In this document: positions 1 through 43,332 of the stretch, in pieces
How the letters are laid out: each line of letters starts with the position of its first letter
Position numbering within the stretch: position 1 is the first letter of the stretch
Assembly (NCBI RefSeq): GCF_023701345.1
Contig: NZ_JAMPXE010000011.1
Span: 1-43,332, forward strand
Direction of reading: 5' to 3'
From: Rhodoferax sp.
GTDB lineage: Bacteria > Pseudomonadota > Gammaproteobacteria > Burkholderiales > Burkholderiaceae_C
DNA length: 43,332 nucleotides
Notes under the pieces: model-generated
Told to the model about the DNA's origin: nothing
The model's database searches: none
Seen by the model: the letters and a program-made list of their open reading frames with translations, nothing else
Program-made: the position numbers and the translations under genes

Positions 1-1650
1 AAATTCATCGAAGGCTGGTCAAGCTTTCGGGTCAGCACGCTTGGGCTGTTGCAGATTGGCCGCAATGCGGGAACGCAGGTGATCCAGTTGTTTGGGCGCG
101 GGGTGCGACTGGCCGGTGTGGGCGGGCAGCTCAAGCGCGCTGACCATATGCCACATCTGGGGCCACATCCAGCGGGCATTGCCCTGGCTGAAACGCTGTA
201 TGTGTTTGGCGTCAAGGCCGAATACATTCAGACCTGGCTCGACACCCTGAGCCGCGAGGGCATGCCGGCCCAAAGTGCCGTGTTGCCAGTCAGCCTGCGC
301 GCTGACCTGGATGCCCTGGCGCTGCAGGTGCCCTTGCATGACGAGGCCCGGCTGGCGGAATTTGGCCAGCGCTGTGTTGCCTTTGTGGCGACGGAACATA
401 GCGGTGTGCAGATCGATTTGTCCAGCCATTTGGTCATGCAGGACGGGGTGGGTGAAAAGCAGCCTTTGGACATGGCCGTGGCCGTGCAACAGCATGCGGC
501 CAGCGACTTGTTGTGGCACTGTGTCAGCGCCGAGACGCTGTTTCAGCATGCCCAGCGCTGCAAGCGCCAGCAAGACATGCAACAGCTTTGGGTGACCCCC
601 AGCAGCGGCTGGCATTGGCTGCAAGCCGTGCGGGTCAGTGTGCCCACGGTGTTGTTGCCGCTGACGACCGAGGTGCAACAGCGTTTGCGCCATGAGGTAC
701 TTGCCCAATGGGAGGCGGCGCTGGGCCGCTGCATGCGCCGCGCCCGACTGAAGTTCTTGACAGGGCAACCCAAGTCAGAGTTGATGTCCGGGGTTCATGC
801 CAATTTTCCAATGCAAACGCTGCCCGATGGCACGACCCGAATGGGCTACCGCATTGAGGCCATGTTGGCCGAACCCATCATGAAGGCGGCATTGGATGCG
901 CTGCAAAAAAGCCTGAAGAGTGCCAAACTCAAGCCCCATGGCTGGGAGCGCATCGTGGCTTTGTTGCGCGAAGAAGTGGGCGAAATCGACCTGCACGACA
1001 CCCTCGATCATGTGCTCAGGGCGCTGGCCGAAGGCACCGACGTTGACGAGCTGTCATTGCCGCTGCCGCGGCTGCACATTCCCCAGCATTTATACACCCC
1101 GCTACTACTTGCCGCACCGGCTGCCGTGGTGGAAGCGGGGGCGCAATTGAGCTTGCTGGATGATCAACCGATCACCTTGCGCATATCGCCACCGCCGCTT
1201 GAAAACAGTGAGGCCCGTCTGGTATGGGATGTACGCCGTATCTGGGAACGTCTGCACACGCAAGCGCAGTGGACGGGCGTGGAGGTGGTGTTGCTGCGCA
1301 ACCTGGCCGGCGTCGGGGTCGGCTTGTTTGCTGCCGAGGGTTTTTACCCGGACTTTTTGCTGTGGCTCAAACGCGGCAACAAACAGGCGCTGGCTTTTGT
1401 GGAGCCCAAGGGTTTGCGCCACCAATGGCCTACCGACAAATTTGATTTGCTGGAAAAAGTGGTGCCCGCCTGGAAATTTTCGGTGCCAGTCTGTGGCTTT
1501 GTGCTGAGCAGCAACAGCGAGCAAGAGCTGCAAACGCACCAGGTGGGGTTCACCTGGGCGACTGCGCCGTCGGTGTTGTTGCACCAGGATAGCGACGGGC
1601 TGTACGTTGAACGGTTGCTGGCCAGGCTGCTGGCCAGGTTGCCCGCCTGA
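1..1650 (+). CDS. Helicase-nuclease, type III restriction Res-subunit-like (3' part only)
   Basis: The reading frame is open from base 1, so the 5' part lies outside the window; about 549 residues are visible. The first 40 residues match the end of an SF2 helicase core: RVSTLGLLQIGRNAG is followed by QLFGRGVRL, which fits motif VI (QxxGRxxR). Near the C terminus (about residues 450-470) YPDFLLWL and then AFVEPKG give the spaced PD...ExK pattern of a PD-(D/E)XK nuclease, the endonuclease arrangement of type III restriction Res subunits. The region between is not recognisable by motif. A role in ATP-dependent DNA cleavage or defence is inferred. No Mod methyltransferase is in the window, and the gene could belong to another helicase-nuclease defence system encoded upstream. 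It is followed by convergent alr. Confidence 0.75.
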   Translation, partial: KFIEGWSSFRVSTLGLLQIGRNAGTQVIQLFGRGVRLAGVGGQLKRADHMPHLGPHPAGIALAETLYVFGVKAEYIQTWLDTLSREGMPAQSAVLPVSLRADLDALALQVPLHDEARLAEFGQRCVAFVATEHSGVQIDLSSHLVMQDGVGEKQPLDMAVAVQQHAASDLLWHCVSAETLFQHAQRCKRQQDMQQLWVTPSSGWHWLQAVRVSVPTVLLPLTTEVQQRLRHEVLAQWEAALGRCMRRARLKFLTGQPKSELMSGVHANFPMQTLPDGTTRMGYRIEAMLAEPIMKAALDALQKSLKSAKLKPHGWERIVALLREEVGEIDLHDTLDHVLRALAEGTDVDELSLPLPRLHIPQHLYTPLLLAAPAAVVEAGAQLSLLDDQPITLRISPPPLENSEARLVWDVRRIWERLHTQAQWTGVEVVLLRNLAGVGVGLFAAEGFYPDFLLWLKRGNKQALAFVEPKGLRHQWPTDKFDLLEKVVPAWKFSVPVCGFVLSSNSEQELQTHQVGFTWATAPSVLLHQDSDGLYVERLLARLLARLPA

Positions 1651-1676
1651 CCCCGCTCAATCCGGATGAGTAGGTC

Positions 1677-2771
1677 TCAATCCATCACCTGCACCGGCAC
1701 CCGCTGCGCCAGCGCGCACATCAACTCGTAGCCCAGCGTGCCGGCCGCCTGCGCAACTTCGTCAATACCCAGCGCCACACCGTTGGCAGCGCGCCCCCAC
1801 AGCGTTACCTCGCTGCCCATGCCGGCCTCGGGCACTGGCGTCAGATCCACCGCGATCATGTCCATGCTGACGCGCCCGATCAGCCGGCTGCGCACCCCCG
1901 CCACCAGCACCGGCGTGCCGGTCGGACACACACGCGGGTAACCGTCGGCATAACCACAGGCCACCACGCCAAGGCGCATCGGTGCTTCTGCCACAAACCT
2001 TGAGCCGTACCCGACGCTGGCGCCCTGGGGGATGTCCTGCACCGCGATGATTTTTGCCGCCAGGGTCATGGCCGGTTGCAGGCCCCATTCGGCGGCCAGG
2101 TGCTCGGGGTGATCAGGCGAGCTGCCATACAGGCTGATGCCGGGACGAATCCAGTCCGAAGCCGTCACAGCCTCGGTATGACGCAGGCTGGCGGCGCTGT
2201 TGCTCAACGAGCGCTCGCCAGGCAGGTCGCGCGTGACCTCATTGAAGCAGGCCATTTGCGCGGCAATGCCCTGGCCGCCATCGGCATCGCTGAAGTGCGT
2301 CATGAGCGATATCTCGTCGACCTGCGGCAAGGCGTTCAGCCGCGCCCAGGCACTGCGGTAACACGCCGGGGTAAAACCCAGCCGGTTCATGCCCGAGTTC
2401 ATTTTCAAGAACACCCGATGCCCGACATGGGTCTTGCAGGCCGCCAGCATGTCAATTTGTTCGTCGCAATGCACCGTGTGCCATAAATCAAGGCGCGAGC
2501 ACAGCTCGAGGTCGCGCGCCTCGAACACGCCTTCCAGCAACAAAATGGGGCCGCGCCAGCCCAGGTCGCGCACCCGTTGGGCTTCCGCCAGGTCGAGCAA
2601 GGCAAAGCCATCGGCGCTGCGCAGACCCTCAAACACGCGCTCAATGCCGTGGCCATAGGCATTGGCCTTGACCACCGCCCAGACTTTGGCGTCAGGGGCG
2701 GCCCGGCGGTTGCGGGCCAGGTTGTGCTGCAGCGCAGCGGTGTGGATGGTGGCGAGGATCGGGCGGGGCAT
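1677..2771 (-). CDS. alr: Alanine racemase
   Basis: This cytoplasmic PLP enzyme interconverts L- and D-alanine, supplying D-alanine for peptidoglycan. The 364-residue length is normal for the family. The N-terminal barrel has the PLP-lysine motif [11 protein letters not shown] (about residues 31-41, with the lysine as Schiff-base residue). The conserved [10 protein letters not shown] stretch follows, and the C-terminal domain has GYADGYPR and [12 protein letters not shown], typical of the catalytic tyrosine region and dimer interface. The ATG at 2771 is the only sensible start because the conserved N terminus begins at once. It is divergent from lplT, with 124 bp between them. Whether this is the biosynthetic or catabolic isozyme cannot be told; no D-amino-acid dehydrogenase gene is directly linked. 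Confidence 0.95.
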
Positions 2772-2803
2772 AAAAGCTCTGGGGAAATTGCGTTAGGGTG
2801 ATT

Positions 2804-2881
2804 TTGACATTGCGCCGGCGTGCTATAACCCGGTACCGTTTGGAGACACGTCACCCCTTAAAGCGCCGTCCCTGGGCGCTT
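2804..2881 (+). promoter_or_regulatory. alr-lplT divergent region: promoter-like boxes and 5'-UTR hairpin
   Basis: TTGACA (2804-2809) and TATAAC (2824-2829) resemble sigma-70 boxes, but the 14-bp spacer is short, so the assignment is weak. Further on, AAGCGCC (2861-2867) pairs with GGCGCTT (2875-2881) around a 7-nt loop. The hairpin ends 14 nt before the lplT ATG and is followed by an A-rich run. No Shine-Dalgarno sequence is visible before that ATG, so the hairpin could influence translation or act as an attenuator. This is inference from pairing only. Confidence 0.3.
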
Positions 2882-2895
2882 ACAAAAAATCATCG

Positions 2896-4179
2896 ATGAA
2901 ACGCGGCTTTTTTACCATCATGTCAGCGCAGTTTTTCAGCTCGCTGGCCGACAACGCCTTGTTTGTAGCCGCCGTGCAATTGCTGCGCACCAGCCACGCC
3001 CCGCAGTGGCAACAGGCCGCGCTGGTACCGATGTTTGCGCTGTTTTACGTGGTGTTGGCGCCTTTTGTGGGGGCGTTTGCCGACTCCATGCCCAAGGGCC
3101 GGGTCATGCTGATCAGCAACTTCATCAAGGTCGGGGGTTGTCTTTTCATGTTGTTTGGCACCCATCCGTTGCTGGCCTATGCCATCGTCGGCCTCGGGGC
3201 TGCGGCTTATTCACCGGCCAAGTACGGCATCCTGACCGAACTCCTGCCGGCCTCGCAACTGGTCAAGGCCAACGGCTGGATCGAGGGTCTGACGATTGGC
3301 TCGATCATTTTGGGCGTGCTGCTGGGCGGCCAGCTGGTGGGGCGCCATGTGTCGCGCCACTTGTTGGCCATTGACATCCCCGGCATTGACACCGGCATCA
3401 ACAACCCGGCCGAGGCCGCCATTGCGGTGCTGATTTTTGTCTACCTGCTGGCCGCCTGGTTCAACACCCACATTCCACTCACCGGCGTGTTGATGCGCCC
3501 CATGCCCAAGCGGCTGCTGACCCTGCTGCCCGATTTCTGGACCTGCAACGCCCGTTTGTGGCGCGACAAGCTGGGGCAAATCTCGCTGGCGGCCACCACC
3601 CTGATCTGGGGCGTGGCGGGCAATCTGCGCTTTATTGTGCTGGCCTGGGCCGCCGCCGCTCTGGATTACTCGGTGACGCAGGCGTCGGCCTTGCAGGGGG
3701 TGGTGGCGATTGGCATGGCGGTCGGTGCGGTCGTGGCTTCCATGCGCATGCGCCTCGAAGACGGCCCGCGCGTGATCACCCTGGGCATTGTCATGGGCCT
3801 GCTGATCATCGGACTGATCTTCATCACCAATGTCTGGGTGGCGGCACCGTTTTTGATCCTGCTCGGTGCTTTGGGTGGCTTTTTGGTGGTGCCCATGAAT
3901 GCCCTGCTGCAGCACCGCGGCCACAACCTGATGGGCGCCGGGCGCTCCATCGCCGTGCAAAACTTCAATGAACAAGCCTGCATCCTGGTGTTGGGCGCGC
4001 TCTACAGCCTGTCCACCGGGCTCGGTTTGCCGACCTTTGCGGCAATCACCGGCTTTGGCCTGGTGATTGCCGGCTTCATGTGGCTGATCCGGCGCTGGCA
4101 TGCGCGCAACCTGGCGCACCACCATGAGGAAGTTGACCGCTTGCTGGCCATTGCCCGCGATGACAAGGCTCACGGCTGA
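2896..4179 (+). CDS. lplT: Lysophospholipid transporter LplT (MFS)
   Basis: This 427-residue inner-membrane protein of the major facilitator superfamily flips lysophospholipids such as lyso-PE from the outer to the inner leaflet for re-acylation. It has about 12 hydrophobic segments. Stretches close to E. coli LplT are visible: SLADNALFVAAVQLL near the N terminus, APFVGAFADSMPKGRVM, GAAAYSPAKYGILTELLP, and GGFLVVPMNALLQHRG followed by GAGRSIAVQNFNEQ. In E. coli lplT is followed by the acyltransferase gene aas; here the next gene is a glutathione peroxidase, so the acyltransferase must be encoded elsewhere. The start is ATG 2896, with a possible alternative ATG at 2920; neither has a strong ribosome binding site. 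Confidence 0.9.
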   Translation: MKRGFFTIMSAQFFSSLADNALFVAAVQLLRTSHAPQWQQAALVPMFALFYVVLAPFVGAFADSMPKGRVMLISNFIKVGGCLFMLFGTHPLLAYAIVGLGAAAYSPAKYGILTELLPASQLVKANGWIEGLTIGSIILGVLLGGQLVGRHVSRHLLAIDIPGIDTGINNPAEAAIAVLIFVYLLAAWFNTHIPLTGVLMRPMPKRLLTLLPDFWTCNARLWRDKLGQISLAATTLIWGVAGNLRFIVLAWAAAALDYSVTQASALQGVVAIGMAVGAVVASMRMRLEDGPRVITLGIVMGLLIIGLIFITNVWVAAPFLILLGALGGFLVVPMNALLQHRGHNLMGAGRSIAVQNFNEQACILVLGALYSLSTGLGLPTFAAITGFGLVIAGFMWLIRRWHARNLAHHHEEVDRLLAIARDDKAHG

Positions 4180-4191
4180 TTGAGGGAAATC

Positions 4192-4677
4192 ATGACAACT
4201 GTTTATGACTTTGAAGCGCTGTCGATCGACGGCAAGCCGGTGGCATTGAAAAAGTTCAAAGGCAAGGCGCTGTTGATCGTCAACACCGCCAGTGCCTGCG
4301 GCTTTACGCCCCAGTTTGCCGGCCTGGAAAAGTTGCATGAGACTTATGGCCCGCACGGTCTGGTGGTGCTGGGTTTCCCATGCAACCAGTTTGGTGCGCA
4401 GGACGCTGGCAGCAATGGCGAAATTGCCGAATTTTGCCAGCTCAACTATGGTGTCACCTTCCCGATGATGGCCAAGATCGAGGTCAATGGTGCGCAGGTC
4501 CACCCGCTTTACCAATGGCTGGCGGCTGAGGCGCCCGGCCTGCTGGGCAGCAAATCGATCAAGTGGAACTTCACCAAGTTTCTGGTCGGCAAGGACGGTC
4601 GGGTGCGCAAGCGCTACGCGCCCACGGACACGCCAGAGAGTCTGACCAAAGACATTGAAGCTGCATTGGCAGCCTGA
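4192..4677 (+). CDS. Glutathione peroxidase (GPx/BtuE family)
   Basis: The 161-residue thiol peroxidase reduces hydroperoxides using glutathione or thioredoxin. The active-site motif NTASACGFTPQ carries a peroxidatic cysteine rather than selenocysteine. It is followed by GLVVLGFPCNQFG with the conserved glutamine, and WNFTKFLVG with the tryptophan and asparagine of the catalytic tetrad. The ATG at 4192 is chosen because GAGGGA lies just upstream (4181-4186) at proper spacing; an in-frame TTG at 4180 overlaps that site. The gap to lplT is 12 bp on the same strand, so the two are probably co-transcribed, which hints at membrane lipid repair and lipid peroxide removal being expressed together (inference). 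It ends 12 bp from convergent aroG. Confidence 0.93.
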   Translation: MTTVYDFEALSIDGKPVALKKFKGKALLIVNTASACGFTPQFAGLEKLHETYGPHGLVVLGFPCNQFGAQDAGSNGEIAEFCQLNYGVTFPMMAKIEVNGAQVHPLYQWLAAEAPGLLGSKSIKWNFTKFLVGKDGRVRKRYAPTDTPESLTKDIEAALAA

Positions 4678-4689
4678 ATAAATGAGGTC

Positions 4690-5748
4690 TTAGCGCACCA
4701 CCGTGCGCAACCGCTGCGCCGCTTCGCGCAGCCCGGCGGCGGTCGCATCCCAGCCCAGGCAGGCATCGGTGATCGAGACGCCGTAGCGCAGGTCCTTGGG
4801 GTCGGCCAGCTTCTGGTTGCCCTCGAACAGATTCGATTCCAGCATCACGCCTTTGATGGACCGGCAGCCGTCCACGACCTGCCCCACCACATCTTTCAGC
4901 ACCAAGCTTTGCAGCGCGTGGTTTTTGCGCGAATTGCCATGGCTGCAATCGACCACAATATTCACCGGCAATTTGGCGCGTGCCAGCTCGGCCTCGGCTT
5001 GCGCGATGGCCACCGAGTCGTAGTTGGGGACGCTGCCGCCGCGCAGGATCAGATGGCCATGGGCATTGCCGCGGGTCTGCGTCAGGGCCACCTGGCCTTC
5101 GCCATTGATCCCCAAGAAGGTGTGTGGCTGGGCGCTTGACAGCATGGCGTTGAGCGCCACGTCGAGGTTACCGTCGGTGCCGTTCTTGAAGCCCACCGGA
5201 CTCGACAGGCCGCTGGCCATTTCGCGGTGGGTCTGACTCTCAGTGGTACGGGCACCAATCGCGCTCCAGGCAATCAGGTCGCCCAGGTACTGCGGCGTGA
5301 TCGGGTCCAGCGCCTCGGTGCCACAGGGCAAGCCCATGTCGTTGAGGTCCACCAGCAACTGGCGCGCCAGATGCAAGCCCTCTTCGATGTGGAACGAGTC
5401 GTCCATGCGCGGGTCATTGATCAGCCCCTTCCAGCCGACCGTGGTGCGCGGTTTCTCAAAATAGACCCGCATCACGATCAGCAGTTGATCCTTCAGTTCA
5501 TCGGCCAGCGCCTTGAGCCGTTGCGCGTAGTCCCGGGCCGCCACCAGGTCGTGAATCGAGCACGGCCCCACCACCACCAGCAAGCGCGGGTCACGCCCCT
5601 GCAAGATGTTGGCCACGGCGGTGCGGGCCGCGCTGACGGTCTGGGTGGCGAGGTCGCCAGCGGGCACGGCGTCGTGTAATGCGCTGGGCGGCAGCAAGGT
5701 TTGCTGCGACAGCACGTTCAGATTTTCAAAGGCGTTTGGAAAGGTCAT
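4690..5748 (-). CDS. aroG: 3-deoxy-7-phosphoheptulonate synthase (DAHP synthase, class I)
   Basis: It catalyses the first committed step of the shikimate pathway, condensing phosphoenolpyruvate and erythrose-4-phosphate in the cytoplasm. The 352 residues match the AroF/AroG/AroH class. Signatures include VVVGPCSIHD, VMRVYFEKPRTTVGWKG, NDPRMDDSF, GLPCGTEALDPITPQY, IGARTTESQTHREMASG, VGFKNGTDGN and VDCSHGNS, covering metal and substrate residues. I use ATG 5748 (MTFPNAF); a TTG five codons upstream is a less likely start. The N-terminal extension that carries the feedback site is present, but which aromatic amino acid inhibits it cannot be decided by eye, so the symbol is a family-level call. 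Confidence 0.93.
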   Translation of the reverse strand: MTFPNAFENLNVLSQQTLLPPSALHDAVPAGDLATQTVSAARTAVANILQGRDPRLLVVVGPCSIHDLVAARDYAQRLKALADELKDQLLIVMRVYFEKPRTTVGWKGLINDPRMDDSFHIEEGLHLARQLLVDLNDMGLPCGTEALDPITPQYLGDLIAWSAIGARTTESQTHREMASGLSSPVGFKNGTDGNLDVALNAMLSSAQPHTFLGINGEGQVALTQTRGNAHGHLILRGGSVPNYDSVAIAQAEAELARAKLPVNIVVDCSHGNSRKNHALQSLVLKDVVGQVVDGCRSIKGVMLESNLFEGNQKLADPKDLRYGVSITDACLGWDATAAGLREAAQRLRTVVR

Positions 5749-5845
5749 GGTTTTATCAATCAAGGCAGGCTATCCGGCCCATTTTATGGGCGTGACTCGC
5801 TCCTCTTTTCAGAAATCAAAGCGCGCGCCTTGCGCCAGCAAACAT

Positions 5846-6940
5846 CTAGCCAATCGACTCGACCTGGCGCGACTGCTCGTAGGCGCTGCCAAAGCGGTTG
5901 GCCAGCAGATCCGGCAACACCACCTGCTCCTGGCGGATGAAGCCCGACATCGGCAACCTGCCTTCGCGGAACAGATCCACCGCCGCGCAGATACCGGCGG
6001 CGGTGGTGATCTGGATCGCGCTCATGGGGTGTTCTTCGGAGCGGTCGGCAAAAATCTTGCGCGCAAACACTTCCTGCACAAACTGGCCGTCGCGCTCGCC
6101 ACTGACTGTCACAAACACCAGCACCACGTCCTGCATGGTGAGCGGGATCGAGCGCCTGAAGATGGCCTTGAGCGTGGCCTGATCGTGCTGCATCCCCAAT
6201 TCCTGCAGCAGCATTTTCATCAGATCGCGGTGACCGGGGTAACGCACGGTTTTGTAATCCAGCGTTTGCACCCGGCCCCTGAGGGTGTCGCACAGCGTGC
6301 CCAGGCCGCCCGAGGTATTGAAGGCCTCGTACTCGGTGCCGTCCAGCGAGAAATGCTCCATGCCCTCGAGCGGCAGCGCCTCGATCAGCTCGCCGTTGTG
6401 GATGGCTTCGCAGGGATGGCAGTACTCGTTGATGAGGCCGTCGACACTCCAGGTCAGGTTGTATTTGAGCGCGTTGGTCGGGAACGCGGGCAGCGCGCCG
6501 ACACGCATCTTGACCTCGCGCAGGCTGCTGAATTTTTGGCTCAGGTGGTGCGCCACGATGCCGATAAAACCCGGCGCCAGACCGCACTGCGGCATGAAAG
6601 CCGTTTTGGCCCCGGACGCCAGTTGCATGATGCCGCGCGTCGCGGCCACGTCCTCGGTCAGGTCAAAGTAGTGACAGCCCGCCGCCTTGGCCTGGGTGGC
6701 CACGGTGAGCGCCAGGTGGTAAGGCAAGGCGTTGATGACCGCATCGAAACCTTGCAAACACTGCAACAACTCAGCCGCATTGGCGGTGTCCACCAGTTCG
6801 GTCTCCAGCTTGAGGTGGCTCAGGCTTTTCAGCGCCACCACGCTGCAGTCCACCACCTTGAGTTGGTAGTCGCCACTGCCTGAGAGCAGCCTGGCAATCA
6901 CCTGGCCAATGTGGCCGGCACCCATTAAAACAACACGCAT
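5846..6940 (-). CDS. Saccharopine dehydrogenase-like oxidoreductase (possible lysine 6-dehydrogenase)
   Basis: The 364-residue NAD(P)-dependent enzyme has an N-terminal Rossmann fold with GAGHIG at residues 8-13 and an acidic residue after the second strand (KVVDCS). A saccharopine-dehydrogenase-type C-terminal domain follows, with MPQCGLAPGFIGIVAHH, the segment that follows the Rossmann part in this family, and KTVRYPGHRDLMKML. Relatives include lysine 6-dehydrogenase, which oxidises L-lysine to a cyclic imine, and saccharopine reductases. Divergence from an Lrp/AsnC gene across a 139-bp region with inverted repeats suggests amino-acid-responsive control and a role in lysine (or related diamino acid) breakdown. 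Substrate assignment is inference. ATG at 6940. Confidence 0.75.
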   Translation of the reverse strand: MRVVLMGAGHIGQVIARLLSGSGDYQLKVVDCSVVALKSLSHLKLETELVDTANAAELLQCLQGFDAVINALPYHLALTVATQAKAAGCHYFDLTEDVAATRGIMQLASGAKTAFMPQCGLAPGFIGIVAHHLSQKFSSLREVKMRVGALPAFPTNALKYNLTWSVDGLINEYCHPCEAIHNGELIEALPLEGMEHFSLDGTEYEAFNTSGGLGTLCDTLRGRVQTLDYKTVRYPGHRDLMKMLLQELGMQHDQATLKAIFRRSIPLTMQDVVLVFVTVSGERDGQFVQEVFARKIFADRSEEHPMSAIQITTAAGICAAVDLFREGRLPMSGFIRQEQVVLPDLLANRFGSAYEQSRQVESIG

Positions 6941-6981
6941 CCTGTGCTCCTTGAAGCCATTGTGAATGCGTTCAGTTTAAA

Positions 6982-7044
6982 GACAAGTATTGTCAGATGG
7001 ATGGGTAAATTCGACGACAAATGGTCAGAAAATGTCAATCTGAC
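6982..7044. promoter_or_regulatory. Two inverted repeats in the saccharopine DH / Lrp divergent promoter
   Basis: GACAA-GTA-TTGTC (6982-6994) is a perfect inverted repeat, and GTCAGA (7024-7029) pairs with TCTGAC (7039-7044) across 9 nt. Both lie between divergent start codons at 6940 and 7080. Lrp/AsnC proteins bind multiple weakly conserved palindromes of about this size, so these are likely operator sites for the adjacent regulator (inference). Confidence 0.45.
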
Positions 7045-7079
7045 GTTTAAATACTCATATTGACCAAATTAAACCCGCC

Positions 7080-7544
7080 ATGCCCGCTCCGCTTACCCCG
7101 ACTCCACCCGCCCTGCGCGATGCGCTGGACCGCGAACTGATCGCCCTGCTGCAAGCCAACGCGCGCGAATCCGCCGCCAATCTGGCGCGCAAACTCGGCA
7201 CCGCGCGCACCACCGTGCTGGCCCGCTTGAACCGGCTGGAACGTGAGGGCGTCATTGCCGGCTACACCGTGCGGCTGGCGCAGGACGTGCTGAACCAGGG
7301 GCTGCAGGCGTTTGTCGGCCTGACGGTGCAAGCCAAAGCCGGGCGCGAGGTCGAGACCCGTCTGGCGCGCATGCCCGAGGTGCGCCAGTTGTGCGCGGTC
7401 AGTGGCGAGTTTGATTACGTGTTGTTGCTGCGCGCCGAATCTGCCGTGCGGCTCAACACCTTGCTCGACGACATGCGCAACCTGGATGGCGTGGTGAAAA
7501 CCACCACCTCGGTGGCATTGGCCTGGAAGATTGAGCGCACCTGA
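7080..7544 (+). CDS. Lrp/AsnC family transcriptional regulator (first copy)
   Basis: The 154-residue protein has an N-terminal winged helix-turn-helix (about residues 14-65: LDRELIALLQANARESAANLARKLG, then ARTTVLARLNRLEREGVIAGY) and a C-terminal RAM/AsnC ligand-binding domain (about 75-150, with VRQLCAVSGEFDYVLLL). Members act as dimers or higher oligomers that sense an amino acid. It is transcribed divergently from the saccharopine-dehydrogenase-like gene and probably controls it and itself through the palindromes between them. It also lies 96 bp upstream of the FAD oxidase gene on the same strand and could affect that gene. The amino-acid effector cannot be read from the sequence. Confidence 0.9.
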   Translation: MPAPLTPTPPALRDALDRELIALLQANARESAANLARKLGTARTTVLARLNRLEREGVIAGYTVRLAQDVLNQGLQAFVGLTVQAKAGREVETRLARMPEVRQLCAVSGEFDYVLLLRAESAVRLNTLLDDMRNLDGVVKTTTSVALAWKIERT

Positions 7545-7614
7545 GCCATAAGGCGCCAACCCGGCCCATGATTTGTTGCCCGCACCGCCAAAAAGGGGAA
7601 AACCAGCCGCCATA

Positions 7615-7631
7615 ATGAGACAAGTTCTCAT
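7615..7631. promoter_or_regulatory. Perfect inverted repeat just upstream of the OoxB-like gene
   Basis: ATGAGA-CAAGT-TCTCAT (7615-7631) ends 9 nt before the ATG at 7641. It contains the octamer AGACAAGT, also present at 6981-6988 inside the Lrp palindrome and at 14996-15003 upstream of the ornithine cyclodeaminase. Its position overlapping the likely ribosome-binding region suggests a repressor operator. Confidence 0.4.
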
Positions 7632-7640
7632 AGCCAAAAC

Positions 7641-8789
7641 ATGCCTGTCAGTCGACCTTTTCCCCATGTTGTTGTGATCGGCGCCGGTATTGTGGGCGCG
7701 GCCACCGCCTTTTATCTCAGCCGCGCCGGTGCCCAGGTGACCGTGCTGGACGCGCAAACGCCGTCAGCGGGCGCCACCGGTGCTTCGGACGGCGCGGTGT
7801 CGGTGGCCAGCAAACGCCCCGGCGTGATGATGCAACTGGCGCGCCAGGCGCGCGACCTCTATGCCCAGCTGGTGCGCGAAGAAGTTTTGACCGACTTGTT
7901 CCATACCCGCCCCACTTACCTGTTTGCCCGCTCCGAGCTGGAAGTGGCGGTGATTGCCGCCCAGCAGCGCGACCTCGACAACCAGGGCGAGGCCACACTG
8001 TGGCTCGACCGCGCCATGCTGATGCGGCGCGTGCCGGGTTTGGGCACCAGCGTATTGGCCGGGCTCAAGGTGCCCAAAGACGGCCATGCCATTGGCTACC
8101 AAGTGACGCACCGCTTGTTGTCCTGCGCCAACGTGGTGCCCATGCGCCACACCCCGGTGCTTGATCTGGTGCTGTCCAACGACCGCGTGATCGGCGTCGA
8201 GACCCCGACCGGGCAGATTCTGGCTGACGTGGTGGTGCTGGCAGCCGGCATCGATTCAATGGCTTTCCTGGGCCTGGACAAGGTGATGATCCCGCGCAAG
8301 GGGCAGTTGATCGTGACCGACCGCGCCGCGTTTGGCTATGCGGTGCTGCCCGGCCCGCTGATGTCGGCGAGTTACCTGGCGTCCAAACACACGCCTACCG
8401 TCCAGCAAAGTTCGGTGAGCCTGGTGATTGACCCGCTGCGCACCGGCCAGTTCTTGCTGGGCAGCAGCCGCGAGACCGGCATACTGGATCGACAGACCGA
8501 CATCCGCACGGTGGCCACCATTTTGCGTGAGGCCATTGACGTCTATCCGCCGCTGGCGCGCCAACGCGTGATCCGCACCTTTGCCGGCATTCGCGCCACC
8601 ACCGAAGACGGCCTGCCCATTGTCGGCCGGCATCCGGAACTCGACGGCCTGATCGTCGCTACCGCCATGCAGGGCGACGGCATTTGCCTGGGGCCCCTGG
8701 TGGGTGCCGCCGTGGCGCGCTGGGCGCTGGGACAGGACAGCGCGCAAGACTTTGCCGCCTTGTCACCCGCGCGTTTTCTGAAAGTCTGA
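7641..8789 (+). CDS. FAD-dependent amine oxidase, OoxB/HcnC-like catalytic subunit
   Basis: The 382-residue protein is of the DAO (D-amino-acid oxidase/glycine oxidase) fold. The N terminus has the dinucleotide site VVVIGAGIVGAATAFYLS (GxGxxG, about residues 11-16) with ASDGAVSVASKRPG after it. The C terminus ends with GIRATTEDGLPIVGRH and ATAMQGDGICLGPLVG, typical of subunits that oxidise secondary amines in OoxAB, HcnABC and related hetero-oligomeric dehydrogenases. Its partners, an OoxA-like FAD/[2Fe-2S] subunit (11257-12564) and a small [2Fe-2S] protein (12551-12841), lie beyond the transporter genes on the opposite strand. Predicted role: oxidative cleavage of an N-alkylated amino acid. 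The stop codon is also the first triplet of a 51-bp tandem repeat. Confidence 0.75.
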   Translation: MPVSRPFPHVVVIGAGIVGAATAFYLSRAGAQVTVLDAQTPSAGATGASDGAVSVASKRPGVMMQLARQARDLYAQLVREEVLTDLFHTRPTYLFARSELEVAVIAAQQRDLDNQGEATLWLDRAMLMRRVPGLGTSVLAGLKVPKDGHAIGYQVTHRLLSCANVVPMRHTPVLDLVLSNDRVIGVETPTGQILADVVVLAAGIDSMAFLGLDKVMIPRKGQLIVTDRAAFGYAVLPGPLMSASYLASKHTPTVQQSSVSLVIDPLRTGQFLLGSSRETGILDRQTDIRTVATILREAIDVYPPLARQRVIRTFAGIRATTEDGLPIVGRHPELDGLIVATAMQGDGICLGPLVGAAVARWALGQDSAQDFAALSPARFLKV

Positions 8790-8893
8790 AACCTTGCGGG
8801 TCAGACCACTCACGCAGCGACGTGCTCTGACCCCAACCAACTTGAAACCTTGCGGGTCAGACCACTCGCGCAGCGATGTGCTCTGACCCCAAC
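8787..8893. repeat. Two tandem copies of a 51-bp hairpin repeat
   Basis: Copy 1 is 8787-8837 and copy 2 is 8843-8893, differing at two positions. Each carries GGGTCAGA and TCTGACCC as inverted arms (8798-8805 with 8826-8833 in copy 1), extended by CAC/GTG after one mismatch, around a 12-nt loop. They fill the gap between the converging OoxB-like gene and the ABC ATPase gene. They could serve as a bidirectional terminator. The form is also that of a dispersed REP-like element, but no transposase is near. Confidence 0.8.
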
Positions 8894-8896
8894 TAT

Positions 8897-9652
8897 TTAA
8901 GGTTTGTCGTGAAAGCGCGCCAAAAAGGCCTGGGTGGCAGCCTGCTGCGGGTGGTCGATCACGGCTTTGGCCGGTCCGCTTTCCACCACCACGCCGTCGC
9001 GCATAAACACCAGCACGTCGGCCACCTCGCGGGCAAAGGCAATCTCGTGGGTGACGATCACCATGGTCATGCCGTCTTTGGCCAGCGCCTGGATCACCGC
9101 CAGCACCTCACCCACCAGTTCGGGGTCGAGCGCCGAGGTGGCCTCGTCAAACAGCATCACCTGCGGCTGCATGGCCAGCGCGCGGGCAATCGCCACGCGC
9201 TGTTTCTGGCCGCCCGAGAGCTGCTGCGGATGCGCCTCGGCCTTGTCCGCCAGACCCACCTTGTCAAGCAGTTGCAACGCTTGTTCCCGCGCTTTTGCCT
9301 TGGGCGTGCGCAGCACGGTGACCATGCCCTCCATCACGTTTTGCAGCGCGGTCATGTGCGGGAACAGGTTGAAATGCTGGAACACCATGCCGGTGTTGGC
9401 GCGAAAGCGCGACAGCACGCGGTCGCCGGGCAGCTTGGTACTGGCGCCCTGGTAGCTGAATTCATGCTCACCCACCCGGATGCTGCCGGCGTCGGGCATG
9501 GTGAGCAGGTTGATGCAGCGCAACAGGGTGGATTTGCCAGAGCCAGACGGCCCCACCAGGGCCACCACCTGGCCCTTGTCCACGCGCATCGACACATCTC
9601 TTAATACAAGGTTGTCGCCAAACTGCTTGCGCAGGCCACGGATTTCAATCAT
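8897..9652 (-). CDS. Polar amino acid ABC transporter, ATP-binding protein
   Basis: The 251-residue ATPase is of the GlnQ/HisP/OccP type and powers uptake through the neighbouring permease. Walker A GPSGSGKST (about residues 34-42), a Q-loop, the signature LSGGQKQRVAIARALA (about 144-159) and Walker B VMLFDEATSALDP are all intact, followed by the switch histidine in VTHE. It is the last gene of a five-gene minus-strand unit (ferredoxin-like, OoxA-like, binding protein, permease, ATPase) and is separated from the permease gene by 18 bp. Octopine and nopaline importers belong to the same family, which fits the context. Substrate is inferred, not read. Confidence 0.93.
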   Translation of the reverse strand: MIEIRGLRKQFGDNLVLRDVSMRVDKGQVVALVGPSGSGKSTLLRCINLLTMPDAGSIRVGEHEFSYQGASTKLPGDRVLSRFRANTGMVFQHFNLFPHMTALQNVMEGMVTVLRTPKAKAREQALQLLDKVGLADKAEAHPQQLSGGQKQRVAIARALAMQPQVMLFDEATSALDPELVGEVLAVIQALAKDGMTMVIVTHEIAFAREVADVLVFMRDGVVVESGPAKAVIDHPQQAATQAFLARFHDKP

Positions 9653-9670
9653 GGATTTTCCCAGCAGAAT

Positions 9671-10327
9671 TTAAGTATCGGCGCGCCGCTCCAGCCGCTT
9701 GATCAGGCTGGTGGCGGGCACCAGAACGGCCAGGTACATCAACGCAATCAGCGTGTAGGTTTCCAGCGGGCGGTAGGTTTCATGCACCACGGCCTGCGCC
9801 TGGTAGACCAGATCCGGCAGCGCCACGATGGAGACCAGCGAGGTGTTCTTGAGCTGCATGATCGACTGGTTCAGCAGCGGCGGCGTCATGCGCCGCAGCG
9901 CCTGCGGCAACACCACGCGGCGCATGATCTGAAACCGCGTCATGCCCAGGGCGCGCGCGGCCTCGGTCTGGCCGACCTCGATCGAAATGATGCCGCCGCG
10001 GATGATCTCGGAGTAAAACGCGCCGCCGTAGAGCGACAGCGCCAGCACCGCCGCCATGGCCGGCGACATCTCGATGCCCAGCAGCACCGGCAGCGCGTAG
10101 TAAAACCAGATGATCTGTACCAGCACCGGGGTGGATCGAAACAGCTCCACATAACCCTTCATGGGCCAGCGCACCACGCCCCAGCGCGACAACTGCCCCA
10201 TGCCGGCGATCAGGCCAAACAGCAGTCCCAGGGCGATGCACATCACGGTGTAGCCCAGGGTGTAGAGCAAGCCGGTGGCAAACAGGCTGCGGTATTCCCA
10301 CAAAAATTCAAAATTCCACTGGTACAC
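9671..10327 (-). CDS. Polar amino acid ABC transporter, permease
   Basis: This HisM/GlnP-type membrane subunit of about 218 residues has roughly five hydrophobic segments. The cytoplasmic coupling EAA loop is visible as GQTEAARALGMTRFQIMRRVVLPQALRR (about residues 130-157), preceded by SEIIRGGIISIEVG, a classic family signature. I choose GTG 10327 because GGGAGA lies just upstream (10331-10336); a TTG at 10342 would add five residues. There is one permease gene only, so the channel would be a homodimer, unlike the Ti-plasmid opine importers with two permeases. It sits between the binding-protein and ATPase genes of the opine-like catabolic unit. Confidence 0.9.
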   Translation of the reverse strand: MYQWNFEFLWEYRSLFATGLLYTLGYTVMCIALGLLFGLIAGMGQLSRWGVVRWPMKGYVELFRSTPVLVQIIWFYYALPVLLGIEMSPAMAAVLALSLYGGAFYSEIIRGGIISIEVGQTEAARALGMTRFQIMRRVVLPQALRRMTPPLLNQSIMQLKNTSLVSIVALPDLVYQAQAVVHETYRPLETYTLIALMYLAVLVPATSLIKRLERRADT

Positions 10328-10353
10328 AGGGTCTCCCGTCAATCAATCGCACT

Positions 10354-11202
10354 TCAAAACTTGACGATCACCGGGATATCTTCCGGCTTGATGCCCATCA
10401 GCTTGTCCAGATTCGACAGCACGATCGGATTCACCTTGTCGGCAGCGCGCAGCTCGGTGATCCACTTGTCCACGTAGATTTGCCAGGTTTTGTCCTGTTC
10501 TTTGCGCAGACCGGCATTGGTGGTGGTGCCCTTGATGGGCTCGGGCACGATCAAATGGCCCACATTGGGGTTTTTCTTGAGGATGCCGGCCGACACCGTG
10601 ACCACCAGCGGCTGCACGTCGGCACGGCCGGTTTGCACCGCCATGGTGGCATCGTTGGATTTTTCAAAGCGCAGGATCTTGGCCTTGTCGTACATGGCCG
10701 TCACCAGGTTGTCGTAGGACGAGCCGACGTCCACGGCAATCGTCACCTCGGGCTTGTTCAGGTCATCCCAGGTCTTGGCCTGAAAGCCTTTTTTGGCAAT
10801 CAGCGTGAACGCGTTCTGGTACAGCGGCACGGTGAAATCGATCACCTCGCGGCGTTGCGGCGTCGGATTGAGGCCAAAAAAGATGTCGAGCTTGTTGGTC
10901 TGCAAATCCAGCACTGAATTGCCCCAGGTGGTCTCGGTCACCACCAGCTTGACGTTGAGCCTGGCTGCCAGGTCTTTGGCCAGGTCGACCATGATGCCGC
11001 TCCACTCGCCGGTGGCCAGGTTTTTCTGGTAATTTGGCGGCGCACCGGCGACCGCGCCGACGCGCAGGGTTTTGCTGCTGTTGATGCGATCCCAGGTGGT
11101 TTGATCCGCGCTGGGTGCCTGGGCCAGCGCAGTGCCGGTTAAGCAGCTGGCCGCCAGAGCGGCCACACCCATTGTGAAATGGCGTCGTTGGTTCAGTGTC
11201 AT
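10354..11202 (-). CDS. Amino acid ABC transporter, periplasmic substrate-binding protein
   Basis: The 282-residue protein belongs to the SBP_bac_3 family. It has a signal peptide (RR near the start, hydrophobic core, TALAQA cleavage region at about residues 23-28) and then the mature domain with LRVGAVAGAPPNYQ, LVVTETTWGNSVLDLQTNKLDI, FFGLNPTPQRREVIDFTVPL, and IAVDVGSSYD. It captures the ligand in the periplasm and hands it to the permease encoded just downstream. The arginine-binding aromatic box cannot be judged by eye, so the ligand is inferred from the neighbouring oxidase, arginase and cyclodeaminase. ATG 11202 has AGGAG upstream. Confidence 0.9.
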   Translation of the reverse strand: MTLNQRRHFTMGVAALAASCLTGTALAQAPSADQTTWDRINSSKTLRVGAVAGAPPNYQKNLATGEWSGIMVDLAKDLAARLNVKLVVTETTWGNSVLDLQTNKLDIFFGLNPTPQRREVIDFTVPLYQNAFTLIAKKGFQAKTWDDLNKPEVTIAVDVGSSYDNLVTAMYDKAKILRFEKSNDATMAVQTGRADVQPLVVTVSAGILKKNPNVGHLIVPEPIKGTTTNAGLRKEQDKTWQIYVDKWITELRAADKVNPIVLSNLDKLMGIKPEDIPVIVKF

Positions 11203-11256
11203 CGTCTTCTCCTGGTGAGGGCAAATACATTGCCGGTTGCAAAAATAATCGACCGC

Positions 11257-12564
11257 TCATGCATCGGTGTAGGCCGCCAGCGCCGCCACGGACACCGGCC
11301 GCAACGGCCAGCGTGGCGTGCTGCCGTGCAGCGCACCGAGTTCAAACGGCACCCCTGTCTCGGCCGCAAATTCCTGGACCGTGCGGGCACAAAAGCGGCC
11401 CTGGCAAGTTCCCATGGCAAAACGTCCCACCACGCGCATTTCATGCGGCGAAGCCGCGCCCTGGAGTGCGGCCAAGCTGGCGGCGCGCAAGCCTTCACAA
11501 CGGCAAACCACCGTTTCGGGCGTCATGCTTGGTGCGGGTGTGTGGTAGAGCGTGCGCAACGCCGCCTGCGTGCGCCGGGCGGCCTGCAACTGGCTGTCAA
11601 AATTCGCCATGCCATTGAGATGTCCCAAGGCCAGCGCAACCTGCTGGGCGGCGCGGCGGCCATCGCTGATGGCTGCATCGGCGCCCAACACTTCACGACA
11701 ATCCCCAGCCCACAGCACCGGCAAGCCCGGCGCATCCTGGCGCGGCAAGCCGGTCTGGTTGGCATCCAGGCCATCGTGCAAAGCCAGATGCGCCACCTCA
11801 TGCACCCGGGTTCGGCCATGGTGATCGACCACGGCCACGCGCAGACCGTGGGGCAGCGCTTCTATGGCGCTGACCCTGCAACCGGTGCGATAAGGCACGC
11901 CGGACTGCAACAGCTGCCAGGCATAACCCAGGGCTTCCGCCAGCTGCGGCCAACTGCGCATGCCGTTGAATGCCGCGCCAGGCTGCGCCAGCACGGCACG
12001 AAAAGGCTGGCCCCGCTCCAGCACAGCCAGCGGCGGATTGCCCGCAGCGGCCAATTGCGCCGCCAGGGCCAGCGGCAGGGGCCCGCTGCCCGCCACCAGG
12101 ATCGGACCCCGGGGGACCTCACCGGTTTCCTTGAGCTGCACCTGCATGCCACCTGCCGTGGTCACACCCGGCAACTCCCAGCCGGGCACCGGCAACACCC
12201 GCTCAATGCCACCGACCGCCATCACCACCGCCTTGGGGCGCACGCTGCGCACGCGCCCCGCAACACGGTCATCAAGCAGATAGCGGCCATCCCTCTCCAC
12301 GCCCAGAAAGACAGACTGGAATTGCAGGCTAAGCCGGTCGCCCACCTGTTGTACCTGGTCCAGCAAGCCCTGCCAGCGGCGTTGGTGGTGCGGGTTGCGC
12401 CTGATCTGGCTGGTACCCGCGCCCGCGTAGGCGCGATGGATGGCGCCGCCGAGCCGGTCACGCTGCTCGGCCAGCAGCACCGACAAGCCCATGCCGGCCA
12501 GCTCCACCGCAGCGGCGACCCCCGCCGGGCCGCCACCGACCACGAGCACGTCAGGCTGCCACAC
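11257..12564 (-). CDS. FAD/[2Fe-2S] oxidoreductase, OoxA/HcnB-like subunit
   Basis: The roughly 435-residue protein has an N-terminal pyridine-nucleotide-disulfide-type FAD fold (VLVVGGGPAGVAAAVELA, GxGxxG) and a second nucleotide site (ILVAGSGPLPLALAAQL). Its C-terminal BFD-like iron-sulphur domain has CRC (about residues 343-345) and CQGRFC (about 377-382), giving four cysteines for one [2Fe-2S] cluster. This architecture defines the alpha subunits of octopine/nopaline oxidases, HcnB and D-hydroxyproline dehydrogenase. It overlaps the upstream ferredoxin-like gene by 14 bp, so they are translationally coupled. GTG 12564 is preferred, with GAGG six bases upstream; GTG 12576 is the alternative. 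It should work with the OoxB-like subunit encoded at 7641-8789. Confidence 0.8.
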   Translation of the reverse strand: MWQPDVLVVGGGPAGVAAAVELAGMGLSVLLAEQRDRLGGAIHRAYAGAGTSQIRRNPHHQRRWQGLLDQVQQVGDRLSLQFQSVFLGVERDGRYLLDDRVAGRVRSVRPKAVVMAVGGIERVLPVPGWELPGVTTAGGMQVQLKETGEVPRGPILVAGSGPLPLALAAQLAAAGNPPLAVLERGQPFRAVLAQPGAAFNGMRSWPQLAEALGYAWQLLQSGVPYRTGCRVSAIEALPHGLRVAVVDHHGRTRVHEVAHLALHDGLDANQTGLPRQDAPGLPVLWAGDCREVLGADAAISDGRRAAQQVALALGHLNGMANFDSQLQAARRTQAALRTLYHTPAPSMTPETVVCRCEGLRAASLAALQGAASPHEMRVVGRFAMGTCQGRFCARTVQEFAAETGVPFELGALHGSTPRWPLRPVSVAALAAYTDA

Positions 12565-12841
12565 GATGCACCTCACGGGCCGGCAGCGCAGCCAGGGTGA
12601 GCTGTGCCCCGGCGCGGGCCGGCGTCAGACAGGCTTCTACCGGCGCCGCGCCATTGACCGACACCAGACAGGCCTGGCAGGCGCCAATGCCGCAAAAATA
12701 GCGGCCGCGCAATTGCCCCATGGCCGGCCCCAGATCAGCCACACCGGCACGCTGCAACGCGGCAGCAAAGCTCTCCCCCGGTCGGAACAGCACCGGGTAA
12801 CCCAGCCAGAAAAAGGTCTCGTCCATCATGATGGTGGTCAT
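12551..12841 (-). CDS. Small [2Fe-2S] ferredoxin-like subunit (HcnA/OoxG type)
   Basis: This 96-residue protein starts at ATG 12841. Cysteines lie as C-x4-C-x2-C (CGIGACQAC) with a fourth in EACLTP about 15 residues later, the plant-type [2Fe-2S] binding pattern of the small subunits of HcnABC-like and proline/hydroxyproline dehydrogenase complexes. Upstream of the first cysteine is FRPGESFAAALQRAGV, the usual beta-grasp lead-in. It would relay electrons from the flavin subunits. It is the first gene of the minus-strand unit that continues through the OoxA-like subunit and transporter. The start is uncertain: a TTG at 12883 and an ATG at 12829 are in frame, and no clear ribosome binding site decides between them. 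Confidence 0.75.
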   Translation of the reverse strand: MTTIMMDETFFWLGYPVLFRPGESFAAALQRAGVADLGPAMGQLRGRYFCGIGACQACLVSVNGAAPVEACLTPARAGAQLTLAALPAREVHRVAA

Positions 12842-12844
12842 TAC

Positions 12845-12856
12845 ATTTGAGCAAAT
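12845..12856. promoter_or_regulatory. Inverted repeat upstream of the oxidase-transporter unit
   Basis: ATTTG-AG-CAAAT (12845-12856) is perfect and sits directly before the ferredoxin-like ATG at 12841, in the 141-bp region shared with divergent arginase. It may be an operator for the nearby Lrp regulator. No confident promoter boxes were found in this region. Confidence 0.3.
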
Positions 12857-12982
12857 CGAGTGACGTATTAAACCCGAAATCAATCCGGTCCAGAGCGGTA
12901 AAAGCCGGCGAACTGACTAAACTGCGCAAAGCATTTCCAGATCGCACAATAACGCGCTTCACATGCAGGAACCCAACACACC

Positions 12983-13906
12983 ATGAACAGCAACATTTCC
13001 CTGATCGGCGCCCCCACCGACATTGGCGCCGGCAGCCGCGGCGCCAGCATGGGGCCGGAAGCCCTGCGTGTGGCCCACATTGCCACGGTGCTGGAAGGCC
13101 ACGGCCTGCAGGTGCTTGACCGGGGCAATCTGAGCGGCCCGAGCAACCCGTGGTTGCCACCGGTGGACGGTTACCGCCACCTGGCCGAGGTTGCCGCCTG
13201 GAACCAGACCGTGCATGATGCGGTGTACGCCGAGCTCCAGCAAGGTCGGCTGCCCATTTTGCTGGGTGGCGACCATTGCCTGGGCCTGGGTTCGATCAGC
13301 GCGGTGGCGCGCCACTGCCGCGACAGCGGCAAAAAACTGCGCGTGTTGTGGCTTGACGCCCATGCCGACTTCAACACCGCCACGCTCACCCCGAGCGGCA
13401 ATATCCACGGCATGCCGGTTGCCTGTTTGTGCGGTCACGGGCCGGAGGTGCTGACCCGGATCGGCGGTCAGGTGCCCGCCATCAATCCCAAGTGGGTGCG
13501 CCAGATCGGCATTCGCAGCGTCGATGAAGGCGAAAAGCGCCTGGTGCACGAAGCCGGGCTGGAAGTGTTTGACATGCGCTTCATCGACGAGATGGGCATG
13601 CGCGCCGCCATGGAGCTGGCGCTCGCGCTGGTCGACGCCAATACCCACTTGCATGTGAGCTTTGACGTCGACTTTCTCGACCCCGACATTGCGCCCGGCG
13701 TGGCCACCACGGTGCGCGGCGGCCCGACTTACCGCGAGGCGCAACTGTGCATGGAAATGATTGCCGACACCGGTCGGCTAGCGTCCCTGGACGTGATGGA
13801 ACTCAACCCGGCGTTTGACGTGCGCAACCGCACCGCCGAAGTGGCGGTGGACCTGATCGAGTCGCTGTTCGGCAAGAGCACGCTGATGCGCAAGACGACT
13901 CATTGA
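12983..13906 (+). CDS. rocF: Arginase
   Basis: It hydrolyses L-arginine to L-ornithine and urea with a binuclear manganese centre. The 307 residues contain all metal motifs in order: GGDHCLG (about 95-101), DAHADFN (about 122-128), SGNIHGMP (about 136-143) and SFDVDFLDPDIAPGV (about 226-240). The segments IGIRSVDEGEK and GGPTYREAQLCMEM are specific to true arginases rather than agmatinases. ATG 12983 has AGGA upstream. It is divergent from the OoxA-like/transporter unit and its stop codon overlaps that of ornithine cyclodeaminase by 7 bp on the opposite strand. With that gene it would convert arginine, released by the oxidase, to proline. Confidence 0.95.
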   Translation: MNSNISLIGAPTDIGAGSRGASMGPEALRVAHIATVLEGHGLQVLDRGNLSGPSNPWLPPVDGYRHLAEVAAWNQTVHDAVYAELQQGRLPILLGGDHCLGLGSISAVARHCRDSGKKLRVLWLDAHADFNTATLTPSGNIHGMPVACLCGHGPEVLTRIGGQVPAINPKWVRQIGIRSVDEGEKRLVHEAGLEVFDMRFIDEMGMRAAMELALALVDANTHLHVSFDVDFLDPDIAPGVATTVRGGPTYREAQLCMEMIADTGRLASLDVMELNPAFDVRNRTAEVAVDLIESLFGKSTLMRKTTH

Positions 13907-14967
13907 GCAAGCAAGGCGCCGAACAGGTTTTTCGGGTCGGCCATTTCAGGAATCAGGGCGATGGGCTCACCCAGCCCCAAGGCGCTCGCCGTCGCCAGCA
14001 TGTAACGCAGCGCCGAGTAGTCTTCCAGCGCAAACCCGACCGAATCGAACACCGTGACTTCCCCGGCATGTTGGCGCCCCGGGCGCTGACCGGCCAGCAC
14101 CTGCCACAACTCGGTCACGGCAAAGTCGCGCGGCATTTGCTGAATGTCGCCCTCAGTGCGGGTTTGCGGCGTGAATTCCACAAACACGCTGCCCCGCTGC
14201 AGGATGTCGGCGTGCAGCTCGGTCTTGCCCGGGCAGTCGCCGCCGACGCCGTTGATGTGCACGCCCGGCTCGACCATGTCAGGCGTCAGGATAGTGGCGT
14301 TGGTCTTGTCGGCGGTCAGGGTGGAGACGATGTCCGCGCCCTTGACGGCCTCGGCGGTGCTGGCACACACGGTGATGTTCAAACCCGAGTCCTTCAGGTT
14401 GGCCACCAGCTTGGCGGTGGCCGCCGGGTCGACGTCAAACAGGCGCAGCGACTCAATGCCCAACAAGTGCTGGAAGGCCAGCGCCTGGAATTCGCTTTGG
14501 GCACCGTTGCCGATCAAGGCCAGCACGCGGCTGTCCGGGCGCGCCAGGGCCTGTGCCGCCAGCGCCGAAGTGGCGGCGGTGCGCAAGGCCGTGGTCAGCG
14601 TCAGCTCGCTGAGCAGCAGCGGGATGCCGGTGGCCACGTCGGCCAGCACGCCAAACGCCATCACGGTAGACAGGCCAATGCGGGTGTTTTTGGGGTGGCC
14701 ATTGACGTACTTGAAACTGTAGAGCCGGTCGTCGGCAATCGGCATCAGCTCGATCACACCGTCTTCTGAATGGTTGGCGACGCGGGCCGATTTGTCAAAA
14801 TCGGGCCAGCGCAAAAAATCGGCACGGATGTTCTCGGCAATGCCGGCGATACAGGCGCTCACGCCCTGTATGCGGATCAGCCGGACCATCTCGGGCGCAC
14901 TCAAGTAAAGGGTGGCAACGCTCGGCCTGGTGGCGCTGGTAAAAGTGGTGTTTGCAGTCATGATCAT
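13900..14967 (-). CDS. ocd: Ornithine cyclodeaminase
   Basis: This NAD-dependent enzyme converts L-ornithine to L-proline and ammonia (mu-crystallin family). About 355 residues, matching the family. It has the Rossmann nucleotide segment ALIGNGAQSEFQALAF (about residues 142-157), substrate-binding KYVNGHPKN and the catalytic-aspartate motif NGVGGDCPGKTELH. ATG 14967 begins a sensible N terminus; a TTG at 15012 is unlikely and ATG 14961 is possible. It is convergent with arginase (7-bp overlap) and divergent from an Lrp gene across 129 bp containing several palindromes. In Agrobacterium Ti plasmids, arginase and Ocd complete octopine/nopaline catabolism, which matches the context here. Confidence 0.95.
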   Translation of the reverse strand: MIMTANTTFTSATRPSVATLYLSAPEMVRLIRIQGVSACIAGIAENIRADFLRWPDFDKSARVANHSEDGVIELMPIADDRLYSFKYVNGHPKNTRIGLSTVMAFGVLADVATGIPLLLSELTLTTALRTAATSALAAQALARPDSRVLALIGNGAQSEFQALAFQHLLGIESLRLFDVDPAATAKLVANLKDSGLNITVCASTAEAVKGADIVSTLTADKTNATILTPDMVEPGVHINGVGGDCPGKTELHADILQRGSVFVEFTPQTRTEGDIQQMPRDFAVTELWQVLAGQRPGRQHAGEVTVFDSVGFALEDYSALRYMLATASALGLGEPIALIPEMADPKNLFGALLAQ

Positions 14968-15032
14968 TGGCTCAGTCAGAGGGTTTTTTCGGTCAAGACA
15001 AGTGTGATGCAAGCTGGCGATAAATCAAATCG

Positions 15033-15065
15033 GCAAAAGTGTGCTGTTTTGCGCCAAAATTGGCG
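15033..15065. promoter_or_regulatory. Palindrome cluster in the ocd / Lrp divergent region
   Basis: GCAAAA (15033-15038) pairs with TTTTGC (15047-15052), and CGCCAA-AA-TTGGCG (15052-15065) follows directly, sharing one base. The cluster ends 31 bp before the Lrp ATG. This is the expected place for the Lrp protein to bind and control both itself and ocd. Site identity is inferred from position and symmetry. Confidence 0.5.
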
Positions 15066-15096
15066 TTTTGATAATTTCAATTAGCTTTTTGACACC

Positions 15097-15516
15097 ATGG
15101 ATGAACTTGACCAAAACCTGATCGGCCTGCTGCGGCAGAACGCCCGCATGAACGTGGCCGACCTGGCCTACAAGCTCAAGGTGTCGCGCGGCACCGTGAC
15201 CAACCGCATCCGCAAGCTCGAAGACAGTCAGGTCATTCTGGGCTTCACCGTGAAATTGCGGCCCGAATCGGAGCCTGACCGGATCCGGGCCTGGATGGAG
15301 GTGCTGGTCGAAGGCAACCAGACCCGGCTGGTGATTGCCAGCTTGCTGGGCGAGCCCGGCGTGGCAGCCCTGCACGACACCAATGGCCGCTGGGACCTGC
15401 TGGCCGAACTTGAGGCGACCTCGATGGCCGAGCTGTCGCAGATTCTGGAGCGCATCCGCCTGATCAAGGGCATCCGCAGCACCGAGACCAACATCCACCT
15501 GGCGACCTACCGCTAG
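15097..15516 (+). CDS. Lrp/AsnC family transcriptional regulator (second copy)
   Basis: The 139-residue protein has a helix-turn-helix at about residues 2-50 (LDQNLIGLLRQNARMNVADLAYKL then VSRGTVTNRIRKLEDSQVI) and a RAM ligand domain at about 65-135. It differs clearly from the copy at 7080-7544. It is divergent from ocd and next to the arginase/oxidase block, so it is the likely sensor for arginine, ornithine or the imported compound. Ti-plasmid opine regions use LysR regulators (OccR, NocR), so an Lrp-type regulator is a difference. ATG 15097. Confidence 0.9.
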   Translation: MDELDQNLIGLLRQNARMNVADLAYKLKVSRGTVTNRIRKLEDSQVILGFTVKLRPESEPDRIRAWMEVLVEGNQTRLVIASLLGEPGVAALHDTNGRWDLLAELEATSMAELSQILERIRLIKGIRSTETNIHLATYR

Positions 15517-15647
15517 CATCCATCGACACGTCAATCCATGCGGCACGGGTCCACGCTGTCAACTAGCCAGGGAACGGTTTGGAGCCTGCAACCCGCATAA
15601 TTCACGATTGATTTACATTTGCTTACACAGCAGACCGTGGATACCTA

Positions 15648-18281
15648 TTGAACATTCACTTTCATAAAACCATGTTGCCGCCCTGGATGGCCCGGCGCCA
15701 ACGCTGGCGCCTGATCGCTCAATGGGGGTTGCTGTTGGCCGTGCTTTTGCCTGATTCCTGGGCTCAGGCTGCCAACCCGCCAGCGCGCACGGTGCGGGTC
15801 GGCGTCTATGAAAACGCCCCCAAATTGCTGCTGGGCGAAGCGGGGCAGCCCAGCGGCATTCTGGGCGACGTGTTGATGGCCATGGCCGCACAGGAGCACT
15901 GGAACGTGGTGGCGGTGCCCTGTGAATGGCAGGCCTGTCTGGAAGCGCTGGCCAGAGCAGAGATCGACCTGATGCCCGATGTCGCCTACACCGACCAGCG
16001 GGCACAGCTTTTTGATTTTCATCAAGTGCCGGCTCTGTTGAGCTGGTCGCAACTTTACAAACTCAAGGGCACCCCCATCCAGGCCATCACAGATTTGCAC
16101 GGCAAGCGCATCGCGGTCGTGGCCGGCTCGATCCAGGCATCGTCATTGAAAAACATGCTCGACAGTTTTGCGGTGACTGCCACGCTGGTTCAAGTGGTTT
16201 CTTTCGAAGAGGGATTTGAACAGGTGCAGCAGCGCAACGTTGATGCCGTCGCGGCCAACCGTTTTTTTGGTGATATGCAGGCGCCCCGCTTTAACGTCGA
16301 ATCGACCGCCGTGGTGTTTCAACCGGCACAACTGTATTACGCCACCGCCAAGGATAAAAATGGGGCGCTGCTGGCCGCCATTGACCGCCATTTAAAGGCT
16401 TGGCAAGCGCAGTCCGACTCACCCTATGCGGCCGCTTTGCAGCGCTGGATGCAAAGCGCCCCCGCTTTTGAGATACCGGCTTACCTGTGGTGGGTGCTGT
16501 CAGGTTTATTCTCCGCCCTGTTGCTGGCACTCGCCCTGAATGCCTGGCTGCGCCAGCAGGTGGTGCAAAAAACAGCCCGTATCCGTGCCGATGAAGAACG
16601 GCTCAACACCATTCTCAACAGCGTGGATGCCTTCATCTACATCAAGGATCTGGAACTGCGTTACCAGTATGCCAACAGCCGGGTCGCGCAGCTGTTTGGC
16701 CGCAGCGCCGAACAGGTGATCGGGCAAACGGACAGTGCATTTTTCGATGCGGCCACGGTGGCCAAGTTGCGCGCCCATGATTTACGCGTGATTGAACACG
16801 GTGAGCGCGTCGAAGAGGAAGAAATCAACCGCAGCATTGATGGCCAGGTGACGCAGAGCTTTTTGTCAGTCAAGCTGCCCCTGCGCGACAGTGAGGGCCA
16901 CATTTATGCCTTATGCGGCATCTCGACCGACATGACCCGGCGCGTGCAGGCCGAAGAAGCCATCCATCAACTGGCGTTTTACGACTCCCTGACTGGTCTG
17001 CCCAACCGGCGCCTGTTGCAGGACCGGGTACAACAGCTGCTGAGCTCGCTGTCACGCATGCCCCAAAGCGCCGCTCTGATGTTTCTCGACGTGGACAATT
17101 TCAAGGACATCAACGACACCCTGGGCCATGATGTCGGTGACGAGTTGCTGCACCAGATTGCCGAACGCATGCGCGAATGCGTCAGGGCCCAGGACACCCT
17201 GGCGCGCCAGGGTGGCGATGAGTTCGTGGTGATGCTGGTCAACCTCAGCACCCAGCCGGGGGAAGCGGCACGGCAGGCACAACAGGTGGCGCAAAAACTT
17301 CTGCACCGACTCAGCCAAACGTACCAGTTGGGCACGCACAGCTGCCAAACCAGCGTCAGCATCGGGGTCACCCTGATTGAGGGACCGAACGAAACGCGTG
17401 AAGAGCTTTTAAAACAGGCCGACATGGCCATGTACCAAGCCAAGGCCGCCGGACGCAATACCCTGCGCTTTTTCAACCCCGAAATGCAGGCCCTGGTGGT
17501 GGCCCGCACCACGCTCGAGGCCGACCTGCGCTGGGCCCTGGCGCATGATGAATTTGTCCTGTATTACCAGCCACAGGTGAATGACCAGGGGCAAACACTT
17601 GGCTTTGAGGCGCTGCTGCGCTGGCAGCACCCGATGCGCGGCTTGATCCTGCCCGCTGAATTCATCGCAGTAGCGGAATCTTCCGGCCTGATCGTGGCGT
17701 TGGGGGACTGGGTGCTGCGCAACGCCTGTCTTCAGTTGCAGGCATTTTCACAGCAGGCGTCGCAGCGCCATTGGACCGTTGCAGTCAATGTCGGCGCGGC
17801 GCAATTCCGGCAGACCGATTTTGTCACCCGGGTACAAACGACACTGCAGCAAACCGGCGCTAATCCGGCACGGCTGGAACTGGAACTGACAGAGAGCCAA
17901 CTGGTCGACGATATGCCCGACGTGATGGCCAAGATGGATGCGCTGCGAGATGTTGGCGTGCGCTTGTCGCTGGACGACTTTGGCACCGGCTACTCGTCAC
18001 TGGCCATTCTCAAGAGGCTACCACTTGACCAGCTCAAAATTGACCAGGGGTTCGTCCACAACATGCTCGACGACCCACAAAACGCCAGCATCATCCGCGC
18101 CATCGTCACGCTCGGCGACAGCCTGGGGCTGGCGGTGATTGCCGAGGGCGTGGAGCGCGCGGTGCAACGCGATGCCTTGCTGGCGCTGGGCTGCCGCCAT
18201 TTCCAGGGCTATCTGTTTGGCCAGCCGACACCGGGTCCCGCGGCCGCCGCATACGCCATGGACAGCGCTCAGGCCGGGTAG
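15648..18281 (+). CDS. Membrane receptor with solute-binding, PAS, GGDEF and EAL domains
   Basis: The 877-residue protein is predicted to make and/or degrade cyclic-di-GMP. Order: N-terminal signal or anchor (about 18-43), periplasmic SBP_bac_3-like domain (about 45-265, beginning RTVRVGVYENAPKLLLGE), membrane segment (about 280-302), PAS (about 320-440, ILNSVDAFIYIKD), GGDEF (RQGGDEF at about 520-526) and EAL (GFEALLRW at about 652-659, DDFGTGYSSL at about 776-785). Both catalytic signatures look intact, so either activity is possible. The binding domain suggests sensing an amino acid or similar ligand directly. The TTG at 15648 is uncertain; ATG 15672 is in frame and leaves a complete signal sequence. 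Its 3' end overlaps convergent yggS by 13 bp. Confidence 0.9.
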   Translation: MNIHFHKTMLPPWMARRQRWRLIAQWGLLLAVLLPDSWAQAANPPARTVRVGVYENAPKLLLGEAGQPSGILGDVLMAMAAQEHWNVVAVPCEWQACLEALARAEIDLMPDVAYTDQRAQLFDFHQVPALLSWSQLYKLKGTPIQAITDLHGKRIAVVAGSIQASSLKNMLDSFAVTATLVQVVSFEEGFEQVQQRNVDAVAANRFFGDMQAPRFNVESTAVVFQPAQLYYATAKDKNGALLAAIDRHLKAWQAQSDSPYAAALQRWMQSAPAFEIPAYLWWVLSGLFSALLLALALNAWLRQQVVQKTARIRADEERLNTILNSVDAFIYIKDLELRYQYANSRVAQLFGRSAEQVIGQTDSAFFDAATVAKLRAHDLRVIEHGERVEEEEINRSIDGQVTQSFLSVKLPLRDSEGHIYALCGISTDMTRRVQAEEAIHQLAFYDSLTGLPNRRLLQDRVQQLLSSLSRMPQSAALMFLDVDNFKDINDTLGHDVGDELLHQIAERMRECVRAQDTLARQGGDEFVVMLVNLSTQPGEAARQAQQVAQKLLHRLSQTYQLGTHSCQTSVSIGVTLIEGPNETREELLKQADMAMYQAKAAGRNTLRFFNPEMQALVVARTTLEADLRWALAHDEFVLYYQPQVNDQGQTLGFEALLRWQHPMRGLILPAEFIAVAESSGLIVALGDWVLRNACLQLQAFSQQASQRHWTVAVNVGAAQFRQTDFVTRVQTTLQQTGANPARLELELTESQLVDDMPDVMAKMDALRDVGVRLSLDDFGTGYSSLAILKRLPLDQLKIDQGFVHNMLDDPQNASIIRAIVTLGDSLGLAVIAEGVERAVQRDALLALGCRHFQGYLFGQPTPGPAAAAYAMDSAQAG

Positions 18282-18961
18282 TGCCGCGCGCCAAAGATGG
18301 CCGAGCCGACCCGAACCAGGGTACTGCCAGAGGCGATGGCGGCCTCCAGATCAGCACTCATCCCCATCGACAGGGTATCCAGCTTGAGTCCTTGCACATT
18401 CAATTCGTGCAACAAAACACTGGCTCTTTTGAATACCTGACACGCCGCCGCAAAATCTGGCGCAGGTTCCGGAATACACATCAAACCGCGCAGACGCAAG
18501 CGCGGCAGGCCGGCCACGGCCTGGGCCAGCGCCAGGGCGTCTTCAGGCGCCACACCCGACTTGGTGGGACCGCCATCGACATTGACCTGGATGCACACTT
18601 GCAAAGGCGGCAAGCCAGCGGGGCGTTGTTCGCTCAGGCGCTGGGCAATTTTGAGACGGTCCACCGTGTGCACCCAGTCAAAGTGCTCGGCCACCAGCCG
18701 GGTCTTGTTGCTCTGGACCGGGCCAATGCAGTGCCACACCAGCGGCAGCTGCCGCAAGACGATGATTTTTTCCACCGCTTCCTGGATGTAGTTTTCGCCA
18801 AACGCGGTCTGACCGGCCTCGAAGGCGGCTTGCACCGAATCAGCGCCAAAAGTTTTGGAAACTGCCAGCAGCGTCACGGCTTCGGGAAACCGGCCAGCCG
18901 CCTGGCAGGCGGCGTGGATACGCGCACGCACAGCGCTGAGTTGTGTTGAAATCTTGGTCAT
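18269..18961 (-). CDS. yggS: YggS family PLP homeostasis protein
   Basis: The 230-residue fold-type III PLP protein belongs to the YggS/PROSC family, involved in pyridoxal phosphate homeostasis rather than a known catalytic step. The PLP lysine is in LLAVSKTFG, followed by FGENYIQEAVEK, WHCIGPVQSNKTR, and LSMGMSADLEAAI, all family signatures, ending with VRVGSAIFGAR. ATG 18961 is used because the conserved region starts soon after it. It is divergent from pilT with 33 bp between them, the usual neighbourhood of yggS in many proteobacteria. Confidence 0.93.
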   Translation of the reverse strand: MTKISTQLSAVRARIHAACQAAGRFPEAVTLLAVSKTFGADSVQAAFEAGQTAFGENYIQEAVEKIIVLRQLPLVWHCIGPVQSNKTRLVAEHFDWVHTVDRLKIAQRLSEQRPAGLPPLQVCIQVNVDGGPTKSGVAPEDALALAQAVAGLPRLRLRGLMCIPEPAPDFAAACQVFKRASVLLHELNVQGLKLDTLSMGMSADLEAAIASGSTLVRVGSAIFGARHYPA

Positions 18962-18994
18962 AATTGTCAAGCGTAACAAACAAAAGGGACCCCT

Positions 18995-20038
18995 GTGGAC
19001 ATTACCCAATTGCTGGCCTTCAGCGTCAAGAACAAAGCGTCAGATTTGCATTTGTCCGCCGGGCTACCGCCCATGATCCGGGTCCACGGCGATGTGCGGC
19101 GCATCAACGTCGAACCGCTGGAGCACAAGCAGGTGCACGCCATGGTGTATGACATCATGAACGATGCACAACGCAAACGGTATGAAGAGTTTCTGGAAAT
19201 TGACTTTTCGTTTGAAATCGAAGGCCTGGCGCGTTTTCGGGTCAACGCCTTCAACCAGAACCGGGGTGCCGGCGCGGTGTTCCGGACCATTCCCAGCAAA
19301 ATCCTGACGCTCGAGCAACTCAACTGCCCGAAAATTTTTGCCGAGCTGGCGCTCAAGCCGCGCGGCATGGTGCTGGTGACCGGCCCCACCGGCTCTGGCA
19401 AGTCCACCACCCTGGCGGCCATGGTGAACTACCTCAATGAAACCGAGTTTGGCCACATCCTGACGGTGGAAGACCCGATTGAATTCGTCCACGACTCCAA
19501 GAAATGCCTGATCAACCAGCGTGAGGTCGGGCCGCACACGCAAAGCTTTGCCGCCGCCCTCAAGTCGGCGCTGCGCGAAGACCCGGACGCCATTCTGGTG
19601 GGCGAAATGCGCGACCTGGAAACCATCCGCCTGGCCATGACCGCAGCCGAAACCGGCCACCTGGTTTTTGGCACCCTGCACACTTCCAGCGCCGCCAAAA
19701 CCATTGACCGGATCATTGACGTGTTCCCCGCTGCAGAAAAGGAAATGATCCGCGCCATGCTCAGCGAATCGCTGCAAGCGGTGATCTCGCAAACCCTGTG
19801 CAAGACCAAGGACGGCCAGGGCCGGGTGGCGGCGCACGAGATCATGCTGGGCACCAGCGCCATCCGCAACCTGATCCGCGAGGCCAAGGTGGCGCAGATG
19901 TATTCCAGCATCCAGACCGGCAACAACGTGGGCATGCAAACCCTCGACCAGAACCTGACCGACCTGGTGCGGCGCAACATCATCAGCCCGGCCGAGGCCC
20001 GCACCAAGGCCAAAATTCCCGAAAACTTCCCAGGGTGA
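18995..20038 (+). CDS. pilT: Type IV pilus retraction ATPase PilT
   Basis: This 347-residue hexameric ATPase depolymerises type IV pili and drives twitching. N-terminal PAS-like domain (MDITQLLAFSVKNKASDLHLSAGLPP), then the core with Walker A GPTGSGKST (about residues 130-138), Asp box VEDPIEFVH, Walker B AILVGEMRDLETI and His box TGHLVFGTLHT. The AIRNLIRE motif near the C terminus, needed for retraction, is present. Start is GTG 18995 with AAGGGA upstream (18984-18989). pilU follows after 4 bp, so the two form an operon. Confidence 0.97.
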   Translation: MDITQLLAFSVKNKASDLHLSAGLPPMIRVHGDVRRINVEPLEHKQVHAMVYDIMNDAQRKRYEEFLEIDFSFEIEGLARFRVNAFNQNRGAGAVFRTIPSKILTLEQLNCPKIFAELALKPRGMVLVTGPTGSGKSTTLAAMVNYLNETEFGHILTVEDPIEFVHDSKKCLINQREVGPHTQSFAAALKSALREDPDAILVGEMRDLETIRLAMTAAETGHLVFGTLHTSSAAKTIDRIIDVFPAAEKEMIRAMLSESLQAVISQTLCKTKDGQGRVAAHEIMLGTSAIRNLIREAKVAQMYSSIQTGNNVGMQTLDQNLTDLVRRNIISPAEARTKAKIPENFPG

Positions 20039-20042
20039 CCTC

Positions 20043-21179
20043 ATGGAACGCGATCAAGCCACTTCTTTCATTACCGACCTGCTCAAGCTGATGACCAGCC
20101 GCGGCGGCAGCGACCTGTTCATCACCGCCGAGTTCCCGCCCGCCATCAAGGTCGACGGCAAGGTCACCAAGGTCTCGCCACAACCCCTCAACGAGGGCCA
20201 CACGCTGGCGCTGGCGCGCTCCATCATGAACGACAAACAGGTGGCCGAATTCGAGCGCACCAAGGAATGCAACTTTGCCATTGCGCCGCCGGGTCTGGGC
20301 CGTTTCCGGGTCAATGCCTTCATGCAGCAGAGCAAGGTGGGCCTGGTGCTGCGCACCATTCCCATGACCCTGCCCAGCATTGACAGCCTTAACCTGCCAC
20401 CCATCCTGAAAGATGTGGTCAATACCAAGCGCGGGCTGTGCATCCTGGTCGGCGCCACCGGCTCGGGCAAATCGACCACGCTGGCGGCCATGGTGGACTG
20501 GCGCAACCAATCCACCTTTGGCCACATCATCACCATCGAGGACCCCATCGAGTTTGTCCACCCGCACAAAAACTGCGTGGTGACGCAGCGCGAGGTCGGC
20601 ATTGACACCGACAGCTGGGAGGCGGCGCTGAAAAACACCTTGCGCCAGGCCCCCGATGTGATCCTGATGGGTGAAATCCGCGACCGCGAGACCATGGAGC
20701 ATGCCGTGGCCTTTGCCGAAACCGGCCACCTGTGCCTGGCCACGCTGCACGCCAACAGCGCCAACCAGGCGCTCGACCGGATCATCAACTTTTTCCCCGA
20801 AGAGCGGCGCACCCAACTGCTGATGGACTTGTCGCTCAACCTCAAGGCACTGGTATCGCAGCGCCTGTTGCCCAAGCAGGACAGCAAGGGACGTCTGGCC
20901 GTGGTCGAGATCCTGCTCAATTCCCCGCTGATATCCGACCTGATCTTCAAGGGCGAAGTCGCCGAAATCAAGGAAATCATGAAGAAAAGCCGCAACATCG
21001 GCATGCAAACCTTTGACCAGGCACTGTTCGATGCCTACGAGGCTAACCAGATCACTTATGAAGACGCGCTGCGCAACGCCGACTCGATGAACGATTTGCG
21101 ACTGCAAATCAAACTCAACAGCCAGCGAGGCAAGACGCAGGACCTGAGCGCCGGCACCGAAAATTTCAGCATTGTCTAA
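20043..21179 (+). CDS. pilU: Type IV pilus accessory retraction ATPase PilU
   Basis: The 378-residue PilT paralogue assists retraction. Walker A GATGSGKST (about 138-146), IEDPIEFVHPHK, VILMGEIRDRETMEHA, and TGHLCLATLHANSANQALDRI are present. The C-terminal tail is longer than in PilT and ends GTENFSIV. RYxxF-type features distinguish it only weakly; the assignment rests on position directly after pilT and on overall sequence. ATG 20043 with the pilT stop four bases before it. Confidence 0.95.
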   Translation: MERDQATSFITDLLKLMTSRGGSDLFITAEFPPAIKVDGKVTKVSPQPLNEGHTLALARSIMNDKQVAEFERTKECNFAIAPPGLGRFRVNAFMQQSKVGLVLRTIPMTLPSIDSLNLPPILKDVVNTKRGLCILVGATGSGKSTTLAAMVDWRNQSTFGHIITIEDPIEFVHPHKNCVVTQREVGIDTDSWEAALKNTLRQAPDVILMGEIRDRETMEHAVAFAETGHLCLATLHANSANQALDRIINFFPEERRTQLLMDLSLNLKALVSQRLLPKQDSKGRLAVVEILLNSPLISDLIFKGEVAEIKEIMKKSRNIGMQTFDQALFDAYEANQITYEDALRNADSMNDLRLQIKLNSQRGKTQDLSAGTENFSIV

Positions 21180-21200
21180 GAAACCACCATCGGAACCCTC

Positions 21201-22118
21201 ATGACCACCAGAAACTACGACCCCACCCCCGCCCGTCACGTTGCCTTTCTGGGCCTGGGCGTCATGGGCTACCCCATGGCTGGCCACCTGGCGCGTGCCG
21301 GCCACCAGGTCACCGTTTTCAACCGCACCGCGGCCAGGGCAGTCGATTGGTGCGCCGAGTATGCCGCTGCCAGCGCCCAGGCGGGAGATTTGAAGCATGC
21401 GCCCGCACCGCGCCAGGCGGTGCAGGATGCCGACCTGGTGTTCTGCTGTGTCGGCAATGATGACGATTTGCGCAGCGTGGTGCTCGGTCCCGATGGTGCC
21501 TTTGCCGGCATGAAAGCGGGTGCCGTGCTGGTGGACCACACCACCGCGTCAGCCAATGTCGCGCGCGAACTCCATGCCGTGGCCAAAACCAGGGGACTGC
21601 ATTTTGTCGATGCGCCAGTCTCGGGCGGTCAGGCCGGCGCCCAGAACGGCGCCCTCACGGTCATGTGCGGTGGTGACCAGGCCGCTTTCGAGGCCGCGCA
21701 ACCGGTGGCCATGGCGTTTTCCAGGGCCGTCACTTACCTGGGGGCCAGCGGTGCCGGGCAACTGGCCAAGATGGTCAACCAGATTTGCATTGCCGGCCTG
21801 GTCCAGGGTCTGGCCGAGGCCATTGCTTTTGGCGAAAAGGCCGGGCTCGACATGAGCCAGGTGCTCGACGTGATTGGCAAGGGCGCGGCGCAAAGCTGGC
21901 AACTCGACAACCGGGGCAAAACCATGGTGGCCGACAAATTCGACTTTGGTTTTGCCGTGGACTGGATGCGCAAAGACCTCGGGCTGGTGCTCGACGAGGC
22001 CAAACACAACGGGGCACGCCTGCCGGTCACCGCCCTGGTGGATCAGTTTTATGGTGATGTGCAGCAGATGGGCGGACGGCGCTGGGACACCTCCAGCCTG
22101 ATCAAGCGCTTGCGCTGA
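21201..22118 (+). CDS. HIBADH-family NAD(P)-dependent dehydrogenase (beta-hydroxyacid dehydrogenase)
   Basis: The 305-residue enzyme has an N-terminal Rossmann motif FLGLGVMGYPMAGHLARAGH (GxGxMG, about 17-22), substrate motif DAPVSGGQAGAQNGALTVMCGG (about 138-159), catalytic-lysine motif GAGQLAKMVNQ (about 181-191) and cofactor segment near the C terminus (KDLGLVLDEA). Relatives include 3-hydroxyisobutyrate dehydrogenase, tartronate semialdehyde reductase and glyoxylate/succinic semialdehyde reductases, so the substrate is open. It lies 21 bp after pilU on the same strand and may be read through from pilTU. It converges on dolP with a 7-bp gap. Confidence 0.88.
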   Translation: MTTRNYDPTPARHVAFLGLGVMGYPMAGHLARAGHQVTVFNRTAARAVDWCAEYAAASAQAGDLKHAPAPRQAVQDADLVFCCVGNDDDLRSVVLGPDGAFAGMKAGAVLVDHTTASANVARELHAVAKTRGLHFVDAPVSGGQAGAQNGALTVMCGGDQAAFEAAQPVAMAFSRAVTYLGASGAGQLAKMVNQICIAGLVQGLAEAIAFGEKAGLDMSQVLDVIGKGAAQSWQLDNRGKTMVADKFDFGFAVDWMRKDLGLVLDEAKHNGARLPVTALVDQFYGDVQQMGGRRWDTSSLIKRLR

Positions 22119-22125
22119 AACCGCC

Positions 22126-22764
22126 TTATTTCTTGGCCTCGTTGGCTGCCGGCTTGGGCAACAGGTTGCGCAGTTCGTCTTCGCTGATGATCTCAAAGAC
22201 ACGCACCACCTTTTGCACGCCGGGCGTGCTGCGGGCAATTTCGGTGGCGCGATCAGCCTCGCGTTGCGTGACGCGGCCCATCAGGTAGGTGGTGCCACGC
22301 TCGGTGACCACCTTGTAAGCATTGGTAAAAATGTCTCTGGCATCCACCATGGCGGCTTTGACACGCCCTGTGACCAGGGTGTCTGCAGACCGCTGCACCA
22401 GGGTCGTATTGCCCAGCACAGCCAGTTCATTGACCACCGCTTGCACGTTGTCCACGCGCGTCACGATCTGCTCCACCAATTGTTTGTCTTGCAGGCTCGG
22501 GACTTCGCCGGTCAGCAGGACACGGCGGTTATAGCTGTTGATGTTGACATGCGTGCGACTGCCCAGGTTGTCACGAATGCGGCTGGCAGCACGCAATTCA
22601 ATGGTCTCGTCTTCAAGTTGGGCACCCGAGGTACGCCGATCCGTGGCGACCAGCGAGCCCATGACCGCACCGCCGATGACGATAGGAGCGCAAGCACTCA
22701 AAGTGGCACCGAGACTGGCACCGACGAGGCACATGGAGAGAAGTTTCTGACTGACAAATTTCAT
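22126..22764 (-). CDS. dolP: BON-domain outer-membrane lipoprotein DolP (YraP)
   Basis: The 212-residue protein has a lipoprotein signal with lipobox LSAC (acylated cysteine at about residue 25), then two BON domains (about 55-120 with VNINSYNRRVLLTGEVPS, and about 130-200 with TYLMGRVTQREAD). DolP binds anionic phospholipid and supports envelope integrity at division sites in E. coli. It follows gmhA/diaA by 9 bp, in the conserved order yraN-diaA/gmhA-dolP next to rsmI. Ends with a lysine-rich tail. Confidence 0.9.
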   Translation of the reverse strand: MKFVSQKLLSMCLVGASLGATLSACAPIVIGGAVMGSLVATDRRTSGAQLEDETIELRAASRIRDNLGSRTHVNINSYNRRVLLTGEVPSLQDKQLVEQIVTRVDNVQAVVNELAVLGNTTLVQRSADTLVTGRVKAAMVDARDIFTNAYKVVTERGTTYLMGRVTQREADRATEIARSTPGVQKVVRVFEIISEDELRNLLPKPAANEAKK

Positions 22765-22773
22765 GGGAGTTTC

Positions 22774-23358
22774 CTAATCGCCAAGTAGCAAGGTATCGAC
22801 CGCATCGCACAGGCAATGCAGGGTCAGCAGGTGAACTTCCTGGATGCGCGCGGTGCGCTCGTGGGGCACACAGATGTGCACGTCGGTATCGCGCAGCGCC
22901 TGCACCATCTTGCCGCCGCCGCGACCGCTCAAACCAATCACCACCATGTCACGCTGGTGCGCCGCTTCGATGGCTGCCAGCACGTTGGCCGAGTTGCCAC
23001 TGGTGGTGATGGCCAGCAGCACATCGCCCGGTTGACCCAGGGCCCGCACCTGGCGCGAAAACACATGGGTGAAGTCATAGTCGTTGGCAATCGCCGTCAG
23101 AATCGAACTGTCGGTGGTCAGCGCGATGGCCGCCAGCTCCGGGCGCTCGCGCTCGAAGCGGCCGACAAATTCGGCTGAAAAATGCTGGGCGTCGGCGGCC
23201 GAGCCGCCATTGCCACAACTCAGCACCTTGCCGCCGCTGGTGACACAGGCCATGAGCGCCTGCACGGCATCGGCAATGGGTTGACTGAGCAGCGGCGCGG
23301 CCTGGTATTTCAGGTCAGCACTGTCTATGAAATGTTGTTGGATACGTTGTTGCAGCAT
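22774..23358 (-). CDS. gmhA: SIS-domain phosphoheptose isomerase / DiaA-like protein
   Basis: The 194-residue protein has one SIS domain with [21 protein letters not shown] (about 49-69), [33 protein letters not shown] and [18 protein letters not shown]. The glutamate in SAEFVGRF and histidine in QEVHLL match catalytic residues of GmhA (sedoheptulose-7-phosphate isomerase for LPS heptose). The operon position with yraN and dolP is that of E. coli diaA, a DnaA-binding protein that lacks this glutamate. I favour GmhA activity on residues, with DiaA as the alternative on context. Confidence 0.75.
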
Positions 23359-23431
23359 GGTCGCAATGATACCCGCGCAGGCCCGATACGCGTCTTCTCA
23401 TGGTCCGTACCCTGCCCGACTTTGCAAAGTC

Positions 23432-23845
23432 TTACATTGCGTCTGCATCGAAGGCCCCGGGCAACCACTCGATCCCGTCCGCCTGCACCGCCACCACATC
23501 GAAGCGGCAAGGCGGCAGGGTACGCAGGCGCATCAGGTAGTGGCGTGCGGCAAACACAATGCGCTTTTGCTTGACCCAACTGACGCTGGCGGCAGCGCCG
23601 CCATGGCTGTTTGATGCGCGACGGCGCACCTCGACAAAGACACAGGTGCCATCGGGCGCACGCATGATCAGGTCAATTTCACCACCGCCCCGCCCCGGAG
23701 TTCGATAATTGCGCTCCAGCAGGCGCAAACCGGCGTGCTGCAAATGTGCCAGCGCCAGGTTTTCGGCCTGATCGCCCAGCTGCTTGGTTGTGGACGGCTG
23801 CAACGGCGCGGGTGCCGACCCCGATTTGACAAGAGGAATACCCAT
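23432..23845 (-). CDS. yraN: YraN family (UPF0102) endonuclease-like protein
   Basis: The 137-residue protein has a predicted PD-(D/E)XK fold: GDQAENLALAHLQHAG, RNYRTPGRGGGEIDLIMR, CVFVEVRRR, with E-I-D-L and E-V-R giving the acidic core (R replaces the usual lysine at the last position). The molecular role is poorly known, possibly Holliday-junction-related. ATG 23845 has AAGGAG 10 nt upstream on the minus strand. That ATG shares a base with the rsmI start codon on the opposite strand, so the two genes begin head to head with no gap. Confidence 0.9.
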   Translation of the reverse strand: MGIPLVKSGSAPAPLQPSTTKQLGDQAENLALAHLQHAGLRLLERNYRTPGRGGGEIDLIMRAPDGTCVFVEVRRRASNSHGGAAASVSWVKQKRIVFAARHYLMRLRTLPPCRFDVVAVQADGIEWLPGAFDADAM

Positions 23846-23869
23846 TGACTTCAAGCTCCTTGACTCCTG
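23831..23869. promoter_or_regulatory. Head-to-head start codons and interlocked ribosome binding sites of yraN and rsmI
   Basis: yraN starts with ATG at 23845-23843 (minus) and rsmI with TTG at 23845-23847 (plus), sharing base 23845. The rsmI ribosome binding site AGAGGA (about 23832-23837) lies inside yraN codons; the yraN site AAGGAG lies inside rsmI codons. GTG 23869 is an alternative rsmI start that would remove the overlap. Promoters for each gene must then lie inside the other. Confidence 0.5.
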
Positions 23870-24786
23870 TGAGCGCCAGCTACGCCCAGGCCCTGCTGGC
23901 AGCGCAGCAGGCGTGTGGCCAGCAAAATTACCCGCGCGGCGCCTTGTACGTGGTGGCCACGCCGATCGGCAACCTGGCCGATATTAGCCTGCGCGCCTTG
24001 CATGTGCTGCAACTGGCCGATCTGATCGCCTGCGAGGACACGCGCCATACCCAGACCTTGTTGCGCGCCTACGGCATCGACAAGACGCCGGCGCAGTTGC
24101 TGGCGCTGCACCAGCACAACGAGGCGCAGGCGGCACAGGTGGTGCTGGAGCGGCTGCGCCAGGGCCTGCGCGTGGCCTATGTGAGCGATGCCGGCACGCC
24201 CGCCATCAGCGACCCCGGGGCCCGGCTGGTGGCGGACGCGCGCCAGGCCGGTTTGCCGGTGCTGCCGCTGCCCGGCGCCAGCAGCATCACCACGGTGCTG
24301 AGCGTGGCCGGCCTGACCCTGGACGCCCGGCACCCGGACGGCTTTGTCTTTGCCGGTTTTTTGCCCAGCAAGAGCGGCGAACGCAACACCGCGGTGCAGA
24401 TCCTGGCCAAGGAGGCGCGGGCGGTGGTGCTGCTGGAAGCCCCGCACCGGATTGAGGCGCTGGCCACGGCGCTGGCCCTGTTGGGCACGCGGGCCGTCAC
24501 GGTGGGGCGCGAACTGACCAAGCAGTTCGAGGAAATCGCCACACTGGCGGCGCAGGATTTTCCGGCCTGGCTGGCGCAGGACAGCAACCGCCTGCGCGGT
24601 GAATTCGCCCTGGTGCTGCACCCGGCCCCGGCCAGCGTGGCCAGTGGTCCCGACAGCCGTGTGCTGCAATTGCTGCTGGCCGAGCTGCCCCTCAAGACCG
24701 CCGTCAAGCTGGCTGCCGACATCACCGGCGAGCCGCGCAATGCGCTCTACGAGCTGGCCTTGGGCCTGAAGGGCAAAGCCGCCTGA
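23845..24786 (+). CDS. rsmI: 16S rRNA (cytidine(1402)-2'-O)-methyltransferase RsmI
   Basis: This 313-residue SAM-dependent tetrapyrrole-methylase-fold enzyme adds the 2'-O-methyl to C1402 of 16S rRNA. Signatures: LYVVATPIGNLADISLRAL (about 33-51), CEDTRHTQTLL, YVSDAGTPAISDPGARLV, PLPGASSITTVLSVAG and FAGFLPSKSGER. TTG 23845 is supported by AGAGGA at correct spacing; GTG 23869 is possible. Conserved neighbour of yraN. Confidence 0.95.
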   Translation: MTSSSLTPVSASYAQALLAAQQACGQQNYPRGALYVVATPIGNLADISLRALHVLQLADLIACEDTRHTQTLLRAYGIDKTPAQLLALHQHNEAQAAQVVLERLRQGLRVAYVSDAGTPAISDPGARLVADARQAGLPVLPLPGASSITTVLSVAGLTLDARHPDGFVFAGFLPSKSGERNTAVQILAKEARAVVLLEAPHRIEALATALALLGTRAVTVGRELTKQFEEIATLAAQDFPAWLAQDSNRLRGEFALVLHPAPASVASGPDSRVLQLLLAELPLKTAVKLAADITGEPRNALYELALGLKGKAA

Positions 24787-24838
24787 CTTTGCCATAACCG
24801 GTGGCTTCGGCCAGACCAGATCGGTTTGAAAAAATCGG

Positions 24839-24858
24839 CACAGGACTGTGTCTATACT
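24839..24858 (+). promoter_or_regulatory. Inverted repeat and -10-like box before ttrS (possible leaderless start)
   Basis: CACAG-GA-CTGTG (24839-24850) is a perfect inverted repeat, followed by TATACT (24853-24858), a good -10 match. The ttrS ATG at 24865 lies 7 nt after that box, where transcription would begin, and no Shine-Dalgarno sequence precedes it. A TTGAAA at 24826 is 21 bp upstream of the -10, too far for a normal -35, so an activator acting at the repeat is plausible. Confidence 0.3.
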
Positions 24859-24864
24859 GGTCGC

Positions 24865-26664
24865 ATGGACAACGTCGGCTACCAAAAGACCTTGCGACCA
24901 AGCTGGTTTGTCGGCTTGATCATCCTCTTTTGTTTCAATCCATTCCAGGCCCTGGCAAAGGATGTGGCGATCGGTGTCTTTGCCTACCAGGGTGAGCAGG
25001 CAGCAACGTCCGATTGGAATCCGCTCATCAGTTACCTGAACCAAACGCTGCCAGATCACCGTTTCCGCCTGGAAAACCATGACGCCGAAAGCTTGCGCCA
25101 GGCCATCGCCGGGGAGCGCATCGATCTGGTGATCACCAACCCGGGGTACTACATCGCCATGGAGGCCGCATTCGGCCTCAGCCGCATCGCCACGCTGGAG
25201 TCTTCGGGCCTGTCGGCCGCCAAGGCGCTGGGCTCGGTGGTCCTGGTCCGGAGCGACCGAACGGATTTGCAGGAACTCTCCGACCTGGCGGGGAAACGTA
25301 TGGCTGCCGTTGCACCGGACGCCTTTGGCGGCTACCTGCTGGCAGCCCAGGAAATGCTGCACAACGGGGTCGATCCGGAATCGGATCTCAAGGAAATTCG
25401 GTTCATTGGCTTGCCGATGGACCAGATCGTCGAGGCTGTGCAACAGGGCCAAGTGGATGCCGGCATCGTGCGCGCCTGTGTACCAGAGCAAATGGTGCGC
25501 GAAAAACGGCTCGCCCCAGCGGACTTCCGGGTGTTGTCGCAGCGCCAGGAAAACCAGTTTCCGTGCGCGCTGTCGACCCCCCTTTATCCGAACTGGCCGC
25601 TGGCCGTGACCCGGCAGACCGACCCGGTGCTGGCCAAACAGGTCGCCCGCGCCCTGTTGTCCATGCCACAAACAGCAGACGGCATGGGCTGGACTGTCCC
25701 GGCGGACTACCAGCCGGTACACGACTTGTACCGGGAACTGCGCGTCGGCCCGTACGCCTACCTGCGGGAAATCACGCCTGAAGGGCTGGCGCGGCGTTTC
25801 TGGCCCTGGCTGCTGGGTGCCTTGATGGCGTTGCTGGCCTGGATCATCCACACCGTCCGGGCCGAGCATCTGGTCCTGCGTCGGACCGCGCAATTGCGTG
25901 ATTCGCTCCATGCCAGGGAGCAGGCAGAGACCCGCATGCGCGAAAGCCAGGAGCAGATGGAACACCTCTCAAGGCTGTCTGTGCTGGGCGAACTGTCGGG
26001 CAACCTGGCGCATGAACTGAACCAGCCCTTGACCACCATCGGCACCTATGCCCGCACCGTGCTGCGCCGCCAGGACAGCGGCCGCCTGACGCCGGAAGCC
26101 ATCAGCGAAGCCTGCAGCCAGATCGTCAGCGAAGCCGAGCGGGCCGGCGGCATCGTGCAGCGCATCCGCCATTTCGCCAAAAAACGCAGCGCCGTGCGCG
26201 AGCCGGTTGACCTGGTGCTCATTGCCAAAGAAGCGCGCCACCTGATCATCGGCATGCTGGCCCATCCGCCCACCATCCACTTCGACAATCGGCTACCCGA
26301 CCACTGCCGGGTGTTGGCGGACGGCCCGCAAATCCAGCAGGTCCTGCTGAACCTGATCAAAAATGCCCTTGATGCCGGGCGCAACCTGCCACCCGAGCGG
26401 CACCGTGTCCAGGTGATTGTTGAAGCCGTTGACCACTGGGTTCACCTCCACGTCATTGACCAGGGGTGCGGTCTCGAACCGCCGCAATTGGCGCACCTGT
26501 TCGAACCATTTTTTACCACCAAACCGGATGGTCTGGGCCTTGGCCTGCCGATCTGCAAAACCATCATCGAAGCCCATGGCGGCCGGCTCTGGGCCGAACC
26601 CAATGCCGCTGGCCCGGGCATGTGCTTTTCCTTCTCACTCCCCTGCCATGACCTACCCACCTGA
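24865..26664 (+). CDS. ttrS: Tetrathionate-responsive sensor histidine kinase TtrS
   Basis: The 599-residue protein (from ATG 24865) has an N-terminal membrane or signal segment (about 14-30), a periplasmic PhnD-like binding domain (about 33-300, DVAIGVFAYQGEQAA, TNPGYYIAME), a second membrane segment (about 313-331) and a histidine kinase. H-box LAHELNQPLTTIG has histidine near residue 382; N-box VLLNLIKNALDAG and G-box GLGLGLPICKTI are intact. This matches Salmonella TtrS, which senses tetrathionate and phosphorylates TtrR. A TTG at 24826 would add 13 residues. It overlaps ttrR by 17 bp, implying translational coupling. Confidence 0.9.
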   Translation: MDNVGYQKTLRPSWFVGLIILFCFNPFQALAKDVAIGVFAYQGEQAATSDWNPLISYLNQTLPDHRFRLENHDAESLRQAIAGERIDLVITNPGYYIAMEAAFGLSRIATLESSGLSAAKALGSVVLVRSDRTDLQELSDLAGKRMAAVAPDAFGGYLLAAQEMLHNGVDPESDLKEIRFIGLPMDQIVEAVQQGQVDAGIVRACVPEQMVREKRLAPADFRVLSQRQENQFPCALSTPLYPNWPLAVTRQTDPVLAKQVARALLSMPQTADGMGWTVPADYQPVHDLYRELRVGPYAYLREITPEGLARRFWPWLLGALMALLAWIIHTVRAEHLVLRRTAQLRDSLHAREQAETRMRESQEQMEHLSRLSVLGELSGNLAHELNQPLTTIGTYARTVLRRQDSGRLTPEAISEACSQIVSEAERAGGIVQRIRHFAKKRSAVREPVDLVLIAKEARHLIIGMLAHPPTIHFDNRLPDHCRVLADGPQIQQVLLNLIKNALDAGRNLPPERHRVQVIVEAVDHWVHLHVIDQGCGLEPPQLAHLFEPFFTTKPDGLGLGLPICKTIIEAHGGRLWAEPNAAGPGMCFSFSLPCHDLPT

Positions 26665-27280
26665 AGATTGCCTCGTCCACGTCGTTGACGATGATGCTGG
26701 CCTGCGCCGCTCCCTGCGTTTTCTGCTCGATTCAGTGGGCTGGAGCGTCAGGCTCTACGCCTCGGCGGAAGAATTCCTCGACCTTGCCGCGCCGCCCACC
26801 CAGCCGTCCTGCCTGCTGCTTGACATCCGCATGCCGGCCATGAGCGGCCTGGAACTGCAACAGGTGCTGCGCGAGCGCGGTGTGCTTCTGCCGATCCTGT
26901 TCATGACCGGCCACGCCGATGTGTCGATGGCGGTGCAGGCCATGAAATCCGGCGCCAGCGACTTCATCGAGAAACCGTTCAAGGACCAGGTGCTGCTCGA
27001 TACCGTGGCCGCGGCCATCCGGCGCAGTGCCGAGGCGCTGGAGGAAACGCAGCGGCGCGATGCCGCCTTGAGTGTGCTGGCCGCGCTCTCGCCCCGTGAA
27101 AAAGAAGCCGCCCGCCTGATCGCGCGCGGCCAACCGAACAAGCTGATTGCGGCCAGCCTGGGCATCAGCGAAAAGACGGTGCACATCCACCGTCAGCACA
27201 TCATGGAAAAAGCCGCCATTTCATCTGCCGCCGAACTGGCCCGCCTGATGCTGCGGGCCGATCCGGCGGCGCTGGATTAG
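26648..27280 (+). CDS. ttrR: Response regulator TtrR (FixJ/NarL type)
   Basis: The 210-residue regulator begins at ATG 26648 inside the end of ttrS. Receiver domain about 8-122: acidic pocket VVDDDAG, phospho-acceptor Asp in LLLDIRMP (about residue 59), lysine in IEKPFKD. LuxR-type helix-turn-helix at about 145-205: LSPREKEAARLIARGQPNKLIAASLGISEKTVHIHR. It should activate ttrBCA. Its stop is only 11 bp from the ttrA stop on the opposite strand, so the operons face each other tail to tail. Confidence 0.93.
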   Translation: MTYPPEDCLVHVVDDDAGLRRSLRFLLDSVGWSVRLYASAEEFLDLAAPPTQPSCLLLDIRMPAMSGLELQQVLRERGVLLPILFMTGHADVSMAVQAMKSGASDFIEKPFKDQVLLDTVAAAIRRSAEALEETQRRDAALSVLAALSPREKEAARLIARGQPNKLIAASLGISEKTVHIHRQHIMEKAAISSAAELARLMLRADPAALD

Positions 27281-27291
27281 CGCTGCGTCGC

Positions 27292-30200
27292 TCAGGCCCG
27301 GCGCAGGGTCGCCGGCAAGCCGTTGCGCACCGCGGCGCCGGAGACCGCATCGACCCAGGGCGATTTGTCAGGGCGGGTCGGGTCGATCAGGCCAATGTCG
27401 TTCAGGTTGACCCCGGCCGCCAGACGCCGGTCCTGCGGCTGGCGGGCCTCTCCAAGGCGATGCGCCCGAGCCCCCAGTTCACGATGGCCGAAGCCATGCT
27501 CGAATGCCGCCACCCCAGGCGTGATGCCGGCATGCACCATGACCCGGGCCTTGAGGCTGCCCGCCGGCGTCGTGATCACCGTCAGATCGCCCATTTTCAA
27601 ATGCAGGCGCTGGGCATCGTCCGGATGGATCAGCACCGGGTTTTCCGGATGCAGGCCGAGCAGACGGGTGGCCCCGATCGAGTACGGGTTTTGCAGCGCC
27701 GACTTGTAGCTGACCAGTTGCATGGGCCACTTGTCAACCGGATAGAGCTTGCGCACTGGCGTGCCATCGGCAAACGAGGGCTCGACCCAGCTCGCGCAAC
27801 CGCTGTAGCGTTTGCCCGTCAGGCTGTTCTTCGAGGCGCCGACATTCTCGTTCCACAAATGGGACATGGCCTTCATCGGGTTACGCATCCACTCCGGATT
27901 TTCCTCGTCGTAGGCGTCCTTGCCCGGCTGATAGCGACCGCCCCGGCTGAACAGGAAAGCGACCTTGGCCACCTCTTCAGGCTTCAGCGTCTTTTCCAGC
28001 AACGGGCGAATGCGCTCGACACCGCTGAGGCGAATGTCGTCCTCGGTCGCATCGGCCACCGGCTCCTTGCCCAGCCAGGCAATGTTGGCGCCACCGCGCA
28101 AGTACCAGTCCTCGGGCCCGTTCAGGTCATAGGTGTTGCCGTCCGGATCACTGAGCGCCGCCGCGCCAAAGCCGGGCAGCTGCATGGCCTTGGCCAGCGC
28201 GATGAAGAAGGTTTCCATGCCGATGGCACGGCCCTCGGGCGTCTTCGCCGCTTTGGGCTCGATGACCGGCCAGCGCGCGCCCATCGCCTTGGTGGGGACG
28301 CCGTTCCAGGCCGCCACCCAGCCCCAGCTCTCGTACATCAGCGAATCCGGAATGATGTAGTCGGCGTAGGCGTTGCTCTCGTTGATGAAGGGGTCGACCG
28401 AGATGATCAGTGGCAGCTTTTTCGGATCGGCCAGGTCCTTGGCAATCTTGTTGCGCAGACCAGTGACGCCGTACAGCGGATTGGACGACCAGAGCACCAG
28501 CGCCTTCAGCGCATAAGGGTAGCCACTGATGCCGCCGGGCAGCAGTTCGGTGGTGAGGCCGGGCGCATTGGGAAACCATGGCGCGGTTGCCGGATAGGGC
28601 TTGTTGTCCGCTTTCCTGGCGGCAAATTCGGCGGTTTTCTCATAAGGCACATTGCGCCCCAGCGGGGTGCCGGAAGGCTTGACCATGCCGGGAAAAGTAG
28701 CCAGGTTGTAGCGCGGCCCCTCGCCGCTGTCCTTGAAGCCGCCGCCGTTGGCAACGAAACCGCCCTTCCAGTTGATATTGCCCAGCAGCGCATTGATGCT
28801 CATCAGCGCATAGGCGTTGTAGAAACCGCTGCCACTCATCATGCCGCCGTGGGCGATGACCGAGGCGTGTTTGCCGTGCGAGGCCAGCTCCTTGGCCAGC
28901 GCCGCCAGGGTCTCGGCCGGGATGCCACAGGCCTGGGCATAGGCGCCCAGCTCCATGCGCATGGCTTCTTCACGCAGCAGTTGCAGCGAGGACTTAACCC
29001 GGATCTCCTGGCCGCCGACCGCCAGCATGGTGTCAACAAACAGAGGGGCCGGACCCTTGGCCTGGTCGCTGAACACCGGCTTGCCCGCATCATCCAGACA
29101 AACGAAGGCATCGCCCTCTTTGTAGCGTTCTTCTTCAGGCATTTCGACGCCCAGGTCGGAGGCGCGCAGGAAGCGCCGCTCGCGCGGATGTTTCGGCTCA
29201 ACCACGACCAGATGGGTCGCGTTGGAGAACGAGGGTTCGCCATTTTCCTTGGCCAGTTCAGCGTTCGGAAAACTCAGGAACCGGCTGTCAATGCGTTCGT
29301 TCTCGAACAGCCAGCGGATGATGGACATTGCCATCGCACCGTCGGTTCCCGGGCGGATGGGCAACCAGCGACCCCGATCACCACTGGCGCGGTTGTCGGC
29401 GTGGGTCAGCACCGGGTCGACCACCACATAGGACAGCTTGCCCTCGGTGCGCGCCTTGGCGACCAAGGTGCCCTGGCGCTTGAACGGGTTGCCGGCCTGC
29501 CCGGGTGCCGTGCCGACAAAGAGCACAAACTCCGCATTGGCAAAATCCGGCTTGCAATGCGGCATGGCCTTCATGTCGCCGAACAGTGCGCCCGAACCCG
29601 AACGGTAGGAGCCGCCGCAATAAGAGCCATGGCCGACGAAGTTGAGGGTGCCGTAGGACTGCTGGAAGAATCGGCGCGCGAAGCTGTCACGACCATCGTT
29701 GACGCTGGACAGCACCGCCACCTGGTTGACGCGGGGCCCGAGCGCCGGCTGGGTGCTGTCAATGGGCGTTTTCAGATCGCGCAGGGCAGCCAGTCCATCG
29801 ACGTGCCCTTCGCCAAACAAGTCGCCGCCTTCGACCAGCTCCTTGACCAGTTGATCAAAGGCAATCGGCTCCCATTGACCGCTGTTGCGCGAACCGACGC
29901 GCTTGAGCGGCGTCAGGACGCGATACGGCGAGTCAATTTGCTGCGCCACCGCGTTGCCGCGTCCGCAAGCCGTGGAGCGCCCCGCCAAGCCCTTGCCCTT
30001 GTGGGCGGAAATGGCAATGAAACTCTCACGCACGCTGGCCTTCATCGGCAGGTGCGGATCGGTGGAAAGGGGACTGTAGGGGTTGCCCGCGACCCGCAGC
30101 ACTTTGCCTGAAGCACGGTCGATGCGCACGCGCACGCCGCACATCGTGGTGCAACCCAGGCAAGTCGTGTAGCTGATCTGCTGGGCTGGATTGATGTCGA

Positions 30201-30378
30201 GATTGCCCTGGCGATCCACGCGGAACTCGGGTGCCGGGGCGTCCCCCGCTGTTTTGTGCTTGGGGGCATCCTTGCCAAGCAGCTTGCCAACCACACGGCC
30301 CGCGGTTTCGGAGTAGCCGACGGCAAAGGCGGCCAGACCACCAAGTGCGAGAACTTGACGACGTTTGCTGATTTTCAT
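27292..30378 (-). CDS. ttrA: Tetrathionate reductase catalytic subunit TtrA (molybdopterin)
   Basis: The 1028-residue molybdopterin-bis-guanine-dinucleotide enzyme reduces tetrathionate to thiosulfate in the periplasm. Twin-arginine signal at the start (KISKRRQVLALGG). [4Fe-4S] cysteines C73, C76, C80 and C138 (CLGCTTMC and STACGRG). The candidate molybdenum-ligand cysteine lies in GHGSYCGGSYRSGSGAL. Close matches to Salmonella TtrA run the full length (GGDLFGEGHVDGL, IAHGGMMSGSGFYNA, SGYPYALKA, GFGHRELGA). ATG 30378 has GGAG seven bases upstream; its ATGA overlaps the ttrC stop. Third gene of the ttrBCA order. Confidence 0.95.
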   Translation of the reverse strand: MKISKRRQVLALGGLAAFAVGYSETAGRVVGKLLGKDAPKHKTAGDAPAPEFRVDRQGNLDINPAQQISYTTCLGCTTMCGVRVRIDRASGKVLRVAGNPYSPLSTDPHLPMKASVRESFIAISAHKGKGLAGRSTACGRGNAVAQQIDSPYRVLTPLKRVGSRNSGQWEPIAFDQLVKELVEGGDLFGEGHVDGLAALRDLKTPIDSTQPALGPRVNQVAVLSSVNDGRDSFARRFFQQSYGTLNFVGHGSYCGGSYRSGSGALFGDMKAMPHCKPDFANAEFVLFVGTAPGQAGNPFKRQGTLVAKARTEGKLSYVVVDPVLTHADNRASGDRGRWLPIRPGTDGAMAMSIIRWLFENERIDSRFLSFPNAELAKENGEPSFSNATHLVVVEPKHPRERRFLRASDLGVEMPEEERYKEGDAFVCLDDAGKPVFSDQAKGPAPLFVDTMLAVGGQEIRVKSSLQLLREEAMRMELGAYAQACGIPAETLAALAKELASHGKHASVIAHGGMMSGSGFYNAYALMSINALLGNINWKGGFVANGGGFKDSGEGPRYNLATFPGMVKPSGTPLGRNVPYEKTAEFAARKADNKPYPATAPWFPNAPGLTTELLPGGISGYPYALKALVLWSSNPLYGVTGLRNKIAKDLADPKKLPLIISVDPFINESNAYADYIIPDSLMYESWGWVAAWNGVPTKAMGARWPVIEPKAAKTPEGRAIGMETFFIALAKAMQLPGFGAAALSDPDGNTYDLNGPEDWYLRGGANIAWLGKEPVADATEDDIRLSGVERIRPLLEKTLKPEEVAKVAFLFSRGGRYQPGKDAYDEENPEWMRNPMKAMSHLWNENVGASKNSLTGKRYSGCASWVEPSFADGTPVRKLYPVDKWPMQLVSYKSALQNPYSIGATRLLGLHPENPVLIHPDDAQRLHLKMGDLTVITTPAGSLKARVMVHAGITPGVAAFEHGFGHRELGARAHRLGEARQPQDRRLAAGVNLNDIGLIDPTRPDKSPWVDAVSGAAVRNGLPATLRRA

Positions 30379-31460
30379 GATTGAACTCCGTGGTCTTGCG
30401 CCAGATCGTCCCAAGGGATAAGGCTGGTCAGAACAATGTAAAGGGTGAGACACAGACCGACCATGCCGACGATGCCCAGCAGGCCATCGGGCGTCAGGGT
30501 CAGGGCATAGTGAGGGGTGGTGGCGCCCATCTTGGGCAGGCTCTGGCTGACCATCAGGACGACCCAGCGCACCAGCCAGGCCCCCTGCAGGGCGAAGAGC
30601 GCCGGCAGGACCAGCGTATGACGCCGGGAGCTAGCGAGCCACAGCGTGAGCAGGGTGCTGCCCATCAGCCAGGCGCCGGTAACCCACCAGCTGAACGCGC
30701 CCTGCATCGCCGCCAGCGCCTCGGCCGCTGCACGCGATAAGCCGGATACACCCGTCAGCCACCAGACCAGCAATAGCAACAGGGTTGCCCATTGGCTGCG
30801 CACCAGCCAGCGATTGAGCAAAGGCGCAGCCGTCTTGTGGCCACCCAAGGCTTCAAACAGGCCGGTCATGCCCAGGCCGCCGCTCAGCGCAGTGACCAAA
30901 AAGAGCAGTGGCAGCACCGGGCTGTGCCACAGTGGTCGCGCCTGCACCACCATCACTTCCATGCCGGTGTAGAGCAGGATCAGCGCAGCGCCTATGCCGC
31001 CAAGAAGCGCCGCCGCCTTGATGGCGCCCGGGTTGTCATGGCCACCCAAGGCCAGCAGGCGGTAGACCCCGGCGAACTTGGCGCCGGATCCGCCCAATGC
31101 GGCCAGTTGCGGGCGCAAACAGAGCCAGGCGTAGAGGAACAGTCCGGACAGGTACAGCGGAATAAAGAAGGACCCCCAGGCCATCCATGACCCTAAATTC
31201 GGGTGCAGGTAAAAATTGAGGAATCGTCCTGGCTGGTGCAGGTCGGCCAGCAAGGCGACCGGACCGGCCAAGCCGCAGACCAGTGCCACCAGCAGCGCCC
31301 GCCGGGAGACATTGCGCCAGTCGGGATGGCGCCAGGCAAGCCCGGGCAAGGACAACAAGAAGGCACTGGTGGAAATGCCGATCAGAAAGAAATAGGTCAC
31401 GGCCCAGGGCAACCAGGCCGGCTCCCGTGCAAAACCCAGAATTTCAACCGTCGTGTTCAT
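30375..31460 (-). CDS. ttrC: Tetrathionate reductase membrane subunit TtrC (NrfD/PsrC family)
   Basis: The 361-residue integral membrane protein has about nine hydrophobic helices and is the quinol oxidase and membrane anchor of the complex, passing electrons to TtrB. WAVTYFFLIGISTSAFLLSLPGL near the N terminus and DLHQPGRFLNFYLHPNLGSWMAWGSFF are NrfD-type signatures. ATG 31460 has AAGGAG seven bases upstream and overlaps the ttrB stop as ATGA; its own stop overlaps the ttrA start the same way, so all three are translationally coupled. Confidence 0.93.
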   Translation of the reverse strand: MNTTVEILGFAREPAWLPWAVTYFFLIGISTSAFLLSLPGLAWRHPDWRNVSRRALLVALVCGLAGPVALLADLHQPGRFLNFYLHPNLGSWMAWGSFFIPLYLSGLFLYAWLCLRPQLAALGGSGAKFAGVYRLLALGGHDNPGAIKAAALLGGIGAALILLYTGMEVMVVQARPLWHSPVLPLLFLVTALSGGLGMTGLFEALGGHKTAAPLLNRWLVRSQWATLLLLLVWWLTGVSGLSRAAAEALAAMQGAFSWWVTGAWLMGSTLLTLWLASSRRHTLVLPALFALQGAWLVRWVVLMVSQSLPKMGATTPHYALTLTPDGLLGIVGMVGLCLTLYIVLTSLIPWDDLAQDHGVQS

Positions 31461-32188
31461 GTTGATGCTCCTTGTTGGCTCGGACGCCACATCATGTCGG
31501 CGGCAGAAGCGCCATCCACTCGGCCATTCAGGTGTGCGTCAAGGCCGATATAGAAGACCCTGGGCGACGTTTTGGCTTCCGGTTTCAGCACCTGAATGTG
31601 CCCCTCAGCCGCCTTCAGCCGCTGGCTGATCTCGCTGTGCGGGTCATTGGTATCGCCAAATATGCGTGCGCCGCCAACACAGGTTTCGACACAAGCGGGC
31701 AGCAGTCCGGCTTCGAGCCGATGGCTGCAAAAGGTGCACTTGTCGGCCTTGCCGGTGTCGTGATTGATGAAGCGCGCGTCGTACGGGCAGGCCTGGACGC
31801 AGTAGGCGCAGCCAACGCAACGGTCGCCGTCCACCAGCACAATGCCGTCCTCACGTTTAAAGGTAGCGCCCACCGGACACACGGGAATGCAGGGCGGCTG
31901 GTCACAGTGGTTGCACAAACGCGGCAGCACGGAGAGGCCGGTTTTGCCGTCCTGGCCAGTGACCGCGTAGGTCGCCACCACCGTGCGGAATTGGCCCTCG
32001 GGGGAGGCGTTTTCCATGGCACAGGCCATGGTGCAGGCCTGACAGGCAATGCAACGCCGGGTATCGACCAGCATCGACCAATGCGGGCCGGATGTTTCTG
32101 CGGCCATGGCTGGGACCGCCAGACCCGCGGTGACTGCCGGCAAGGCCGCGAAGAAGGCGCGCCGGGAAAGATCAGGATGAGCACTCAT
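31457..32188 (-). CDS. ttrB: Tetrathionate reductase iron-sulphur subunit TtrB
   Basis: The 243-residue electron-transfer subunit has a twin-arginine signal (LSRRAFFAALPAV, about 7-19) and four ferredoxin-like cysteine groups: RCIACQACTMAC, CNHCDQPPCIPVCP, RCVGCAYCVQACP, and KCTFCSHR with PACVETC, enough for four [4Fe-4S] clusters. It passes electrons from TtrC to TtrA in the periplasm. ATG 32188 has GGAG six bases upstream, but that GGAG lies in a predicted hairpin stem. First gene of the ttrBCA operon. Confidence 0.95.
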   Translation of the reverse strand: MSAHPDLSRRAFFAALPAVTAGLAVPAMAAETSGPHWSMLVDTRRCIACQACTMACAMENASPEGQFRTVVATYAVTGQDGKTGLSVLPRLCNHCDQPPCIPVCPVGATFKREDGIVLVDGDRCVGCAYCVQACPYDARFINHDTGKADKCTFCSHRLEAGLLPACVETCVGGARIFGDTNDPHSEISQRLKAAEGHIQVLKPEAKTSPRVFYIGLDAHLNGRVDGASAADMMWRPSQQGAST

Positions 32189-32193
32189 GCAAA

Positions 32194-32231
32194 GCTCCGT
32201 TTTTTGATGACGGAGCAAGATTAAGTCTTGC
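32194..32231 (-). promoter_or_regulatory. ttrB leader: hairpin covering the ribosome binding site, and an inverted repeat
   Basis: On the minus strand GCTCCGT (32216-32210) pairs with ACGGAGC (32200-32194) around a 9-nt A-rich loop. The 3' arm contains the whole GGAG ribosome binding site, 6 nt before the ttrB ATG. Immediately upstream GCAAGA-CTTAA-TCTTGC (32231-32215) is a perfect inverted repeat sharing two bases with the hairpin. The first could hold translation down; the second could be a TtrR operator or a competing hairpin. Confidence 0.5.
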
Positions 32232-32314
32232 GCTCAAAATTGAAAATTAGAAGAAATATACATGGCAATAGGTAAAAGTTCCTATCGCCTTGTTGCTGCG
32301 CCAAGTCTTCGCAA

Positions 32315-33160
32315 CTATTTGACCTGGCCCCGCACGTACAGTGGCATCACCTTGGGCAAATTGGCCTGGATGTCGGCAATGCGGGTGTTGCCGGAGGGAT
32401 GGGTTGACAACCATTGCGGTGGCGCCCCCCGGCTGGCTGCCGCCATTTTTTGCCACAGCGTGACACCGGCACGCGGATCAAAGCCGGCGCGCGCGGCGAG
32501 CTCCATGCCGACCAGGTCGGCATCGGATTCGTCGCTGCGGCTGAACTGCAGCGTGAGCAACTGCGCGCCGTAGCTGGTCACGGTCTGGCCCAACTGCCCC
32601 AGACCCAGCACATTGCTGAGCACATTGGCGCCGATACTGGTGGCCGCATTTTTCGCCATGCGGGCGCGAGCGTGCTCGCGCAGCGCGTGGGCAATCTCGT
32701 GGCCCATGACGGTGGCGATCTCGTCATCGGTCAATTGCAGCTGGTCCAGAATGCCGCTGTAAAACGCAATCTTGCCGCCCGGCATGCAAAACGCATTGAT
32801 CTGCTTACTGCCGATCAGGTTGACCTCCCAGCGCCAGTTTCTGGCGCGCGGGTTCCAGCCCAGCGCATGGGGAATGATGCGTTGCGCAATGGCGCGCAAA
32901 CGCCTGACTTGGGGATGGTTTTTGCCACCCAGCGCATTTTGGGCGGCGGCCTGTTGCAGCATCTCGGCATATTGCTGGGATGCCGATTGCTCCACGGTGT
33001 CGGCCGGCACCAGCCTGCTGAACAGCGAGTTGCCGCCCACTTCCACCCCTTCGCGGGCACCGCCCTGCGCCAGTGCCAGGCCAGGCGACAACAGCAGCAA
33101 GGCCATGCCCTGAAGCAGCGGCCGGCGCTGGCAGCACAGGCAAATGGTGTGGTTTGTCAT
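32315..33160 (-). CDS. M48-family zinc metalloprotease, periplasmic
   Basis: The 281-residue protein has an N-terminal signal segment (about 13-32, ending GLALAQ), zinc site HEIAH (residues 154-158) with the third ligand region ESDAD (about 211-215), and the downstream WLSTHPSGNTRIADI, typical of BepA/LoiP-type M48 proteases acting on envelope proteins. The Cys-rich start (CLCC) has no clear lipobox. It follows the GspE-type ATPase gene by 24 bp and is the last gene of that minus-strand group. The downstream ttrB gene is separated by 126 bp with its own control region. Confidence 0.9.
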   Translation of the reverse strand: MTNHTICLCCQRRPLLQGMALLLLSPGLALAQGGAREGVEVGGNSLFSRLVPADTVEQSASQQYAEMLQQAAAQNALGGKNHPQVRRLRAIAQRIIPHALGWNPRARNWRWEVNLIGSKQINAFCMPGGKIAFYSGILDQLQLTDDEIATVMGHEIAHALREHARARMAKNAATSIGANVLSNVLGLGQLGQTVTSYGAQLLTLQFSRSDESDADLVGMELAARAGFDPRAGVTLWQKMAAASRGAPPQWLSTHPSGNTRIADIQANLPKVMPLYVRGQVK

Positions 33161-33184
33161 GGTCTCTGGTTTACGGTTTTGGGA

Positions 33185-35668
33185 CTATTTGATGCAAACC
33201 GAACGCACCATCTTCAGGTCGGTCAACCCCATCAGGACTTTCTCCATGCCGTCCATCTTCAGGGTACGCATGCCGCCTTCAACGGCTGCAGAGAAGATTT
33301 CAGCGACCCTGGCACGTTCCTGGATCAGCTTCTTGATGCCGTCGTCGGCAATCAGCAATTCATGCAGACCGACCCGGCCCTTGTAACCGGTTTGATGGCA
33401 TTTGTCGCAGCCCACATGACGGTAAAGCTTGAGTTCGCCGCCGTCGCTGAATTCAGTTTTCCAGCGTTCGATGAGCTGTGCCAACTGCGCATCGTAATTG
33501 TCTTTCCATGAAGCAGAACGCCTCAATTCTTCGGCGTATTCCATGGCAAACAGGTGCAACTCCTCAGCATCCGGCACGTAGGATTCTTTGCAGACACACA
33601 ACTTCTTGGCCAGGCGTTGCGCCAGGATGCCCAGCAGGGCATCGGCAAAATTGAACGGGTCCATGCCCATGTCGAGCAAGCGGGTGATGGACTCGGGGGC
33701 CGAGTTGGTGTGCAGCGTGGAAAACACCAGGTGGCCCGTGAGCGAGGCCTCCACCCCCATGGCCACGGTTTCATGGTCGCGCGACTCACCGACCATGATG
33801 ATGTCGGGATCGGCCCGCAAAAAGGCGCGCATCACCAGCGCAAAGTCAATGCCGGCTTTTCTGTTGATCTGGACCTGGCGCAGGCCTTTCTGGGTAATTT
33901 CGACCGGATCTTCGGCGGTCCATATCTTGGTATCCGGCTTGTTGAGATGCTTCAGGATCGAGTGCAGCGTGGTGGTCTTGCCCGAACCGGTGGGGCCGCA
34001 CACATAAAACAAACCATAGGGTTTTTCAACGGTTCTGATCACCCGCGCCATGTTGTGCCCGGTCAAACCCAATTTTTCCAACGGAATCGGTTCACCTGCG
34101 GCCAGAATCCGCATCACCACGTCTTCCACCCCACCAGCCGAGGGGATGGTGGCCACACGCAACTCAATGTCGACCGGACCGTACTTCTTGAATTTGATCT
34201 TGCCGTCCTGGGGTTTGCGGCGCTCCGAGATATCAAGATCACACATGATCTTCAGACGCGTCGCCATGGCCTGGCGAAAATGGGCCGGCACTTCGATGTA
34301 GGGCTGCAATGAACCGTCAATGCGAAAGCGGACCCCCGTTTTCATTTTGCCGGGCATGGGCTCAACGTGGATGTCGGACGCCCCCTGGTGGTAGGCATCC
34401 AGGATGATCTTGTTGACAAATTTGACGAGCTCATTGTCAGCGGCTGCGGACTCCAGCGATTCGTCATTGCTGCCATCGTCCATGGGTGAGCTGTCCATGT
34501 CAGCAAGCATGTCGCTGATGCTGCCACTCTCGGCCTCGATGCCAAAAATTTGGCCCAGGGTCTGCATGAACTCATGGTGCGTGGTGACCCGGTAGGCAAA
34601 TTTGCTGAGACGCGGATAAACCTGCGCCACGATGCGTGAGCTGCGCACGGTCTCAGGATCCAGGCACATGATGACCAGACCGTCGGGCGACTCTTCCAGC
34701 GGAATCCAGCCCTGCTCTGTGATGAATTCGCGCTTGAGTTTGCCGTGCAGGTTCTCCGAGCGAACGCGGCCCTCGCTGAAAGACTCGTAGGGCACCCCAA
34801 AAAACTTGGCCAGCGAGGGACCGATCTGGACCGTGCGCACCTGGTAGTTGTTGAGCAGCAGATACTCGACGGTTTGTCCCTGTTCGCGCGCCTGCTTCAG
34901 GCAGCCCTGCAATTCTTCTGCTGTCATCACGCCGCTGGCGACCAGGTCGTCGTACTTGGTGACCATGCGGCGAACGCTTTCTTCTTGTTTGCGAATGCGT
35001 TGCCGGATGGCGGTGGCCAGGGTTTTGCTGAGCCGGCTGATGCCTTCAACATCCAGTTCACCGAACATCTGGTCATTTTTGTTGTTGATGATCTGCAGCA
35101 CGCCATACAGCGTCTTGCCATCCAGAATCGGGGCCACCAGCATTTGCCGCGTGCGGTAGCCGGTGCGCTTGTCCACCGCTTTCAAGAAGGTCAGGTCAGG
35201 ATGCACCAGCTTCAGGGCCGCGTCATCATAGACGTCCGGCAAATTGACCAGCTTTTGACTGAGGGCGACGTAACCCGCCACACTTTGCGGGCTGATCGGA
35301 AGCTTCAGGTCCTGGTTGCTGTTGAGTCCGGTTTTGACCTTGGAAATAATGGCATTGCGTTCCTCATTGACCACATAAAGCGTCAGCCGATCAGCATTGA
35401 ACAACTCGCAAATATCCGGACTCGACTCCAACATGATTTGCTCAATGTTGTCGGTCTCATGGATACGCGCAGTCACTTGTTGCAACTGCTTGTAAAAAAG
35501 CGCGTCAAGGGTCATGTTGCCAAGATCCAGACTGGGCTGTTCGTAGAGGGTTTGCATTTTTCCTTGTTTCACGGACCTTGTGGATTTGGCTGACTTTACC
35601 GAACTGGTACTTTTAACCGATTTAGCAACTCCTAACTTGTCAAAAATTGACGTCAACCAGCTGAACAT
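33185..35668 (-). CDS. GspE/PilB-type ATPase with N-terminal GAF domain
   Basis: The 827-residue protein has a basic Ser/Lys-rich N-terminal segment (about 15-40), a GAF domain (about 60-220, SSPDICELFNADRLTLYVVNEERNAI), a GspE N-terminal (MshEN-like) domain (about 230-380) and a secretion ATPase core (about 420-800). The core has Walker A GPTGSGKTTT (about 555-564), WTAEDPVEI, DIIMVGESRD, and TGHLVFSTLHTN. The zinc tetracysteine is CVC (about 687-689) plus CDKC (about 753-756), as in GspE/PilB. A GAF domain suggests ligand control. No gspF/pilC-type gene is next to it; neighbours are FHA, PP2C and M48 genes. ATG 35668 is used; GTG 35686 would overlap the FHA gene. Confidence 0.85.
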   Translation of the reverse strand: MFSWLTSIFDKLGVAKSVKSTSSVKSAKSTRSVKQGKMQTLYEQPSLDLGNMTLDALFYKQLQQVTARIHETDNIEQIMLESSPDICELFNADRLTLYVVNEERNAIISKVKTGLNSNQDLKLPISPQSVAGYVALSQKLVNLPDVYDDAALKLVHPDLTFLKAVDKRTGYRTRQMLVAPILDGKTLYGVLQIINNKNDQMFGELDVEGISRLSKTLATAIRQRIRKQEESVRRMVTKYDDLVASGVMTAEELQGCLKQAREQGQTVEYLLLNNYQVRTVQIGPSLAKFFGVPYESFSEGRVRSENLHGKLKREFITEQGWIPLEESPDGLVIMCLDPETVRSSRIVAQVYPRLSKFAYRVTTHHEFMQTLGQIFGIEAESGSISDMLADMDSSPMDDGSNDESLESAAADNELVKFVNKIILDAYHQGASDIHVEPMPGKMKTGVRFRIDGSLQPYIEVPAHFRQAMATRLKIMCDLDISERRKPQDGKIKFKKYGPVDIELRVATIPSAGGVEDVVMRILAAGEPIPLEKLGLTGHNMARVIRTVEKPYGLFYVCGPTGSGKTTTLHSILKHLNKPDTKIWTAEDPVEITQKGLRQVQINRKAGIDFALVMRAFLRADPDIIMVGESRDHETVAMGVEASLTGHLVFSTLHTNSAPESITRLLDMGMDPFNFADALLGILAQRLAKKLCVCKESYVPDAEELHLFAMEYAEELRRSASWKDNYDAQLAQLIERWKTEFSDGGELKLYRHVGCDKCHQTGYKGRVGLHELLIADDGIKKLIQERARVAEIFSAAVEGGMRTLKMDGMEKVLMGLTDLKMVRSVCIK

Positions 35669-35676
35669 CTGACGGA

Positions 35677-36321
35677 TCAGAACCACGCGAATTGCATCAC
35701 AGTCCCGCTCAAAGCAATGAGATCACCCTGGTGCAACATGACAGGCTCCTGACCCACCGCCACGCCATTCAACAAGGGAACCTGTGCGCCCTCAACATGG
35801 TGTACAAAATAATTTGCATCGCGTCGCGTGATGGCGGCTATTGCCACGCCAGGCTTACCAAAGGTTGTCACTGTTTTTGTGAGCGGCAGTTCGCGTCCGG
35901 CGGCCGGGCCAGAGACGACCTTGATCAGACCCTGGAGGCAGACAGGCGGCTCTGCCATATCGCGGAAAGCTTGTGGCCAGGTGGCGTCATACGGGGGGTC
36001 GTCCTGGCTGTTCTGCGCCTCGTCATCATTGTCAGACTCCCATGAAAAAATGATTTTTAATTGGCCAATGGCAATGCTGTCATTTTCCTGCAGCACTTGC
36101 TTTTTAACCGCGCGACCGTTGACATAGGTGCCATTGGTGCTGTCAAGGTCTTCAATTGTTACCTGCTGATCTTGTTGAATCAGGCAGGCATGCCGGCCAC
36201 TGACCGCCAGGTTGTCAAGGACAACATCGTTGTAGGGACGCCTGCCCAGAGTCGTGCGGTTTTTGGTCAGGCTGACTTCCTTGATGAGTTCACCGTCAAG
36301 TCTGATGGTGATTTTTGGCAC
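35677..36321 (-). CDS. FHA-domain protein (one intact, one degenerate FHA)
   Basis: The 214-residue cytoplasmic protein has a first FHA domain (about 5-95) with the phosphothreonine-binding signature: TTLGRRPYNDVVL, SGRHACLI and DSTNGTYVNG. After an acidic linker (about 96-125), a second FHA-like domain (about 130-214) keeps FGKPG and LLNG but lacks the GR and SxRH residues, so it probably does not bind phosphothreonine. It lies 9 bp before the GspE-type ATPase and 55 bp after a PP2C phosphatase, so it likely links phosphorylation state to that ATPase (inference). Confidence 0.88.
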   Translation of the reverse strand: MPKITIRLDGELIKEVSLTKNRTTLGRRPYNDVVLDNLAVSGRHACLIQQDQQVTIEDLDSTNGTYVNGRAVKKQVLQENDSIAIGQLKIIFSWESDNDDEAQNSQDDPPYDATWPQAFRDMAEPPVCLQGLIKVVSGPAAGRELPLTKTVTTFGKPGVAIAAITRRDANYFVHHVEGAQVPLLNGVAVGQEPVMLHQGDLIALSGTVMQFAWF

Positions 36322-36376
36322 GAAAACCTCCTCAAAATGGTTCTAATTATCCACCAAACCAATGCGGCGGCAATCC

Positions 36377-37144
36377 TTAGCTGGTAGTTGCATTATGGGC
36401 TTGAATCAACATCACCGTCACATTGTCCCGTCCGCCTTTGGCATTGGCCAGCTGAATCAACGCAGAGGCACGGGTGGCAATATCTGTGGCTTGACTCATC
36501 AGGTTGGCAATACTGGCATCGTCCACCATGTCACTCAAGCCATCGGAGCACATCAGGTAAAGGTCATCGGCTTCGACCGGATAAATCCTGACTTCGAGAG
36601 GCACCCTGGCTTCCACGCCGAGAGCCCGGGTCAGCAAGTTGCGGCCCGGGGCGTGGACGGCAAGGGCTCGGTTGATCAAGCCGGCATCCACCTGTTCCTG
36701 CAGCATCGAATGGTCTTTGGTCATTTGCGCCAAAGCACCGCCGCGCAAGCGATAACAACGTGAGTCACCCACATGGGTCAAAAACAGCCGGTCACCCTGA
36801 AAAACACCCACCACCACCGTGGTTCCCATGCCTTTGTAGGCGGGGTTGGTGGTAGCCGCTTGCCGGATCGCCTGATTGGCCTGGTCAACACTAACGACCA
36901 GCAAGCGACAGAGGTCGTCCGGATGATTCGACAACTCGCTGTTTGACAACCAGCGCGTCAACGTTGCAACAATCGAGGTGGTAGCCATGATGCTGGCAAC
37001 TTCGCCCGCGTTATGCCCTCCCATGCCATCGGCCAACACTGCCACACCACAACTTTCGTCAAATAGAAAGTTGTCTTCGTTATTTTGACGAATCAGGCCC
37101 TGGTCAGTACTCGCGCAATAGTCGTAGTTCATTTGTGAGGTCAT
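36377..37144 (-). CDS. PP2C-family Ser/Thr phosphatase (Stp1 type)
   Basis: This 255-residue metal-dependent phosphatase has complete motifs: DQGLIRQNNEDNF, VLADGMGGHNAGEVAS, GMGTTVVVG, LTHVGDSRCYRLR, LMCSDGLSDMV and GGRDNVTVMLI. It removes phosphate from Ser/Thr residues. Heading the FHA-ATPase-M48 group, it is expected to oppose an unseen Ser/Thr kinase, which is not in this window. ATG 37144; ATG 37132 is a possible alternative. Confidence 0.93.
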   Translation of the reverse strand: MTSQMNYDYCASTDQGLIRQNNEDNFLFDESCGVAVLADGMGGHNAGEVASIMATTSIVATLTRWLSNSELSNHPDDLCRLLVVSVDQANQAIRQAATTNPAYKGMGTTVVVGVFQGDRLFLTHVGDSRCYRLRGGALAQMTKDHSMLQEQVDAGLINRALAVHAPGRNLLTRALGVEARVPLEVRIYPVEADDLYLMCSDGLSDMVDDASIANLMSQATDIATRASALIQLANAKGGRDNVTVMLIQAHNATTS

Positions 37145-37231
37145 TCAAACAATCTTCCTCTTGCATCAGGGCTACCGCTGCGCTACAAAACCCGTAAAGC
37201 AAACTGTACCGGTCAACCCCAGATACAACAA

Positions 37232-37260
37232 AGCCGGATTTTCCATCAGGAAATCCGGCT
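37232..37260 (-). terminator. Rho-independent terminator of sucCD
   Basis: AGCCGGATTT (37232-37241) pairs perfectly with AAATCCGGCT (37251-37260) over a 9-nt loop. On the minus strand the stem is followed by TTTGTTG. It lies 46 bp after the sucD stop and 88 bp before the PP2C start, so it ends sucCD transcription and isolates the next unit. Confidence 0.85.
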
Positions 37261-37306
37261 CGGGGCTTTGACCCGGTCAAAAGCCTTGCTTTGCAAGTCT
37301 TGCTAC

Positions 37307-38200
37307 TTACAGCATGGCTTTGAGCAGCTTGGCCATCTCGGACGGATTGCGCGTGACCTTGAAGCCACACTCTTCCATCACTGCCAGCTTGGCTTCCGCC
37401 GTGTCGGCTCCGCCGGAAATCAAGGCACCGGCGTGGCCCATGCGCTTGCCGGCAGGGGCGGTCACGCCAGCGATGAAGCCGACGATGGGTTTCTTCATGT
37501 TGAGCTTGCACCAGCGTGCGGCTTCAGCTTCGTCGGGTCCACCGATTTCACCGATCATGATGACGGCGTCAGTGTCAGGATCGTCATTGAAAGCCTGCAT
37601 CACGTCGATGTGCTTCAGCCCGTTGATCGGGTCGCCACCAATGCCGACGGCGCTGGACTGGCCCAGACCGATTTCGGTCAACTGTGCCACAGCTTCGTAG
37701 GTCAACGTGCCGGAGCGGCTGACCACACCAATGCGACCCTTGCGGTGGATGTGACCGGGCATGATGCCGATCTTGATTTCGTCAGGGGTGATCAAACCGG
37801 GGCAGTTGGGGCCGAGCAGCAGGGTCTTTTTGCCGCCAGCAGCTTCCTTGGCCTTCATGCGGTTGCGCACTTCGAGCATGTCGCGCACCGGGATGCCTTC
37901 GGTGATACAAATCGCCAGGTCCAGGTCAGCCTCGACGGCTTCCCAGATGGCGGCGGCGGCGCCGGATGGCGGCACATAGATCACGCTGACGGTAGCGCCC
38001 GTTTCAGAAGCCGCTTCCTTGACCGAGGCGTAGATCGGAATGTTGAAGATCGACTCGCCGGCCTTCTTGGGGTTCACGCCCGCGACAAAGCAATTCTTGC
38101 CATTGGCGTATTCCTGGCACTTTTCAGTGTGGAACTGACCGGTCTTGCCCGTGATGCCCTGGGTGATGACCTTGGTGTCTTTGTTGATGTAGATAGACAT
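37307..38200 (-). CDS. sucD: Succinyl-CoA synthetase, alpha subunit
   Basis: This 297-residue TCA-cycle enzyme subunit has the CoA-binding fold with TQGITGKTGQFHTEKC (about 14-29), VIYVPPSGAAAAIWEA, LLGPNCPGLITP and the phospho-histidine in GHAGALISGG (about 248-257). It makes ATP or GTP from succinyl-CoA with SucC. It follows sucC by 5 bp, as one operon. Confidence 0.97.
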   Translation of the reverse strand: MSIYINKDTKVITQGITGKTGQFHTEKCQEYANGKNCFVAGVNPKKAGESIFNIPIYASVKEAASETGATVSVIYVPPSGAAAAIWEAVEADLDLAICITEGIPVRDMLEVRNRMKAKEAAGGKKTLLLGPNCPGLITPDEIKIGIMPGHIHRKGRIGVVSRSGTLTYEAVAQLTEIGLGQSSAVGIGGDPINGLKHIDVMQAFNDDPDTDAVIMIGEIGGPDEAEAARWCKLNMKKPIVGFIAGVTAPAGKRMGHAGALISGGADTAEAKLAVMEECGFKVTRNPSEMAKLLKAML

Positions 38201-38205
38201 TTTGT

Positions 38206-39369
38206 TTAACCTTTCACCGCTTTAACTGCTGCTTGTGCAGCCTCTGCCATGGTGTCCACGGAAATGATCGGCAGGCCGCTGTCTTTCAGCATCTTCTTGC
38301 CCAGCTCTTCGTTGGTGCCCTTCATGCGCACGACCAGTGGCACGTTCAGGTTGGTGGCCTTGCAGGCGCTGATCACGCCAGTGGCAATGGTGTCGCACTT
38401 CATGATGCCGCCAAAGATATTGACCAGAATGGCCTTGACCTTGGGGTTTTTCAGCATGATCTTGAAGGCTTCGGTGACCTTCTCGGGGGTGGCGCCGCCG
38501 CCCACGTCCAGGAAGTTGGCGGGCTCGGCGCCAAACAGCTTGATGGTGTCCATGGTCGCCATGGCCAGGCCGGCACCGTTGACCAGGCAGCCGATATTGC
38601 CGTCCAGGCTGATGTAGGCCAGGTCAAACTTGCTGGCTTCGACTTCGGCCGGGTCTTCTTCGTCGAGGTCGCGGTAAGCCACGATTTCGGGGTGACGGTA
38701 GAGGGCGTTGGCGTCAAAGTTGAACTTGGCGTCCAGCGCAATCACATTGCCCTTGCCGTCGCGGTTCAGCGGGTTGATTTCGACCAGGGACGCGTCGGTG
38801 TCCATGTAGCACTTGTAGAGCTTCTGGAAGATGTCCACAGCTTGTGCCGTCGAGCCAGCGGGCATGCCAATGGCGTCGGCAATCTTCCTGGCTTGTTCGT
38901 CACCCAGACCCGTGAGCGGGTCGATGAACTCGGTGATGATTTTCTCGGGCGTGGAATGGGCCACTTCCTCGATGTCCATGCCACCTTCGCTGGAGGCAAT
39001 GAAGGCCAGCTTTTGCGTGGCACGATCCGTCACGATGGAGACGTAGTATTCCTTCTGGATATCGGCACCGTCCTCAATGTAGAGGCGGCGTACCTTTTGG
39101 CCTTCCGGGCCGGTCTGGTGGGTCTTGAGCTGCATGCCCAGGATTTCGCCAGCGATGCGCTTGACATCTTCAATGGTCTTGGCCACCTTGACGCCACCAC
39201 CCTTGCCACGGCCCCCGGCATGAATCTGCGCCTTGACAACCCACACCGGGCCGCCGAGTTTTTGAGCGGCTTCCACCGCCTCTTGAACGGTGAACGCTGC
39301 AATGCCGCGAGGCACTGGCACACCAAATTGACGCAAGATTTCCTTGCCTTGGTACTCGTGAATTTTCAT
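38206..39369 (-). CDS. sucC: Succinyl-CoA synthetase, beta subunit
   Basis: The 387-residue ATP-grasp subunit starts with [22 protein letters not shown] and includes [19 protein letters not shown] (nucleotide site), [20 protein letters not shown] (metal site) and [18 protein letters not shown] with DVGGGA. It has full family length. Transcribed leftward with sucD; divergent from argC over 159 bp. Confidence 0.97.
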
Positions 39370-39420
39370 GAGCTCTCTCTCAGGAATGAATGGTTGATAG
39401 CCGTCTGACTTGCCAACAAG

Positions 39421-39448
39421 ACAATATCAGGGACACCGTGCGAAGCAA
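39421..39448 (-). promoter_or_regulatory. Candidate sigma-70 promoter of sucCD
   Basis: On the minus strand TTGCTT (39448-39443) and TATTGT (39426-39421) are separated by 16 bp, about 50 bp before the sucC ATG. A GAGAG ribosome site lies just before the ATG. Confidence 0.35.
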
Positions 39449-39528
39449 CTCCGGACTGTATCATGCTGCATTGCGGCAATCTGTTGCCAGACTTACGCGC
39501 GTATTATTTTTCAGGAGTTGACTTCACC

Positions 39529-40464
39529 ATGCAAAAAATCTTCATCGACGGCGAAGCAGGCACCACCGGTTTGCAAATTCGCGAACGCCTGCAAACCCTG
39601 CCTGGCATCGCACTCATCAGCATCGCGCCCGAACACCGCAAGGATGTTGCTGCCAAGCGCGAACTGATGGCGCAGGCCGATCTGGTGGTGCTGTGCCTGC
39701 ACGACGATGCGGCGATTGAATCGGTGGCCATGATTGACGCACTGGCAGCCAGCACGGGTCAGGCTGGCCCCAAGATCATTGACGCCTCGACCGCGCACCG
39801 CACGGCTCCGGGCTGGGTCTATGGGTTTCCTGAGCTGGCCGCAGGGCAACGTGAAGCCATCCAGAGCGCACGCCGCGTGGCCAATCCGGGTTGCTATGCC
39901 ACCGGCGCCATTGCGCTGCTTCGGCCACTGATCGATGCCGGGCTGATCCCGGTCGATTTTCCGTTGTGCCTGCCTTCGGTCAGCGGTTATTCGGGCGGCG
40001 GCCGCCCCATGATCGAGGCCTACGAGCAAGGCACGGCTCCGGCCTTTGAGTTGTATGGCCTGGGTTTGAAGCACAAGCACATCCCGGAAATCATGGCTCT
40101 GACCGGCCTGACGCGCCGCCCTTTGTTTGTGCCCTCGGTGGGCAACTTCAAACAGGGCATGCTGGTTCAGCTGCCGCTGCATCTGGACCTGTTGCCGGGA
40201 CGGCCCGGCGCCGACGACCTGCAACAGGCGCTGGCGCGCCATTACGCCCACAGCGAATGGGTCAAGGTGCTGCCTGCCACCCCGGACAACAAGCTCGATG
40301 CGGTAGCGCTGGCCGGCACCAACCAATTGGAGCTGCGGGTGTTTGCCAACCGTGATGCGGGTGATGGTTTTCAGCATGCGGTACTGGTGGCGCGACTGGA
40401 CAACCTGGGCAAAGGCGCCAGTGGTGCTGCGGTGCAAAATTTGCAGTTGATGCTGGGACTGTAA
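39529..40464 (+). CDS. argC: N-acetyl-gamma-glutamyl-phosphate reductase (short, type 2)
   Basis: This arginine-biosynthesis enzyme reduces N-acetylglutamyl phosphate to the semialdehyde. The 311-residue length and [18 protein letters not shown] start are those of the short type-2 ArgC group. The catalytic cysteine is in [16 protein letters not shown] (about 138), and [17 protein letters not shown] and KHKHIPEI follow. ATG 39529 is preceded by AGGAG. It converges on recX, with 3 bp between stops. No other arg genes are adjacent. Confidence 0.93.
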
Positions 40465-40467
40465 AGC

Positions 40468-40917
40468 TCAATCGTTGTCGCCACCCGACACCACCCGGTG
40501 AATAGTGTCGCCGCCAAAACCGCGGCTGGCCAGAAAACGCATTTGCCGGGCCCGCTCGGCAGCATCTTCAGGCGAATGCCCAAACTTCTTCTGCCAAACC
40601 GCCAAGGCACGTGCCAGTTCGGTGCTTCGCAATTCAGCCACCGCATCTGACACCGTTTGCGAATCCAGGCCCTTGGCCTGCAACTCCTGTTTGATCCGTG
40701 ACGCGCCGAGCTTGGCGGCGCGCCGGTTCAGCACCGACTCGACCACCCGCTGCTCACTAATAAAGCCCTTGGCCTGCAAATCATCCAGCGCCAGCGCCAA
40801 ACTGCCCGGTTCCTCTTCAAAACGCTGCAGCTTGCGCTCCAGCTCAGTGCGCGAATGCTCACGGCCGCTGAGCAGGCGCAGGGCGCGGCCTTTGAGCGAG
40901 GGCTGATCAAAAGGCAT
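40468..40917 (-). CDS. recX: Regulatory protein RecX
   Basis: The 149-residue all-helical three-repeat protein binds the RecA filament and limits its activity. GRALRLLSGREHSRTELERKL, LDDLQAKGFISEQRVVESVLNRRAAKLGASRIKQELQAKG, and ERARQMRFLASRGFGGDTIHRVV mark the repeats. It lies downstream of recA, separated by 114 bp that hold a palindromic repeat. Confidence 0.93.
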   Translation of the reverse strand: MPFDQPSLKGRALRLLSGREHSRTELERKLQRFEEEPGSLALALDDLQAKGFISEQRVVESVLNRRAAKLGASRIKQELQAKGLDSQTVSDAVAELRSTELARALAVWQKKFGHSPEDAAERARQMRFLASRGFGGDTIHRVVSGGDND

Positions 40918-40958
40918 GGCTTGTCACTTCGCTGCGTTTCATTTCAGGACCAGGTTCG

Positions 40959-41029
40959 GTCATTGCGAACGCAGTGAAGCAATCCATAACTTCCGAATCC
41001 ATAGACTGCCGCGCTTCGCTCGCAGTGAC
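40959..41029. repeat. 71-bp imperfect palindromic intergenic repeat
   Basis: The arms GTCATTGCGA (40959-40968) and TCGCAGTGAC (41020-41029) pair with one mismatch. Inner segments also pair partly (GTGAAGCAATCC with GACTGCCGCGCTTCGC). The arms resemble the CATTGCGA-AGCAATCC dispersed repeats common in proteobacterial genomes. It begins 2 bp after the recA stop, so it could be transcribed as a 3' hairpin and reduce read-through into recX. Confidence 0.65.
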
Positions 41030-41031
41030 GG

Positions 41032-42114
41032 TCAGGCGGCTTTCTTGGCTGCCGCTTTGGGGGTTGCCTCAGCTGTTTCGGCACCGGCCAGCAGCGGAAT
41101 GCCCAGGGAGGCGCGCACCTTGTTTTCAATCTCTTGCGACAGGCCCGGGTTTTCTTTCAGGAAATCCCGCGCGTTGTCACGACCCTGGCCGACTTTTTCA
41201 CCGTTGTAGGCGTACCAGGCGCCTGACTTGTCGAGGATGTTGGCGGTGACACCCATGTCGATGATCTCGCCCTCACGGCTGATGCCCTGACCGAACAGGA
41301 TGTCGAACTCGGCCGTTTTGAACGGCGGCGCCACCTTGTTCTTGACCACCTTGACCTTGGTTTCGTTGCCGATGGCTTCGTCGCCTTTCTTGATGGTGCC
41401 GGTGCGCCGGATGTCGAGCCGCACCGAGGCGTAAAACTTCAGCGCATTGCCGCCGGTGGTGGTTTCGGGCGAACCGAACATGACGCCGATCTTCATGCGG
41501 ATCTGGTTGATGAAGATCACCATGCAGTTGGTTTTCTTGATGTGGGCTGTGAGTTTGCGCAGCGCCTGGCTCATCAGGCGGGCCTGCAAGCCGGGCAGGC
41601 TGTCGCCCATTTCGCCTTCAAGCTCGGCTTTTGGCGTCAAGGCCGCCACCGAGTCGACCACGATCAGATCCACGGCGCCAGAGCGCACCAGGCTGTCCAC
41701 AATCTCCAGCGCCTGCTCACCGGTGTCAGGTTGGCTGATCAGCAGGTCCTGCAGATTCACACCGAGGTTTTGCGCATACTGGATGTCAAGCGCGTGCTCG
41801 GCATCGACAAAAGCGCACTGACCACCGGTTTTTTGCATTTCGGCAATCACCTGCAGCGTCAAGGTGGTCTTGCCGCTGGATTCCGGCCCGTAAATCTCCA
41901 CCACCCGGCCGCGCGGCAGGCCACCGACGCCGAGGGCAATGTCCAAGCCCAAGGAGCCGGTGGAGACCACCTGGATGTCTTCGATGACCTCGCCCTCGCC
42001 CAAACGCATGATGGTGCCCTTGCCAAATTGCTTTTCAATTTGGGCCAGCGCCACTTGCAGGGCTTTGGCTTTTTCGGGATTGATGGGGGTGGCGGCTCTG
42101 ACGGGTGCATCCAT
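41032..42114 (-). CDS. recA: Recombinase RecA
   Basis: The 360-residue ATPase for strand exchange and LexA cleavage has Walker A GPESSGKT (residues 76-83), [28 protein letters not shown] and [29 protein letters not shown] with the DNA-binding loops. It ends in an alanine/lysine-rich tail. ATG 42114 has AGGAGAG upstream; an open frame to 42183 runs through the promoter and is not coding. Two LexA boxes lie 57-89 bp upstream. Confidence 0.98.
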
Positions 42115-42170
42115 GGTTTCTCTCCTGGGGTTGAAGTCGATTGCCAACAACTTGGCAATATCTGCATCCT

Positions 42171-42203
42171 CTGTTTTTAACAACAGGCTGGATACTTGAA
42201 CAG
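42171..42203. promoter_or_regulatory. Two adjacent LexA (SOS) boxes controlling recA
   Basis: CTGTTTTTAACAACAG (42171-42186) and CTGGATACTTGAACAG (42188-42203) each fit CTG-N10-CAG, separated by one base. Both lie 57-89 bp upstream of the recA ATG and 66-98 bp before the MarR gene on the other strand. Confidence 0.75.
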
Positions 42204-42228
42204 TAGTTTATTTCGATTGTTGAATTTC

Positions 42229-42259
42229 GTAAACTTATTTTTTAGTCAATTTGGTTTAC
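42229..42259. promoter_or_regulatory. Inverted repeat upstream of the MarR-family gene
   Basis: GTAAAC (42229-42234) and GTTTAC (42254-42259) are inverted arms across 19 AT-rich bases, ending 9 nt before the ATG. This is a possible autoregulatory MarR operator. Confidence 0.3.
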
Positions 42260-42268
42260 TATTTGTGC

Positions 42269-42742
42269 ATGGCAACACGCACCCCCGGCAACCCCTGGCG
42301 CCAGACCCACATGGGCTACTGGCTGGCCCAGGCCTCGGCGCGTTTTGACGCCCGTGTGCTGGCGTTGATGGCGGCCAATGACAGCATGCCGCTGGCCCTG
42401 GCCAACCTGGCGGCGCGCGGCCACCTGACCGCCTCCCACGTCCACATCACCCGGCACCTGGCTTTGGCAGGTTCCCGCCTGACCGAGCTGGCCGCCCGCG
42501 CCGGGGTCAGCAAACAGGCCATGGGCAAGCTGGTGGACCAGTGCGAAGCCTGGGGTCTGGTGCAACGCCAGTGCGACTTGCGCGACGCACGCGCCTGCCT
42601 GGTGGTCTTCACCCCAACGGGCCTGAGCTGGTTACAGGCTTTCAAAGAAGCCGTCACGCAAGCGCAAAACGAACTGCAGGATGCCGTGGGCCAGGAGGTG
42701 GCCACCGTCATGGCCCTCGGGCTGGAAGCCTATGCCGCCTAG
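42269..42742 (+). CDS. MarR-family transcriptional regulator
   Basis: The 157-residue winged-helix protein has the recognition region RLTELAARAGVSKQAMGKLVDQCEAWGLVQR (about 70-100) and wing LRDARACLVVFTPTGLSWL, the MarR pattern. The ligand is unknown. ATG 42269 is preferred; the frame is open to a TTG at 42251. Divergent from recA and followed after 67 bp by a response regulator on the same strand; no obvious target gene besides these. Confidence 0.85.
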   Translation: MATRTPGNPWRQTHMGYWLAQASARFDARVLALMAANDSMPLALANLAARGHLTASHVHITRHLALAGSRLTELAARAGVSKQAMGKLVDQCEAWGLVQRQCDLRDARACLVVFTPTGLSWLQAFKEAVTQAQNELQDAVGQEVATVMALGLEAYAA

Positions 42743-42809
42743 AATGCCTGAACAAAGACAGCACGCAGCATGAAAATTTCATCAAACTGACCCAAAAGAG
42801 GAGACCTTG

Positions 42810-43332
42810 ATGCGCATTTTGATAGCCGAAGACGACCAGGTTCTGGCGGATGGCCTGTTGCGCACCTTGCGCAGTTCGGGCGCCGCTGTCGACCATGTGG
42901 CCAGCGGCAGCGAGGCCGACGCCGCGCTGATGACCAACACCGAGTTTGACCTGTTGATTCTCGATCTTGGGCTGCCCAGGATGCACGGCCTGGAGGTGCT
43001 CAAGCGCCTGCGTTCCCGCGGCTCAACCTTGCCGGTGCTGATCCTGACGGCTGCTGACAGCATCGAAGAGCGCGTCAAGGGACTCGATTACGGCGCCGAC
43101 GACTACATGGCCAAACCCTTCAGCCTGCAGGAACTCGAAGCCCGCGTGCGCGCCCTGAGCCGACGCGGCATGGGCGCGGCCAGCAGCACCATCAAGCACG
43201 GGCCGCTGATTTATGACCAGGGCGGCCGCGTCGCCAGCATCGATGGCGTCATGCTCGAACTGTCGGCGCGTGAGCTTGGCCTGCTCGAGGTCCTGCTGCA
43301 GCGCGCCGGCCGGCTGGTCAGCAAAGACCAGT
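42810..43332 (+). CDS. OmpR-family response regulator (5' part, cut by window end)
   Basis: 174 residues are visible. Receiver domain about 1-115: MRILIAEDDQVLADGLL, phospho-acceptor Asp in LLILDLGLP (about residue 51), ILTAADS and YMAKPFSLQELEARV with the conserved lysine. The winged-helix DNA-binding domain begins about 130 (LELSARELGLLEVLL) and runs off the end. Similar to QseB/TctD regulators, usually followed by a sensor kinase gene, which would lie beyond 43332. ATG 42810 has GAGGAG upstream (42799-42804). Confidence 0.92.
   Translation, partial: MRILIAEDDQVLADGLLRTLRSSGAAVDHVASGSEADAALMTNTEFDLLILDLGLPRMHGLEVLKRLRSRGSTLPVLILTAADSIEERVKGLDYGADDYMAKPFSLQELEARVRALSRRGMGAASSTIKHGPLIYDQGGRVASIDGVMLELSARELGLLEVLLQRAGRLVSKDQ

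Follow-up and report, generated by a model that had tools for sequence, protein, structure and literature searches.

A locus in Rhodoferax sp. that resembles crown-gall opine loci is a composite of an importer-dehydrogenase block and arginine catabolic genes

The window analysed here is the whole 43,332-nucleotide stretch of Rhodoferax sp. DNA. In it, an amino acid importer and the three subunits of a flavin dehydrogenase lie beside an arginase, an ornithine cyclodeaminase (OCD) and two Lrp/AsnC-type regulators (Table 1). Every gene named by the earlier note on this DNA is an intact open reading frame where that note placed it. Domain scores are far over chance (DAO 188 bits, Fer2_4 43 bits). 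Arginase and OCD both pass curated equivalog models (TIGR01229, 288.4 bits against a cut-off of 227.6; NF005762, 562 bits against 350), which bears out their earlier naming as a true arginase and an Ocd. Lrp1 and the saccharopine/lysine-dehydrogenase-like gene had gone unmentioned, and both bear on the history of the site.

Table 1. Genes of the locus, in window coordinates
Feature	Position	Strand	Evidence
Saccharopine/lysine 6-dehydrogenase-like protein	5846..6940	-	Sacchrp_dh_C; PDB 3abi
Lrp1, second Lrp/AsnC-type regulator	7080..7544	+	Domain match; genus gene order
Beta (catalytic) flavin subunit, DAO fold	7641..8789	+	ORF; Pfam DAO; tree; motif counts
ABC importer ATPase, polar amino acid type	8897..9652	-	ORF; domain match
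ABC importer permease, single	9671..10342	-	ORF; domain match
Periplasmic binding protein, SBP family 3	10354..11202	-	ORF; domain match; solved-chain match
Alpha flavin subunit, C-terminal C-X-C-X30-C-X4-C	11257..12576	-	ORF; Pfam; tree; motif scan
Gamma [2Fe-2S] subunit, C-X4-C-X2-C-X12-C, start codon uncertain	12551..12883	-	ORF; Pfam; motif scan
Arginase, part of adjoining arginine module	12983..13906	+	ORF; TIGR01229 above cut-off
OCD, part of adjoining arginine module	13900..15012	-	ORF; NF005762 above cut-off
Lrp2, Lrp/AsnC-type regulator, goes with arginase/OCD	15097..15516	+	Domain match; genus gene order

The best solved-chain match of the binding protein is AncCDT-1, a reconstructed arginine binder according to PMC7683729. 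The short promoter region between arginase and gamma serves both in divergent directions, and the two may be co-regulated. The GC content of the importer/oxidase block (0.64) matches that of its flanks (0.61-0.67), so base composition lends no support to a recent foreign island.

The locus resembles crown-gall opine loci yet is composite. As in flavin-containing opine dehydrogenases, alpha, beta and gamma subunits are all present (ORFs, Pfam). OdhABC and the Ti-plasmid NoxBCA and OoxBCA enzymes likewise consist of two FAD flavoproteins and a small [2Fe-2S] protein, according to PMC4575208. That paper describes OdhABC as a flavin opine dehydrogenase that is chromosomally encoded and has its FeS subunit as a protein of its own, and reports chromosomal copies from P. 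putida KT2440 and B. japonicum. Having the small FeS subunit as a gene apart, listed earlier as a difference from Ti loci, is a feature of the Ti loci and of OdhABC too. The gamma cysteine motif agrees with the form published there; the alpha cysteines are present with a spacing of 30 against the printed 15-20, where the eight rows of the Nox/Oox clade, scanned likewise, had spacings of 27, 32 or 33.

The labels OoxA-like and OoxB-like hold at superfamily level; a closer kinship does not, given low identity and a separate clade. Beta shares 24% identity with OoxB over 358 residues and 33% with NoxB over 192, and alpha shares 34% with NoxA over 374 (blastp). The top reference score of alpha was with a Nox/Oox-clade protein from Comamonas (154 bits; NoxA, 123 bits). 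In trees, beta and alpha each fall in their own fully supported clade, outside the Nox/Oox clade, rather than clustering with NoxB/OoxB and NoxA/OoxA. The AU test rejected a grouping of the window clade with Ti Nox/Oox that was named only after the trees had been seen (p-AU 0.0233 for beta, 0.0109 for alpha). The trees hold 31 clade rows hand-picked among fetched relatives; they omit one Ensifer locus (L004) and one Thioclava locus with no beta adjoining alpha (L153), and one further locus (L149) has a very long branch and no alpha row. Three loci with gamma-alpha-beta order (L154, L155, L159) stand in for opine dehydrogenase type 2, by gene order alone. The phylogeny proposed in the earlier note, run against Nox/Oox and proline-racemase-linked loci with the assayed P. 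putida OdhABC, B. japonicum OdhB2 and HcnABC subunits absent, gave a clade that joined neither group; the suggested lineage distinct from the Ti enzymes stands for both flavin subunits. As a side observation, a K. oxytoca locus labelled HcnABC (L151) groups with Nox/Oox and is adjoined by octopine-type importer genes.

Active-site marks of beta also set the clade apart. These are D50, D264, R-T-F at 312-314 and G-D-G at 345-347. Arg-X-Trp is given in PMC4575208 as the FMN motif of the opine dehydrogenase beta subunit. The window clade has Arg-X-Phe at this motif in 31/31 rows, and Trp occupies the position in all 22 reference rows (11 hydroxyproline-type, 8 Nox/Oox and kin, 3 from the gamma-alpha-beta-order loci). 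Position 264 is Asp in the window clade and Arg in Nox/Oox. D264 and F314 are constant in all 31 tree rows and in 26/26 rows of a second alignment, A2, whose rows overlap with the first. The constancy of D50 and D346 is partly by construction, since both sit in the peptide patterns used to find relatives; this caveat covers pattern-found rows only, not rows from other searches. An AlphaFold model of beta has a mean pLDDT of 85.5, falling under 50 at 40-49 and 253-257, and its closest PDB folds are glycine oxidases.

The nearest relatives of beta by score are loci that adjoin a proline-racemase-family gene (up to 143 bits), so we considered that the complex is a D-hydroxyproline/D-proline dehydrogenase of the heterotrimer type called Lhp, part of a pathway for imino acids. 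Scores elsewhere are lower (best of the Nox/Oox clade 95 bits, OoxB 72, NoxB 70.5), the subunit plan is the same, and both trees, with a midpoint root, place the window clade and the racemase-linked group on one side. However, the window subunits lie outside all 11 racemase-linked loci in the beta and alpha trees, and positions 50, 264, 314 and 346 differ in every one of these loci, which were identified by their neighbouring PF05544 gene and not by assay. For alpha, the best score with this group (120 bits) does not exceed that with NoxA or the Comamonas protein, and no proline racemase or epimerase is among the genes identified around the window block. In the two relatives tested, moreover, DapA scores over the true DapA model (below) and matches at only 27-31% the DapA-type genes present in 8 of 12 fetched stretches (L138-L149). 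On the separate clade, the epimerase not identified and the differing DapA type, we rejected membership in this group and regard the reading as very improbable.

The surrounding genes have their own distribution in the genus. Among 60 Rhodoferax-group genomes, 44 have the arginase, 14 the oxidase and 12 both, an association that is not significant (12/14 vs 32/46, Fisher p 0.31). The two adjoin in six of those 12 and lie apart or on separate contigs in the other six. Arginase adjoins gamma in six (G000, G513, G531, G550, G552, G558) of the seven genomes of the window's close clade (beta at least 90% identical); in the seventh, G563, the contig stops short of that point, and no arginase was found. 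Arginase, OCD and Lrp2 are neighbours without the oxidase in five loci (L213, L214, L218, L219, L220), and at three unoccupied sites (L210, L211, L215) Lrp1 runs directly into arginase. In R. ferrireducens (L067), the lysine-dehydrogenase-like gene, Lrp1, a LysR gene and the oxidase block occur together, with arginase not adjoining. Other members have other genes at the Lrp1-arginase site: L202 has a chemotaxis receptor there, and in L203, L204 and L205 the gap is as large or larger, so the site is variable. Five genes of the window, namely arginase, OCD, the two Lrp genes and the lysine-dehydrogenase-like gene, have close relatives with matching neighbours in the genus; in the window, however, the importer/oxidase block parts Lrp1 from arginase, and the orientation of arginase relative to OCD is the opposite of that in L213, L214, L219 and L220. 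The aldehyde dehydrogenase (ALDH) near the lysine-dehydrogenase-like orthologue is a piperideine-6-carboxylate dehydrogenase in the two genus relatives tested (L202, L210; NF050084 above cut-off), whereas the window has none beside its gene.

We think it likely that an importer and dehydrogenase unit for an amino-acid-like amine has been set in an older basic-amino-acid catabolic region. Gene content, the separate clade and the composite gene order are established by computation. The first unit (about 7641-12883) would comprise the importer and the three-subunit dehydrogenase, and the second Lrp1, arginase, OCD, Lrp2 and the lysine-dehydrogenase-like gene, which would lead from arginine through ornithine to proline and from lysine towards aminoadipate. 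Gene order suggests that the first unit was inserted between Lrp1 and arginase rather than lost elsewhere, and it may have shed the LysR gene that its relatives usually carry. The enzyme is probably a FAD/FMN/[2Fe-2S] dehydrogenase that works with the importer on an amine, perhaps a cationic one. By homology, the binding protein and ABC transporter would import the amine and beta would oxidise its C-N bond with FAD; electrons would then travel from FMN through the FAD of alpha and the [2Fe-2S] centre into the respiratory chain, and the imine would hydrolyse to a keto acid and an amine. Three acidic residues of the pocket (D50, D264 and D346), together with the kinship of the binding protein to an arginine binder, hint that the substrate is cationic (a basic D-amino acid, or a basic amino acid carrying an N-substituent) and not octopine or nopaline; the pocket argument is built on alignment, and the model is of low confidence at 40-49. 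Counting against the composite reading are the arginase beside gamma in the close clade, the promoter region between the two, the GC match with the flanks, the variable Lrp1-arginase site and the top score of alpha with a Nox/Oox-clade protein.

The earlier note had read the locus as one opine-degrading unit. The importer, the three-subunit flavin/FeS dehydrogenase and the arginine-ornithine-proline branch do lie together; the single unit does not hold as the main reading. It would have the complex oxidise an N2-substituted arginine of the octopine/nopaline kind and release arginine for the adjoining arginase and OCD. Its functional parts are those of pTiC58 noc (L054: NoxB-FeS-NoxA, rocF, OCD) and pTiA6 occ (L055: importer, OoxB-FeS-OoxA, OCD), and the arginase beside gamma in the close clade and the relative of the binding protein also fit. 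According to PMC4575208, opine dehydrogenase types 1 and 2 show that poorly related beta subunits can give rise to opine activity. Set against this are the separate clade, the changes from R to D at 264 and from W to F at 314, the three unoccupied sites, and an arginase that is usually found without the oxidase. Outside the Rhodoferax-type set defined below, neither arginase nor OCD occurred near the oxidase in any of 58 relatives (at least 50% identity, within 9.5 kb); unlike in the Ti loci, this linkage is limited here to one Rhodoferax-type subclade. We consider the opine reading unlikely. Outside Rhodoferax, matches below 50% were seen for an arginase-like gene in L131 (27%) and an OCD-like gene in L120 (30%).

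Relatives were found with two short peptide patterns from our own alignment, and the best 80 of 144 were kept (79 loci). A Rhodoferax-type set of 21 was hand-picked by source label and identity, leaving 58 others; flanks were complete for 12/21 and 52/58, respectively. Arginase occurred in six and OCD in two of the Rhodoferax-type loci, and an ABC ATPase lay near the oxidase in 16/21 of these and 49/58 of the others. Within 9.5 kb of the oxidase, the 58 loci had LysR in 54, DapA in 49, ALDH in 48, a lysine-dehydrogenase-like gene in 47 and DapB in 36. With LysR usual near the oxidase and the Lrp genes going with the arginase side, an Lrp regulator in place of LysR loses its standing as a special difference from Ti loci. 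Oxidase operons of Rhizobiales and some Burkholderiales share the clade of both flavin subunits and, largely, the importer; the window locus, in contrast, is without ALDH, DapA, DapB and LysR.

In these relatives, operons join the oxidase with ALDH, DapB, DapA, the importer and the lysine-dehydrogenase-like gene; the Chelatococcus version is without DapB. DapA of the two relatives tested (L057, L003) reached 315 and 320 bits against the true DapA model, whose cut-off is 206, and DapB of L057 fell just below its curated cut-off (117 vs 122 bits). The family might oxidise diaminopimelate at its D-centre, or else some related cyclic diacid, with alphaproteobacterial DapB, DapA and ALDH reversing the lysine biosynthetic route down to pyruvate and aspartate and Rhodoferax keeping a reduced version served by household enzymes. 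However, the window is without such a gene set, and in 60 Rhodoferax genomes neither the relatives' DapA nor their ALDH had a close match at the thresholds used, the ALDH query matching nowhere and so being without a positive control. Reverse flux is also probably uphill at DapB. We hold this reading to be quite improbable. A broader suggestion, also unlikely, would make the clade one more functional type among heterotrimeric FAD/FMN/[2Fe-2S] amine dehydrogenases, with a cationic amino acid as substrate; diaminopimelate, basic D-amino acids and glycated basic amino acids are examples. It would feed DapB/DapA/ALDH catabolism (reverse lysine biosynthesis) in alphaproteobacteria and persist in Rhodoferax as a reduced importer and dehydrogenase version inside the lysine/arginine region.

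The dehydrogenase is of a different kind from the crown-gall opine enzymes and apparently unstudied: a literature search, with subscription papers mostly beyond its scope, found no assay of the clade and no paper describing the operon. The label 'opine locus' is plausible but weakly founded, and the result checks its spread by gene content alone. It also singles out, in soil and root bacteria, a well-bounded dehydrogenase clade with a common importer and an operon that conserves the oxidase, ALDH, DapB, DapA and the lysine-dehydrogenase-like gene.

The genes listed in the earlier note were called correctly: the same genes were read in the window, part of a draft genome whose genus has Rhodoferax and Polaromonas assemblies as named close relatives. 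The note had joined the importer, the flavin oxidase, the arginase and the ornithine cyclodeaminase (OCD) into one opine-degrading locus. That reading survives in part, as a pathway sketch; it is not supported for the enzyme family, which forms a clade of its own, or for the locus being a single unit. The locus most likely holds an importer and a dehydrogenase for an amine or amino acid, perhaps a cationic one, and this importer/dehydrogenase set was most likely inserted where a Rhodoferax-type bacterium carries genes for the catabolism of basic amino acids.

Features of the window in gene order, with two features of other fetched loci
Feature	Strand	Positions	Description
dadX	-
lplT	+
aroG	-
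SacDH	-	5846-6940	saccharopine/lysine-6-dehydrogenase-like
Lrp1	+	7080-7544
Oxidase block		about 7641-12883	the next six genes
beta	+		flavin subunit
ABC ATPase	-
Permease	-
Binding protein	-
alpha	-		flavin subunit
gamma	-		[2Fe-2S] subunit
Arginase	+
OCD	-
Lrp2	+	15097-15516
GGDEF-EAL protein	+	15648-18281	N-terminal part resembles periplasmic binding protein by eye; conserved next to Lrp2/yggS in close clade
yggS	-
pilT	+
Molybdopterin oxidoreductase	-	27292-31490	large (1053 aa), adjoining NrfD-type membrane subunit; locus probably encodes a respiratory molybdoenzyme
L134 oxidase block		4651-6857	Rhodoferax bin
L151 oxidase locus		4513-7311	Klebsiella oxytoca plasmid

The dehydrogenase has three intact subunits: alpha and beta carry dinucleotide motifs, and cysteine motifs are found in alpha and gamma. 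Midpoint-rooted trees (54 sequences for beta, 53 for alpha) place the 31 window-family rows in a single clade (support 100/99 and 100/100, respectively) and the Ti-plasmid subunits NoxB/OoxB and NoxA/OoxA in a separate group with their plasmid kin. A third group in both trees comprises 11 same-family loci (12 fetched), each with a proline-racemase-family gene directly adjoining beta, a sign of the D-hydroxyproline pathway. Because the root is a midpoint, we do not claim the window family as sister of the hydroxyproline enzyme. Forcing the window family together with Nox/Oox, a grouping named after the trees were seen, was rejected (p-AU 0.0233 for beta, 0.0109 for alpha). By blastp, beta scores highest against the hydroxyproline-type group (up to 143 bits), ahead of the Nox/Oox clade (best 95; OoxB 72, NoxB 70.5), but alpha leans the opposite way: a Comamonas Nox-clade protein reaches 154 bits and NoxA 123, against at most 120 for the hydroxyproline type. 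A beta structure model built from a 26-sequence alignment, with a mean pLDDT of 85.5 and low-confidence stretches at 40-49 and 253-257, matched glycine oxidases, iminodiacetate oxidase, the Pyrococcus horikoshii L-proline dehydrogenase beta subunit and an Aureimonas flavin opine dehydrogenase, all at 22-25% identity; the substrate cannot be read from the predicted fold alone.

The separate FeS subunit, proposed as a difference from Ti loci, is not one, since in those loci, too, a small (2Fe-2S) gene separates NoxB/OoxB from NoxA/OoxA. PMC4575208 describes OdhABC, a chromosomal three-subunit flavin opine dehydrogenase purified from Pseudomonas putida and Bradyrhizobium japonicum genes, whose preparation included the small [2Fe-2S] subunit. 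The best solved-chain match of the window's binding protein is AncCDT-1, a reconstructed arginine binder according to PMC7683729; cyclohexadienyl-dehydratase-type and amino-acid-binding chains were also among the best matches. The octopine binding protein OccT aligned to it over 63 residues only (32%). The oxidase of L151 is annotated as HCN synthase HcnABC, yet groups with Ti Nox/Oox and adjoins octopine-type importer genes; the label is probably wrong.

Four beta positions distinguish the window family in the alignment: position 50 (D; M in the hydroxyproline type, F in Nox/Oox), 264 (D; Q and R), 314 (F; W in both) and 346 (D; L or H, and a gap). Each residue is constant in 31/31 family rows and in 26/26 of alignment A2, which shares rows. 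D50 and D346 fall within peptide patterns used to find relatives, so for those rows their constancy is partly by construction; D264 and F314 lie outside the patterns, and some family rows were not pattern-chosen. F314 sits in the Arg-X-Trp motif, proposed in PMC4575208 to bind FMN in opine, hydroxyproline and proline dehydrogenases. The loss of the Nox/Oox arginine and the gain of acidic residues would be more in keeping with a cationic substrate than with a dicarboxylic opine.

Among 60 genus genomes, the window's own included, beta (59% identity or more) occurs in 14, arginase in 44 and SacDH in 12; three further genomes had only 31-36% beta matches, taken as other enzymes. Beta showed no association with arginase (12/14 versus 32/46, p 0.31) and a weak one with SacDH (6/14 versus 6/46, p 0.024, uncorrected for kinship). 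Twelve genomes have both genes. Beta and arginase adjoin in six of these (G000, G513, G531, G550, G552 and G558); in the other six they lie about 416 kb (G565) or 20 kb (G546) apart or on different contigs (G514, G524, G535, G555), and the 5-20 kb read around these six arginases held no oxidase block.

Gene orders in genus relatives show that the two sides of the window match two separate oxidase-less arrangements. In G532, G535 and G512 (loci L210, L211, L215), SacDH and Lrp1 stand back to back and arginase follows Lrp1 by about 20-45 bases, with no oxidase block between; that of G535 is on another contig (L044). Arginase, OCD and Lrp2 neighbour one another without the oxidase in L213, L214 and L219, adjoining yggS-pilT, and in L218 and L220; arginase orientation in this arrangement is reversed relative to the window, and L213 has transporter genes between OCD and Lrp2. 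The window's left side matches the first arrangement and its right side the second; the importer/oxidase block separates Lrp1 from arginase. Contents at this site vary: L202 has a chemotaxis receptor there, and in L203, L204 and L205 the gap measures 1.7 to 3.8 kb. In Rhodoferax ferrireducens (L067), SacDH, Lrp1 and a LysR gene precede the oxidase block, with no adjoining arginase. Two genus relatives were tested for the aldehyde dehydrogenase near SacDH, and in both it is piperideine-6-carboxylate dehydrogenase (807 and 815 bits; curated cut-off 730), so on the SacDH side the region appears to serve lysine/arginine catabolism. In L134 the oxidase block seems to have decayed: matches to beta and alpha are fragmented, with no transporter match between them, and arginase and Lrp2 match full length.

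Two peptide patterns, scanned against genome_contigs (84,980 species), found 144 relatives; the best 79 loci were kept, of which 58 fell outside the set that we classed as Rhodoferax-type. By identity thresholds, these 58 carry, no more than 9.5 kb from beta, a binding protein (54), permease (52), ATPase (49), LysR (54; missing at the window's oxidase), aldehyde dehydrogenase (48), DapA (49), SacDH (47), DapB (36) and an Asp/Glu-racemase-family protein (15); arginase and OCD, at 50% identity, were found in 0/58 each. In the loci tested, DapA exceeded the true DapA model (315 and 320 bits, cut-off 206; two loci) and DapB fell slightly below its own (117 versus 122; one locus). Among the best 79, L071 (beta 64%, transporter 73-78%) is the closest relative that carries the full set. 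It has a DapA with only 41-43% matches, in 4/60 Rhodoferax genomes, and an aldehyde dehydrogenase with no match in the 60 at the thresholds set; Rhodoferax thus retains a reduced version of the gene set.

The widespread operon (L003, L004, L057, L058 and most of L094-L137), for which no name was found, comprises LysR, oxidase beta-gamma-alpha, aldehyde dehydrogenase, often a DapB-like gene, DapA, an amino-acid importer and a lysine-dehydrogenase-like gene. Rhizobial members of the oxidase clade (L052, L053, L129, L131) lie with importer genes of the peptide ABC type, accompanied in some by an amidase, which hints that their substrate differs.
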